Below, in pieces: positions 1 to 42,138 of a stretch of 42,138 bases of DNA (within the stretch, counting starts at the first letter, position 1; each line of letters begins with the position of its first letter). Where the stretch lies: the IMG/VR virus record IMGVR_UViG_3300009169_000036, positions 1-42,138 of that record, one strand, 5' to 3'. The notes beneath the pieces were generated by a model, which was not told the origin of the DNA, made no database searches, and worked only from the letters and a program-made list of their open reading frames with translations. The position numbers were made by a program, and so were the translations under genes. The stretch is from a virus.

Positions 1-192
1 GTCTTTGGATACGTGGAACCCATCGTCGTCGATGAAGGATTGATTCTCCAACATGAGTGGTGGCATTCTAATGGCGCGATAGAACCGGTCGTACACACTG
101 AGCGCCGCGTGGAACTTCACCGCGCCGATAGAGAGAATGCGCGCGTTGGGTAGGGTGGATAACGTTTCGAGGTCGATCATGATGTGGGTCAC
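1..192 (-). CDS. 3'-5' exonuclease, DEDD/RNase T-like superfamily (C-terminus cut by window edge)
   Basis: Only the first 64 codons lie in the window. The N-terminus (MTHIMIDLETL, then PNARILSIGAVKF) is the typical opening of phage and Rv2179c-like DEDD exonucleases: the DLE motif gives the first two metal-binding acids, and the following strand ends in GAVKF. Such enzymes remove nucleotides from the 3' end of RNA or DNA. I chose the GTG at 190-192 as start because a TTAGGAGAG ribosome site sits about 7 bases upstream; the ATG at 178-180 would lose conserved N-terminal residues and has no good site. It is the last visible gene of a four-gene minus-strand unit. The remaining exonuclease motifs are outside the window, so DNA versus RNA specificity cannot be judged. 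Confidence 0.8.
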   Translation of the reverse strand, partial: MTHIMIDLETLSTLPNARILSIGAVKFHAALSVYDRFYRAIRMPPLMLENQSFIDDDGFHVSKD

Positions 193-202
193 ACTTGCTC
201 TC

Positions 203-511
203 CTAATTTATATCGAATTTCATTTCATACACACCTTCTATCTTTGTAATGCTCAGCGTGTCACCACAGTTAAACAAAATAGTGTTCTCTACTTCGATTG
301 TCCTTAAGGTTTCGCCATTAAGACGAAAATCTAACAGATATTGATTGGAGGCGTATTTCTTACCCCCAAGCAGTCCTCGTTCCGGCGTTTCTTTTGCGCG
401 AATAACGATTTCATCGAAGTGCACAAGGATTTTGCCGTTACCGTTGCCGCGCATGAATGTTGCGTTGTCGCCATTGAGGAGAGCGTCTTTCAGTTTATCC
501 AGAAGCGTCAT
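203..511 (-). CDS. Hypothetical protein (102 aa)
   Basis: The protein is not recognised. It starts with a short amphipathic helix (MTLLDKLKDALLNG), followed by mostly predicted beta segments with charged turns (KILVHFDEIVIRAKETP, then YLLDFRLNGETLRTIEVENTILF). There is no signal peptide, membrane segment or cysteine pair. It begins inside the last codons of the Tad2-like gene (4-base ATGA overlap), so the two are probably translationally coupled, and it is followed 10 bases later by the exonuclease. Its position beside a likely counter-defence gene makes an accessory or host-takeover role possible, but nothing in the sequence shows this. Confidence 0.75.
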   Translation of the reverse strand: MTLLDKLKDALLNGDNATFMRGNGNGKILVHFDEIVIRAKETPERGLLGGKKYASNQYLLDFRLNGETLRTIEVENTILFNCGDTLSITKIEGVYEMKFDIN

Positions 512-744
512 AAGACGTACCAGTCCTCAGCGAGGATATCGACACCTGAAAGAAAGTTGGCTACGCTGCCGTGGCCAGTGCCTTCGACGCGAATAGTTGC
601 GTCGCCGTTACGATAGTCTACGACTGCGGACTGCCCTTTGCGCCAGCTACGGCGGGCGATGCGATCGCCCCACCGGAGGTGGTTAAGGGCGTCTGAGAAA
701 TTTAAAAAGTTAGATGTTCCGGTATTTTTCTGGTCTGTGTTCAT
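508..744 (-). CDS. Tad2-like (DUF2829) protein, candidate anti-Thoeris sponge
   Basis: This is a 78-residue protein. After a short N-terminal tail it has NFSDALNHLRWGDRIARRSW, matching the F-x-x-A-L-x-x-L-x-x-G-x-x-(I/V)-x-R-x-x-W opening of the DUF2829/Tad2 family. It closes with VDILAEDWYVL, matching the family's A-D-x-L-A-x-D-W-x-(V/L) end. Known Tad2 proteins bind the cyclic ADP-ribose isomer signal made by Thoeris defence and stop effector activation. I used the ATG at 742-744 because GAGGAG lies 7 bases upstream; a longer ATG at 759 lacks a site. The gene overlaps the upstream small DNA-binding gene by 35 bases. Family membership is fairly sure. Anti-Thoeris activity is inference, because not every DUF2829 protein has been shown to bind the signal. 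Confidence 0.75.
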   Translation of the reverse strand: MNTDQKNTGTSNFLNFSDALNHLRWGDRIARRSWRKGQSAVVDYRNGDATIRVEGTGHGSVANFLSGVDILAEDWYVL

Positions 745-907
745 GTATCCACTCCTCAACGTCAGATCGAAGCCACAGGACGCGACGCGACCCCGGCAGC
801 TGCAACCTAGGAGGAAGTTTGTGCGGAGCTTTCGTCACTTCTGTGGCGATGGTTGCCGGGGACCGGTTAAGAAGCCCAGCAAGGTCTTTAATAGTCAGTG
901 TTTGCAT
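710..907 (-). CDS. Small HTH DNA-binding protein (AlpA/excisionase-like)
   Basis: This is a 65-residue protein. MQTLTIKDLAGLLNRSPATI is a MerR/AlpA-type winged helix start: a strand leading into a helix-turn-helix with a serine-containing recognition helix. It ends in RRVLWLRSDVEEWIHEH, the usual wing and final helix with the W-x-x-S/D-x-V-E-x-W-I pattern. Such proteins act as phage transcription regulators or excisionases. The ORF is open further upstream, but the ATG at 905-907 is where the family homology starts. It is the first gene after a strong terminator, so it probably heads the small left-end unit and may regulate its own promoter. No integrase is visible, which favours a regulator over an excisionase. 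Confidence 0.7.
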   Translation of the reverse strand: MQTLTIKDLAGLLNRSPATIATEVTKAPHKLPPRLQLPGSRRVLWLRSDVEEWIHEHRPEKYRNI

Positions 908-961
908 ATCCCTGTACCTAGTTAGTTCCAATTGGTATACTAAGTGTACAGGTTTTGAGGG
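908..961 (-). promoter_or_regulatory. Probable promoter/operator region for the left-end unit
   Basis: This short gap lies between a minus-strand terminator and the HTH gene, so a new promoter is expected here. It contains the perfect palindrome CCAATTGG (about 928-935), directly followed by GTATAC and 5 bases later TGTACA, which could serve as operator half-sites for the adjacent regulator. I cannot assign clear -35 and -10 boxes. Confidence 0.35.
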
Positions 962-989
962 GAAAAAAACATGGCCCCGAAGGGCCATG
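962..989 (-). terminator. Rho-independent terminator with UUCG tetraloop
   Basis: On the minus strand, ATGGCCC, a TTCG loop and GGGCCAT form a perfect 7-bp stem closed by the very stable C(UUCG)G tetraloop. It is followed after one base by seven T residues (plus-strand A run at 963-969). It sits about 75 bases after the PD-(D/E)xK nuclease gene and ends the long replication transcript. Confidence 0.9.
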
Positions 990-1062
990 CCCCTCTTACG
1001 AGGTTAGGTGAGGGAGGTTCATTCGCTTCAGTGCTTTACGCTTCTGGAGGTTCTTTTTTCCC

Positions 1063-1557
1063 TCATTCAACAGGCCGAACGTCATCATCGTCGCGAGAAC
1101 GAGTTGGTAGATCAGACGTGTTACCTGTGTCGTGCGGATTAGCCAAAACATCATCGAGTTGTACCCTTTTTTTGATGTATTCCGCTATTGTTTGCTTGGT
1201 GAATCCTTGGGTTCGTATGGTGTCGGGGTTAAGTGGCGTCTCCCATGATACCCCCTCGAAAACCCAAGCCCCTTCGGGCGTACCGAGGATAACCGCCACG
1301 TTACGCCCCTCTTTATGCCTTCCCTTTAGCCACTGTTGTTGCAGGGGAGACAATTCTTTCTCGATATTGACTAACGCTTTTTTGGGCAGAATAGACAACC
1401 ATTTATATTCCACCCATAGGTCGGCAAGAGTTCCTGAGTACCAGATATCCGCTGTTCCACCGCGATAGGGATTATGCATCTTCTCGCGGTGTAGGACTTT
1501 ACTAGACGGCAGTAGTTTATGTACTGCCGTATAGAACCGGGTTTCCGGTTTACTCAT
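1063..1557 (-). CDS. PD-(D/E)xK nuclease, VRR-NUC/Holliday-resolvase-like
   Basis: The protein has 164 residues. The core reads GGTAD37, then WVE50YK52, then SPLQ73QQWL. This is the D-x(n)-E-x-K catalytic signature of restriction-endonuclease-fold proteins, with the downstream glutamine helix seen in VRR-NUC and phage resolvase families. A following strand (RNVAVILGTPEG) completes the fold. The C-terminal 40 residues are charged and probably flexible. In phages such enzymes cut branched DNA during recombination or before packaging. The gene overlaps its upstream neighbour by 4 bases (ATGA) and ends the replication operon just before a strong terminator. The fold assignment is firm; the exact substrate (branched DNA, host DNA or single strands) is not shown. 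Confidence 0.75.
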   Translation of the reverse strand: MSKPETRFYTAVHKLLPSSKVLHREKMHNPYRGGTADIWYSGTLADLWVEYKWLSILPKKALVNIEKELSPLQQQWLKGRHKEGRNVAVILGTPEGAWVFEGVSWETPLNPDTIRTQGFTKQTIAEYIKKRVQLDDVLANPHDTGNTSDLPTRSRDDDDVRPVE

Positions 1558-2285
1558 TTCTTCTTGGCTGACGCAGGTACTTCGAACTGCGATACATCGG
1601 GCTCCTGCATCAATCGTTTGGCCGCTTCTTCCTTGCGGGCAATGACCGTATCAAGGCATTCAACCGCTACGCCGACCGCTTCGAAGCGCACTGAGGCGTA
1701 CGTGCTGTCCGGGTCGAGGAAGAACTTGGTACGCACCGCGCCCAGTGGCACGTTCATGCCGCTGACATGGCTGGCGTATTTGTTGAATGGAATGATGGCC
1801 GTAGGAGAGGTTTTCAGCACCCAGATATCGTGTTTCTCTACCTGTCCGACGTCGGGCGGCAAAATGGCAATCAAAACGCTGTTTTTACAGGCTTTGCCGC
1901 CACCGGTAGGGCTGGTGCCGAACTGGTCGTGCTGGCAGGTGGCGCAGGGGCCGTCGTTCTGCTTGATAGGTGAGTTGTCTGACGGTATTAGTTTGGTGGG
2001 CGTCGTTGCAATGGCGAAACACGCCGGTGGAGTGATGACTTTCGGGTTGTACGCACCGAGGTAGTAGGAATTGCAGTATGCGAAATCGACGATCAAGCCT
2101 TCGAAGTCTGCTACCTCCTGCTCGTTGGGCATCTCAAACAGTTTTTTGCCGTTGTTGACGCTGATGGTGTCACCACCACTGGACTTGCCGATACGCTCCC
2201 GCTCTTGCAGGGTGTGCTGTTGTAGTTTGGCGATAATGTCTGCAGACAATGTACCGCCGCTGAGTTTAGCAAGTTCGTTACTCAT
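1554..2285 (-). CDS. Conserved phage protein with cysteine motif, possible replication accessory
   Basis: This 243-residue protein belongs to no family I can name. The N-terminal 50 residues look flexible (ELAKLSGGTLSADIIAKLQ). The middle holds a possible zinc or cysteine motif, CATC-x2-D-Q-F-G-T followed by GGGKACKN. Beta-rich segments follow (IWVLKTSPTAIIPFNKYA; VRTKFFLDPDSTYASVRFEAVG). The C-terminus is lysine-rich (ASAKKK). AGGC about 8 bases upstream supports the start. It lies between the polymerase-proximal genes and the nuclease, overlapping the latter by 4 bases. This position and the general architecture would suit a single-stranded DNA-binding or recombination accessory protein, but this is only inference from context. 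Confidence 0.65.
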   Translation of the reverse strand: MSNELAKLSGGTLSADIIAKLQQHTLQERERIGKSSGGDTISVNNGKKLFEMPNEQEVADFEGLIVDFAYCNSYYLGAYNPKVITPPACFAIATTPTKLIPSDNSPIKQNDGPCATCQHDQFGTSPTGGGKACKNSVLIAILPPDVGQVEKHDIWVLKTSPTAIIPFNKYASHVSGMNVPLGAVRTKFFLDPDSTYASVRFEAVGVAVECLDTVIARKEEAAKRLMQEPDVSQFEVPASAKKK

Positions 2286-2288
2286 GGA

Positions 2289-2660
2289 TTAAGCCTCTTT
2301 GAAGGTTATTTTGCGTTTTGTAAAAGGCAGAACACCCGGTACCGGTATGTTTTGCCCCAGCGCTTCGCGATACGCAAGGACCGCTGCTCGCCGTTCGAGA
2401 AAATGGAGGTACCCATTTTCTAAAATCCATTGGTGGAACTCGTCCCAGTTCTGTACTTGGGGGTATACCGCTTCCCCCACAGTGACTTTACCGGCAGCGC
2501 TTTTCGATTCTGTGATGTGCTGCGCGTCCATGACCATGATAAGGTCGCGCTCAACCAGCTCGATTGATCTGCCGATTTGGTTGGCCTCATACTCCAACGC
2601 TTTCTTCTGGGTGCGTAAATCGCCCAGCTGGACGATAAGGTCGTGCAAAGTATTATCCAT
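2289..2660 (-). CDS. Conserved phage hypothetical protein with N-terminal coiled coil
   Basis: A protein of about 123 residues. The first 55 residues form a likely coiled coil (LGDLRTQKKALEYEANQIG, then IELVERDLIMVMDAQ). A small domain follows with WDEFHQWILENGYLHFLERR and a basic C-terminus ending in TKRKITFKEA. It resembles a family of phage proteins often found beside family A polymerases, whose end reads like T-R-x-S-L-R-K, but the function is unknown to me. Two ATGs are adjacent (2663 and 2660). The second has GGAG at 6 bases and is preferred. It starts right after the stop of the 53-aa gene upstream. Confidence 0.7.
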   Translation of the reverse strand: MDNTLHDLIVQLGDLRTQKKALEYEANQIGRSIELVERDLIMVMDAQHITESKSAAGKVTVGEAVYPQVQNWDEFHQWILENGYLHFLERRAAVLAYREALGQNIPVPGVLPFTKRKITFKEA

Positions 2661-2663
2661 CAT

Positions 2664-2825
2664 TTACTCCGTAGAACCAAGGTTTTTCTGTCTGATTTGT
2701 TCGGCTATCCGGCGGAAAATTTCGTCGGTTTCCAGCGTGCTGCCCCGATTATAGAAAGCTGAACGGAGGGCGTACCACTCCTGCAGCGTCAAGGTGATCG
2801 TTATATCCGGGTCGGGGGTGGTCAT
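2664..2825 (-). CDS. Small hypothetical protein (53 aa)
   Basis: A short gene between the polymerase and the coiled-coil gene. It begins with MTTPDPDITITLTLQEWYAL and continues with a helical, charged stretch ending in QKNLGSTE. Its ATG overlaps the polymerase stop codon (ATGA), and its TAA is directly followed by the next gene's ATG, so it fits the coupled operon exactly. The ITLTLQEWYALRSAF part looks like a small helical protein. No function can be assigned. Confidence 0.7.
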   Translation of the reverse strand: MTTPDPDITITLTLQEWYALRSAFYNRGSTLETDEIFRRIAEQIRQKNLGSTE

Positions 2826-4672
2826 TTTGAGTACTCTCGTGCGAAGCCCCCTTCAGCCCCGAGGGGCAGATCAGGGCACCATGTTGGCGGTGTCATCATT
2901 TGGGCCAGAATGAAATTCAGTGAGGATTCAGCGACAAGGCGGTGGGCGAGGGCCAGAATTTCATCATGCGACATGGAGATGATGCGGTACTTTTTGGCCA
3001 CCTTCAGTATCTGTTCCCCGACAATGATGCGGGCCAGTGCCTGTGTGATGTTCTCTGCAAGCGCTCCACCATAGATTTTTTTGCCTTTCTTGGGGTTGGG
3101 GCGGCCTCCGCGGGCCAGAATGTCGGCGTTCTCGTAATCGAAATACACGTAACCGTCGTTGGACATGCTCAGGCCGGGGTATTCAAGGTACATGCCGTTA
3201 GGGAAGTAAATCCTGTTCTCTTTGCCGACAACTTTGAGGACACCGAAGTCGCCGTCTATGTCATAGATCATGTACTGCAGCATCTGGTCGCAGGTTTTCC
3301 AATACTCCACAGTCTTGCGTCGTGCACGGCGGTAACCATTAACGATGGATTGCGCTTCTTCAGCGGAGAGCAGCATCTTCGGACCCATGAGCCCGAGCAT
3401 GAGTGTCAGGATGAACTTCTTCCAGCCCATGCCGTAGCCCAGCCCCAAGACGGCTACCTTCCCCACGAAGCGTTGGGTGGATGTTATTTCATCCAGCTGC
3501 ATACCGTAAATCTGCGTGGCCATGTGCTTGTACACGTCTTCTTTATTACGGAATTGAGTGAGGACTTCCTGCTCATCGGCCAGCCACGCCAGTACACGAG
3601 CTTCGATCTGGGCGGAGTCTGCTACTACGATGACGTGGTCTTCGGGGGCCATCAAGGATTTGCGTAGTTCGCTGCCACGTGGCAGGTTCTGCAAATTCAT
3701 TTTGTTCCCGGCGCTCCAGCGGCCTGTGTGTGCGCCGTAGTATTTTAGGTACACTGGAATATTACAGTTGCCTGTGGTGCCTGCTATGATCAGGCGCTGT
3801 GCACGGGTTTCGGTGAGTGTGGATTTCACCGCCATGCGCGCAATAACAAGTTCCCGTACAGCCTCGTCCTCATGGAGCAGCAGCGCTTGAAAGCTTTCAT
3901 CAGATTTGGCGAAGGCGTAAGTTTCTTTGCTGGTTGTTTTTGATATTTTTGTAGGGGGCTCTACACCGAACAATCGTAGCAGGTTTGCGAATTTTGGATT
4001 TGAACTTAAATCGGTGGGGTCTTGTTTGGAAACTTGTATTTTCCGTGCTTTCTCTTGTCGTTCTTCTAGCAGCGCCAATTTTGCACGCGGCAGGTCCAAT
4101 ACTAAAACAGGCTCACAGAACATCCTGCACGTCTGGTCTATCAGATCGAGTTCGTCTTGACTGAATTTTGGCAGCATCAGCATGAACAGGTCGTAGCATA
4201 GCTGGGTATCCACCATGCAGTAGGTACCCAGTGTGTTCATGATTTCAGGCGGGAGTTCGCGAATGCCTTTGGTCTGGCTGAGGATGTCGGGAAGTTTATT
4301 CCCCAGTCTATAATATTCCGCCAGTGAATCTAATGAGGCTCCAACGCCGAGCGAATGTAGGGCGCGGCCCATCGATAGGGTGCAGAAATAATAAGCTGGA
4401 GTAAGAGCATAACGCTCAGTAAGAATATAGCCGTCAAACTGAGTATGGTGAGCAAGAAGAGCGTGGCTCGACCAATCAATTGTGTGAAGCGCTTCTCCGA
4501 CGTGTCTATCTGGAATCCATATAACATCAGCAGACCCTACCTTAATCCCGACGCATTGTGCTTTGAAGCGGTCATCACGCACGTACTCGCTTGTTGACAG
4601 CTTTTTGAGTGTGTACTTCGCATCATAATACGATTCGAAGTCGAGCGTAATAATCTTTTCAGGGTCTATCAT
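2822..4672 (-). CDS. DNA polymerase, family A, with 3'-5' proofreading domain
   Basis: The 616-residue replicative polymerase. N-terminal exonuclease: ExoI LD11FE13, ExoII H-T-Q-F-D80, ExoIII Y151-CMV-D155. Polymerase: the T-G-R-W-S and N-L-Q-N-L-P block at about 316-331; motif A D352-SAQIEAR; motif B R401-FVG-K405-VAVLGLGY413G; motif C H569-D-E571. All metal and dNTP-binding residues are present, so the enzyme should be active in both synthesis and proofreading. Motif A has D-S-A-Q where most Pol I enzymes have D-Y-S-Q. There is no 5'-3' exonuclease domain, as in T7 polymerase. It directly follows the SF2 helicase gene with no gap and overlaps the next gene by 4 bases. Confidence 0.97.
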   Translation of the reverse strand: MIDPEKIITLDFESYYDAKYTLKKLSTSEYVRDDRFKAQCVGIKVGSADVIWIPDRHVGEALHTIDWSSHALLAHHTQFDGYILTERYALTPAYYFCTLSMGRALHSLGVGASLDSLAEYYRLGNKLPDILSQTKGIRELPPEIMNTLGTYCMVDTQLCYDLFMLMLPKFSQDELDLIDQTCRMFCEPVLVLDLPRAKLALLEERQEKARKIQVSKQDPTDLSSNPKFANLLRLFGVEPPTKISKTTSKETYAFAKSDESFQALLLHEDEAVRELVIARMAVKSTLTETRAQRLIIAGTTGNCNIPVYLKYYGAHTGRWSAGNKMNLQNLPRGSELRKSLMAPEDHVIVVADSAQIEARVLAWLADEQEVLTQFRNKEDVYKHMATQIYGMQLDEITSTQRFVGKVAVLGLGYGMGWKKFILTLMLGLMGPKMLLSAEEAQSIVNGYRRARRKTVEYWKTCDQMLQYMIYDIDGDFGVLKVVGKENRIYFPNGMYLEYPGLSMSNDGYVYFDYENADILARGGRPNPKKGKKIYGGALAENITQALARIIVGEQILKVAKKYRIISMSHDEILALAHRLVAESSLNFILAQMMTPPTWCPDLPLGAEGGFAREYSK

Positions 4673-6034
4673 TTATTCCCCGTATGTTATTTGTGTCAGC
4701 AAGTCGTCCATCCGTATCTTCTTGGTAACCAGTGCTTCCCATACTTTCTCTTCGATAGTGTCTGGTGCCACGAAGACAATGGTTTCTGTTTTCTGTGTTT
4801 GGGTGGCGCGATATATGCGGCGCAGTCCTTGCTGGTAGTGCTCCAGATTGTACGTGGGTGATGCCCAGATCGTCGCTACGCCGCGTGTCAAAGTAATACT
4901 GTGGGCTGCGGACTGTGGGTGAGCGAAGCAAATACGATACATGCCCTTCTGGAAATATTCAACGTTTTCGTTGCGCTTACTGTCGGGTACGGAGCCGTCG
5001 ATGAGACAATAACTTAAACCACGGCGCTCTGCTTCGAGGATGAGCTGGGCTTTCTGGTGTTTCCACAGGAAAAAGATGACTGTGTGTGTCCTTTCTTCGG
5101 CTTTATCGATGACATCGCTGTAGCGTTCAGTGTCTACGAGGTGGTAGTTGCCGTCTTCATCGTAAACGGCACCGCTGGCAATTTGTAGTAATTTGGTAGC
5201 GACGGCGGCAGCGTTAACCGCAGATACAGCTTGCCCTTTGATAATTGCTATTTGCGCATCTTCCATCTGCTTGTAATTTTTTAGCTGCTTGTCGGTGAGG
5301 AAGTATTCTACGCAGTATTCGTGGTTGGGCGGTATGTCGATGCATTCTTCGAATTTGTGTCTGATGGTGATGTCTTCTATCAGTTTGGAAACAGCGTCAT
5401 TGGCTCCGGGACGATCTTCCCACTTAATCATGCTGGCCACAGGGCCGACTTGGCGGGGGATACAGACGGTAGCGCGGAATTTGAAGAAGGAGGTACCGAG
5501 TCGTTGGCCGTCGTCGATCACGAACATCTGATTCCAGACGTCGGTGATGGTATTAGGGTTGGGGGTTCCATTCATGCCATGACGGTATATGAAGTAGCGT
5601 TTTATTTTGTTCAGTGCTTTAGAACGTTGCGATGTGGAGTGCTTGAATGCGCCGAGTTCATCGACAATCAGCATATCGAAACCTTCAAAGAATGAAGGCG
5701 GCTGTTTTGCCAGCCAGACGGCAGCGTCGTGATTCGTTATATAGACATCTGCATGAGTCCAGAAGGCTTCACGTCGGTTGCGAGCGTAGGCACAGGACAA
5801 CCGCATATAGGGAGCGAATTTCTTGAAATCGTTTGCCCATGTAGAACGGATAGAAGATTTGGGGCATATGATGAGGGCTTTACCCGCGCCACGTATACGG
5901 CGCTGAGCGAACGATTCAATGGCTACTGCAGTTTTACCAGTACCGGGGTCGCTGGCATCAAATACACGGTCATGGTCGTTGCAGAAATTAATTGATACTC
6001 TTTGATGTTGATAGAGTTCAATCATATTGCCCAC
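4673..6034 (-). CDS. SF2 DNA helicase, SNF2/DEAD-like
   Basis: About 453 residues. Motif I is DPGTGK34T, motif II is DELG (D125-E126) in place of DEAH/DEGH, and motif III is near GTP (156-158). The C-terminal RecA domain has a motif V-like stretch around SAAHSITLTRG and motif VI in QGLRRIYRATQ (about 402-412). This is the layout of phage SNF2-type helicases, which remodel or unwind DNA or replication forks using ATP. I prefer the GTG at 6032-6034, which has GAGGAG 4 bases upstream, over the ATG at 6025, which lies 13 bases from it. It overlaps the upstream small gene by 17 bases and abuts the polymerase, so the two are probably co-translated parts of the replisome. Confidence 0.93.
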   Translation of the reverse strand: MGNMIELYQHQRVSINFCNDHDRVFDASDPGTGKTAVAIESFAQRRIRGAGKALIICPKSSIRSTWANDFKKFAPYMRLSCAYARNRREAFWTHADVYITNHDAAVWLAKQPPSFFEGFDMLIVDELGAFKHSTSQRSKALNKIKRYFIYRHGMNGTPNPNTITDVWNQMFVIDDGQRLGTSFFKFRATVCIPRQVGPVASMIKWEDRPGANDAVSKLIEDITIRHKFEECIDIPPNHEYCVEYFLTDKQLKNYKQMEDAQIAIIKGQAVSAVNAAAVATKLLQIASGAVYDEDGNYHLVDTERYSDVIDKAEERTHTVIFFLWKHQKAQLILEAERRGLSYCLIDGSVPDSKRNENVEYFQKGMYRICFAHPQSAAHSITLTRGVATIWASPTYNLEHYQQGLRRIYRATQTQKTETIVFVAPDTIEEKVWEALVTKKIRMDDLLTQITYGE

Positions 6035-6275
6035 GGCGCTCCTCTTCCATCGCTGCTTTGCGTTCCATCTCGTACTCGAATTCGAGTTGCTTGGCTTTCT
6101 CGCTGTCGGGAGCATAAGCGTAGGCGATGACATGTCCCTTAGGATCGAGTATTTCGTACTCGTCGTTGTCTTCTAAATGAGCTACTCCGATTTTAAGTAG
6201 TTCGAAAAGATCGATGCTGAGATGTTTGCTGATTTGTTTTCCTTCACGATACGTGATGAGGGCATAAATAATCAT
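6018..6275 (-). CDS. Small hypothetical protein (85 aa) with charged C-terminal helix
   Basis: The start at 6273-6275 is set by a GGAGGT site 3-4 bases upstream. The N-terminal half looks like a compact beta/alpha unit (MIIYALITYREGKQISKHL, then DNDEYEILDPKGHVIAYAY). The last 35 residues form a highly charged helix rich in E, K and R. It overlaps the helicase gene and could be a helicase or polymerase accessory protein, but there is no family match I can name. It is the first gene after a structured untranslated stretch and may open a separately controlled segment. Confidence 0.7.
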   Translation of the reverse strand: MIIYALITYREGKQISKHLSIDLFELLKIGVAHLEDNDEYEILDPKGHVIAYAYAPDSEKAKQLEFEYEMERKAAMEEERRGQYD

Positions 6276-6293
6276 GTTACCTCCGATATTAGG

Positions 6294-6369
6294 TGGCGGG
6301 GGAGGACCCAGTTGAAGTGTTGGGAGTAGCAACGCTTCGCGCTGTGGGGAGCAGTGGGCTCCCCCGCCA
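6294..6369 (-). ncRNA. Putative structured RNA / long hairpin in the 182-base gap
   Basis: The gap 6276-6457 has no gene. It contains a perfect 11-bp inverted repeat, TGGCGGGGGAG at 6294-6304 and CTCCCCCGCCA at 6359-6369, enclosing 54 bases. The downstream gene's Shine-Dalgarno lies about 10 bases after the structure. There is no T-run, so it is not a classic terminator. It may be a leader that controls the 85-aa gene and the helicase, an mRNA stabiliser, or a processed small RNA. The pairing is seen directly; the role is inferred. Confidence 0.45.
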
Positions 6370-6457
6370 TAAAATGGAGGCTTACACCGCTCCAACAAAT
6401 GCTCAGCTTTGAAGGTCTGAACACTTGCTTTCATCGAAAAGCGATGTAAGCCATAAA

Positions 6458-7252
6458 CTAGTACGATCGATTTTGTTTTTTCGCGCGCAACAGTGCATCG
6501 CGTGCACGGTTGTTGAGATTAGGCGATACGCCATACTCACAGGCGTTGCCATTGTATGGACACCACTTGCAGGAGAAGGCGTTAGGGTTGGGCTTAAAGT
6601 CCGTGCAGGTGGATATAGCCAGTAGTCGATTATTATATTTATCGAAGTACTGCGTGCCCTGCATACGGGAATACACTTTGATATCCGTTTCACCAATGTC
6701 GGTGTACCAGAACTCTACGGTGATATGATCGATTTCCGGGAACCGCAGGAACGTGGACAACTGGTAAATCTGCCCCTGCTCGGTGTGCTTGATCTCGTTG
6801 CCCTGCCGTCGTCCTGTTTTGTAGTCGATGACTCGTGCGAATGTCCCGTCTTCGCTGGTAACCAGCGCGTCGAGTTTCATGCGGCACCACGCGTCGTCCG
6901 ATGTCCACGCTACAGGCTCCCATTCAAGGTTCACAGCCCACTCGCCTTCGAGCTGAACCCGGTTGTCGCTGAATAAACTACGCAGCTCGTCAAATTCAGC
7001 TTTGAAACTGTGTAGCTCGGGGATCAGTTCCACTCCGCCACGGACATACATCTCTGCGGCGTCGTGTACACGTGATCCCCGGTCATTGGCGTGTTCAGTC
7101 TTACCCGCCGGAAGGGGGCGGGCAGGCTCGGGAATCTGGTCAATATACATGAGCTTGGCCATGTATTTGCACTTCTCGAAGTTTTGCAGCCGGGAGAAGC
7201 TGACCTTGTTGATTGTGTCCATGAGCGCCCCACTAGTAGGTAGAACGCCCAT
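6458..7252 (-). CDS. Cas4/RecB-like PD-(D/E)xK exonuclease with 4Fe-4S cluster
   Basis: 264 residues (254 if the ATG at 7222, which has GGGG 5 bases upstream, is used). The protein begins with VSFSRLQNFEKC28KY and has GSRVH63 and MKLD128AL. The core is ARVID143YK145TG, the catalytic D-x-K motif, followed by EQGQ161IYQL, the conserved QxxxY helix. C28 pairs with a C-terminal cluster C228-x2-C231-x6-C238 to make the four ligands of an iron-sulphur cluster, as in Cas4 and AddB nucleases. The complete motif set predicts an active single-strand exonuclease used in recombination or end processing. It lies between the JAMM gene and the helicase, in the same direction. Confidence 0.92.
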   Translation of the reverse strand: MGVLPTSGALMDTINKVSFSRLQNFEKCKYMAKLMYIDQIPEPARPLPAGKTEHANDRGSRVHDAAEMYVRGGVELIPELHSFKAEFDELRSLFSDNRVQLEGEWAVNLEWEPVAWTSDDAWCRMKLDALVTSEDGTFARVIDYKTGRRQGNEIKHTEQGQIYQLSTFLRFPEIDHITVEFWYTDIGETDIKVYSRMQGTQYFDKYNNRLLAISTCTDFKPNPNAFSCKWCPYNGNACEYGVSPNLNNRARDALLRAKKQNRSY

Positions 7253-7263
7253 GATACAAGGTT

Positions 7264-8388
7264 TTAGCTGGTAAACGCCAATACTCCGTTGAGTTCCCCA
7301 TAAGTTTCGGTGTATTCTTGGTAGTCGAACAAATCTCCTGCGCTATCACAAACCCACAATTTTCCATCGGAATCCATCAGAACCTCGGTATTGTCGACGC
7401 CGTTGTAGACAATTTCCATGCTGTACTGATCTTCTAGGGTGAATTTTTTCGTGGTGGGCTTGGGCAGTTTCGGGACGTCGGTAGCTTCTGCACGATAGTC
7501 GTATCCGTATGTATTGCCCCATTCGTCATCGTCATTCCAGCGTGCAAATTCAGTGCGTGGTCCGGCACCGTAGCCGCCATAGCCATTGTGGTAGCTATCG
7601 GTGCTTGGATTTCTTACCCCGCCGCCATTTCCATGGCTTGCTGATGACTTTCCCGCAGGTTGCTGCTGGCCACCTCCCCACTGATAGTCATAGGATCGTG
7701 GGACATAGGGTGTAGGTGTATATACATATTCTTTGACATTGATTTTGATAATGTCGTCGATGTCTTTCGTCCATTGCGGATCGTCGTCGTGCAGTATGCC
7801 ATGCCGAACGTTTTGGTAAGCAATACCGTGGCGAACATAGTAGACGTCCAGCTTCAGGTCGCCTTTCTTGTTTTGGATGCCACGGATGAAGCAGGGTACC
7901 TCAGGCTGGTCAACCAAGTCTTCAAGGAACTCCTCAACTTGGTATTCGTCCTGTGCGGACGGGCCGACGCCCATATTGACGTGTGAGTGGAACCACGCAT
8001 ACATTTTGCCGGTGTCTTTACCCTGTTCGATGAGTGCAAGTGCGGCGTCAGCGAGGGCTTCCTTACCGATGTCGGTTTCAGCGGCGGTGACGGTTTGTTC
8101 GGGGATGACAATTTCGGTGATGACGTATGCGTGGTCGTCTTCATAATAATCAACAAGTGCAAACCAGCCGACTTCTTTGGTGCATTTCGCAACGAGATGG
8201 CACTGCTTGACCCATGCTTCGCGGGTGAAATAGATCATGGGTTCTGCTGGGTAGTCCTTCCCTCCTCGGATGGCTACAGGGCCGGTGCCTGTAAGTGCAG
8301 TTGTGTTGACCTTATATGTCATGCGGTCACGTTTGTTGATGATTGATGCGTTTGTAACTGCCGCATATCCTCCTGTTACTGCTGTCAT
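7264..8388 (-). CDS. JAMM/JAB-domain metalloprotease (putative deubiquitinase-like)
   Basis: 374 residues. The N-terminal 200 residues form a JAB/MPN domain: E72 in KEVGWF, then WFH134SH136 followed by seven residues, S144 and D147 (H-x-H-x7-S-x2-D). This is the complete zinc-binding and catalytic motif of JAMM isopeptidases. Residues about 230-310 are a low-complexity linker rich in G, Y, N and Q. A small C-terminal domain follows (about 320-374), starting KKFTLEDQYSMEIVYNG. AAGGAG 6 bases upstream fixes the start. It lies directly after the E1 gene. In known systems JAMM proteins cut ubiquitin-like modifiers from targets or trim their C-termini, and this is the expected role here. Confidence 0.93.
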   Translation of the reverse strand: MTAVTGGYAAVTNASIINKRDRMTYKVNTTALTGTGPVAIRGGKDYPAEPMIYFTREAWVKQCHLVAKCTKEVGWFALVDYYEDDHAYVITEIVIPEQTVTAAETDIGKEALADAALALIEQGKDTGKMYAWFHSHVNMGVGPSAQDEYQVEEFLEDLVDQPEVPCFIRGIQNKKGDLKLDVYYVRHGIAYQNVRHGILHDDDPQWTKDIDDIIKINVKEYVYTPTPYVPRSYDYQWGGGQQQPAGKSSASHGNGGGVRNPSTDSYHNGYGGYGAGPRTEFARWNDDDEWGNTYGYDYRAEATDVPKLPKPTTKKFTLEDQYSMEIVYNGVDNTEVLMDSDGKLWVCDSAGDLFDYQEYTETYGELNGVLAFTS

Positions 8389-8398
8389 ACACTACTCC

Positions 8399-9139
8399 TT
8401 ATGCTGCAATGGCTGACATAGTCATTGTCAGTGTGGGTTTGAAGAATAAATCGACGCGAGGCTGCAACCCAACGGGGTCTACGAAAAATTGCATCATCTG
8501 CCACACAGCATAATTGGCGATGAGTGAAGCCGTGGTACCGACACTGAGTGCGGTGCCGCAGGGGCTTAGTTCGATGCTGTCTTCATCGTCGTCGTCCACT
8601 AATGTGGAGCGCCATTGTTTGTACAGTTCGTCGTCAAAAAGATTAAGAGTAAATATAGAACCGTGGGTTGATGCCATACGGGTTTCGATGACGAGCAATG
8701 GTGCAGAAGCTGCTGCTGAACCGAGTGAATGGCAACGTCGATGGAGTCCTGCAACAATTTCTCGGCGGCTGGCCATGGTGTCGGTGAGAAGGAATACGAT
8801 ACCGCCTGCAACGCCACCATTACGCAAGTAGCCGTCAGTTACTCTGCGATTGTAAGCTTCCATTCCCTCGGGCACGATACCCAATTTATGGCGTGCAAAA
8901 GCAATACAGCCATTAACTTTTGGCTCGTTGATGTCATCAACACCATAAATCTGGTTGGCTAGATTATGATCTTCGACGACATCATCGTCGTATACATGAA
9001 GGTCTGTGATCCCCAATTCAACCAGTGCAGCAAATACTCGTGAGCCGGTGGCTCCAGCACCGATGATATGTATCGGGTATGGGTATTCTTTCGGATTGAA
9101 AATGGATTCATGGCGCATGATATTGATTGATTCAGTCAT
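8399..9139 (-). CDS. ThiF/E1-type ubiquitin-like-protein activating enzyme
   Basis: 246 residues with a Rossmann ATP-binding fold: I-I-G27-A-G29-A-T-G32-S, then the acidic strand end YDDD53 with DHN59LANQ63 (the place of the E1 family's NLNRQ; the arginine is replaced), K74, and LTD120T. These are the usual ThiF/MoeB/E1 nucleotide and magnesium ligands. C194 in SPCGTAL is a candidate active-site cysteine. There is no CxxC zinc site. The enzyme would adenylate the C-terminus of a Ubl and pass it to a cysteine. It starts 3 bases after the E2-like gene and ends 10 bases before the JAMM gene, and a Ubl gene is in the same operon. The E1 family call is strong; the substrate is inferred. Confidence 0.92.
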   Translation of the reverse strand: MTESINIMRHESIFNPKEYPYPIHIIGAGATGSRVFAALVELGITDLHVYDDDVVEDHNLANQIYGVDDINEPKVNGCIAFARHKLGIVPEGMEAYNRRVTDGYLRNGGVAGGIVFLLTDTMASRREIVAGLHRRCHSLGSAAASAPLLVIETRMASTHGSIFTLNLFDDELYKQWRSTLVDDDDEDSIELSPCGTALSVGTTASLIANYAVWQMMQFFVDPVGLQPRVDLFFKPTLTMTMSAIAA

Positions 9140-9142
9140 TTT

Positions 9143-10888
9143 TTACTCCTCGTCTTCGGGTTCGCAGCGGCAAGCGTCGATATGTCGTTCACAATCACTA
9201 CAGTAATGATCCATCCAGCAACCGGAACAAATACGGTTCATGTTATTATCGTTATAATATTCGTCATCATCGCCTACAGACATTTCGTCGCAGGAATAAC
9301 AAATGTGATTTTGCGCTATTTCGATACGCTCACATACTGCACAACATTGTGCGTGGTATTCGCCATATGCTGATATTGCCGCTTCAAGTTTTTCCAGATG
9401 GATTACGGGTTCTTGTCTATACATGTTCATACCTGAAAGCATAGAAGTAGTGTAGCTTTCTGAATTCTCAAATAGATGTATGTGTGAAGGATGATAGTAT
9501 TGTGCGGCTACGCCTGCGGAGTCTTGTGAATTGTATTGACTGTAAAAAGCGATGAGTGTGCCTACATATGAAATCAAGTCGCCGTTGTTGGCCTGATCGA
9601 CAAGTGTTTGTCCGAATGAACCAAAGCACGGTTGATCGGATAATTGATGTGGGTGTATATCGTACGCGCAATGACCGGGATTATTGTTTCTCGATAATCC
9701 AAGTGTATTGCCGTCTCGTGTGGGGCATGTTGCTTTGCCTATGGCAGACAATTTAACGGTGATGTAGAAAGGGGCGAGTAATATACTTTCCGGATTTGAA
9801 TATGCTGATTCTGGTGAAGATTCTTCCATTCGTATATTGCACAGGCCGACGCGAAGATAAACTGCTTTGTCGGCGTTGGAAATGTAAAATTCGACGCCCC
9901 ATACGTGATCCCATGTGGCTATGGTATCGGCAACTTGTTTGACGTCGATGGAAATATAACGTTCAGGTTTTTGACGAATCATCGCTGCTTGTTGATTGTG
10001 TTCTGCTTGTAGTCTGCCGTAACGTCGTTTGTGATCCATGTATCGCATTTTTTCATTGCGCAATTCGTAGAAGGTTTCTACTGTGTCGCGATATGTGCGT
10101 GTTGATTGTACGTCTGCGACTTGCGCGAGCAAATAGACTAAGTCGCGAGAAGAAAACATATTCTCCATAAGAAATTTAAGGTATTTTCGGTCTTTTGGAG
10201 CGGCTGTAAGTATTGCGCTGCGTGCGGCTGTTAATCGACGTAATGATTTATAGTGTGATCTGAATTGGTCACGTAGATCGCCGAAAACATGACGCATGGG
10301 GTGCGCAAAATCATAATTGAATGCTTCACGGGGGTATTTTTCGCGTAGTGCGCGCAATTCAATCTCATGTGAATTCTGTTTCATCTGGAACATTGTATGT
10401 CTAGCAGGACGTGATTGTGCTGTGGTTCCGAAAATGCTTACTTGGGGGCGGCTAGTGGTGGTGCCGGTGCTGGCGCTGGTGTTGGTGATGTAAGAAGCCA
10501 TGTCATACTCCTGTTCATTTAGTAGCTGGTCTCTACGATTCTTGATTTGTTGTAGTGTTAGTGTGAGTGTTTGTATGTAGTCCGGGTCGATAGGGCTATC
10601 AGGATTGAATGTTTCCGGTATTAAAGGTTGAGCAACTAAGATGTGGTAACTATCGTCGTGGTATTGAAATGCCGAATTTCGTATTTGCGTAGTTGCGTTC
10701 CCTATATGCCGTTGACATTCTCCTAACGTCATTCTGGAAAGTGCATCTTCTTCTGGCGTAGGTGGTCGTGTCAGGTCTGAGAAAGACGTGCCGTGCCAAT
10801 CCGTACTGAATACTGGTGTCGGTGCGAGCATGCGCTCTCGAATTCTTATCACGTCATCAATTGAAATCTGGTCAGTTCTTATAGCCAT
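9143..10888 (-). CDS. Candidate E2-like/zinc-knuckle fusion protein of the Ubl cassette
   Basis: 581 residues, no exact family known to me. Residues 1-310 are mostly helical and charged, with a Ser/Thr-rich linker near 135-160. Residues about 327-455 are beta-rich and include H412-P-H414-x6-C421-F-G-S-F-G followed by helical segments. This matches the HPN-x7-C spacing around the catalytic cysteine of ubiquitin-conjugating enzymes. Residues 515-575 hold eleven cysteines; eight form four CxxC knuckles (516/519, 530/533, 554/557, 563/566) in acidic surroundings, which suggests a two-zinc RING- or LIM-like module. GAGGA 6 bases upstream fixes the start. The gene sits between the Ubl and E1 genes. 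An E2-plus-ligase role is inference; a structural or substrate protein is the main alternative. Confidence 0.6.
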   Translation of the reverse strand: MAIRTDQISIDDVIRIRERMLAPTPVFSTDWHGTSFSDLTRPPTPEEDALSRMTLGECQRHIGNATTQIRNSAFQYHDDSYHILVAQPLIPETFNPDSPIDPDYIQTLTLTLQQIKNRRDQLLNEQEYDMASYITNTSASTGTTTSRPQVSIFGTTAQSRPARHTMFQMKQNSHEIELRALREKYPREAFNYDFAHPMRHVFGDLRDQFRSHYKSLRRLTAARSAILTAAPKDRKYLKFLMENMFSSRDLVYLLAQVADVQSTRTYRDTVETFYELRNEKMRYMDHKRRYGRLQAEHNQQAAMIRQKPERYISIDVKQVADTIATWDHVWGVEFYISNADKAVYLRVGLCNIRMEESSPESAYSNPESILLAPFYITVKLSAIGKATCPTRDGNTLGLSRNNNPGHCAYDIHPHQLSDQPCFGSFGQTLVDQANNGDLISYVGTLIAFYSQYNSQDSAGVAAQYYHPSHIHLFENSESYTTSMLSGMNMYRQEPVIHLEKLEAAISAYGEYHAQCCAVCERIEIAQNHICYSCDEMSVGDDDEYYNDNNMNRICSGCWMDHYCSDCERHIDACRCEPEDEE

Positions 10889-10900
10889 GGACAGTCCTCG

Positions 10901-10943
10901 AAAAAGAGAGGAAAATAGCCCCTAGGTTTTGAGGCCTAGGGGC
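10901..10943 (-). terminator. Attenuator-like hairpin between Ubl and E2-like genes
   Basis: On the minus strand GCCCCTAGG (10935-10943) pairs perfectly with CCTAGGGGC (10918-10926) around an 8-base loop. It is followed by TATTTTCC and a second T-rich stretch. The stem is strong and the U tract is imperfect, so partial termination is likely. It lies 17 bases after the Ubl stop codon and before the E2-like gene. Confidence 0.7.
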
Positions 10944-10960
10944 CGGGGTTCGAAGACGTA

Positions 10961-11173
10961 CTAGCTGTTACCCACAGCGTTCTTCGAAAGCAGAACCGTT
11001 GCACCATCATTGAGATAGGTGCTGGTTGTAGCAGGCGAACCGTTGACGCGGATCGCGTAGTTGCCAGCATCCTTACCTGCGATGCTCAGCAGGTCGGCTA
11101 CAGTTGCGCCACTCTCAAGACCAAACTCTTGAGTGGCTCCGGGTACTTGCGTGAGCTTAACCATGATGCTCAT
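10961..11173 (-). CDS. Ubiquitin-like beta-grasp protein (ThiS/MoaD-like)
   Basis: 70 residues. The order of elements is that of a beta-grasp fold: strand MVKLTQVPG, strand TQEFGLES, helix TVADLLSIAG, strand NYAIRVNGSPA, and the final strand GATVLLSKN. The pattern V-N-G-x-P-A ... L-x-D-G-x-x-V-x-L is typical of ThiS/MoaD and small phage Ubls. The C-terminus is AVGNS, not the usual GG, so it may be trimmed after G68 or used as it is. AGGAGG 9 bases upstream of the ATG at 11171-11173 is one of the strongest ribosome sites in the window and suggests high expression. It heads the cassette with the E2-like, E1 and JAMM genes and would be the modifier. Confidence 0.8.
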   Translation of the reverse strand: MSIMVKLTQVPGATQEFGLESGATVADLLSIAGKDAGNYAIRVNGSPATTSTYLNDGATVLLSKNAVGNS

Positions 11174-11266
11174 AGGTGTCGTCCTCCTAGGGGTAGACAA
11201 GCGGGACTGGAAAGGCAGACACGACTGGTCCCACGACAGGCGTGTCCGTTGTTGAACTCGGGAATG

Positions 11267-11566
11267 TTACTGTTTGGCGCGGTTTGCGTACTTGGCGCTG
11301 AGTTTTACTGCTTTCATATCCAGCTGGTATTCAAACGCGCGGAAGATGCGTTCGATGGTTTCTGCTTGCGGGCGTTTTGTTTTGCCCGTAGCCAAATTCT
11401 TGATGGTGCTGGGGCAGAGATATGTTTCCTCTGCAATTACTTTGTATTTCCACCCCGACGCATTGATCAAATCAATAGCAACGTCTTGTAATGAACGGGT
11501 GGAATTGCCCAGTGCAGTGAGTGCTACATTGGCGTTTATCTGCTGTCTTATTTGTGCTGCGATCAT
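11267..11566 (-). CDS. HTH DNA-binding protein, Cro/C1-like
   Basis: 99 residues. The central part, DLINASGWKYKVIAEETYL then CPSTIKNLATGKTKRP, is a five-helix lambda-repressor-type HTH with the usual S-T-I-x-N-x-x-x-G recognition helix. It is followed by ETIERIFRAF, the conserved last helix. GAGGT about 7 bases upstream supports the start. Such a protein would bind operators and repress or switch transcription. It lies 93 bases upstream of the Ubl gene and is therefore a candidate regulator of the cassette. The 93-base gap contains a GACACG/CGTGTC stem with a 17-base loop that may belong to its control region. Confidence 0.8.
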   Translation of the reverse strand: MIAAQIRQQINANVALTALGNSTRSLQDVAIDLINASGWKYKVIAEETYLCPSTIKNLATGKTKRPQAETIERIFRAFEYQLDMKAVKLSAKYANRAKQ

Positions 11567-11576
11567 GTGCTGACCT

Positions 11577-11933
11577 CTACAATGTTAAGAGTGTTCGGTT
11601 GACGATGGTTTGTATCTCTATGAGTCCTTTTTTTAGAAGCTCATTCTCAGTGCCGACTTTGGTGACGGCGTTAATCAATTCGTTCAAGGAACCCGGCTGT
11701 GATGTGGGTTTGGATACCGGCTCTGGGTCTGGTTTGAAATTTTTGTCTGCTACTCTGTATTGCGTATGTGATGTTTTACCCCTACGCAATAAATAACCAT
11801 TCTCCATGAGCATCTTGACGCGGTATTTACGCCCGCTACCGCTTTTTAGTTTCCATGCACGGTCTAGCGTATCTGATCTCATCCATACACCGCGAGGGAG
11901 CACACCAACTAATTCTTTGTAGTCATTGGCCAT
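11577..11933 (-). CDS. Putative winged-helix DNA-binding protein (118 aa)
   Basis: The ORF is open upstream, but MANDYKELVGVLPRGVW begins the conserved part. The N-terminal 65 residues look like a winged helix: two helices (SDTLDRAWKL; GRKYRVKMLMENGYL) and a basic wing (LLRRGKTSHTQYRV). A proline/serine linker follows, then a helical C-terminus (LNELINAVTKVGTENELLK) that may dimerise. This is consistent with a small transcription regulator, but I cannot name a family. It overlaps the 52-aa gene upstream and lies 10 bases before the Cro-like gene, so two DNA-binding proteins sit side by side at the entry to the Ubl cassette. Confidence 0.65.
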   Translation of the reverse strand: MANDYKELVGVLPRGVWMRSDTLDRAWKLKSGSGRKYRVKMLMENGYLLRRGKTSHTQYRVADKNFKPDPEPVSKPTSQPGSLNELINAVTKVGTENELLKKGLIEIQTIVNRTLLTL

Positions 11934-12081
11934 TGTCTGTCTGTTCCTGTTGAGGCTGTTTGAAAAACTCAGCAAAGTCGTGTGTTGCGTGAGACGCAAC
12001 GATTTTCGGTTCGGTGTACCCACTTATGAGTGCGGCACAGTATGTCGCAAGCCAGACCAGCTTGTCTTCGTCGTCCAGCAT
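11923..12081 (-). CDS. Small acidic hypothetical protein (52 aa)
   Basis: The protein begins MLDDEDKLVWLATYCAALIS, ends in a Gln-rich tail (PQQEQTDNGQ), and overlaps the winged-helix gene by 11 bases. AAGGAG about 7 bases upstream gives a good start. The first half is probably one amphipathic helix. No function is recognisable. It overlooks no other reading frame of comparable quality, and its spacing fits the chain of overlapping mini-genes around it. Confidence 0.65.
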   Translation of the reverse strand: MLDDEDKLVWLATYCAALISGYTEPKIVASHATHDFAEFFKQPQQEQTDNGQ

Positions 12082-12085
12082 GGGT

Positions 12086-12247
12086 TTACTCCTTAGGGGC
12101 TTTGTATGAATCTACGTTTTTAACGTACTCATATCCTGCACCCTGTCCGCAGGCAGGGCATTTAGTCGGGGGTGAATCTTTTTGTGGGTCAAACGTTTTT
12201 GAGTGGCCGCACATCGTGCAGTACCACGAATGGACAATGAGGATCAT
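12086..12247 (-). CDS. Small zinc-ribbon protein (53 aa)
   Basis: Two knuckles, YC10TMC13G and KC30PAC33G, make a rubredoxin-type zinc ribbon with a 16-residue spacer. The tail, GAGYEYVKNVDSY, is polar. Such mini zinc ribbons are common in phage early regions and bind nucleic acid or protein partners. The ATG overlaps the stop of the upstream gene (ATGA), so it is translationally coupled. No enzymatic role is visible. Confidence 0.75.
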   Translation of the reverse strand: MILIVHSWYCTMCGHSKTFDPQKDSPPTKCPACGQGAGYEYVKNVDSYKAPKE

Positions 12248-12705
12248 CGGGCGTCTAATAGCTCGATCAGCGTATTGATAACATCACGCTGTTCGTTAAT
12301 TTGTTTACTTACGAAGATCGATGTAGCTTCAATTTCTTCTAGCGACGCAATTTCATTCTGTGCGCCCTTGATTAATTCCAGAAGCTGCGCAGTGGAGAAA
12401 GTATCTTCGTTCGCGCCGTTGATTTGTGTAACAATTTTGATTTTGGTGTTCATGGGTGTTTCCTCTGGTGTGAGAATGGAATCGATGGGTGTAACGAGCC
12501 CATGTTGGGCGTCATATTCTTTTTGTGATACTTCCTGCCATAACGTTAATCGGTGATATTGCGATGGATGTATTTTTATATGTTGATGTTTTTCGTCGGG
12601 GGCAGCTTTACCTGTTGTTGCATCTACTTTAACTATTTCTCCTACTGTAACTTTATCCCCGTCTCTGAATTGTAATTTTTTCAAGTATCTGAACTGTTCC
12701 GTCAT
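12244..12705 (-). CDS. Hypothetical protein (153 aa), with a second in-frame start
   Basis: The N-terminal half is beta-like and basic (FRDGDKVTVGEIVKVDATTG; HIKIHPSQYHRLTLW). The C-terminal half starts at an internal methionine at 12451-12453 that has its own GAGGA site 7 bases upstream. It encodes MNTKIKIVTQINGANEDTF followed by a long helix (LLELIKGAQNEIASLEEIE). A shorter 69-residue product from the same frame is therefore plausible. The gene may have arisen by fusion of two small genes. No known family is apparent. It overlaps both neighbours by 4 bases. Confidence 0.65.
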   Translation of the reverse strand: MTEQFRYLKKLQFRDGDKVTVGEIVKVDATTGKAAPDEKHQHIKIHPSQYHRLTLWQEVSQKEYDAQHGLVTPIDSILTPEETPMNTKIKIVTQINGANEDTFSTAQLLELIKGAQNEIASLEEIEATSIFVSKQINEQRDVINTLIELLDAR

Positions 12706-12875
12706 GGTTTTGATTCCTTTGCTTTATACCAGCGTATGGAAAGTTCTATTATTTGCCATATCCCGGTGTTGAACTCACCTTTAAACATGTTGTTTACCAA
12801 TATCAACCTGCAGCGGTCTTCGAGTTCGTCGTAGCTCCAATCTGTAATGGTGCGCTCTTTCTTTTTCCGACTCAT
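12702..12875 (-). CDS. Small hypothetical protein (57 aa)
   Basis: A very basic N-terminus (MSRKKKERTITDW) is followed by an amphipathic helical region (YDELEDRCRLILVNN) and an aromatic helix (IWQIIELSIRWYKA). It could bind nucleic acid, but no family is recognised. ATG and stop both overlap neighbouring genes by 4 bases, placing it inside the coupled mini-gene series. Confidence 0.65.
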   Translation of the reverse strand: MSRKKKERTITDWSYDELEDRCRLILVNNMFKGEFNTGIWQIIELSIRWYKAKESKP

Positions 12876-13039
12876 TTTTGGTTGTCCTCTACTTGCCGCT
12901 CACGCAGGATAGCTGCTGTGAAGGTCGAGCATTTTTTACAGTACCAGCCACGACGCAGTTTCTGTTCTGCGTAGACAACTTCTTTGGCTTCTGCACCACA
13001 TTTTGGGCATGGTATGGTGTGTAATTTGTCTTTTGTCAT
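12872..13039 (-). CDS. Small zinc-ribbon protein (55 aa)
   Basis: IPC11PKC14GAEAKEV and WYC34KKC37STF form a zinc ribbon with a 19-residue spacer. Between them is a basic stretch (EQKLRRGWY). It is the second of several Cys-knuckle mini-proteins in this region and is unrelated in its remaining sequence to the one at 12086. A nucleic-acid-binding role is likely by analogy only. It overlaps the downstream gene by 4 bases and touches the upstream gene. Confidence 0.75.
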   Translation of the reverse strand: MTKDKLHTIPCPKCGAEAKEVVYAEQKLRRGWYCKKCSTFTAAILRERQVEDNQK

Positions 13040-13251
13040 CAGTGTTTCAGTTCCAATTGTTGTTTTTCGAACTCGTGCATGTTGTTCAGCATCAATGCTA
13101 TGGATGCTTCATGTAGTAATACACTGAAATGTTGTGCTTCTTCTGCACTAAATCCGACGCTGACTTTTTTCTTTTCGGTATCGAACTCAATGACGATTAT
13201 ATTAAATTCTTCGTCGATGCGTACGTTTACATTTAGTCTGTCGTCGCTCAT
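13039..13251 (-). CDS. Small hypothetical protein (70 aa)
   Basis: The ATG at 13249-13251 overlaps the upstream stop codon, which decides the start. The protein has beta-like segments (RLNVNVRIDEEFNIIVIEFD), a short strand (KKVSVGFS) and a helical C-terminus (AEEAQHFSVLLHEASIALML). This is a plausible small alpha/beta domain. No family is recognised. Confidence 0.65.
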   Translation of the reverse strand: MSDDRLNVNVRIDEEFNIIVIEFDTEKKKVSVGFSAEEAQHFSVLLHEASIALMLNNMHEFEKQQLELKH

Positions 13252-13400
13252 GATATAAGTATCCATCCCATCAGGCAAAGTAGTATGCAGAATGATAGTA
13301 TCAATATTATAATCCTGTTTTCTTTGTGAGAAATTTCGTATTTGTTCTTGGGCCGTATATAAGGGCGGCTTGGTATTCGGCGTCGTTCAAAACGTGTCAT
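13248..13400 (-). CDS. Small membrane protein (50 aa)
   Basis: A basic N-terminus (MTRFERRRIPSRPYIRPKNK) is followed near the C-terminus by one strong transmembrane helix (IIILILSFCILLCLMGWIL). The charge pattern predicts an N-in, C-out single-pass protein in the inner membrane. It could act in superinfection exclusion or host takeover, but nothing specific is visible. Start and stop codons overlap those of its neighbours. Confidence 0.65.
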   Translation of the reverse strand: MTRFERRRIPSRPYIRPKNKYEISHKENRIIILILSFCILLCLMGWILIS

Positions 13401-13609
13401 TTTTCTTTCTCTTTTGGAGTGCGCAATTCGAAAAGATTGGCTATCCACGGCTGTTTTTTCCAAGATTCATGCGCCCACGCACTTTTGGTGCAGAATTCAT
13501 CAATAGCTGCCTGCATTATCGTGATGCGATCGTGCAATCCTTCTATCGATCCTTCGTAGCATTGCGGGCATACTACCCAGTCAGCGCGTCCATGTTCGCA
13601 GTCACTCAT
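13397..13609 (-). CDS. Small protein with Cys/His motif (70 aa)
   Basis: It begins MSDC4EH6GRADWVVC14PQC17YEG, which could bind one zinc through C4, H6, C14 and C17. A helical segment follows (GLHDRITIMQAAIDEFC), then a Trp-rich tail (AHESWKKQPWIANLF). The start is set by the ATGA overlap with the gene upstream. The DRITIMQA stretch recalls the coiled-coil core shared by the next four genes, so it may be a diverged relative. Confidence 0.65.
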   Translation of the reverse strand: MSDCEHGRADWVVCPQCYEGSIEGLHDRITIMQAAIDEFCTKSAWAHESWKKQPWIANLFELRTPKEKEK

Positions 13610-13977
13610 TCCGGTACCCATACTTTTGTGAAGCAATTTTCGTTTGGGTTCTCGGCACTTTCAGAAATAGGCATGCCCAAATCTGCCCAGTACCATTCAC
13701 CGTATCCTTCTGCTTGCTCTATTGCTTCACTTATTGTGTCACAATCTAAGCAGGGGCCAGCGGTGCGGTAGATTTTAATAATCGTTGCGAGCCTTGCCTC
13801 TAGCAGGGCGATGCGGGCCTCAAGCGCAGTGATTACCGCCGAGTTATCTGTTGTGGCATGTGCCTCCAGCTTGGCTATATGCTCTCTAGCAGCGCGCATG
13901 GTGTTTACTACCCACGCCGGGGTTGAAATGTCTCCGCGCATGATGGCGTTATCAAGGCGCTCAACAATAATGCTCAT
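13606..13977 (-). CDS. Coiled-coil hypothetical protein (123 aa), member of a local gene family
   Basis: A helical N-terminus is followed by a coiled coil containing ITALEARIALLEARLATIIK at about residues 50-70. The C-terminal domain has paired cysteines (CLDC) and several Trp/Tyr residues (GYGEWYWADLGMP). The R-I-A-L-L-E-A-R core recurs in the next genes upstream, where the DNA also shares a short near-identical block. The function is unknown. The start at 13977 overlaps the preceding stop. Confidence 0.7.
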   Translation of the reverse strand: MSIIVERLDNAIMRGDISTPAWVVNTMRAAREHIAKLEAHATTDNSAVITALEARIALLEARLATIIKIYRTAGPCLDCDTISEAIEQAEGYGEWYWADLGMPISESAENPNENCFTKVWVPE

Positions 13978-14204
13978 TCCCCTTGCTCCTGTAGTGCTTC
14001 CCACATCTGGTCAAGAGTCCGCTTTTGGTACGCCTCTGGTGCAGTCTCTGGGATGAACCCTTCCATGCCCGTGTAGATTTCCTTTGCTTCGTGTATGCGC
14101 GCCTCCAGCAGGGCGATGCGGTCACCCATCACCTTCCTCACACACGCAACACAGCGCGGGTTGATGCCGTAATTGATAACGCCACATTCTGGACAGTCAC
14201 TCAT
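13974..14204 (-). CDS. Zinc-ribbon plus coiled-coil protein (76 aa), same local family
   Basis: MSDC4PEC7GVINYGINPRC18VAC21 makes a complete zinc ribbon. It is joined to a helical segment, DRIALLEARIHEAKEIY, and a short acidic tail (DQMWEALQEQGE). It shares the R-I-A-L-L-E-A-R-I coiled-coil core with the gene at 13606. It could be an assembly of a nucleic-acid-binding knuckle and a dimerisation helix. It overlaps its downstream neighbour by 4 bases and its upstream neighbour by 8. Confidence 0.7.
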   Translation of the reverse strand: MSDCPECGVINYGINPRCVACVRKVMGDRIALLEARIHEAKEIYTGMEGFIPETAPEAYQKRTLDQMWEALQEQGE

Positions 14205-14541
14205 GGGGCTTGTCCTCCTTCAGGTATCCCGCTGCGCGGAGTGCTGATACGGCATTTTTATGAGCGACACTAGGCCGCAGTGAATCATGCTTTATGTAAG
14301 TGGCTGCCGTTTCTGCCACTGCCTTCAGCAGGGCGATTCGGGCCTGCTGTGTGGCGATAGCATCCTGCAAGCCGTGCGTTAGTTGTATTATTTCTAGTTT
14401 ATCCTGCTGTAATGCGCCTATGTTGTGCCGTAGTATGTGTAACTCTGGCTTCCCGCATTTGGCACACTCCATTGAAGATGGAACGATAAAACTTTTTTCC
14501 ATCGTTTCATGCGCACACCCGCTGCCGTCACCGATTTTCAT
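14197..14541 (-). CDS. Cys-motif plus coiled-coil protein (114 aa), same local family
   Basis: An N-terminal region with C9 and H11 and a CAKC pair (C26, C29) could bind zinc. A long helical stretch follows (QQDKLEIIQLTHGLQDAIA), containing ARIALLKAVAETAATY, which matches the core seen in the neighbours. The C-terminus (NAVSALRAAGYLKEDKP) is a short helix typical of phage accessory proteins. Function unknown. Confidence 0.7.
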   Translation of the reverse strand: MKIGDGSGCAHETMEKSFIVPSSMECAKCGKPELHILRHNIGALQQDKLEIIQLTHGLQDAIATQQARIALLKAVAETAATYIKHDSLRPSVAHKNAVSALRAAGYLKEDKPHE

Positions 14542-14810
14542 AGATACTCCTTCGGAATAAAAACAGGGATGCTGGAGTTCATCTCATCCTCAATATAGAC
14601 AATCTGTGCATCAAGATACCGCCCACCGTAATCATTGCCGCTTTTAAGGTCATGTATAAACTCTTGGCCCACATACCCGACTATCACAGGCATCTTGGCT
14701 ACTTCTGCCTCCAGCAGGGTGATGCGGTTTCGTAACACCGTTATGAATTCGCCTCTTTCCTTAATGATGTTAAGTAAATCACGCTCACGCTGTGTTTCGT
14801 AAGTACTCAT
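14538..14810 (-). CDS. Coiled-coil hypothetical protein (90 aa), same local family
   Basis: The N-terminus is helical (ETQRERDLLNIIKERGEF), and NRITLLEAEVAKM is the diverged family core. The C-terminal half is beta-like (VIVGYVGQEFIHDLKSGND; YLDAQIVYIEDEM) and unrelated to the neighbours. This shows a common helix attached to different domains. Function unknown. It overlaps both adjacent genes by 4 bases. Confidence 0.7.
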   Translation of the reverse strand: MSTYETQRERDLLNIIKERGEFITVLRNRITLLEAEVAKMPVIVGYVGQEFIHDLKSGNDYGGRYLDAQIVYIEDEMNSSIPVFIPKEYL

Positions 14811-15076
14811 TCTGTTGCTGCGAATACGTGAAACACGAGTACGCCCTCAGCCCGCTGATATGTGCCGATGTATTTACCGGGAGCGTCGGTGTCTTGGCCT
14901 GTGCCGACCGTATTAATTATCTGCGGTGTTTGTTCTATTTCATTGGGGTCTACTAAAGCCCACAAGGTGGGAACGTCTTGCTGCATCTGGATAGTTAATA
15001 GCGTAGCTCCTTTGGGCATCCAGACTGTTTGTTTGTTGGCGGTGTATAACGGGTATTTCCAAACTTGTTGTGTCAT
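14807..15076 (-). CDS. DUF7352-like phage protein (89 aa)
   Basis: The pattern V-W-K-Y-P-L ... W-M-P-K-G-A-x-L-L-x-I-Q-x-Q ... L-W-A-L-V-D-P ... G-T-G ... Y-I-G-T-Y-Q ... V-L-V-F-H-V-F is that of the small beta-rich DUF7352 family, which is widespread in phages. The fold is complete in length. Its role is not known; it is usually found among small early genes, as here. Confidence 0.75.
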   Translation of the reverse strand: MTQQVWKYPLYTANKQTVWMPKGATLLTIQMQQDVPTLWALVDPNEIEQTPQIINTVGTGQDTDAPGKYIGTYQRAEGVLVFHVFAATE

Positions 15077-15222
15077 TTGTCTTTCTCCTTGGTTGGGTGG
15101 TCATATACTTTTCGGAAGCCTCTCTCCCACCCATCTAACCATTCCTTGTTTTTACCTTGTGCGGCGTATTTCTTGCGCAGTTTGCGCACTGCTGCGTCCA
15201 CTTTGCTGATTGTGAGTTTCAT
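15073..15222 (-). CDS. Small basic hypothetical protein (49 aa)
   Basis: MKLTISKVDAAVRKLRKKYA is followed by NKEWLDGWERGFRKVYDHP, two helices rich in K, R and W. The ATG at 15220-15222 overlaps the stop of the membrane-protein gene. It could bind DNA or a host protein through its basic helix, but no family is recognised. Confidence 0.65.
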   Translation of the reverse strand: MKLTISKVDAAVRKLRKKYAAQGKNKEWLDGWERGFRKVYDHPTKEKDK

Positions 15223-15380
15223 ATTCTTTTCTTGATCCGTCCTCGGCTTTTGGCTGGGTCCCAATCATCACGGAGGCGTAAATGTTTCCAATCACCTACA
15301 TGGACGCTGCGGATGAGTGCGTAGATGAGGGGAACGATGATGATGAGCACAATGATTGTGAGAATAAGTATGTCGATCAT
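15219..15380 (-). CDS. Small membrane protein (53 aa)
   Basis: The N-terminal MIDILILTIIVLIIIVPLIY is a clear transmembrane helix. It is followed by a basic cytoplasmic tail with WKHLRLRDDWDPAK and RGRIKKRI. It is translationally coupled on both sides by ATGA overlaps. This is the second single-pass membrane mini-protein of the early region. Confidence 0.7.
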   Translation of the reverse strand: MIDILILTIIVLIIIVPLIYALIRSVHVGDWKHLRLRDDWDPAKSRGRIKKRI

Positions 15381-15649
15381 TTTTTCCCCTCGCGGACTAT
15401 TCCTGCTGTTTGTCGTGCAACTTCGAGTGTGATCAGGCGTTCGATAGCAGCCATATCGAGGTTTTTTACGATGTCGATGTAGTGTTCTTCTACTAATCGT
15501 TCCACAGTACGTTTAACGAAGTCTTTATTTATCTCGGCGATGAGGGTAGGTGTAAGGGCAGTGAGTGAATCTACGCCGTAGCGCATGTGCGTTTTTCGGG
15601 CGTACTCATCATAAACGATATCTAATTCAACTCGCGCTATGTTACTCAT
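15377..15649 (-). CDS. Hypothetical protein (90 aa)
   Basis: A beta start (ARVELDIVYDEYARKTHMRY) is followed by helices (LIAEINKDFVKRTVERLVE; IVKNLDMAAIERLITLEV). No cysteine motif or membrane segment is present. It directly follows the primase-helicase gene with a 4-base overlap, so it may be a replication accessory protein, but this rests on position alone. Confidence 0.65.
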   Translation of the reverse strand: MSNIARVELDIVYDEYARKTHMRYGVDSLTALTPTLIAEINKDFVKRTVERLVEEHYIDIVKNLDMAAIERLITLEVARQTAGIVREGKK

Positions 15650-18012
15650 AGTGGGGTCCCGTATTTGTCTACTTCAATAATTGTGCCGGGAGGATGTTGT
15701 GGCACAGTTTTCATCACGCCGTATTCACGTTGGGTTTTGGCAAACCATTCGCTGCTGTCACGCCAGTCCACGGTTATGCCGCGCTGTGCTGTACCGTCTA
15801 TGCGATTCACGCTGATTTTCAGGCCGTGGTGCCTGAGATATTTGGAGAACTTGGCAGGTGTGGCAGGTACGTGACCTACTGTCGCTTCAAATATGACGCG
15901 CAGCTCCTCGCGTGTGAAGCGGTCGCGTCCTTCACAGACCACCTCTCGTATCAGTTTGTTGTAGCGCTGGACGATGATCTTGTGGTCGAGGTTCATGATG
16001 TCTTTGTCGTCTTCACAATATCCGTACAGCACATGTGCGCGTCCGAGGATCAGTGCGTTAGCTATCTCATCTACGGAGGTTTCACTCAATGCCTGCATGT
16101 CCACCTTGGCGGAGGTCAAGCCTGCTGTTTGTGCTTGGCGTTCGTTAACTGGATAGATGAGCAGGTGGTGCATGAAGGCAGGTAGTTCAGTGGCGATGGT
16201 GTCGAGTTCAGTTTCGCTGATAAGCAGAGGGTGTAGTTGGTAGTCTGCTATGTTAAACCGTCGGTCAGTCATTTCTACGATGATTGGATTGCGTTTGTTG
16301 GAGCTGAATATCCAATTTGTCCTGTTGGGGACTTCGATCACGTTGGCGTACATCTTGCGGATGGAGATGGTGGGTTCCGTCATGTAGTTCTTGATGTCTG
16401 CCATGATCTGCTGGTCTTTGCGTGATTGAGGGATGTCCACTTCGTCCACGTTGACCAGCTGTGCGCATTCGAGGAAGCCGTTGTAGCTGTCCTCGAAGTT
16501 GGCTGTGCGCATCTGCACGGCGTTCTTGTAGCCTATGAGAGGTCTGAGTATTCGGTGGAAGAGGATGCCTTTCCCTGTGCCTTGAGAACCATGGAACACC
16601 CAGCCTGTACCTGACGCTTGCTTTGTCTGGACGACAAAAGCGAGCCAATTGGTGAAAAGGGCAACATTATCTGTTCCGAGAACGTGTTCAATGATTTTGT
16701 CGATCGTGGGGGTGGGATTGGAATTGGGGGCATGGTTTCTTTCCAGTTCAGATTGTACGTACAGATTGATTTCTTTGGCCTCTTTGTTGACTCGGGGGCC
16801 TTCAAAGTGTGGGTTGTGTGTCAGGCGGTAGGTGGGCAGCGTCTCCAGCTCGATGTTGTATTCAGCGAGGAAGTTGATGGCGTCGGTTGATTTTCGTGCC
16901 ATGTGCAGTTCAAGGTCGTCTTTGGTTTCGTCGTAGAAGCCGTTGTATACGGCTCCGTCCTGCAGGCCTCTGAAAGCAATGGCGGTGCGGCCTCCGGCTT
17001 TCTCTTGGCCTGTCTGTATGGCCATGAATGCGTAGTAATCAGGGAGTAATTCTTCAGTCCGGTAGGTGGGCTCGCCTTTGAAATTGAAAATGAATTCGAA
17101 ATTGTCTGTGGGGTGGTAGTACGCCCAGCTATCGCCGCCGTTGAAGTTGAAATAGGTGAAGCCTCTGTCCTGTTTGACGTCTGTGATCTTAGCATGGCTT
17201 GGATTGGGCAGGTATAATACGTTGGTGCCTTTCAGGTTGAAATAAGTCGACCGCTTCTTCTCCAGTCCAATGTCTTCTCTGAGTTTGTTGATGATGGTGA
17301 TTTCGGTCTTCTTGATGGTTTCAGGATTGAGGGCGTCCAGCTCCAAAATCGCTGTAGGCACCACGTTGAACTGGCCTTGGTGGTAGGTGATGCGAGGTGT
17401 GGTGATGGTGTCGACGTAGGGTGGGTGTACGTCCGGGGGTGCTATGTAGAGGATTTTGTCGTTCTGGCAGGTGGTGATATCGAGCCCAAAACGTAGTGCT
17501 AAATTTGACGCAGTTAGGCGTAAATCAGCATTAAACGTCGTGAAGTTCTTCTGTTTCAGCCACAGTTTCACTTTGTGGGGGGATACGGGTTCGGACAGCA
17601 TGACGAAGATGTGGGCGTTGAAGGCTGGGTCGACTTGGCCATGGAGGCTCAGAAATGCGCTGGATGACCACTGGGTGACGTAGGAATAATCGCTAAGGCC
17701 GAGGTCAGCCATGAAGGCATCAGCGTCTGCGACTCCGGTGAGGCCATCAGCGTCGAAGCACAGCCACGGTGTGTGTTTATCTCTGTCCGTGGTACCTGCA
17801 CGGCTTTCGTTGACCAGAGGGCGTTCTAGGGTGCCTTTAAGGAGGCAGTTACCGATGGCTGCCTGTGCGTTGAGCATGAGTTCGAAGTTTTTGAGGGTGG
17901 ATACAGCCACGGTGAGGGAGGTGAATTCGTATGCAGCGGGGTAGGAGTGTTTGCCTTGTTCATTGAACGTTTTACGGAGGGGTATGGCAGCTTTGAGGAA
18001 GGTTATTTCCAT
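15646..18012 (-). CDS. Primase-helicase (AEP-like primase fused to D5/SF3-type helicase)
   Basis: 788 residues from the ATG at 18010-18012, which has an AGGG site 8 bases upstream. The N-terminal part has FD87AD89G and H134 in NAHIFVML, consistent with the DxD and histidine motifs of archaeo-eukaryotic-type primases. The C-terminal helicase has Walker A GSQGTGK481G, Walker B VNVD523E524, and the sensor/arginine block IFSSN572 ... DRR585F, as in DUF5906/D5-like phage helicases. The protein would prime and unwind at the origin. It is the first gene after an AT-rich gap with repeats, consistent with an adjacent origin. The helicase call is strong; the primase call is moderate because the motifs are partly diverged. 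Confidence 0.88.
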   Translation of the reverse strand: MEITFLKAAIPLRKTFNEQGKHSYPAAYEFTSLTVAVSTLKNFELMLNAQAAIGNCLLKGTLERPLVNESRAGTTDRDKHTPWLCFDADGLTGVADADAFMADLGLSDYSYVTQWSSSAFLSLHGQVDPAFNAHIFVMLSEPVSPHKVKLWLKQKNFTTFNADLRLTASNLALRFGLDITTCQNDKILYIAPPDVHPPYVDTITTPRITYHQGQFNVVPTAILELDALNPETIKKTEITIINKLREDIGLEKKRSTYFNLKGTNVLYLPNPSHAKITDVKQDRGFTYFNFNGGDSWAYYHPTDNFEFIFNFKGEPTYRTEELLPDYYAFMAIQTGQEKAGGRTAIAFRGLQDGAVYNGFYDETKDDLELHMARKSTDAINFLAEYNIELETLPTYRLTHNPHFEGPRVNKEAKEINLYVQSELERNHAPNSNPTPTIDKIIEHVLGTDNVALFTNWLAFVVQTKQASGTGWVFHGSQGTGKGILFHRILRPLIGYKNAVQMRTANFEDSYNGFLECAQLVNVDEVDIPQSRKDQQIMADIKNYMTEPTISIRKMYANVIEVPNRTNWIFSSNKRNPIIVEMTDRRFNIADYQLHPLLISETELDTIATELPAFMHHLLIYPVNERQAQTAGLTSAKVDMQALSETSVDEIANALILGRAHVLYGYCEDDKDIMNLDHKIIVQRYNKLIREVVCEGRDRFTREELRVIFEATVGHVPATPAKFSKYLRHHGLKISVNRIDGTAQRGITVDWRDSSEWFAKTQREYGVMKTVPQHPPGTIIEVDKYGTPL

Positions 18013-18410
18013 GTTGGATACCCTGTTGTTGTGTCTGTCAGTTGGGTCATGGAGCATACACCGCTGTGGTGGTTGTTGGGAAGTGTTTCGTTTTTTACAC
18101 TTTTGTTTTGGTGGTGTAACAGTCGGCAGGCCGCGAAAACACTGGTGGTGTTACTCTTGTTACAGTTATTACTCATTTCTTATTCATATATAAAATACTT
18201 CTAAAGGGTAAAATGGGTGAAAATGAGTAAATAAACTTTTTTTCCTATAGTAATACGCAATTGAAAACTGTAACGCTGTTTTACTTGGTTTTATTTGGAT
18301 AAATCCAAGAAAAATTTTAACTTCTTTTTTGTTTTCAATAGGTTAGGGCGTTACGAATTTACTTTCCAGAAAGTGAAACGCCAGTGTGTGTCTACTTTCT
18401 GGCCTGAGGT
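18013..18410. other. AT-rich non-coding region with repeats: candidate replication origin and primase promoter
   Basis: No supported gene. The stretch about 18180-18360 is strongly AT-rich. GTAAC/GTTAC sites occur at 18116, 18150, 18159, 18270 and 18350, several within CTGTAAC or GGTGGTGT(A/T)AC. Inverted pairs are ATTGAAAAC 18260-18268 with GTTTTCAAT 18331-18339, TTGGAT 18295-18300 with ATCCAA 18303-18308, and CCAGAAAGT 18366-18374 with ACTTTCTGG 18394-18402. The primase gene starts right after it and a terminator precedes it, so a promoter must also be here. Origin function is inference. Confidence 0.45.
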
Positions 18411-18454
18411 AGCAAAAAGAGACCCATCACTGGAGGCGAGTTCAGTGATGGGTC
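18411..18454 (-). terminator. Strong rho-independent terminator
   Basis: A perfect 12-bp stem, GACCCATCACTG (18421-18432) with CAGTGATGGGTC (18443-18454), has a 10-base loop. On the minus strand it is followed by CTCTTTTTGC. It lies 7 bases after the 47-aa gene and ends the 20.9-18.5 kb unit before the primase. Confidence 0.92.
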
Positions 18455-18461
18455 AATGGGC

Positions 18462-18605
18462 CTAGCGGGTATAGCGTTCGCCATTTTGGCCGACACCTCG
18501 CTTGCGGCTGATGACCAGCGCACGCGGACGATGACGGTTGGCGGGTTTGGACAGGTGTTCTCCGTACTGCTTCTTTCGGCTCATGAAGATATTCTCATTG
18601 CGCAT
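18462..18605 (-). CDS. Small very basic protein (47 aa)
   Basis: The protein starts MRNENIFMSRKKQYG and continues with HRPRALVISRKRGVG; about a third of the residues are K, R or H. GGAG 8 bases upstream supports the start. A terminator follows at once, so this is the last gene of its unit. The composition suggests nucleic-acid binding. No family is recognised. Confidence 0.65.
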   Translation of the reverse strand: MRNENIFMSRKKQYGEHLSKPANRHRPRALVISRKRGVGQNGERYTR

Positions 18606-18740
18606 ATCACTGTCTCCGATTGATGGGTTGTGAGCCAGTTTACCGCGTCATGGCTCAGGACGGTTAGGATGCTGGTGCTACGGATTTGAACCGTTCTGCT
18701 AAATGCGACGATCGTACGCTTCTCGCAACCCAGCAATCTG
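18606..18740 (-). ncRNA. Structured 135-base leader with tRNA-like arm
   Basis: No gene fits here. On the minus strand TGCTGG (18730-18735) and CCAGCA (18670-18675) can pair and enclose ACGG-TTCAAAT-CCGT (18680-18694), which looks exactly like a tRNA T-arm. Further on, TGAGCCA and TGGCTCA form a 7-bp hairpin. The closed element is 66 bases, with no normal D-arm or CCA end, so I do not call a tRNA. It may be a decayed tRNA or a structured regulatory leader of the 47-aa gene. Confidence 0.35.
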
Positions 18741-19637
18741 TCAGTACTCAGTGACAAACTGGCGTCCAGTCAGTTCTTCGTACACGAATTCGATCAGGGT
18801 CTGATCGGCTTCCGCTTCTGTGCGGTCGTTTGGTTTGGTGCGCAGGCCTGTGCGACGGATGTCCAGTTTGGCCCAGCGGTGAGCCAGCTTGTCCACCATT
18901 TTCGTGTATAGGGCATCTACCGCCCAGTCTGGGAGATCACCGAATCCACGATCCTGATGGACTCGCAGGTCATCACAGAACTGGATTGCAGCTTGTCCAG
19001 TCTCACTCAGTTGTCGATGCTGTTTCACTGCGTCCTCCAGTTGCAGTTCACAGAATTCACGCTTGCTGATACCCGGACGCTGCCCTTGTGCGATACGGGC
19101 ATCGTAGTCTTTTTCGAAGCTCGCAGCGGTGGGTGGATTGCTGGTCATGAACTCCAGCGTTGATTCCATACTGGAGGGTTCCAGCATGTCATCGTACATC
19201 GTCGTCCTGAGCAATTCGTTCAGAGCGATGAAAGCAGGCAACGTGGGAGCGTAGTCACCGTCTTTCTCATACTCGTCCATCTGCTTTGCGATGAGATGGT
19301 CATATTCGTCACGGCCATCGGAGGTCAGTTCGAATTCACGGGGCAGAATTCTCAATGCCATGCGGATACACTGCATGTTGAGGAAGAAGCGCCACGAATT
19401 CAGTACGCTGATCTTCGTGAATTTGTCCAGTTCCATTACGAGATCAATGGCAGTCTTGATATCGAAGTCAGTTTTTTCAAATCCGACATCGAGATTGCGC
19501 TTGGCTGCCATTTCTTCTTTCAGCCGTTCGAGTTTGGTGATGGGATTCCGTACAACAATGTCGGTGTCCATCGGGAGAGTGATGTTCGCTACAGTTTCAT
19601 CACGGTGCTGTGCAGGGGTCATTACTGATGTGGTCAT
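18741..19637 (-). CDS. Hypothetical early protein (298 aa)
   Basis: Mostly helical and acidic, without membrane segments or zinc motifs. Notable parts are ITKLERLKEEMAAKRNLDV near residue 35, WRFFLNMQCIRMALRILP near 85, and a C-terminal helical block with DWAVDALYTKMVDKLAHRW. It is the largest gene of its unit and overlaps the small gene upstream by 4 bases. No known family is apparent to me. Its position in a short unit near the presumed origin suggests an early role, perhaps in replication control or host takeover, but this is only positional inference. Confidence 0.75.
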   Translation of the reverse strand: MTTSVMTPAQHRDETVANITLPMDTDIVVRNPITKLERLKEEMAAKRNLDVGFEKTDFDIKTAIDLVMELDKFTKISVLNSWRFFLNMQCIRMALRILPREFELTSDGRDEYDHLIAKQMDEYEKDGDYAPTLPAFIALNELLRTTMYDDMLEPSSMESTLEFMTSNPPTAASFEKDYDARIAQGQRPGISKREFCELQLEDAVKQHRQLSETGQAAIQFCDDLRVHQDRGFGDLPDWAVDALYTKMVDKLAHRWAKLDIRRTGLRTKPNDRTEAEADQTLIEFVYEELTGRQFVTEY

Positions 19638-19840
19638 GATTTGTTGCCTCGTTGGATTTTGATGTTTAGGTTGATTTTGATGTTGTATTCTGATTCTTCC
19701 TCTTCGAAGAGTATCAGGATATCAACAGGGTTTGCGACAGAGACTGCTGCGCCCCAGCCGTGCAGTTCACACTGTGCACGGACAGCTTTTTCCAGTTTGG
19801 ATTGTATGAATTCCTCAGTATCGACTTCCGGTCGTTCCAT
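19634..19840 (-). CDS. Small hypothetical protein (68 aa)
   Basis: It starts MERPEVDTEEFIQSKLEKAV, a helix, and has a core VANPVDILILFEEEESEYNI followed by a strand-like repeat, KINLNIKIQRG. This looks like a small alpha/beta domain. It overlaps the 298-aa gene by 4 bases and the upstream gene by 26. Function unknown. Confidence 0.65.
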   Translation of the reverse strand: MERPEVDTEEFIQSKLEKAVRAQCELHGWGAAVSVANPVDILILFEEEESEYNIKINLNIKIQRGNKS

Positions 19841-20057
19841 TTTTGCACGCCTCCGTCGCTTGCTTCATCATGTCCTGCAGGATAGTGTCGATGTCTTTGT
19901 TCGGTGTATGCAGTCCTTCAGCTGCGTTGATGATGATATCGAGTCCTACATGGATCGTAGCCAGTTGTATCTTGGCTTCGTGGATGTGTTCTACAACCAG
20001 CATCCCCAATGCGATCGATATTTGGCGATCAATTTCTTTTAACAGGTCAACATTCAT
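19815..20057 (-). CDS. Small helical hypothetical protein (80 aa)
   Basis: Almost entirely helical: NVDLLKEIDRQISIALGML, IHEAKIQLATIHVGLDIII, then DIDTILQDMMKQATEAC. No recognisable family; the helical pairs could form a bundle or bind a partner. It overlaps both neighbours by 11-26 bases, consistent with coupled translation. Confidence 0.65.
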   Translation of the reverse strand: MNVDLLKEIDRQISIALGMLVVEHIHEAKIQLATIHVGLDIIINAAEGLHTPNKDIDTILQDMMKQATEACKNGTTGSRY

Positions 20058-20187
20058 TGTCTATCTCCTCAATGAGTGCCCAATGCCATAAAGTGTAATG
20101 GCATACATATAAACGTGTTGTGATGCGGAAGAAGTAATACCGCTTCGGTTTGATGTGCCAGCTACGTGTCCAGACGATTTGCTTCAT
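20047..20187 (-). CDS. Small aromatic-rich protein (46 aa)
   Basis: MKQIVWTRSWHIKPKRYYFF is followed by TRLYVCHYTLWHWAL, very rich in W, Y and H, with a short acidic end. GGAG 7 bases upstream sets the start at 20187. It resembles a tiny beta-barrel or beta-hairpin protein, but no family is recognised. Confidence 0.55.
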   Translation of the reverse strand: MKQIVWTRSWHIKPKRYYFFRITTRLYVCHYTLWHWALIEEIDNEC

Positions 20188-20420
20188 ATCATTTCTCCAT
20201 CGTATTTGAAGCCACTGCAGTAGCTGCGACAATCATCATTACTGTATACAGGGATTAGTTTTTTATTTATCCGGTCGCAGTACATCTCGATAGTTATGTC
20301 TGTATCATAGAGTCCGTCGTCAAAATTATTTATTACACGGCAGGCCTCGTTTTTTGACATTTTCACGAGTTTGAGGAAGTCGTAATTGCGGAAGAATTTG
20401 ACGCGTATTTTATTTTTCAT
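20184..20420 (-). CDS. Small hypothetical protein (78 aa)
   Basis: MKNKIRVKFFRNYDFLKLVK is basic; the middle (ACRVINNFDDGLYDTDITI) and the end (VYSNDDCRSYCSGFKYDGE) are polar with three cysteines. GGGAG 8 bases upstream supports the start. It is coupled to the next gene. Function unknown. Confidence 0.65.
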   Translation of the reverse strand: MKNKIRVKFFRNYDFLKLVKMSKNEACRVINNFDDGLYDTDITIEMYCDRINKKLIPVYSNDDCRSYCSGFKYDGEMI

Positions 20421-20623
20421 GTGAATTGCTCCCACGAAATCGGTACAACGAAGCCTTCTGCACGCATTTTGGCTTCTTGTTCAGTCATCATTTCGAGTAA
20501 GTATTGTTTGGCTTGTTCCAGTGCGTGCAGTTGCGACAATACGATACCCAATTCAGTGTTGTAATCGAGCCACTGATTGTTGGCTGTTTTCATGCGATCT
20601 GAGATTGTTTTATATTGTCTCAT
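20417..20623 (-). CDS. Small coiled-coil protein (68 aa)
   Basis: The centre is one long helix (LGIVLSQLHALEQAKQYLLE, MMTEQEAKMRAEG), followed by VVPISWEQFT. It is likely to dimerise through the helix. It overlaps the membrane-protein gene upstream by 4 bases. No family is recognised. Confidence 0.65.
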   Translation of the reverse strand: MRQYKTISDRMKTANNQWLDYNTELGIVLSQLHALEQAKQYLLEMMTEQEAKMRAEGFVVPISWEQFT

Positions 20624-20868
20624 TTCACTGCCCTCCTGAAGATGACAGGGAATAACAGACTACACAGTGCAGCTGCAATCATGGCACTGAAGCCTCCTGC
20701 CATGCTGCCGCCATGCAGACTGAATACGAGCCAGAAGATGAACATGTCCAAGCCCACGCTTACGAGCTTGCCATGACACAATTTGTACCAAGTCAGTGCC
20801 AAGCCTATGAACATGAGCACGCCATAGACCAACGGCATGAAATCAATATGCGATAAGAAGACATTCAT
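20620..20868 (-). CDS. Small multi-pass membrane protein (82 aa)
   Basis: From the ATG at 20866-20868 (GGAG 6 bases upstream) the protein has about three hydrophobic helices: FMPLVYGVLMFIGLALTWY, LDMFIFWLVFSL and a Gly/Ala-rich SAMIAAALCSLLFPVIF. It ends RRAVK. It heads the 20.9-18.5 kb unit; the 140-base gap upstream must hold its promoter. It resembles phage inner-membrane proteins of unknown role. Confidence 0.7.
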   Translation of the reverse strand: MNVFLSHIDFMPLVYGVLMFIGLALTWYKLCHGKLVSVGLDMFIFWLVFSLHGGSMAGGFSAMIAAALCSLLFPVIFRRAVK

Positions 20869-21008
20869 ATCATTCTCCAATATTTCAAAAAGGGCATGTA
20901 CAACACACGCCCAACTCACAAACACTTACCTAACAAAACACCCACCACACCTGAAGTATTCGCATACTGTGTGTTGAGTTCCTGGTTCTTTGTACACCGG
21001 ACAGCATG

Positions 21009-21039
21009 AAAAAACCCCGAAGTGGCAACCACTCCGGGG
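21009..21039 (-). terminator. Rho-independent terminator
   Basis: On the minus strand CCCCGGAGTGG, a 3-base loop and CCACTTCGGGG form an 11-bp stem with one mismatch-like G-T pair. It is followed by six T residues (plus-strand A run 21009-21014). It ends the 124-aa gene unit. Confidence 0.9.
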
Positions 21040-21045
21040 TCGAGT

Positions 21046-21102
21046 TCAAGCAAACAGCAGCTCGATCACTGCATCATCCAAATCCAGCGTCGCCTCGCTC
21101 AT
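21046..21102 (-). CDS. Possible 18-residue peptide
   Basis: MSEATLDLDDAVIELLFA starts with an ATGA overlap on the stop of the 124-aa gene and ends 7 bases before the terminator. The coupling and the acidic, regularly patterned sequence are suggestive. The length is too short for confidence. Confidence 0.35.
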   Translation of the reverse strand: MSEATLDLDDAVIELLFA

Positions 21103-21473
21103 GCGGTGAACAGAGCCAAGAGATTGGTGATCTGCTCGGCAGTCTTCGGGGCTGCGGCACTGGATGCAGTCTCCAGACTCCGGTAGAAACTGACAGGGCC
21201 TGAAGCGTCCTTGCGGCGGCCCAGTTTCAGGACTTCCTTGCCCCACTTGATTTCAAGCTTTACGGGCTCGCCAGCCTCATCGACGTCAGAACCGACGATC
21301 TTCAATGCTTTGCCGTCCAGCGTGAGCTTGGCGCTGGGCTTATCAGCGAACGCGGAAACACGAGCCGGTTTCTCCATTGCAGGCCCGTCGAGTACGAAGT
21401 CAACGCGATTGGCGGCGAGGAATGCGGTGATTCCCAGTTGCTTGGTTTGGAACTGTGCGGTCTTAGTAGCCAT
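21099..21473 (-). CDS. Hypothetical early protein (124 aa)
   Basis: The sequence is MATKTAQFQTKQLGITAFLA, then several beta-like stretches (AKLTLDGKALKIVGSDVD; EPVKLEIKWGKEVLKLGRR), and an Ala-rich C-terminal helix (AAPKTAEQITNLLALF). GGAG 8 bases upstream fixes the start. It has its own promoter region and terminator, so it is expressed as a short separate unit close to the divergent control region. No family is recognised. Such isolated, well-expressed small phage genes are often early host-takeover proteins, but that is inference. Confidence 0.75.
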   Translation of the reverse strand: MATKTAQFQTKQLGITAFLAANRVDFVLDGPAMEKPARVSAFADKPSAKLTLDGKALKIVGSDVDEAGEPVKLEIKWGKEVLKLGRRKDASGPVSFYRSLETASSAAAPKTAEQITNLLALFTA

Positions 21474-21633
21474 AATCTATACTCCGAGAAAAAGAAAAAT
21501 TCAGGAGAGCTATGCAGCCCCCCTGTCCAAAAACGACGACCTAACGTCCCCGCGCACGATCTACAAAGCATATATGGACAGGGTAAAGAAGACCCTGTGG
21601 TGTGTACCGTACCCGGCGGTACAACATACAGCA

Positions 21634-21666
21634 AAAAGAAACCCAGAGCCGCGAACGACTCTGGGT
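21634..21666 (-). terminator. Rho-independent terminator
   Basis: ACCCAGAG (21641-21648) pairs with CTCTGGGT (21659-21666) around 10 bases. On the minus strand it is followed by TTCTTTTTGC. It ends the 68-aa gene. The rest of 21474-21640 holds no gene and presumably the promoter of the 124-aa gene. Confidence 0.85.
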
Positions 21667-21672
21667 CTAGGA

Positions 21673-21879
21673 CTAGCTACGGCGAGCGATCAACTCGGCG
21701 GTGTAGCTGGCGATGTCGCGCTCATCCGCGATGCGCACGATTTCGAGCAGCTGGGGATCGCTAGCCGCGACCCAGCCCTTAGCGATCTCGGTCTTGGCGA
21801 CCGATGCCAGCCTGACAGAGGATGAGGCGCGTGCAAGAACGGGCATTGCGCGTGAAGAAACTACGGTGGTTTTAGTCAT
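21673..21879 (-). CDS. Hypothetical early protein (68 aa)
   Basis: MTKTTVVSSRAMPVLARASS is basic and Ser/Ala-rich; the second half is helical (SVAKTEIAKGW; LEIVRIADERDIASYTAELI). AGGAG 8 bases upstream sets the start at 21877-21879. It is the first minus-strand gene leaving the divergent region and is followed by a terminator after 7 bases. It is therefore probably among the first genes transcribed after infection. Function unknown. Confidence 0.7.
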   Translation of the reverse strand: MTKTTVVSSRAMPVLARASSSVRLASVAKTEIAKGWVAASDPQLLEIVRIADERDIASYTAELIARRS

Positions 21880-22173
21880 GATCTTTACTCCTAGGATGGG
21901 CCACACAACGCGTGTGGTTACAAACACCAGCCTAACGGCGGAGTACTGGGACCCCTATCCACGCACCCGAACCCGAACCCGAAGTCGGTGCCCCTCGTGG
22001 AGTTGAGGGGGGAGGGGACCCACACCCCCGCAATGAGCACTTTTTTGGACTTTTTTGCGCGCCAAACGCCACTACTGCGCATTTTTGTCACTTTCTGAGC
22101 AGCAAAAGTGAATCCGAAGTGACCCACCCCCCTTTTTCTGTGTAGAATCGGGAAAAATTTCTAGGAAATTTTC
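21880..22173. promoter_or_regulatory. Divergent control region between early and late arms
   Basis: 294 bases without a supported gene. It contains a CCACAC/GTGTGG hairpin at about 21901-21918 upstream of the minus-strand gene, three tandem copies of ACCCGA at 21965-21982, and two near-identical tracts CACTTTTTTGGACTTTTTTG at about 22037-22057. A plus-strand promoter can be proposed before the terminase genes: GTGACC (22119-22124), 18 bases, TAGAAT (22143-22148). Confidence 0.6.
22119..22148 (+). promoter_or_regulatory. Possible sigma70-type promoter of the packaging operon
   Basis: GTGACC (4 of 6 match to TTGACA) and TAGAAT (5 of 6 match to TATAAT) are separated by 18 bases and lie 25 bases before the small terminase gene. 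The match is seen in the sequence; activity is inferred. Confidence 0.5.
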
Positions 22174-22743
22174 ATGGGGCATGACGTCCGCACCATCGAT
22201 AAGACTACCAAGCACCGCGCCATAGCCGCGACAGGCGATGCGGGCGTCGGTTTGACCGACCGACAGCGGATTTTCGTCGAATCCATCGCCCGTGGGATGA
22301 ACCAGACCATGGCGGCGCGCACGGCGGGGTACGAATCCCCCAACATGCGCGGCCACCACCTGATGAAGGACCCCAAAATTCAGGACGCGGTCGCGCAATT
22401 CCACCGAAAACACGAAAAATCCATCCAGATGACCCGAAAAAAGGTGATGGAGGGCATGCTGGAGGCCATCGAGATGGCCAAGGTGCAGGCTGACCCCGGC
22501 ACGATGGTCAATGGATGGCGCGAAATCGGGCGGATGTGCGGGTATTACGCCGCTGAGCGCAAAGTCATCGACATCAACATCAGTGCGAAGCGTGTAGTGG
22601 ATAAGTTGGAGACCCTGACGGACGCCGAACTGCTCGAAATGATCTCGAAGGACGAGGAGGCGATCGAGGGGGAGTTCGCGGAAGTGCTGGAAGCGACCCA
22701 AGAGCAGGCCGAAGCGGATTACGCCGCCCAATACGATGATTGA
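22174..22743 (+). CDS. terS: Terminase small subunit
   Basis: 189 residues. After a basic start, GLTDRQRIFVESIARGMNQT and MAARTAGYES form the N-terminal helix-turn-helix that recognises the packaging site. This is the classic small-terminase pattern of an L-T-x-(K/R)-Q-x-x-F-(V/I)-x-x-x-x-x-G start and an A-A-x-x-A-G-Y recognition helix. The middle helices (KSIQMTRKKVMEGMLEAIE) provide oligomerisation, and the acidic C-terminus would contact the large subunit. It is the first gene of the late arm and overlaps the large subunit by 8 bases. Confidence 0.9.
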   Translation: MGHDVRTIDKTTKHRAIAATGDAGVGLTDRQRIFVESIARGMNQTMAARTAGYESPNMRGHHLMKDPKIQDAVAQFHRKHEKSIQMTRKKVMEGMLEAIEMAKVQADPGTMVNGWREIGRMCGYYAAERKVIDINISAKRVVDKLETLTDAELLEMISKDEEAIEGEFAEVLEATQEQAEADYAAQYDD

Positions 22744-24412
22744 CCCTACGACCGAGTCCCTGCAGGAGATGAATCCCAAGCTCCGGCGGGAAATTGCCCG
22801 CCGGGTGCTCGCCCGGCGCTCCCTGATTGAGTTTACCAAGCGGTTTTTGCCGCAGTACAACCCCGGCTGGGTGCACAACGACATTGCCCGGCGTCTGGAG
22901 CACTTCAAGCAGGAGGTCGAGGACCAGTTGTCCCCCCGGCTGATGCTCCTCGTACCGCCGAGGCACGGAAAATCAGAACTGGGTAGCGTCAGATGGCCTG
23001 CGTGGTGCCTCGGGCACCACCCGGAGTGGGAATTTATCAATTGCGGGTACAACCTCGACCTGCCGATGAAGTTTTCCCGGAAGGTGCGGGAGATGATCCG
23101 CGACCCGGCGTTCACAGCGGTGTTCGAGGGGTGCGAGATTGATAAGGAATCGCAGTCCGCCGAGGCGTGGAACACCACGATGGGCGGCGGCTTTACGGCA
23201 GCGGGTGTTGGTGGTGGTATCACCGGGAAGGGCGCGCACATCCTTGGGGTCGACGACCCGATCAAAAATCAACAGGAAGCTGACTCCATCGTCACGCGCG
23301 ACTCGCTATGGGACTGGTACTGGTCCACGGCGTACTCCCGGTTGGCCCCCGGCGGCGGCGTGCTCCTGATCCAGACCTGCTGGTCCGATGATGACCTCGC
23401 CGGTCGCCTGCAGCAGCGGATGTATGACGCCGCGCACGACCCGGAGGCGCACGAGGGCATCGACAACTTCACCGTGATTAAGTACCCCGCCGAAGCGCTG
23501 GAGTGGGAGTACCACAACAAGATCACCGACGTGATCGATCGGTTTGATCACCCCCTCGATCCCAGCCACGTAGAACTACGCACCGCGCAGCGCGAGAAAA
23601 GTATCTCCGTACCCAACGTGATTGATGATACGTACACCCTCCTGCGGATGCCCGGCGAGGCGCTGCACCCCGAGCGGTTCACGGAGTCGATGATCCGGCG
23701 GCTCAAGGCCAACCAGCCGCCGCGCGTGTGGTCCGCGCTGTACCAGCAGAACCCGGTGCCGGACGAGGGTATCTATTTCAAGGATGAGTACTTCAAGTAC
23801 GAGCCGACACCTCCGAGCCACCACAAGCGCAAGGTGTATCAGGCGTGGGACTTCGCCATCGGCGAGAAGACGCAGAACGACTGGACGGTGGGCGTGACCC
23901 TCGTGCAGGACGAGGATGACTACTTACACACAGTCGAATTAGTTCGGTTCAAAGGCGACAGCTTCACGATCGTCGAGGAGATACTTGATTCGGCGGCACG
24001 CTGGGGCTCCGACCGCACCGCGCCGCTCAGCATGGGCTTCGAAGACGGGCAGATATGGCGCGCGATCAAGCCACTGCTCACCAAGCGGATGCGCGAGCGG
24101 CGCATGTACCCGAGCTACGAGGTGTTGAAGCCGTTGACCGACAAAATGGCGCGGGCGCGCCCGCTGCAGGGCCGCATGCAGCAGGGTCGCGTGTACTTCC
24201 CCTTGAATGCGTCGTGGCTGCCACTGGCGAAGAAGGAATTGCTCCGCTTCCCTGCTGGCGCGCACGATGATATTGTGGACGCACTTGCGTGGGCGGTGAC
24301 GCTCGCTATTGGGTCTGCGCCGCCAAGAGGTGCCGCACCACCCAAAATCAAAAGTTGGAAAGACAAGCTCACGGCGTTTGGTGTGGGCGAGACCAGCCAC
24401 ATGGGAGCTTAA
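22736..24412 (+). CDS. terL: Terminase large subunit (ATPase/nuclease)
   Basis: 558 residues. The N-terminal ATPase has Walker A PPRHGK79SE and a Walker B-like HILGVDD174PIK. The C-terminal RNase H-like nuclease has D372 in YQAWDFAIG, an acidic pair in GFED (436-437), and HDD512IVD515ALAWA at the end, which together form the metal site. This is the complete motor that cuts concatemers and drives DNA into the prohead. The close overlap with the small subunit is usual. The D-W-T-V-G-V-T nuclease start is typical of P22/T4-like large subunits with Terminase_6-type C-terminal domains. Confidence 0.96.
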   Translation: MIDPTTESLQEMNPKLRREIARRVLARRSLIEFTKRFLPQYNPGWVHNDIARRLEHFKQEVEDQLSPRLMLLVPPRHGKSELGSVRWPAWCLGHHPEWEFINCGYNLDLPMKFSRKVREMIRDPAFTAVFEGCEIDKESQSAEAWNTTMGGGFTAAGVGGGITGKGAHILGVDDPIKNQQEADSIVTRDSLWDWYWSTAYSRLAPGGGVLLIQTCWSDDDLAGRLQQRMYDAAHDPEAHEGIDNFTVIKYPAEALEWEYHNKITDVIDRFDHPLDPSHVELRTAQREKSISVPNVIDDTYTLLRMPGEALHPERFTESMIRRLKANQPPRVWSALYQQNPVPDEGIYFKDEYFKYEPTPPSHHKRKVYQAWDFAIGEKTQNDWTVGVTLVQDEDDYLHTVELVRFKGDSFTIVEEILDSAARWGSDRTAPLSMGFEDGQIWRAIKPLLTKRMRERRMYPSYEVLKPLTDKMARARPLQGRMQQGRVYFPLNASWLPLAKKELLRFPAGAHDDIVDALAWAVTLAIGSAPPRGAAPPKIKSWKDKLTAFGVGETSHMGA

Positions 24413-24413
24413 T

Positions 24414-24686
24414 ATGACCAAGAAAAACCTGACTGCTGAAGTGACCGTACGCGTACTGGGTAAGGAGCTGACCAAGGCGGAGGCGGAGGAGCTATACGCC
24501 GCGCTCGGTAGCGCGCTGGGGAAAAGCCCGTTCACGTTTGTACCGGGCGTCCCGTACTACCGGCCGATGTGGAATGCGGATTTGATTGGTACACAGGTGC
24601 GCAGCCCCAGCGACGCGGCTGACCCGTACAGGATAAATTACGCTGCGACCAACACTAGCGCGATGGTCGAGAAAATCATTAATTAG
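24414..24686 (+). CDS. Hypothetical protein between terminase and portal (90 aa)
   Basis: The start at 24414 follows a GGGAG site 6 bases upstream. The protein begins with MTKKNLTAEVTVRVLGKELT and contains an acidic helix (KAEAEELYAALGSALG). It is followed by a Tyr/Pro-rich stretch (VPGVPYYRPMWN). No family is recognised. Because it sits between large terminase and portal, a minor packaging or head role is possible. Confidence 0.7.
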   Translation: MTKKNLTAEVTVRVLGKELTKAEAEELYAALGSALGKSPFTFVPGVPYYRPMWNADLIGTQVRSPSDAADPYRINYAATNTSAMVEKIIN

Positions 24687-24698
24687 GGGTACGACGCA

Positions 24699-26858
24699 AT
24701 GCCGATCAACTCAGAAGTCGCGCTCGACCAGTGGCTGCGCTACCAGTTCATACGAGACAACGGCCACGCCGACTTCGTACGCAAAGCGGACGTCTGCAAC
24801 AACTTCTTTGCCGGACAGCAGTGGAACCCCAACGATCTGGCGTTGCTACAGGCGCAGAAGCGCCCGGCGCTGACGATCAACAAGATTCTCAGCACCATAT
24901 CCAACGTTCTCGGCGAACAGATCGAGCAGCGCAGCGATATTTCCTTCCAGCCACGCAGCGGCGCGCCCGTTGAAACCGCCACCACGCTGACGAAGGTGTT
25001 CCGGCAGATTTCGGACGCCAACCAGCTGGAGTGGCTGCGCTCGGATATGTTCTGCGACGGGATCATCTCCAGCCGGGGCTTTCTGGACGTGCGGCTCGAC
25101 TTCACCGACAGCATGACCGGGGAAGTGCGCATAACGCGGATGAACCCGAAGAACGTGTTGATCGACCCGGACGCCGAGGACTACGACCCCGACACGTGGA
25201 ACGACGTCATGGCCACGAAGTGGGTGACGTGGCAGGACATCGAGATGCTGTACGGCAGCGCCGACGCCGAAGTCCTGAAAAATCGCGGCGACAGCTTCTT
25301 CGCCTACGGGTACGACTCCATCGAGCGCGACCGCGATCGTTTCGGGTCGATGTACAACAACGGATACTATGCGGGGCCGTGGGACCAGAGCGCGGTGACG
25401 AGGAATATCCGCGTCATCGAGCGTCAGTGCAAGAAATTGACGCGGTTGAAGCACTTCGTCGACGTCAAAACCGGTGATATGCGCCCCATTCCCGACACGT
25501 GGGACAAGCAGAAGATCGCCATGGTCGCCCAGCAGTACGGGCTCGGCCAGACCACCAAGCTGGTCAAACGTATCTACTGGACGGTCACCGCCGACAACGT
25601 GGAGCTGCACAGCGCGTGGTCGCCCTACAAATATTTCACGCTCGTACCCTACTTCCCCTATTTCCGGCATGGCCGCACCATCGGGCTGGTGGAGAACCTG
25701 CTCGGTCCGCAGGAGTACCTGAACAAGGTTACGTCCCAAGAGCTGCACGTCATCAACACCACGGCGAACAGCGGGTGGATTGTGCAGACCGGCAAGCTGC
25801 TCAACATGTCCATCGAGGAGTTGGAGCAGCGCGGCGCGGAGACCGGGCTGGTCGCCGAGGTGGAGGGTCCGGCAGGCGAAGCGCTGACGAAAATTGCTCC
25901 GAACCAGACCCCGCAGGGGCTGGACCGGTTCAGCTACAAGGCTGAGGAGTACATCAAATCCATCTCCGGCGTGTCGGATTACCAGACCGGCAACGCGCGC
26001 GAGGACGTGTCAGCCAAGGCGGTTGCCCTGAACCAGAACCGTGGGGCGATGAACAACGCCAAACCAATGGATTCCATGCACCGCACAGATTACATTCTGG
26101 CGCGGAACATTCTGGCGATCGTGCAGGAGTACTACTCCGAGCCGCGCATCATGAACATCGTGTCCAACCGGATCACCGGTGACCAAGAAGAACTTAAAGT
26201 GAACCAGCCCGACCCGGCCACCGGGACGATCACCAACGACCTGACCATCGGCGAATACGACGTGGTGGTGTCCAGCACGCCCACTCGCGAGACGCTGGAG
26301 GACAGCCAGTTTGAGCAGGCTATCTCCCTGCGGGAGCTGGGCATACAGCTGCCCGACGAGGTGTTGATCGAGAACAGCCGCCTGAACAAGCGCGCCGACA
26401 TCATCAAGACCATGCGCGCGGAGTCCGAGTCGACCGAGGCGCAGTACGCAGCGCAGCTCGCGAAACTGCAGGCTGAGATGGAGCTGGCCAAGATCAAGGC
26501 CGATTCGGCCCGGATTGAAGCCGACGCGCTGCTGAAAAAGGCCAAGGCCGCCGAAGTCCAGCAGAAAACACAGCAGGATGCGCAGGGCGACCCCACCGCG
26601 CAGATCGAGGCGCAGGCCAAGATGCAGCAGTCGGCACAGGACCTGCGCATCAGCGCCCTCGAAGCGCAGCAGGCTGCGGCGCAGCGCGAGGACGAAATGC
26701 GGCTGACGATGCAGGAGCTGGAACAGAAGCTGCTCGCGGCTGAGCAGTTGCATGACCAGAAGATGCGGCACAAAGATGAAGAACATGCTGTTGCAATGAA
26801 AGTCAAAAAAGAGCAAGCTGCAGCAAAGCCAAAACCCACTAAGGAGAAAGCAAAATGA
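24699..26858 (+). CDS. Portal protein, P22-like
   Basis: 719 residues, the usual size for P22-type portals. Family features include the N-terminal region with C-N-N-F-F-A-G-Q-Q-W and RPALTINKI, the NPKNVLIDPDAEDYDPDTW block, the crown/stem region with PYFPYFRHGRTIGLV, and ISGVSDYQTGNAREDVSAKA near residue 425. The last 150 residues form a long Ala/Gln/Lys-rich coiled coil, as in the P22 barrel. The protein forms the dodecameric DNA gate at one capsid vertex and links to the terminase and the tail adaptor. It overlaps the scaffold gene by 4 bases. Confidence 0.93.
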   Translation: MPINSEVALDQWLRYQFIRDNGHADFVRKADVCNNFFAGQQWNPNDLALLQAQKRPALTINKILSTISNVLGEQIEQRSDISFQPRSGAPVETATTLTKVFRQISDANQLEWLRSDMFCDGIISSRGFLDVRLDFTDSMTGEVRITRMNPKNVLIDPDAEDYDPDTWNDVMATKWVTWQDIEMLYGSADAEVLKNRGDSFFAYGYDSIERDRDRFGSMYNNGYYAGPWDQSAVTRNIRVIERQCKKLTRLKHFVDVKTGDMRPIPDTWDKQKIAMVAQQYGLGQTTKLVKRIYWTVTADNVELHSAWSPYKYFTLVPYFPYFRHGRTIGLVENLLGPQEYLNKVTSQELHVINTTANSGWIVQTGKLLNMSIEELEQRGAETGLVAEVEGPAGEALTKIAPNQTPQGLDRFSYKAEEYIKSISGVSDYQTGNAREDVSAKAVALNQNRGAMNNAKPMDSMHRTDYILARNILAIVQEYYSEPRIMNIVSNRITGDQEELKVNQPDPATGTITNDLTIGEYDVVVSSTPTRETLEDSQFEQAISLRELGIQLPDEVLIENSRLNKRADIIKTMRAESESTEAQYAAQLAKLQAEMELAKIKADSARIEADALLKKAKAAEVQQKTQQDAQGDPTAQIEAQAKMQQSAQDLRISALEAQQAAAQREDEMRLTMQELEQKLLAAEQLHDQKMRHKDEEHAVAMKVKKEQAAAKPKPTKEKAK

Positions 26859-27757
26859 GTGACCCCGCCGAGAATGTAGACCGTGGCGACGAACTGGAGC
26901 CCATTGTCGAAGAGGTGGTAGAGCCCGCAGAACTCACAGAAGAGGAGCAGCTCGAACTGCCCGGACTGGAGGCCGAAGCGGAGCCGGAGGAAGTTGAAGC
27001 CAAGGGCGTCCTGATCCCGAAAGAGCGTTTTGACGCCGCAGTACAGCGCGAGCGGTCGGAGAAGGAGCGCGTCGCCGCGCAACTGGCTGAGTTGCAGAAG
27101 CGCGAGGCAGACCGGGCGGTGTCGGCGGACATGCAGCAGGCGGCGGCCAAGATCAAGGTCATGATTAAGGACCACACGCAGCTGTTGGCTGACGGCGAGC
27201 TGGATAAAGCCTCTGAGCTGATGGGTGATATCCTCCAGCTCCAGAGCGACATGGCCGATCGACGATCGCAGGCCTATGCCGATCAGGGTCGGTCGCAGGC
27301 CAAGAGCGAGATTCAGTACGACGGGGTTGTAGCCCAATTGGAGATGGAATATCCGGAAATTAACCCGGACGATGTTGAAAATTTCGACCGCGAGGCGGTG
27401 CGCAAGGTGCAGGCCTACATGACAGGCCTGATGCAGACCGAAAACTTGACAGCCAGCAAGGCGCTCAAGGAGGCAGTCACCACCATATTGGGGGCCAAGC
27501 GCGCGGCGGAAGATCAGAGCGACGACGCTAAACGGCGCGCAGCGGAGGAGTTGGGTATGCGCCGCAAAGAGGCGGCGGTCACCAAAAACCTCGCCGCGCA
27601 GGGCAAGCAGCCCGCCAACCTCAAGGATGTGGGCAAGGACCACGACAAAGAGGGTGGTCCGCTCGACGCGTCAGCTGTGATGAAGCTGAGTCAGGAGGAA
27701 TTTAACAAGCTCCCCGAAGATAAACTGGCGCAGATGCGTGGTGATTATATCGGGTAG
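26855..27757 (+). CDS. Scaffolding protein (putative)
   Basis: 300 residues, very acidic at the N-terminus (EVVEPAELTEEEQLELPGLE) and then strongly helical (FDAAVQRERSEKERVAAQL; SADMQQAAAKIKVMIKDHT). The C-terminus is basic and polar. Size, composition, coiled coils and position between portal and capsid genes are all typical of phage scaffold proteins, which guide prohead assembly and leave before packaging. There is no protease motif. Sequence similarity to a known scaffold is not evident, so the call rests on features and context. Confidence 0.8.
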   Translation: MSDPAENVDRGDELEPIVEEVVEPAELTEEEQLELPGLEAEAEPEEVEAKGVLIPKERFDAAVQRERSEKERVAAQLAELQKREADRAVSADMQQAAAKIKVMIKDHTQLLADGELDKASELMGDILQLQSDMADRRSQAYADQGRSQAKSEIQYDGVVAQLEMEYPEINPDDVENFDREAVRKVQAYMTGLMQTENLTASKALKEAVTTILGAKRAAEDQSDDAKRRAAEELGMRRKEAAVTKNLAAQGKQPANLKDVGKDHDKEGGPLDASAVMKLSQEEFNKLPEDKLAQMRGDYIG

Positions 27758-27927
27758 TTTCCTTTTCAAATTTTTTGGATTATAGTCAAGACAACTCGCG
27801 CTGGGGCCATGCGATATTGGCCCCCGATTCAACCACGTTAAGGCTGTTTTATTCGCAGGTGGCAGCGATACGCCATAAACAGGTAAGACAACTTTCTTAT
27901 TAACGTGACCCGTGGAGGGTAGCCAAC
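27758..27927 (+). promoter_or_regulatory. Structured leader of the major capsid gene
   Basis: The 170-base gap has TATAGT (27781-27786) as a possible -10 box with a weak -35. A hairpin follows, GGGGCCA 27803-27809 with TGGCCCC 27818-27824. A nested set comes next: CACGTTAA 27834-27841 with TTAACGTG 27900-27907, CTGTTT 27844-27849 with AAACAG 27877-27882, and TGGC 27860-27863 with GCCA 27872-27875. GGAGGG lies 8 bases before the capsid ATG. There is no T-run, so this is a leader and not a terminator. Confidence 0.6.
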
Positions 27928-29046
27928 ATGGCATTAACTAATTTCGGCCTGCTCACATCTGAGCAGAAAACAATCTGGAGTATGGACCTGTGGAAGCAGG
28001 CCCGTAACTACTCCTTCGTCAACCAATTCCTCGGCAAAGACTCCAACTCGATCATCCAGCACATCACTGAGCTGAAGAAGTCAGAGAAGGGTGCTCGCGC
28101 CGTTATCACCCTGCTGGCCGACCTCGAAGGGGACGGTATCGCTGGTGACCGCACGCTGGAAGGCAACGAAGAGGCAATGAAGTCCTACGATCAAGTGATT
28201 CGTCTGGACCAGCTGCGTCACGCCAACCGGCACGAAGGTCGTATGGCCGATCAGAAGTCTATCGTCGAGTTTCGTAACAACTCTCGCGACGTGCTGGCTT
28301 ACTGGCTGGCTGATCGCGTCGACCAGCTTGCGTTCCTGACGATGGCAGGTATGACCTACAACAACGCCAACTCTGGCGGGCAGCGCGTAGGTTCCGACCT
28401 GACCTATCTGGAGTTCAACGCGGACATCGTCGCACCGTCCTCCAAGCGCGTTGGCTACTGGAACTACAACGGCGGTACCAACCCCGTTTTCGTCCCCGGT
28501 GGCGCATCCAGCTCCGTTGCTGCAGAAGACACCCCCCGTTGGGAGCTGTTCGTGCAGCTGAAAGCCTATGCCAAGGACAACTACATCCGTGGTGTGAAGG
28601 AGAAAGGTGGTGAGGAAACTTATCATTGCTTCCTGTCTCCACAGGCGATGGCCAAGCTGAAGTTGGACAACACCTACATGCTGAACCTGCGTCATGCGCA
28701 GCCGCGCGGTGATAGTAACCAGTTGTTCACTGGCAGCTCAGTGAAGATCGATGGTATCTATTTCCACGAGTTCCGTCATGTACCCAACACCCGTCTTGCC
28801 CCCGGTGGTAGCAAGTATGGTGGTGGTTCAATCGACGGCTGTCAGATTCTGTTCTGTGGTGCTCAGGCACTCGGTATGGCTGACATCGGCGCGCCGGAAT
28901 GGAACGAGAAGGGCTTTGATTACGACAACCAGCAGGGCATTTCCACTGGAAAAATCCTCGGTTTCAAGAAGCCTCAATTCTACACGCAATACTCAGGCGG
29001 CACCGTGGAAGATCACGGCGTTATCTCCTGCTACGTTGCACAGTAA
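27928..29046 (+). CDS. Major capsid protein, N4-gp56 family
   Basis: 372 residues. The N-terminus with the block W-S-M-D-L-W-K-Q-A-R and FVNQFLGKDSNSIIQHITEL, then AVITLLADLEGDGIAGDRTLEGNEEA, is the conserved start of the N4-gp56 HK97-fold capsid family. The D-Q-V-I-R-L-D-Q-L-R-H segment, the helix VLAYWLADRVDQLAFLTMAG and the C-terminal GISTGKILGFKKPQFYTQYS also match this family. It forms the icosahedral shell. A strong GGAGGG site and a structured leader point to high late expression. Confidence 0.95.
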   Translation: MALTNFGLLTSEQKTIWSMDLWKQARNYSFVNQFLGKDSNSIIQHITELKKSEKGARAVITLLADLEGDGIAGDRTLEGNEEAMKSYDQVIRLDQLRHANRHEGRMADQKSIVEFRNNSRDVLAYWLADRVDQLAFLTMAGMTYNNANSGGQRVGSDLTYLEFNADIVAPSSKRVGYWNYNGGTNPVFVPGGASSSVAAEDTPRWELFVQLKAYAKDNYIRGVKEKGGEETYHCFLSPQAMAKLKLDNTYMLNLRHAQPRGDSNQLFTGSSVKIDGIYFHEFRHVPNTRLAPGGSKYGGGSIDGCQILFCGAQALGMADIGAPEWNEKGFDYDNQQGISTGKILGFKKPQFYTQYSGGTVEDHGVISCYVAQ

Positions 29047-29059
29047 GGAGTAAAGTACT

Positions 29060-29503
29060 ATGGCACGTTTAACAACTGCACGTTCTGCTCAGACTGTTCT
29101 GAGCGCGTTCTTCGCGTTTAAACACGACGATACGATGGTTTCCACCGCTGGTGGTGCCGCCGTAGACTTCGGTTCGTCCAACACGTCCGCCACGACTGTC
29201 GTAGCGATTCCCCTGCCGCCGAATTCTATGGTGGTGGGTGGGGCCGTCACCCGGCAGGAGGCGTTCGATGCTGCAACCTACAACGTCACTGTCGGTGACT
29301 CTTCCAGTGCCGCTCGGTACCTTGGAAGCACTGATGTGAAGGCGACGGGTTCCACAGCGTTGGTACCTACCGGGTTCCTCAACACAACTGGCCTGAACAT
29401 CGAACTGACGTTCACCGCCGCTGATGCTTGTACGACTGGCGAAGCAGTGGTTCGAGTCGACTACATCGTGTTGAATCGTTCGACGGAAGTACAAATCGCT
29501 TAA
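29060..29503 (+). CDS. Head decoration-like protein (147 aa)
   Basis: A basic N-terminus is followed by a beta-rich, Thr/Ala/Val-rich protein with regular strands (SATTVVAIPLPPNSMVVGG; YNVTVGDSSSAARYL; GLNIELTFTAADACTTGEAV). This composition and its place just after the capsid gene are typical of phage capsid decoration or head-fibre-like proteins. GGAG 10 bases upstream gives the start. It is followed by a terminator, so capsid and decoration form one highly expressed unit. The assignment is by context and composition only. Confidence 0.65.
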   Translation: MARLTTARSAQTVLSAFFAFKHDDTMVSTAGGAAVDFGSSNTSATTVVAIPLPPNSMVVGGAVTRQEAFDAATYNVTVGDSSSAARYLGSTDVKATGSTALVPTGFLNTTGLNIELTFTAADACTTGEAVVRVDYIVLNRSTEVQIA

Positions 29504-29516
29504 AAGCGATAACTGA

Positions 29517-29542
29517 AGGAGGGGCCTCACGGCCCCTTTTTT
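29517..29542 (+). terminator. Rho-independent terminator after the capsid unit
   Basis: AGGGGCC (29520-29526), a TCAC loop and GGCCCCT (29531-29537) form a 7-bp stem followed by six T residues. Some read-through would be needed to express the genes downstream unless they have their own promoter. Confidence 0.92.
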
Positions 29543-29563
29543 CTCACACACTAGGAGCTATTT

Positions 29564-29986
29564 ATGCCGTTATTTACCCTGCATCGCAATTACGTTCTAC
29601 GCACTACCAAAGGACACTCAATTGCGTTCGAAAAAGGCAAGCCTACGCACGTACCGCCTATTTGCATAGAGGACGCCGTTGCTATCGGCGCAATCCCCGT
29701 GGACGCGGCTGTCAATGTGTTGGGCGATGAAAAACCGGAAGTGACACCACTCACACCAGATCAACGGAAGGCGGCTATATTTGCGGCCTTCGATACCATG
29801 TCTGCTCGCGAAGAGCGGATAGACTTTACTGCCAGCGGCGTGCCCAATGCCAAGCGCATACCCGCGCTGGTCGGTTTTGAAATCACCCCATCAGAGCGTG
29901 ATACGTACTGGCTGGAATACCGGGCCAAGCAGCAAGAAGCCAAAGACCAAGCAGAGCTTGACGCCAGTATGGGGGCTGTTGCCTGA
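29564..29986 (+). CDS. Head-region hypothetical protein (140 aa)
   Basis: The first half is beta-like (TLHRNYVLRTTKGHSIAFEK; PPICIEDAVAIGAIPVDAA), as in small beta-sandwich phage head proteins. The second half is helical (DQRKAAIFAAFDTMSAREE, with a basic patch). AGGAG 8 bases upstream fixes the start. It lies between the capsid unit and the adaptor-like gene and overlaps the latter by one base (TGATG). It is probably a virion or assembly protein; no family is recognised. Confidence 0.65.
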   Translation: MPLFTLHRNYVLRTTKGHSIAFEKGKPTHVPPICIEDAVAIGAIPVDAAVNVLGDEKPEVTPLTPDQRKAAIFAAFDTMSAREERIDFTASGVPNAKRIPALVGFEITPSERDTYWLEYRAKQQEAKDQAELDASMGAVA

Positions 29987-30669
29987 TGGAATCGCAAGAC
30001 CTCTTGTGCGTGTTTCGCGAAGACGTCGCTGACGAGGCGGTACCGTACCTATGGTCGAACGCGGAAATCTACCGGTACATGAACGATGCCTACTTCATGT
30101 TCGTCCGCCTCACGGGCGGTATACCCGATGGCTCCAGCTCCGTGACCACGCTGCTTGCGGCCGCAGCCACCGCCACTACCCCGATCGACAAGAGTATCTT
30201 GCGGATTCGTACCGCGCGCAACGTGACGGACAACAATTGCCCGATTAGAGTCATCAATATCCAAGACGTCGATTCGATGACATCGGACGATTACGGTGTT
30301 GTCCGCTATGGCGCTGACGCCACGCTCCCCGGCCCCGTACGGTACCTGATTTCCGGAGAAGAGGAAGGGTACGTCCGGTGGGCGCAACTCCCCGTCGTGG
30401 ATACTACGATCCATATTGTTGTCGAGCGGTTGCCGCGCTTTACCATTACGCGGGACAGGCAGAGGTTGGACGGCGTTCGTGAGGAGCACCACTACCATCT
30501 CCTGAAGTGGATGCGGCATTTGGCGTATCGCAAGCAGGACGCGGATACATTTGATTTGGCTAAGTCTGACCAAGAACGCGATGATTTTGTTGCGTACTGC
30601 GCACTGGCCACAAAAGAGAAAGGAATACGTAAACACAAGGTTCGAGTAGTAGCGTACGGGGGGTTGTAA
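29986..30669 (+). CDS. Head-tail adaptor-like protein (DUF6682-type)
   Basis: 227 residues. The N-terminus, FREDVADEAVPYLWSNAEIY then RYMNDAYFMFVRLTGG, fits the phage adaptor pattern: D ... Y-x-W-S-(D/N)-x-E-(I/L)-x-x-(Y/W)-x-N-(D/E)-A. It is followed by a beta-rich middle (LRIRTARNVTD, PVVDTTIHIVVERLPRF) and a helical end (HHYHLLKWMRHLAYRKQDAD). Such proteins bind the portal ring and provide the platform for the tail in podoviruses. It overlaps both neighbours by one base. Confidence 0.75.
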   Translation: MESQDLLCVFREDVADEAVPYLWSNAEIYRYMNDAYFMFVRLTGGIPDGSSSVTTLLAAAATATTPIDKSILRIRTARNVTDNNCPIRVINIQDVDSMTSDDYGVVRYGADATLPGPVRYLISGEEEGYVRWAQLPVVDTTIHIVVERLPRFTITRDRQRLDGVREEHHYHLLKWMRHLAYRKQDADTFDLAKSDQERDDFVAYCALATKEKGIRKHKVRVVAYGGL

Positions 30670-30926
30670 TGGCTAGGCCGATGGATACTGTGTACGACGT
30701 CGCGTCGGGGAAAAATACCGCGAGGCGTGTAGCCGCTGCAGAGCAGATGGCCGTGAACCCCAACCCAAAAAAGAAAGTTGCCGCACCACCGGTTGCCAGC
30801 ACCTCCGTAATCAAACCCAAACAAAAATTTGTCGACGCCCGCCAACGCGCGATCGACGCTGCCGCCGCCGCAGACCGCGCGGCCATCATCGAACGTAACA
30901 GAAAGCTCAGTCTCCGCAGTAAATAG
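30669..30926 (+). CDS. Small basic Ala-rich protein (85 aa)
   Basis: A Pro/Lys/Ala-rich linker (NPNPKKKVAAPPVASTSVIK) is followed by a helix with an Ala core (ARQRAIDAAAAADRAAIIER) and a basic end. It is probably partly disordered. It is coupled to the adaptor gene (TAATG) and is the last gene before a strong terminator. It could be a minor virion or DNA-binding protein; no family is recognised. Confidence 0.6.
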   Translation: MARPMDTVYDVASGKNTARRVAAAEQMAVNPNPKKKVAAPPVASTSVIKPKQKFVDARQRAIDAAAAADRAAIIERNRKLSLRSK

Positions 30927-30933
30927 TGATATA

Positions 30934-30980
30934 CCTGTTTTCAGTATACAGATCGTACATATCCATGTACGCTAAACAGG
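30934..30980 (+). ncRNA. Nested inverted repeat upstream of the lysis unit
   Basis: CCTGTTT (30934-30940) pairs with AAACAGG (30974-30980) and encloses GTACAT-ATCC-ATGTAC (30955-30970). The closing stem repeats the CTGTTT/AAACAG stem of the capsid leader. It may be an RNA element or a DNA operator/promoter region. Confidence 0.45.
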
Positions 30981-31031
30981 CGTGCAGGGGTTTTAATGCC
31001 TTGCCTTTGTGCGCATCCTAAGTGTCTTTTT

Positions 31032-31058
31032 GGGGGGTACCCAGTACCCCCCTTTTTT
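31032..31058 (+). terminator. Strong rho-independent terminator
   Basis: GGGGGGTAC (31032-31040), a 3-base loop and GTACCCCCC (31044-31052) form a perfect 9-bp stem followed by six T residues. It separates the head genes from the lysis unit, 15 bases before the next start codon. Confidence 0.95.
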
Positions 31059-31072
31059 AAAAGGATTTTTTG

Positions 31073-31441
31073 ATGTCTGCGCCGAAAATGACCCCGCAGG
31101 AAATCTCTGAAACAGAGATACGTATTATCCGTTGGGGGGAGAAGGTGCTTACTCCCCTGCTTATTGCTGGTGTTATCGGCGTCGCCGGATTTTTGATAAC
31201 TGTGAACAAAACTGTTGCCCAACTGGAGGACGGGCAGCAAGCCTATGTTTCCAATAACACAGAACTGAAAGTCTATCTGTCCCGTTTGGAAGGCAAAATA
31301 GAAGAGCAAGCCCACGCGCGGCAGAAAATCGAGATTGCCGTGGAGCGAGTCGTGGCGAATCAAGAGGGGTTGCGCGAGCAGGTGACAGACTTGAAAGAGC
31401 AGAATATCGAGATAATCAAGATTTTAAGGGGCGGCTCATAA
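31073..31441 (+). CDS. Membrane-anchored coiled-coil protein, lysis-region (122 aa)
   Basis: After a polar start, one transmembrane helix (VLTPLLIAGVIGVAGFLITV) is followed by a long coiled coil (QAYVSNNTELKVYLSRLEG and KIEIAVERVVANQEGLREQV). AAGGA 7 bases upstream of the ATG sets the start. The layout, TM near the N-terminus plus coiled coil, and its place directly before the holin-like gene resemble XhlA-type or holin-accessory proteins. It is possibly a holin partner or antiholin. Confidence 0.65.
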   Translation: MSAPKMTPQEISETEIRIIRWGEKVLTPLLIAGVIGVAGFLITVNKTVAQLEDGQQAYVSNNTELKVYLSRLEGKIEEQAHARQKIEIAVERVVANQEGLREQVTDLKEQNIEIIKILRGGS

Positions 31442-31803
31442 TGTTCGAAGTACTCGGCGGTATATGGCAAGACGTGAAAGTGCGCTTGGCCGCAGCGTCG
31501 CCGCAGCTCAAACCCTACATCGCTGTTGCATTGGTCGCGGCAGCCGGTGTGATGGGTTGGCGGGAGTTCGTACCGGAGGATGGCATGTTCGCCGCCGCAG
31601 CGGTAATGACCATGCAAGACCTCTTCAAAGCGACAGCTGGGGTGTTTATGGTGTTCGGCACCCTGAAATTCTTCGACTACCATATTCAGGATGACTCCTT
31701 TGCAGAAACATTCAAAACGGCATCCCCCCCACTCAAAATGGCGTACTTTACTGGCCGTTTTGTTGGTGTGTGCCTCCTCTACGGTATGGTCCTTTCAGGA
31801 TAA
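31441..31803 (+). CDS. Holin-like membrane protein (120 aa)
   Basis: There are two to three hydrophobic helices: YIAVALVAAAGVMGW (about 27-41), ATAGVFMVFGTLKFF (about 64-78) and FTGRFVGVCLLYGMVLSG (103-120). A basic/amphipathic N-terminus precedes them. It lies immediately before the transglycosylase gene, which begins inside its reading frame. Size, helices and neighbourhood fit a pore-forming phage holin that times lysis. No exact holin family is recognised. Confidence 0.65.
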   Translation: MFEVLGGIWQDVKVRLAAASPQLKPYIAVALVAAAGVMGWREFVPEDGMFAAAAVMTMQDLFKATAGVFMVFGTLKFFDYHIQDDSFAETFKTASPPLKMAYFTGRFVGVCLLYGMVLSG

Positions 31804-32293
31804 GTGGGATGCAGATTTCAAGTCTGCGACCATCCGATACCTGCCTGCTGGCACTGATTGGCGCTTGCTCAAGGCGCAGTGCTACCAAGAAAGTCGTCTT
31901 AACCCTCTTGCCCGTAGCCCCGTTGGTGCGTACGGTTTGTGCCAGTTTATGCCGGGAACTGCTCGTGATGTTGGTCCCTACATCAACGCAACACCTGATG
32001 CCTTCTGGCTCCCTGAAGTGAGTATCTTGGGAGCTGGCTACTACATGGGCAAGCTCACCAAAAGTTGGAAATCAGAGCGTCCTCCCCTCGATCGCCACAA
32101 GCTGGCACTGGCCAGCTACAACGCAGGCATCGGCCACATCCTGAAGTCCCAGCGCCTTTGCGACAATGCTCGTCTCTACGATGAAATAGTCCCGCCTTGC
32201 CTCCCGCGCGTCACCGGCTTCCATAGCAAGGAGACAATAGACTATACTCGATTCATTGTTGATCGCTGGTACCCGATGATGATGGTGAATTGA
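31691..32293 (+). CDS. Endolysin: SLT-type lytic transglycosylase with signal/SAR segment
   Basis: 200 residues. WRTLLAVLLVCASSTVWS (17-34) is a signal peptide or signal-arrest-release segment. The domain has CYQE67SRLNPLA (catalytic glutamate), GAYGLCQFMPGTA (79-91) and ALASYNAG (about 139), the three landmarks of SLT lytic transglycosylases, which cut the glycan strands of peptidoglycan. An export signal means it could reach the periplasm without a large-pore holin, as in pinholin systems. The start ATG lies 113 bases inside the holin gene and has no clear ribosome site, so translation may depend on that of the holin. Confidence 0.9.
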   Translation: MTPLQKHSKRHPPHSKWRTLLAVLLVCASSTVWSFQDKWDADFKSATIRYLPAGTDWRLLKAQCYQESRLNPLARSPVGAYGLCQFMPGTARDVGPYINATPDAFWLPEVSILGAGYYMGKLTKSWKSERPPLDRHKLALASYNAGIGHILKSQRLCDNARLYDEIVPPCLPRVTGFHSKETIDYTRFIVDRWYPMMMVN

Positions 32294-32790
32294 TGTGGCT
32301 CGTAAGCCCCCAAATCCTAATTCTGACCGCAGCGATGGCCCTGTCAGCGACCGCTGGGTGGGGAGTGACGGCAAACCACTACCAAAACCAGATCGCCCAG
32401 CACGAACTAAAGGTGGAACGCCTGAACAACTCCCTTTTGGTGGCCGGTTTGGAACTATCCGGCGTGATCTCGGAACGCAACGCCGCCCGCCACGAGCGGA
32501 TGAATAAATCATGGGAGATCGTGTATGTTGAGGTGGTCGACTACAGTAAGAAGCAACAAAAGCCTGCTGCGGATGGTTTTTGTTATATTGACGGTGATTG
32601 GGTCCGGTTGCACGACGCCGCAGCCGACTTGTCGGCTCCCGCCGCTCCCAGCGGAACTGTCGAAAGTACCACCTACGCTAAAGCCCTTGAAACAGTCGCC
32701 ACCAATTATCGAGAGTACAACAAATGTCGCGCCCAAGTGATTGGGTTGATCGAGATTTACGAGGGCGCTCGCAAGCTCTGCGAGGAATGA
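32293..32790 (+). CDS. i-spanin (Rz-like)
   Basis: 165 residues. An N-terminal transmembrane helix (ILILTAAMALSATAGWGV) is followed by a helical periplasmic region (NQIAQHELKVERLNNSLLVA) and a C-terminal part ending in YREYNKCRAQVIGLIEIY. This is the usual Rz end, ...N-Y-x-x-(Y/C)-x-x-C-x-x-Q-(V/L)-x-x-L-x-x-(I/W)-x. An o-spanin ORF lies entirely within it in another frame, the usual nested Rz/Rz1 pair. Spanins fuse inner and outer membranes in the last lysis step. Start TGATG overlap with the endolysin stop. Confidence 0.9.
   Translation: MWLVSPQILILTAAMALSATAGWGVTANHYQNQIAQHELKVERLNNSLLVAGLELSGVISERNAARHERMNKSWEIVYVEVVDYSKKQQKPAADGFCYIDGDWVRLHDAAADLSAPAAPSGTVESTTYAKALETVATNYREYNKCRAQVIGLIEIYEGARKLCEE
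32525..32740 (+). CDS. o-spanin lipoprotein (Rz1-like), nested in Rz
   Basis: 71 residues in the +1 frame inside the i-spanin gene. A signal sequence (LLRMVFVILTVIGSG) is followed by a lipobox cysteine (C29). A short proline-rich region (TTPQPTCRLPPLPAELSKVP) follows, typical of Rz1. A shorter start at codon 17 (32573) would leave a 12-residue leader. The lipid anchor would place it in the outer membrane, where it meets the i-spanin. The complete overlap fixes the same bases to two functions. Confidence 0.85.
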   Translation: MLRWSTTVRSNKSLLRMVFVILTVIGSGCTTPQPTCRLPPLPAELSKVPPTLKPLKQSPPIIESTTNVAPK

Positions 32791-33080
32791 CGCAGGAGCG
32801 GCTGAAAGAGCTGCTCCACTACGACCCCGAGACTGGCATTTTCACCAACCGGGTGGACCGTGGCAGGCGGTCGAAGGCGGGCCAGAGGGCTGGCTCTCGT
32901 CATACCCACGGCCACTGGAGCATCGGCCTTGATGGGTTCGCCTACCTCGCCCACCGGCTGGTCTGGCTGTACATGACGGGGGTACTCCCTCGCACACAGC
33001 TCTATCATTTAGACGGTGATAAATGTAATAATCGGTATGCTAACATCGCGAGCAAGCGGCCCAAGGAGAATCAAAAATGA
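32787..33080 (+). CDS. HNH homing-type endonuclease
   Basis: 97 residues from the ATG that overlaps the i-spanin stop. Typical family features are an N-terminal LLHYDPETGIFTNR and LDGFAYLAHRLVWLYMTG, then YH74LDGDKCN81N82RYANI, which is the H-N-N core of small phage HNH endonucleases (usual form D-H-I-N-G-x-x-x-x-N-R-x-x-N-L). The first metal-site acid is replaced by Tyr, so activity is not certain. Free-standing HNH genes are mobile; this one overlaps its neighbours by 4 bases, so it is well integrated. Confidence 0.85.
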   Translation: MTQERLKELLHYDPETGIFTNRVDRGRRSKAGQRAGSRHTHGHWSIGLDGFAYLAHRLVWLYMTGVLPRTQLYHLDGDKCNNRYANIASKRPKENQK

Positions 33081-33247
33081 AGATTAAAGTGACTACCCCG
33101 CTCATGGTCATCTGCGATGCCGAGGGTAAGCCTGTGAAGCGCTGCAAGGGCTGTGCCTCGGACTTCGAAGTCGCCGAGAAGCTATCCATGTTGCCGCCGG
33201 GTAAGTACATCATCACCCGCCCACCGATTGAAGTGCTGGTGAAGTGA
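33077..33247 (+). CDS. Small protein with CxxC motif (56 aa)
   Basis: MKIKVTTPLMVICDAEGKPV is followed by KRC23KGC26ASDFEVAEKLS. The protein is beta-like at both ends (PGKYIITRPPIEVLVK). One CxxC plus C13 is not enough for a full zinc site. It overlaps the HNH gene and the following GTG-started mini-gene by 4 bases. Function unknown. Confidence 0.65.
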   Translation: MKIKVTTPLMVICDAEGKPVKRCKGCASDFEVAEKLSMLPPGKYIITRPPIEVLVK

Positions 33248-33336
33248 GCGAGGGGTTTTTGTTCGGGCTTATTATCGGGGCCATTTTCATATATGTTGTT
33301 TGGCCACTATTCCTCGAATGGCTGGGCAGACACTAA
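33244..33336 (+). CDS. Tiny membrane protein (30 aa, GTG start)
   Basis: GTGA overlaps the stop codon of the previous gene. The peptide MSEGFLFGLIIGAIFIYVVW followed by PLFLEWLGRH is one transmembrane helix with a Glu/Arg-containing end. It is near the lysis genes, so a small holin or membrane regulator is possible. Confidence 0.55.
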   Translation: MSEGFLFGLIIGAIFIYVVWPLFLEWLGRH

Positions 33337-33337
33337 A

Positions 33338-33360
33338 CCGTGGCTTGCGCCACATTTTAA
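33338..33360 (+). terminator. Weak terminator-like hairpin
   Basis: GTGGC (33340-33344), a TTGC loop and GCCAC (33349-33353) are followed by ATTTTAAAA. The stem is only 5 bp, so termination is probably partial. Confidence 0.45.
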
Positions 33361-33376
33361 AACGTAGGAGCAATTT

Positions 33377-33622
33377 ATGTCAGAACTAAAGCGCCCAGAT
33401 CATTACTATGAGTTTACCCAGACCTCCGTTTCCAAACGGCCCGATGGTACCTTGCGGCTGAATCAGGAAGTGATTTTCCGTGAGTTTGCCGACACGTCCG
33501 AAGAGCTGACGATGAAGAACATGCCCCACGCCCGCAAGGTGGCTGAGGCTATTCTCGACGGCTGTGAGGAGCTGGCAAACGCCGCAGGATTCCCGACGTT
33601 GATGCTCAGCGCAAAGAAATGA
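33377..33622 (+). CDS. Hypothetical protein (81 aa)
   Basis: A polar protein: MSELKRPDHYYEFTQTSVSK, strand RLNQEVIFREF, and a helical C-terminus (HARKVAEAILDGCEELANAA). AGGAG 7 bases upstream supports the start. It overlaps the next small membrane protein by 4 bases. Function unknown; the location suggests a late accessory gene. Confidence 0.65.
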   Translation: MSELKRPDHYYEFTQTSVSKRPDGTLRLNQEVIFREFADTSEELTMKNMPHARKVAEAILDGCEELANAAGFPTLMLSAKK

Positions 33623-33855
33623 TCGAGTTCATTAAGGGGACGGTCGTTCTGGCCGTCTTCTTTTTGTTTCTTGTTTTCGCGAACTGCACGTTCTGGGAAA
33701 CTATAAAGGCAAACGGGCGGATTAACCCTCCGCACAAATTTCAGTGGGAAGCTGGTAAGGAATGCTCTTGTGGAGTCCTCAGAACCTACGCCGCTTATTT
33801 TATCCCCGGCCCGGTTCCCGGTAAAACGGACGCAGAGGTACCCCCAGTACAGTGA
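33619..33855 (+). CDS. Small single-pass membrane protein (78 aa)
   Basis: One transmembrane helix (TVVLAVFFLFLVFANCTFW) near the N-terminus is followed by a polar tail with CSC and a Pro-rich end (FIPGPVPGKTDAEVPPV). The C22 after the helix could be a lipobox-like position (VFANC), so it might be a lipoprotein instead. It lies in the lysis-to-tail interval. Confidence 0.6.
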   Translation: MIEFIKGTVVLAVFFLFLVFANCTFWETIKANGRINPPHKFQWEAGKECSCGVLRTYAAYFIPGPVPGKTDAEVPPVQ

Positions 33856-33865
33856 TCCAGAGCTG

Positions 33866-34096
33866 ATGCCGTGGTTCGCTGAAGTAGCCGCTGGCTATGA
33901 CTTTGAGCAAGCGGCAGAACGGTGTAAGCTGGTGTGGGAGTGGGTAAGGAATACCTTCTACAGCGATGACGAGGTGATGGCCCACGGATTGGAATTGTCC
34001 ATGGTGGCCGGAGCCCTGATTCGCGCGGGTAAACTACCGATACCAGACCGGCATGATGGGTTATACTCCTCCCACGGGATTTCAGATAAGGGGTAA
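33866..34096 (+). CDS. Hypothetical protein (76 aa)
   Basis: MPWFAEVAAGYDFEQAAERC starts a mainly helical protein with VWEWVRNTFYSDDEVMAHG and a helix VAGALIRAGKLP. The ORF is open upstream to a GTG at 33770, where the sequence still looks partly protein-like (YPQYSDPEL), so the true start is uncertain. The 10-base distance from the previous stop favours 33866. The E-x-A-A-x-R-C and RNTFYSDDEVM parts resemble a small DNA-binding or terminase-like helix-turn-helix, but weakly. Confidence 0.55.
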   Translation: MPWFAEVAAGYDFEQAAERCKLVWEWVRNTFYSDDEVMAHGLELSMVAGALIRAGKLPIPDRHDGLYSSHGISDKG

Positions 34097-34099
34097 TTT

Positions 34100-34537
34100 A
34101 TGGCATGGGTTCAGGCAGTAAATACCGGGGTTGGCTTCATCACGCATACTGACTGGGAAACGAACCAGTTTCGCGGATATGAAAGCAATCTGTGGGAAGT
34201 GACGGGTGACCCTACTGCCGGTTTGGCTTGGGCCGCGCGGGTCGGGGGTACGGTCAAAACCGCCCCTGAAGCGCAGGCTATCCGTGATACGTGGAACGCC
34301 AACATCTACGGATTCACGGAGTTCTGGGTAGAGAAGTTGTCTGCGCAAGCGATGACGGCGCTGATGACCACGGCGCTGGGCGACAGCAATGTGCGGGAGA
34401 TCGCGTCCCGGTGGTTGTCAGAGTTTATTGACGTTCGCGAGCAGGTATACAAAGACGACCTGAATTACCTCTACGCTAACGGGCACATAGGCTTGGAGAA
34501 GCGGGACTCCATGCTGCTCAATAAGCAGGGGGTATGA
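34100..34537 (+). CDS. Hypothetical virion-region protein (145 aa)
   Basis: Trp-rich N-terminal part (AWVQAVNTGVGFITHTDWET) and a helical C-terminal part (FWVEKLSAQAMTALMTTAL; REIASRWLSEFIDVREQVY). AGGGG 7 bases upstream sets the start. It overlaps the next gene by 4 bases and precedes the fibre genes, so it may be a tail or internal virion protein. No family is recognised. Confidence 0.65.
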   Translation: MAWVQAVNTGVGFITHTDWETNQFRGYESNLWEVTGDPTAGLAWAARVGGTVKTAPEAQAIRDTWNANIYGFTEFWVEKLSAQAMTALMTTALGDSNVREIASRWLSEFIDVREQVYKDDLNYLYANGHIGLEKRDSMLLNKQGV

Positions 34538-35244
34538 TGAACTACTCTGAAACCAAAGACATTATTCACCGCACCGAAATCCTCTCCGCAGAGGATGTTG
34601 TTTTCATCGACCGGAACATTGGTGAGATACAGAACAACTGGGCCAAGCGTCAGGTGTTCCGCACCGAGACGGAGATGCGCCTGTCCGTCCTCAACGATAT
34701 CAAGTTCCCCACCCCCGCTGCGAAATATTGGCAGTGTGTGCGCGAACAGGCCGTGTTCTATGAGCAGCTTGTGCAGTTGTCGTTCCAGTATCGTCGGGAC
34801 AAAATCAAGAAAGCGAAACTGGAGAAGAAGATCGAGGCGCGCAAAGCTGAAGACTTGGTAGACGATTTTAAGTTGATGGAGCTGGAGATTGATCTTGAAG
34901 AAGTCCAGTTCGGTCTGCTCAACGCGGAGCAGGCGGCGAAAGACCGTATGCGCGAAATCCGTCTGTGGGCGCAGATCATGTCGGAGTGCACTGCGGTTGA
35001 CCCGACCTTCGATACAAGTGACGTGAACACGCACCAGTTCGTGTCCTACATGTGGCGCTGGCATGAGCAGATGAAAGGGCTGGAAGGTTCCGGTTCCTCC
35101 TCTGCTGAAATCAACAATCTTCTCGGGCAGTACATCACGGCTCTGCGCACTGCGACAGATATGAAGATTACTCTGCCTCCAGCCTTGCAAAAAGATGCCG
35201 TTAAACTGGGTGTCCCGGTCTATAAACAACTAGCGGGCAGTTAA
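34534..35244 (+). CDS. Coiled-coil virion-region protein (236 aa)
   Basis: The N-terminal domain contains FIDRNIGEIQNNWAKRQVFR. A long charged coiled coil follows (YRRDKIKKAKLEKKIEARK; EIDLEEVQFGLLNAEQAAK). The C-terminus contains a Trp-rich helix (FVSYMWRWHEQMKGL) and a Ser-rich hinge. Similar phage proteins lie just before fibre genes, so it may be a tail or fibre assembly protein. The function is not known. Confidence 0.65.
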   Translation: MMNYSETKDIIHRTEILSAEDVVFIDRNIGEIQNNWAKRQVFRTETEMRLSVLNDIKFPTPAAKYWQCVREQAVFYEQLVQLSFQYRRDKIKKAKLEKKIEARKAEDLVDDFKLMELEIDLEEVQFGLLNAEQAAKDRMREIRLWAQIMSECTAVDPTFDTSDVNTHQFVSYMWRWHEQMKGLEGSGSSSAEINNLLGQYITALRTATDMKITLPPALQKDAVKLGVPVYKQLAGS

Positions 35245-35247
35245 GCC

Positions 35248-38200
35248 ATGGCTGTCGCCTTCGATGCTTCCAGCGAGTCCCACACCGGTACGACTGGTGT
35301 CGCTTCTGTAGCCAGTTTTAGTTGGACACATACTCCAGTAGGCACACCGAGAGGCGTCGTTGTTTTCTGTTTGGCCGTAGGCGACAAAACGGATATTTTT
35401 ACCGGTGTTACTTATGGTGGAGTAGCGATGACTGAGGTGACGCTTGGTATTGCACGCGATTCTACTACTGAAATCGCAGTGGTAAAAGCATATTTCTTAG
35501 GGGCAGCGCTTCCTACTGGGGCGCAAACGATAGAAGTATCTCGCACTAACAACGCCACGGTTACTTACGCTGCTGCGTTGACCGTTACCGCAGGAGCTGA
35601 CACTAGTTACACGGGAGTTACACGACGAGAAGAAAACTCAAACATTACTCAAGTAGAGGTAAGTGACGCTAACGCCTTAGTAAACTCTCTACGTGTCGCA
35701 GGTATTTATACTGGTTCGCTAGACGTAACACCGGGGGCTGGTTCAACGCGTGAAATCGGCATCCAATTTACAAATTATACGTTTGGGCTCTTCCGTGAAA
35801 CTACTGCGGGTACTGGTACCCGTCCTGTCGGTATGCTGGCCGCAACTGATGATAGAGCTGAAGTCTATTTGGCAATTAGAGAGGTGGTTGCAGGAGCGAC
35901 AGACACTACTACGCTAGATTATACAGGCGCAGTTGCTGGCGATACGTTGTTAGCCGTACTAGCGCAGTATGGTGGGGTGCTTACTTCTATTTGGACGGCT
36001 GGTGCATCTATGGGTACACCACGCGGGGACTCAGCCGGAGCAGGTACGCAAACTGCGGCCTTATCCTTCGGGGGCGTTCTGCCCAATGGTATCACGGAAC
36101 TTTCAACCACCGAAGAATACGATGGTATTAGCTGGTCAGCCGGTGGAGCGCTAGCTACAGCGCGGGAAAGCCTAGCCGGAGCAGGTACACAAACTGCGGC
36201 CTTATCGATTGGCGGCTGGACTAGCGCTGTTTCCACCATCACTGAAGAATATGATGGTACTAGCTGGGCATCCGGTGGAGCGCTAGCTACAGGACGCTAC
36301 TGGCTAGCCGGATGCGGAACACAAACAGCGGGCTTATCCTTCGGTGGGTCTCCCAGCTCCAGCACAGTCACCGAAGAATATGACGGCACTAGCTGGGCAG
36401 CCGGTGGAGCGCTAGCTACAGGACGCGCCAACCTAGCCGGATGCGGAACACAAACAGCAGGCTTATCTTTTGGGGGCATTATTACAGCTACTCTCTCCGC
36501 AGTCACCGAAGAATATAACGGTACTAGCTGGTCAGCCGGTGGAGCGCTAGCTACAGCGCGTCGAGACTTAGGCGGATGCGGAACACAAACAGCAGGCTTA
36601 TCTTTCGGTGGGTCTATCCTCACGGAGTTAACTGTAATCACCGAAGAATACGACGGTACTAGCTGGTCAGCTGGTACGGGTTTATTGGTAGCACGCGCCG
36701 GTCAAGCCGGATGCGGAACACAAACAGCGGGCTTATCCTCCGGGGTCGCTACTGAGGAGTATGGTAAAAGCGGCGATGCTTTTTCAACCCCCGGTGTGTG
36801 GTCAAGCAGTGGGAGTCTATCTACACCACGTCGAGAATTAGCCGGAGCAGGTACACAAACTGCGGCCTTATCTTTCGGTGGGTATAGCGGCGTGCGCTCC
36901 GCCGTCACCGAAGAATATAACGGTACTAGCTGGGCATCCGGTGGGAATCTAGCTACAGCGCGGGAAGGACTAGCCGGATGCGGAACACAAACAGCAGGCT
37001 TATCCTTCGGGGGCATGAGTAATATTGATGTTTCCGCCGACACTGAAGAATATGATGGTACTAGCTGGTCAACCGGTGGGAATCTAGCTCAAAAGCGAGT
37101 TTATCTAGCCGGATGCGGAACACAAACAGCAGGCTTATCCGTCGCGGGCGATAATACCGGCACGGCGCTGACCGACGTCACCGAAGAATATGACGGCACT
37201 AGCTGGTCATCTGGTGGGTCTCTTGTATCTGAGCGGGACGGACTAGCCGGATGCGGAACACAAACAGCAGCCTTATCCTACGGGGGCGAGGGTCTCACTA
37301 GTATTTTTAACACCTGTCACGAATATGATGGTACTAGCTGGGCAAGCAGAAATTACCTAGTTCTTACACGTAGACAACCTGCCGGAGCAGGTACAGTAAC
37401 GGCGGCATTAGCGATCGCGCGATCGACTTCCCGTACGGACTCGGTTGAAGAGTATGATGGTAGTGTCTGGTCGCTGACGGGTGGCCTTACTGTATCATGT
37501 GCATCGATGGGTGGGGCGGGTACGAGAACGGCGGGCCTAGCGTTTGGTGGCTATGAGGGCTCTACTAGCCAATACGCCACTATTAGTCACGAGTATACTA
37601 CAATCCCATGGCGTTACGTACAAGCCGCTGTTAGTACTAATGCCCTTGCCCTCGTGCATATCTTCAAAGCCGAAGCACAGGGTGGAGAAGAGAGTTTTGC
37701 GTTCCGACACAATTACCGAGAGACTTTAGGCAAAGCAATTATTTTAACTACATCAGCTGGTTACGAATATCTCAGCGTAACAGCAGCGACGGTTAATACG
37801 GGCACAAACTCCAGTCCTATATCCCCTACGATAACACCCTCGACGTCTGGCTCTAACGTGGTGATTGCCGGAGTCGCGGTAAGTGGGGATAGTTCACCGA
37901 TTACAGAGGACACCGATTTAACAGATTTGTACGAGGTTCAATCCAGTGCAAGTGCGGCCTCGGTCGGTATGTATATAGGTAAGCAAGAGGATGTGGTCGG
38001 GGCGTCTGGCACCTACACCCACACAATAGCGTCCAGCGACGACTGGGTAGGGTTCACGCTCTACGTCAACCAACTAGAAGATACCGGTTTTGCCGTCACT
38101 GACGTTGATTTAGATGAGACCATTACAAACGGACAAACCGGTGTTATTATCAGTATAACCGGCACGGTACCAGCGTCTGGGAAGAAGGTGTTTATTGTGC

Positions 38201-38325
38201 AGGGTGCAAACTCTGTAGAACAAACAGTGACGGCGGAAAATGCGTCGTCAGCAACTATTACGGTTTCATATGGCGGTGTTCTAACAGGGGGTGCCGCCAC
38301 TTTATACGTACGTAAACCATTGTAA
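35248..38325 (+). CDS. Large tail fibre/receptor-binding-type protein with Kelch-like repeats (1025 aa)
   Basis: The N-terminal 230 residues form a beta-rich domain (ESHTGTTGVASVASFSW then TYGGVAMTEV) that is shared with the fibre gene at 39263. Residues about 250-770 contain 12 repeats of about 43-47 residues with L-A-G-C-G-T-Q-T-A-G-L-S-F-G-G and T-E-E-Y-D-G-T-S-W, the pattern of Kelch-like blades. The sixth repeat is irregular and is followed by a new W-S-S-S-G-S-L-S-T-P-R start like that before the first repeat, so two six-bladed propellers are likely. The C-terminus (about 790-1025) is another beta domain. Such proteins bind host surface sugars or proteins. Confidence 0.8.
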   Translation: MAVAFDASSESHTGTTGVASVASFSWTHTPVGTPRGVVVFCLAVGDKTDIFTGVTYGGVAMTEVTLGIARDSTTEIAVVKAYFLGAALPTGAQTIEVSRTNNATVTYAAALTVTAGADTSYTGVTRREENSNITQVEVSDANALVNSLRVAGIYTGSLDVTPGAGSTREIGIQFTNYTFGLFRETTAGTGTRPVGMLAATDDRAEVYLAIREVVAGATDTTTLDYTGAVAGDTLLAVLAQYGGVLTSIWTAGASMGTPRGDSAGAGTQTAALSFGGVLPNGITELSTTEEYDGISWSAGGALATARESLAGAGTQTAALSIGGWTSAVSTITEEYDGTSWASGGALATGRYWLAGCGTQTAGLSFGGSPSSSTVTEEYDGTSWAAGGALATGRANLAGCGTQTAGLSFGGIITATLSAVTEEYNGTSWSAGGALATARRDLGGCGTQTAGLSFGGSILTELTVITEEYDGTSWSAGTGLLVARAGQAGCGTQTAGLSSGVATEEYGKSGDAFSTPGVWSSSGSLSTPRRELAGAGTQTAALSFGGYSGVRSAVTEEYNGTSWASGGNLATAREGLAGCGTQTAGLSFGGMSNIDVSADTEEYDGTSWSTGGNLAQKRVYLAGCGTQTAGLSVAGDNTGTALTDVTEEYDGTSWSSGGSLVSERDGLAGCGTQTAALSYGGEGLTSIFNTCHEYDGTSWASRNYLVLTRRQPAGAGTVTAALAIARSTSRTDSVEEYDGSVWSLTGGLTVSCASMGGAGTRTAGLAFGGYEGSTSQYATISHEYTTIPWRYVQAAVSTNALALVHIFKAEAQGGEESFAFRHNYRETLGKAIILTTSAGYEYLSVTAATVNTGTNSSPISPTITPSTSGSNVVIAGVAVSGDSSPITEDTDLTDLYEVQSSASAASVGMYIGKQEDVVGASGTYTHTIASSDDWVGFTLYVNQLEDTGFAVTDVDLDETITNGQTGVIISITGTVPASGKKVFIVQGANSVEQTVTAENASSATITVSYGGVLTGGAATLYVRKPL

Positions 38326-38342
38326 TTTAAGGGGTACAAACT

Positions 38343-38771
38343 ATGGCAACTACAGCAATCTGTTCCAGCTTCAAGAAAGAACTGTTCGATATGGTTCACA
38401 ACTTCATCAACGGTCAGCACGTGTTCCGCTGGGCGCTGTACAACACCAGCTCAACCAACGGTGCGGCCACAGCGGCCTACACCGCCACCAACGAGCTGGC
38501 GGCGTCAGGTAACTACGTGGCCAAGGGTACAACCACCGCCAACGTGTCACCGGCGCTGGACGGCACCACGGCAATCGTTGACTGGCCAGACCCCACTTGG
38601 GCCTCGGCAACCTTCACTGCCTACAGCACCCTGCTGTTTAACGACACTCATGCGAGTGACGCGGCAGTAGCGGTGTGGGATTTCGGCGGTGCGCAGACGG
38701 CCAGCGGCGGGGACTTCATCCTGCAGCTTCCGGCAGCGGCAGCAGCGACGGCGATTCTGCGACTGGCATGA
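38343..38771 (+). CDS. Virion/tail-associated structural protein (142 aa)
   Basis: The pattern A-I-C-S-S-F-K-K-E-L at the N-terminus, then ALYNTSSTNGAATAAYTATN, A-V-A-V-W-D-F-G-G and DFILQLPAAAAATAILRLA at the end, is that of a phage structural protein family often found next to fibre genes. It is beta-rich with Ala/Thr-rich strands. AAGGGG 8 bases upstream supports the start. It probably forms part of the fibre attachment or a short spike. It overlaps the next gene by 4 bases. Confidence 0.7.
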   Translation: MATTAICSSFKKELFDMVHNFINGQHVFRWALYNTSSTNGAATAAYTATNELAASGNYVAKGTTTANVSPALDGTTAIVDWPDPTWASATFTAYSTLLFNDTHASDAAVAVWDFGGAQTASGGDFILQLPAAAAATAILRLA

Positions 38772-39223
38772 TAATTACCGATGCGCTTAACGGCCATACG
38801 GTAGAGGATGTACGGCGTAACCAAGATGGTTCGGTTACGCTGTACACCGACCACGGTCGGACACTTACTCTGCACGTCGAGGACGGGCGGATTACGGTCA
38901 AGCCCCCGAAGCTGATTCTGCCCGACGCAAGACCTATTGAGGAGTTGCCATCGGAGCGGATGAGGTTGCGGGAGGCTTTTCAAGGCTTCATGGTTAGCCA
39001 TGCGACATATGATGATTTCGGGGCTATCAATTTTGTTTGTGAGCCGCATACAACTACGGTGTCTGCGGAAAAAAAGCGCGAAGGCGTATTTCTGATAACT
39101 CCCGGCACAGTAGCGCACCGTGAAGTGCGGGTGACGCACCACAACGGTTTGATCGATGAGTTACCGCCTGTGTCAGCGATCGTCGCGCTGGAGTCATTGG
39201 GCGTGTTCGGGGAATCGATGTAG
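38768..39223 (+). CDS. Hypothetical tail-region protein (151 aa)
   Basis: The ATG overlaps the stop of the preceding gene, which fixes the start. The N-terminus reads MIITDALNGHTVEDVRRNQD, a beta start; then VTLYTDHGRTLTLHVEDGRI, a helical central part (RLREAFQGFMVSHATYDDF) and a C-terminus SAIVALESLGVFGESM. No family is recognised. Its place between fibre-related genes suggests a virion or fibre-assembly role. Confidence 0.65.
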   Translation: MIITDALNGHTVEDVRRNQDGSVTLYTDHGRTLTLHVEDGRITVKPPKLILPDARPIEELPSERMRLREAFQGFMVSHATYDDFGAINFVCEPHTTTVSAEKKREGVFLITPGTVAHREVRVTHHNGLIDELPPVSAIVALESLGVFGESM

Positions 39224-39234
39224 CAGGGGAAACA

Positions 39235-39261
39235 ATGGCCACAGTAAAGGAAGTTAGATAG
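39235..39261 (+). CDS. Possible 8-residue leader peptide before the second fibre gene
   Basis: MATVKEVR followed by TAG has a good AGGGG site 5 bases upstream. Its AAAGGAAG codons serve as the ribosome site of the GTG-started fibre gene one base further on. It may couple translation of the fibre gene. Very short, so uncertain. Confidence 0.3.
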   Translation: MATVKEVR

Positions 39262-39262
39262 T

Positions 39263-42138
39263 GTGGCTATTGCGTATTTAAACAATTCGGAATCGCACAC
39301 TTCCGGAACCACTGGCAGCGTTTCGCAAGCCAGTTTCACGTGGAACCATACGCCGGGCGGAACTGCTCGCGGCGTAGTCGTTTTCGTCCATCAGCGAGTA
39401 AGCGCAACAGACGCCTGCACAGGGGTCACCTACGGTGGCGTCAGCATGACGTCGCTGGGCACTATCGTTGCTGATACGGCCACTGAAATCGGCACAGTCA
39501 AAGCCTATTTCCTCGGGTCCAGCGTACCCACAGACAACCCCGCAGCAGTCGTTGTCAGCCGCACCAACAACACCACGGTGATGTACGCCGTCTGCTACAC
39601 GTTCAGTGCAGCAGGAGATACCACTACAGCAGGCTATTCCACGTGGGAACAAAACCAAGCATTTGGCGTCAAGTCCATTGATGATGGTAGCCCCGGCTCA
39701 AACTCCGTTCGCGTCATGGGTATGTACTATGGTGGCTCGAACGTGCCCGCTGCCGGTACAGGGTCAACGGCAGGCAACAGTATCGACTGGGGCTTGTTGG
39801 TATTCGGCACGTACTACGAAACCACGCCGGGGCAAGGTGCTAGGGATGTAGGCCCAGCGGCAGTTTCCAGTGATGACCTTGCGGCGATTGCGTTTGCGGT
39901 TACTGAGATCGCACCGACTACTGTAGCACTGTCCAACCAGCTTATCACTGCCGGGCAAGGGTCAGTTACGGTCAAAGGAAGTGCCATCGAGGCCCTTACT
40001 GGGCAAAGCCTTACCGCAGCACAAGGGACGCCCACTCCGCGTATCGGATTTCGTTACGTTGATCTGACCGGGCAAGCGGTAACCGCATCGCAAGGCACTA
40101 CCGCCCGCTGGGAGCAGCAGGGTATAGCTATCACCCTCGTAGGTGATGGAGAACTTACCGGTCAGCAGATCAATGCCAGCCAAGGCACCCTGACGGTCAG
40201 GGGAGATTCGAAAGAAGCCCTTACTGGTCAGCAAATAAATTCTCAGCAAGGCGCACTTACCGTTAGGGTGGGTGAGCGGGTTGGCCTCACCGGCCAGCAG
40301 GTTAATTCTCAGCAGGGGACACTGACGGTTCGTGGGAGCGCAATAGAAGCTCTCACCGGCCAGCAGGTTAATTCTCAGCAAGGGACACCGACGGTTCGTG
40401 GGAGCGCAAGAGAAGCTCTCACCGGACAACAGATCAACTCTCAACAGGGCACGCTGACGGTTCGTGGGGCTGCGCGCGAAGCCCTTACTGGTCAGCAGAT
40501 CAATTCTCAGCAGGGCACGGTAACCCTTAATATCGGCGAGCGTGTCGCTCTTACCAACCAGCTAATTACTGCCAGCCAAGGCAGCATAACTGTTTCTGTC
40601 AGCGGCGGCCCCGTAACAGTTTCGCTTAGCGGCCAGCAGATCAATGCTCAGCAGGGAACCCTCACTATCAAGGTGGGTGAGCGGGTAGTCCTTACTGGTC
40701 AGCAGATTAATGCTCAGCAGGGTACGCCAACGGTCCGAGGGGATGCGCGCGAAGCCCTTACTAATCAGCTAATTACTGCTCAGCAAGGTATCATTACCGT
40801 CAAGATCGGCGAGCGAGTCACCCTCGCTAACCAACTGATTACGGCTCAGCAGGGTACGATAACTCTTAAGATCGGCGAGCGTGTCGCTCTTACCAACCAG
40901 CTAATTACTGCGCAGCAGGGCACCATCACTATCAAGGTGGGTGAGCGAGTAGCCCTCACTGGTCAGCAGATCAACTCTCAGCAGGGTACGCCAACGGTCC
41001 GAGGGGATGCGAAAGAAGTCCTCACCGGTCAGCAGATCAACGCTCAGCAGGGTACGCTGGTAGTTCGTGTAGCTGAAATCCTCACTGGTCAGCAGATCAA
41101 TGCTCAGCAGGGCACCATCACTATCAAGGTGGGTGAGCGGGTAGTCCTTACTGGTCAGCAGATCAATGCTCAGCAGGGTACGCTGGTAGTTCGTGTAGCT
41201 GAAATCCTCACTGGGCAGCAGATCAATGCTCAGCAGGGTAGCCTTACCTTCATAGTGGGTGAGCGGGTAGTCCTCGCTGGTCAACAGATCAATGCTCAGC
41301 AAGGCACCCTGACAGTTAAATCAGGAGATCAGGTTGCCCTCACTGGGCAGCAGATCGATACCCAACAAGGCACAATAGCGTTTACCAGCGGGGACATCGT
41401 CGCCCTAACTGGTCAGCAGATCAATGCTCAGCAGGGTACTCTCACCAATAAGATTGGCGAGCGTGTAGCCCTCAATAACCAATTGATTACTGCTCAGCAG
41501 GGAACTCTCACCATTAAGATTGGCGAGCGTGTAGCCCTCAATAACCAATTGATTACTGCTAGTCAGGGAACCCTGACGGTTAGAGGGGACGCACGAGAAG
41601 CTCTCACCGGACAGCAGATCAATGTTCAGCAGGGCACCCTCACTATTAGGGTGGGTGAGCGGGTAGTCCTCACTGGTCAGCAGATTAATGCTCAGCAGGG
41701 TACGCCGACGGTTCGTGGGGATGCGAAAGAAGCCCTCACCGGTCAGCAGATCAATTCTCAGCAGGGTACGCTGCAAGTTCGTGTAGCTGAAATCCTCACT
41801 GGTCAGCAGATCAATGCTCAGCAGGGTACGCCGACGGTCAGAGGAGATTCGAAAGAAGCTCTGACGGGCCAGCAGATCAATGCTCAGCAGGGGACCCTCA
41901 CTATCAAGGTGGGTGAGCGGGTAGTCCTTACTGGTCAGCAGATCAATGCTCAGCAGGGAGCACTTACTCTTAAGATAGGTGAGAAGGTAGTCCTCGCCGG
42001 TCAGCAGATATATGTTCAGCAGGGCGGACTGACGGTCAAAGGGGATGCGAAAGAAGCCCTCACCGGTCAGCAGATCAATGCTCAGCAGGGTAGCCTCACC
42101 TTCATAGTGGGTGAGCGGGTAGTCCTTACTGGTCAGCA
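39263..42138 (+). CDS. Large tail fibre-type protein with 34 or more tandem short repeats (3' end outside window)
   Basis: The frame is open for 958 codons to the window edge. The GTG start aligns with the ATG of the 1025-aa protein (VAIAYLNNSESHTSGTTG against MAVAFDASSESHTGTTG), and the first 220 residues are clearly related throughout. From about residue 225 on, tandem repeats follow, mostly 22 residues (some 20 and 25): L-T-G-Q-Q-I-N-A-Q-Q-G-T-L-T-V plus a variable end such as RGDAKEA or KIGERVV. A few copies have L-(T/N)-N-Q-L-I-T-A. I count at least 34. This forms an extended beta structure, probably a long fibre shaft or adhesive array. The C-terminal tip is not seen. Confidence 0.85.
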   Translation, partial: MAIAYLNNSESHTSGTTGSVSQASFTWNHTPGGTARGVVVFVHQRVSATDACTGVTYGGVSMTSLGTIVADTATEIGTVKAYFLGSSVPTDNPAAVVVSRTNNTTVMYAVCYTFSAAGDTTTAGYSTWEQNQAFGVKSIDDGSPGSNSVRVMGMYYGGSNVPAAGTGSTAGNSIDWGLLVFGTYYETTPGQGARDVGPAAVSSDDLAAIAFAVTEIAPTTVALSNQLITAGQGSVTVKGSAIEALTGQSLTAAQGTPTPRIGFRYVDLTGQAVTASQGTTARWEQQGIAITLVGDGELTGQQINASQGTLTVRGDSKEALTGQQINSQQGALTVRVGERVGLTGQQVNSQQGTLTVRGSAIEALTGQQVNSQQGTPTVRGSAREALTGQQINSQQGTLTVRGAAREALTGQQINSQQGTVTLNIGERVALTNQLITASQGSITVSVSGGPVTVSLSGQQINAQQGTLTIKVGERVVLTGQQINAQQGTPTVRGDAREALTNQLITAQQGIITVKIGERVTLANQLITAQQGTITLKIGERVALTNQLITAQQGTITIKVGERVALTGQQINSQQGTPTVRGDAKEVLTGQQINAQQGTLVVRVAEILTGQQINAQQGTITIKVGERVVLTGQQINAQQGTLVVRVAEILTGQQINAQQGSLTFIVGERVVLAGQQINAQQGTLTVKSGDQVALTGQQIDTQQGTIAFTSGDIVALTGQQINAQQGTLTNKIGERVALNNQLITAQQGTLTIKIGERVALNNQLITASQGTLTVRGDAREALTGQQINVQQGTLTIRVGERVVLTGQQINAQQGTPTVRGDAKEALTGQQINSQQGTLQVRVAEILTGQQINAQQGTPTVRGDSKEALTGQQINAQQGTLTIKVGERVVLTGQQINAQQGALTLKIGEKVVLAGQQIYVQQGGLTVKGDAKEALTGQQINAQQGSLTFIVGERVVLTGQ
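39935..42138 (+). repeat. Tandem repeat array, mostly 66-bp units
   Basis: Anchor codons (GGT CAG CAG or AAC CAG CTA) recur at 39935, 40001, 40070, 40160, 40226 and so on every 66 bases, with several 60-base and single 69-, 75- and 90-base steps, up to 42131. All steps are multiples of three, so the fibre frame stays open. Units alternate between RGDAKEA-type and KVGERVV-type ends. Confidence 0.95.

Follow-up and report, generated by a model that had tools for sequence, protein, structure and literature searches.

Can a phage encode every component needed to attach a ubiquitin-like protein (Ubl) to other proteins? The question is raised by a four-gene cassette on the minus strand (7264–11173) of IMG/VR virus record IMGVR_UViG_3300009169_000036, positions 1 to 42,138 of which make up the whole stretch of DNA analyzed here (the window, 42,138 nucleotides). 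From the letters alone, an initial annotation had proposed four adjacent, co-directional genes separated by 3–72 bases, encoding a Ubl, an E2-like protein, an E1 enzyme, and a JAMM protease, and forming a full pathway within the replication arm of the genome. All four open reading frames are present in this arrangement, with gaps of 72 (Ubl/E2-like), 3 (E2-like/E1), and 10 bases (E1/JAMM). Domain scans identified as neighbors on the same strand a PD-(D/E)XK exonuclease (6458..7252, 11 bases after JAMM), an SNF2-type helicase (4673..6133), DNA polymerase A (PolA, 2822..4672), and a DUF5906/VapE-like primase-helicase (15646..18057), PolA and the primase-helicase being kept near the cassette in close relatives, whereas the structural genes of the window occupy the opposite strand. 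Judged by homology and gene order, the proposal of a full pathway in the replication arm holds.

The E1 gene (8399..9139, minus strand) encodes a minimal ThiF/UBA5-type adenylyltransferase of 246 aa, which as a single protein matches Pfam ThiF with an E-value of 5.5e-15. Across 31 diverse E1s, the GxGxxGS motif and residues D51, D53, N59, Q63, K74, D120, and C194 are invariant or nearly so, with 12 strictly invariant residues that include Cys194, the putative thioester cysteine (codon at 8558..8560). The E1 profile finds UBA5 as its best match in the PDB (6e-17), and Cys194 pairs with the UBA5 cysteine in 'EGVCAASLPTTMG', within a weak second segment of the profile match. CxxC zinc pairs are absent from the 246-aa window sequence. 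With a ThiF domain, GxGxxG, the catalytic D/N/R/K residues, and the cysteine, the protein meets the definition of the ThiF/E1 superfamily, and the ThiF/E1 assignment of the initial annotation stands on the Pfam match, the invariant motif residues, and the UBA5 similarity. The 374-aa JAMM/JAB metalloprotease (7264..8388, minus strand), composed of an Rpn11-like core and a variable C-terminal extension, yielded only a Prok-JAB match of 0.11 when scanned alone. Its family alignment nevertheless contains, as had been claimed, all catalytic residues (E72, H134, H136, S144, and D147) in invariant positions; across 30 JAMMs, H134, H136, S144, and D147 remain invariant and E72 nearly so. The E..HxH..S..D metal site of JAMM/MPN+ proteases is hence complete, and the profile matches Rpn11/PSMD14 (1.7e-6) and PfJAMM1 (2e-4) in the PDB.

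The Ubl gene (10961..11173, minus strand) encodes 70 aa, for which the matches to Pfam ThiS (7e-4) and SAMP2 (9e-4) do not reach the curated cut-offs. The best PDB relative of its profile is SAMP2 (5lda_B, E 0.007), and PfJAMM1 and SAMP2 are chains of this one solved entry, 5lda. In the absence of a predicted structure, the β-grasp fold rests on sequence similarity to ThiS and SAMP2. G68 and N69 are invariant in a 13-sequence alignment, the window Ubl ending in ..AVGNS compared with a family consensus of ..GAKGN. An xGN end was found in 55 of 60 distinct Ubls with a scorable terminus (KGN in 51), usually followed by no or one further residue; the window Ubl has no GG end. From sequence alone, the protein is putatively a ThiS/SAMP2-like β-grasp modifier, in which the invariant glycine is followed by asparagine. 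Loci L119, L125, L121, and L167 encode tandem Ubls, an arrangement that, by analogy, resembles polyubiquitin genes. The spacer that separates the Ubl and E2-like genes contains a strong RNA hairpin (10917..10944, minus strand) with a 10-bp stem followed by ATTTTCCTCT, identified by folding (−29.1 kcal/mol, z −4.1) and by a scan for terminator-like elements. Comparable hairpins are located downstream of Ubl genes in other phages, with a median z of −2.3 compared with −0.6 to +0.1 after the E2, E1, and JAMM genes (p 4e-13).

The E2-like gene (9143..10888, minus strand) encodes 581 aa, with an N-terminal helical region and a Cys-rich C-terminal tail. The HPH-x6-C motif reported for it is found at H412-P413-H414 to C421, the putative catalytic cysteine (codons 9626..9655), and H412, P413, H414, C421, G423, D456, A458, and G459 are invariant in the family alignment. 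Most distinct homologues carry the pattern [HAG]PH-x-G-xx-C-[LFW]-G, its cysteine and glycine being invariant over 61 sequences. The window protein alone gave no useful match in Pfam, PHROGs, or NCBIfam, scanning 55 E2 cores against Pfam and searching the PDB by profile returned no E2 match, and neither tblastn with the protein nor megablast with 25 kb detected a match among cultured phages. An IMG/VR scan with the single window E2 sequence likewise found nothing, and relatives were recovered using E1 as bait after the E2 bait had failed. The E2-like core of a relative is predicted by AF2 with high confidence (pLDDT 96.2, pTM 0.87) as a succession of helix, strands, Cys loop, and helices. By hhalign, the family of this relative matches canonical human E2 profiles with 88.7% probability (E 2.6e-6) over 123 columns, pairing the HPN and catalytic Cys columns, whereas 60 column-shuffled controls reached at most 0.84%; HPH..C of the E2-like family aligns to HPN..C of UBE2D3. 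The window family in turn joins that of the relative with 99.3% (E 1.6e-20). Because the window's own family profile matches human E2 only in the HPH..C motif (2%), its E2 assignment is transitive via relatives. The definition of a UBC domain, an alpha/beta core with a cysteine after an HPN-like motif, is met in this transitive sense. An E2 (UBC) domain around C421, the lack of which the initial annotation had named as a refutation, is therefore supported by profile alignment and a structural model, for the window protein through its relatives. A Foldseek search of the PDB placed UbcH7 first with a weak match (E 0.01, TM 0.26), both it and UbcH5C ranking in the top five (E 0.01–0.3, TM 0.26–0.36); top matches in BFVD were only unnamed or uncharacterized proteins. 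A full-length AF2 model of the window protein was discarded (pLDDT 44.8). Four CxxC pairs, described initially as knuckles, are present in the tail (9164..9343), starting at residues 516, 530, 554, and 563. They do not belong to the conserved E2 core: an automatic count found CxxC-type arrays in 4 of 77 relatives, plus L002, with arrays like that of the window in L115, L128, L131, L136, and L002. A zinc tail was consequently ruled out as a defining part of the family; the tail is possibly a zinc-binding, E3-like, or substrate-binding module.

Independent occurrence of the four genes in related phages would have spoken against a pathway, as the initial annotation had noted, and this is not what we observe. 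Searches with phmmer recovered homologues of E1 (E down to 1e-61), JAMM (1e-45), Ubl (1e-12), and the E2-like protein (3e-6) beside homologues of the other cassette genes. All four genes occur together in 64 of 81 E1-baited IMG/VR loci, 33 of 46 JAMM-baited, 20 of 24 Ubl-baited, and all 10 E2-baited loci, with the caveat that the loci scored had also served for iterating the profiles. Clustering E1s at 90% identity left 71 clusters, 48 with the complete set, and at 50% identity 29 clusters, 18 with the complete set. The cassette is found in several gene orders, the longest contig carrying it measuring 395 kb. Some loci contain E1 and JAMM without detected Ubl or E2, which are perhaps divergent beyond detection. 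Replication neighbors accompany cassette genes in the window, crAss001, Fpv1, PhiXhv-12, L119, and L125; crAss001 and Fpv1 are cultured phages that carry E1 and JAMM. Collectively, the cassette is spread over many phage lineages and some bacterial genomes, more widely than the first reading implied.

We consider it probable that the cassette encodes a reversible Ubl-conjugation pathway of the replication phase, although no activity has been shown and its targets are unidentified. This proposal is based on homology, catalytic residues, gene linkage, and the hairpin conserved after the Ubl gene, without biochemical evidence. JAMM would mature the Ubl by trimming its precursor at the conserved ..(K)G-N terminus, the exact mature C-terminus being inferred, and would also cut tandem Ubls where phages encode them. 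The ThiF/UBA5-type E1 would adenylate the Ubl C-terminus with ATP and then probably hold the Ubl as a thioester on Cys194, from where it may move to Cys421 of the E2-like protein and on to target lysines or amino-termini. Targets could be picked by the long extra domains of the E2, including in the window the Cys-rich, possibly zinc-binding, E3-like tail, and the tag would be removed by JAMM. Since unrelated phages carry the cassette amid their replication genes, its most likely targets are proteins, from phage or host, that act during replication or takeover. The capsid, replisome, and host defense proteins named in the initial annotation are conjectural as targets.

How does this cassette relate to known systems? 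Bil (BilABCD), an ISG15-like antiphage operon, similarly combines Ubl, E1, E2, and JAMM. Its Ubl has two domains, its E1 comprises inactive and active adenylation domains plus a Cys domain, and its E2 shows a CEHH arrangement with the histidines after the cysteine (PMC11354881). By contrast, the window has a phage carrier, a single-domain E1 of 246 aa, a single-domain Ubl of 70 aa, and a histidine before the cysteine, so that Bil membership is not met with respect to E1, Ubl, and E2 features. PRTRC systems, which we take to be operon type 6d of Iyer et al. 2006, share stand-alone Ubl, E2-like, E1-like, and JAB genes with the window. In type 6d, the E2 lacks the upstream histidine, the JAB protein has an extra N-terminal domain, and an alpha-helical partner is present (PMC1779556); none of the PRTRC models was met by the window proteins, the ThiF model scoring 30 bits against a cut-off of 145. 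Multi-Ubl operons of type 6e offer a likeness in their one to three Ubl repeats per protein, but usually fuse E1 to JAB and carry an E2-like domain without cysteine (PMC1779556). Bub operons were recently defined as a family of bacterial pathways that putatively resemble ubiquitination (PMC13373217). Type II CBASS Cap2/Cap3 shares E1, E2, and JAB chemistry as well as E1 profile similarity, yet Cap2 is a single protein with both an E1 and an E2 domain, the cGAS-like enzyme itself serving as tag (PMC10097602), whereas the window has separate genes, a dedicated Ubl, and only a partial E1 match. No CD-NTase was found among the proteins scanned near the cassette, and Cap2/Cap3 membership is not met.

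That hosts deploy such pathways against phages (PMC10097602; Bil PMC11354881), and that the E1 distantly resembles CBASS E1–E2 models, leaves room for a counter-defense role, in which Ubl and JAMM compete for, or reverse, the tagging carried out by Bil or type II CBASS of the host, or host defense proteins are tagged and inactivated. We hold this to be unlikely, since a decoy or protease would not need a full Ubl, E2, and E1 cassette, the placement among replication genes is conserved, and the cassette also occurs in bacterial genomes. A smaller chance is given to a sulfur carrier function, by which a ThiS/MoaD-like Ubl, its C-terminus exposed by JAMM, is converted to a thiocarboxylate by the ThiF-like E1 and the fourth protein draws on this sulfur, for instance in nucleotide or tRNA modification. 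Ubl and E1 do resemble ThiS and ThiF, and known JAB, ThiF, and Ubl clusters act in sulfur chemistry (PMC1779556); however, the cassette includes a UBC-type protein with an invariant cysteine, no sulfurtransferase or rhodanese was seen among the proteins scanned, the Ubl ends in GN instead of GG, tandem poly-Ubls suit a modifier better, and the E1 profile is closest to UBA5. Among solved structures, archaeal SAMP2 and UBA5/ThiF E1s lie closest to the Ubl and E1 profiles, and JAMM1 (5lda) is one of those nearest to the JAMM profile. SAMPylation proceeds with an E1 and without an E2, SAMP and Urm1 systems requiring E1 alone. On this model, the E2-like protein might be a catalytically unrelated scaffold while E1 attaches the Ubl directly, for which the missing direct database match of the window E2 and its undetectability at some loci can be cited; given the invariant cysteine within HPH..C and the 123-column alignment with human E2, we judge this very unlikely. 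A virion or tail assembly role, with Ubl and JAMM processing structural proteins as with lambda I/K, is scarcely tenable despite the linkage of Ubl to a JAB peptidase in lambdoid tail genes (PMC1779556), as the cassette lies with replication genes opposite to the structural strand, has no NlpC/P60 match, and includes the E1 and E2 that the lambda set lacks, so that membership in this tail module (Ubl beside JAB-NlpC/P60) is not met. Failing membership in Bil, PRTRC, CBASS Cap2/3, and the lambda tail module, the cassette is best read as a phage-borne variant of bacterial Ubl systems, both new and widespread. We found no description of phage Ubl cascades in the open-access literature searched, most subscription papers, including the primary Bil and Bub reports, being outside its scope.

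Bacterial Ubl pathways have so far been known mainly as antiphage defense. The joint presence of the same four genes in many unrelated phages suggests that, during infection, bacterial viruses tag proteins with a system of their own. If the conjugation pathway is real, such tagging, phage-borne, linked to replication, and present in very diverse lineages, would be part of normal infection, and would account for cultured-phage proteins labeled merely 'thiamine biosynthesis protein ThiF' or 'metalloprotease'. These simple four-gene systems would provide a direct testbed for the roles of E1, E2, and JAMM and for the origin of polyubiquitin-type genes. Only tentatively, and with less than even confidence, do we extend this to diverse tailed phages, probably including crAss-like ones, running a complete virus-encoded cascade with polyubiquitin-like precursors and G-N ends that tags replication-phase proteins, the version in Obscuribacterales coupling the tag to a dedicated Clp/Hsp100 unfoldase. 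In crAss001, profile comparison gave no support to gp79 as Ubl (0.14%), and gp78 reached 35% against the E2 profile, which is no more than a lead. In Obscuribacterales bacteria, the cassette adjoins a Clp/Hsp100-type unfoldase gene; a functional coupling, if true, would parallel in bacteria the way ubiquitin feeds an AAA+ machine, and this link makes the purpose of the tag testable.

Four adjacent open reading frames on the minus strand make up the cassette, encoding a ubiquitin-like protein (Ubl, 10961-11173), an E2-like protein (9143-10888), an E1 (8399-9139) and a JAMM protease (7264-8388). The initial annotation had described four adjacent, co-directional genes with gaps of 3-72 bases, and they were recovered as such, with spacings of 72, 3 and 10 bases. 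Its placement of the cassette in a replication arm likewise holds: PolA-type polymerase, SNF2 helicase, PD-(D/E)XK exonuclease and DUF5906/VapE primase-helicase genes share the minus strand, an exonuclease gene beginning 11 bases past JAMM, and terminase, portal and capsid genes lie on the opposite strand. The window spans one complete 42,138-base virus record, which also contains tandem repeats of ~129-135 bases (36104-37287, within a large ORF at 35248-38325) and 66-base repeats at its right end (40157-42138).

Taken alone, only the window E1 has a strong family match (ThiF, 5.5e-15). The Ubl matches ThiS and SAMP2 near 1e-3, under curated cut-offs, the JAMM protein matches Prok-JAB at 0.11 only, and the E2-like protein yielded no family match. 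An IMG/VR scan with the E1 as bait returned 17 loci, nearly all encoding a 70-93-aa Ubl, a JAMM protein and an HPH-x6-8-C protein within a few kilobases. As these relatives carry the same genes with invariant residues, the assignments of the weakly matching proteins are strengthened. Nucleotide-site residues and C194 were invariant in the first E1 family alignment, and G27, G29, S33, D51, D53, E56, N59, Q63, K74, D120, R154 and C194 are invariant over 31 E1s, among them those of Obscuribacterales bacteria and of crAss-like, Flavobacterium and Xanthomonas phages. The nearest solved E1 to the E1 profile is UBA5 (6e-17); C194 aligns with the Cys of UBA5 EGVCAASLPTTMG, in a segment that scores poorly. 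In the JAMM family E72, H134, H136, S144 and D147 are invariant; the proposed ThiF/E1 enzyme and a JAMM protease with all catalytic residues are both borne out. The JAMM profile is nearest to Rpn11 (1.7e-6) and also matched PfJAMM1; SAMP2, the nearest solved relative of the Ubl profile, shares PDB entry 5lda with PfJAMM1 as a second chain. JAMM1 and SAMP2 are a protease-modifier pair of archaea.

Each of the four profiles then served as IMG/VR bait, followed by iterated HMM searches over every ORF, with linkage profiles trained on the same loci that were later scored. The complete set was present in 64 of 81 E1-baited loci (the E1 scan retaining its best 80 of 236), and the JAMM, Ubl and E2 baits gave 33 of 46, 20 of 24 and 10 of 10 loci; among loci flanked by 6 kb or more on each side, the four baits gave 36/44, 20/28, 12/13 and 5/5, respectively. 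The genes do not occur independently of one another in related phages, an outcome that the initial annotation had named as refuting its reading. Redundancy is moderate, with 71 E1 clusters at 90% identity (48 with all four genes) and 29 at 50% identity (18 with all four). Gene order differs among loci (UBL-E2-E1-JAMM as in the window, UBL-E1-JAMM-E2, E2-JAMM-E1-UBL, UBL-E2-JAMM-E1), indicating that linkage is retained despite rearrangement. Portal proteins of nine relatives are 36-43% identical to that of the window, placing these phages in one group; other cassette-bearing relatives are far more distant, and cassette contigs reach 395 kb.

Invariant in the E2-like alignment are H412-P413-H414, C421, G423, D456, A458 and G459, and most distinct homologues share the core motif [HAG]PH-x-G-xx-C-[LFW]-G. 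An AF2 model of the core from one related locus (L122:6625-7110; alignment of 55, window included) reached pLDDT 96.2 and pTM 0.87, with a predicted helix, strands, Cys loop and then helices. By hhalign, this core family matches four human E2s at 88.7% (E 2.6e-6, 123 columns), with PH aligned to HPN, N-x-x-D-x-A to NPDDPL and the Cys to the catalytic one; no control (reversed, 60 column-shuffled or unrelated profiles) exceeded 0.84%. Of the four human sequences, only UBE2D3 was matched to its PDB entry. The window family matches the L122 core family at 99.3% (E 1.6e-20). Since its direct match to the human E2s is confined to the motif (2%), the full-length AF2 model of the window protein is poor and the top-ranking Foldseek match, UbcH7, is weak, the E2 assignment, although well supported by profiles and predicted structure, is held as transitive through relatives; the HPH-x6-C motif singled out earlier is sustained on that basis. 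An E3-like role for the window Cys-rich tail is only inferred, and such tails are rare among relatives. Two neighbouring E2-like genes occur in six loci (L118, L135, L137, L166, L167, L171), the second, possibly a pseudo-E2 partner, often having a changed motif (e.g. APR/APY..C, or V/G replacing Cys).

G68-N69 at the Ubl end is invariant in the family alignment. Of 65 distinct Ubls, 60 could be scored for their last [x]G[NA], which reads KGN in 51, in most cases with 0 or 1 residue beyond. Several loci encode tandem Ubls, every unit closing with ..GN, that resemble polyubiquitin genes by analogy, with three near-identical units (L119:8734-9402, L125:2264-2896), two units (L121:8800-9246, also L156) or three units with linkers (L167:3665-4546), which would give JAMM an obvious job. 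The L020 end, ..EGGN-YED, hints at cleavage before N, i.e. a mature ..G with N as P1', and the ..GN alternative stands. One Ubl (L004:7237-7518) has a Lys/Pro/Ala-rich C-terminal extension beyond ..KGN.

A stable 10-bp RNA hairpin followed by a T-rich run lies within the Ubl-E2 gap (10917-10944, z -4.1). Over 63 regions, the 80 bases past Ubl genes have a median z of -2.33 and 65% fall under -2, compared with 16-23% past the other three genes (p 4e-13); the hairpin recurs without sequence conservation. Where Ubl is the last gene, the structure may be an ordinary terminator; with enzymes downstream, its inferred effect would be to favour expression of the Ubl relative to the enzymes. The 80 bases past the JAMM stop (7184-7263), overlapping the exonuclease start, are also strongly structured (z -5.4).

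Homology, residues and linkage favour, above other readings, a reversible conjugation of the Ubl, in which JAMM would mature it, E1 would activate it, E2 would transfer it to a target of inferred class and JAMM would reverse the conjugation. Genes of replication and repair (polymerase A, DnaB, DnaG, SMC-like, UDG, ligase and topoisomerase) recur beside the cassette, which points to a replication-phase role, with no target identified. Bil, PRTRC, CBASS Cap2/3 and lambda I/K have similar chemistry, but the cassette lacks defining features of each that were tested for. In the passages of Iyer 2006 considered here (PMC1779556), the tail-assembly module is the sole phage entry. A search of open-access papers, with most subscription papers outside its scope, turned up no account of a four-gene cascade in a phage, and novelty is thus provisional.

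Among cultured or complete phage genomes, at least E1 and JAMM occur in crAss001 (gp76/gp77), crAss-like cr111_1 and Flavobacterium Fpv1 (gp53/gp54), and in Xanthomonas PhiXhv-12 an HPH..C protein immediately precedes E1. In the first three an HSH..C protein adjoins, with an E2 profile match of just 24-35%; it may be a divergent E2, a lead from sequence alone. Profile comparison gave no support for the Ubl candidate. The E1 and JAMM genes of L003 (crAss001 gp76-gp79), L176 and L175 are annotated as ThiF, metalloprotease or hypothetical. When 85,000 species genomes of bacteria and archaea were scanned with JAMM, nine loci emerged, six titled Melainabacteria or Obscuribacter(ales); one locus lies on a 260-kb contig, and seven of the nine hold all four genes. 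Bacterial distribution appears narrow, given a single strong JAMM profile match in 386 sampled genomes of the Obscuribacterales-containing phylum. In seven of the nine loci (L166-L171, L174), which come from Obscuribacterales-type MAGs, a co-directional Clp/Hsp100-type AAA+ gene is next after E1 (e.g. L167:10210-12675), its product lacking, by inspection only and without reference sequences, the long ClpB middle-domain insertion and an evident ClpP-docking loop. A TerD-domain gene lies near the L167 cassette.
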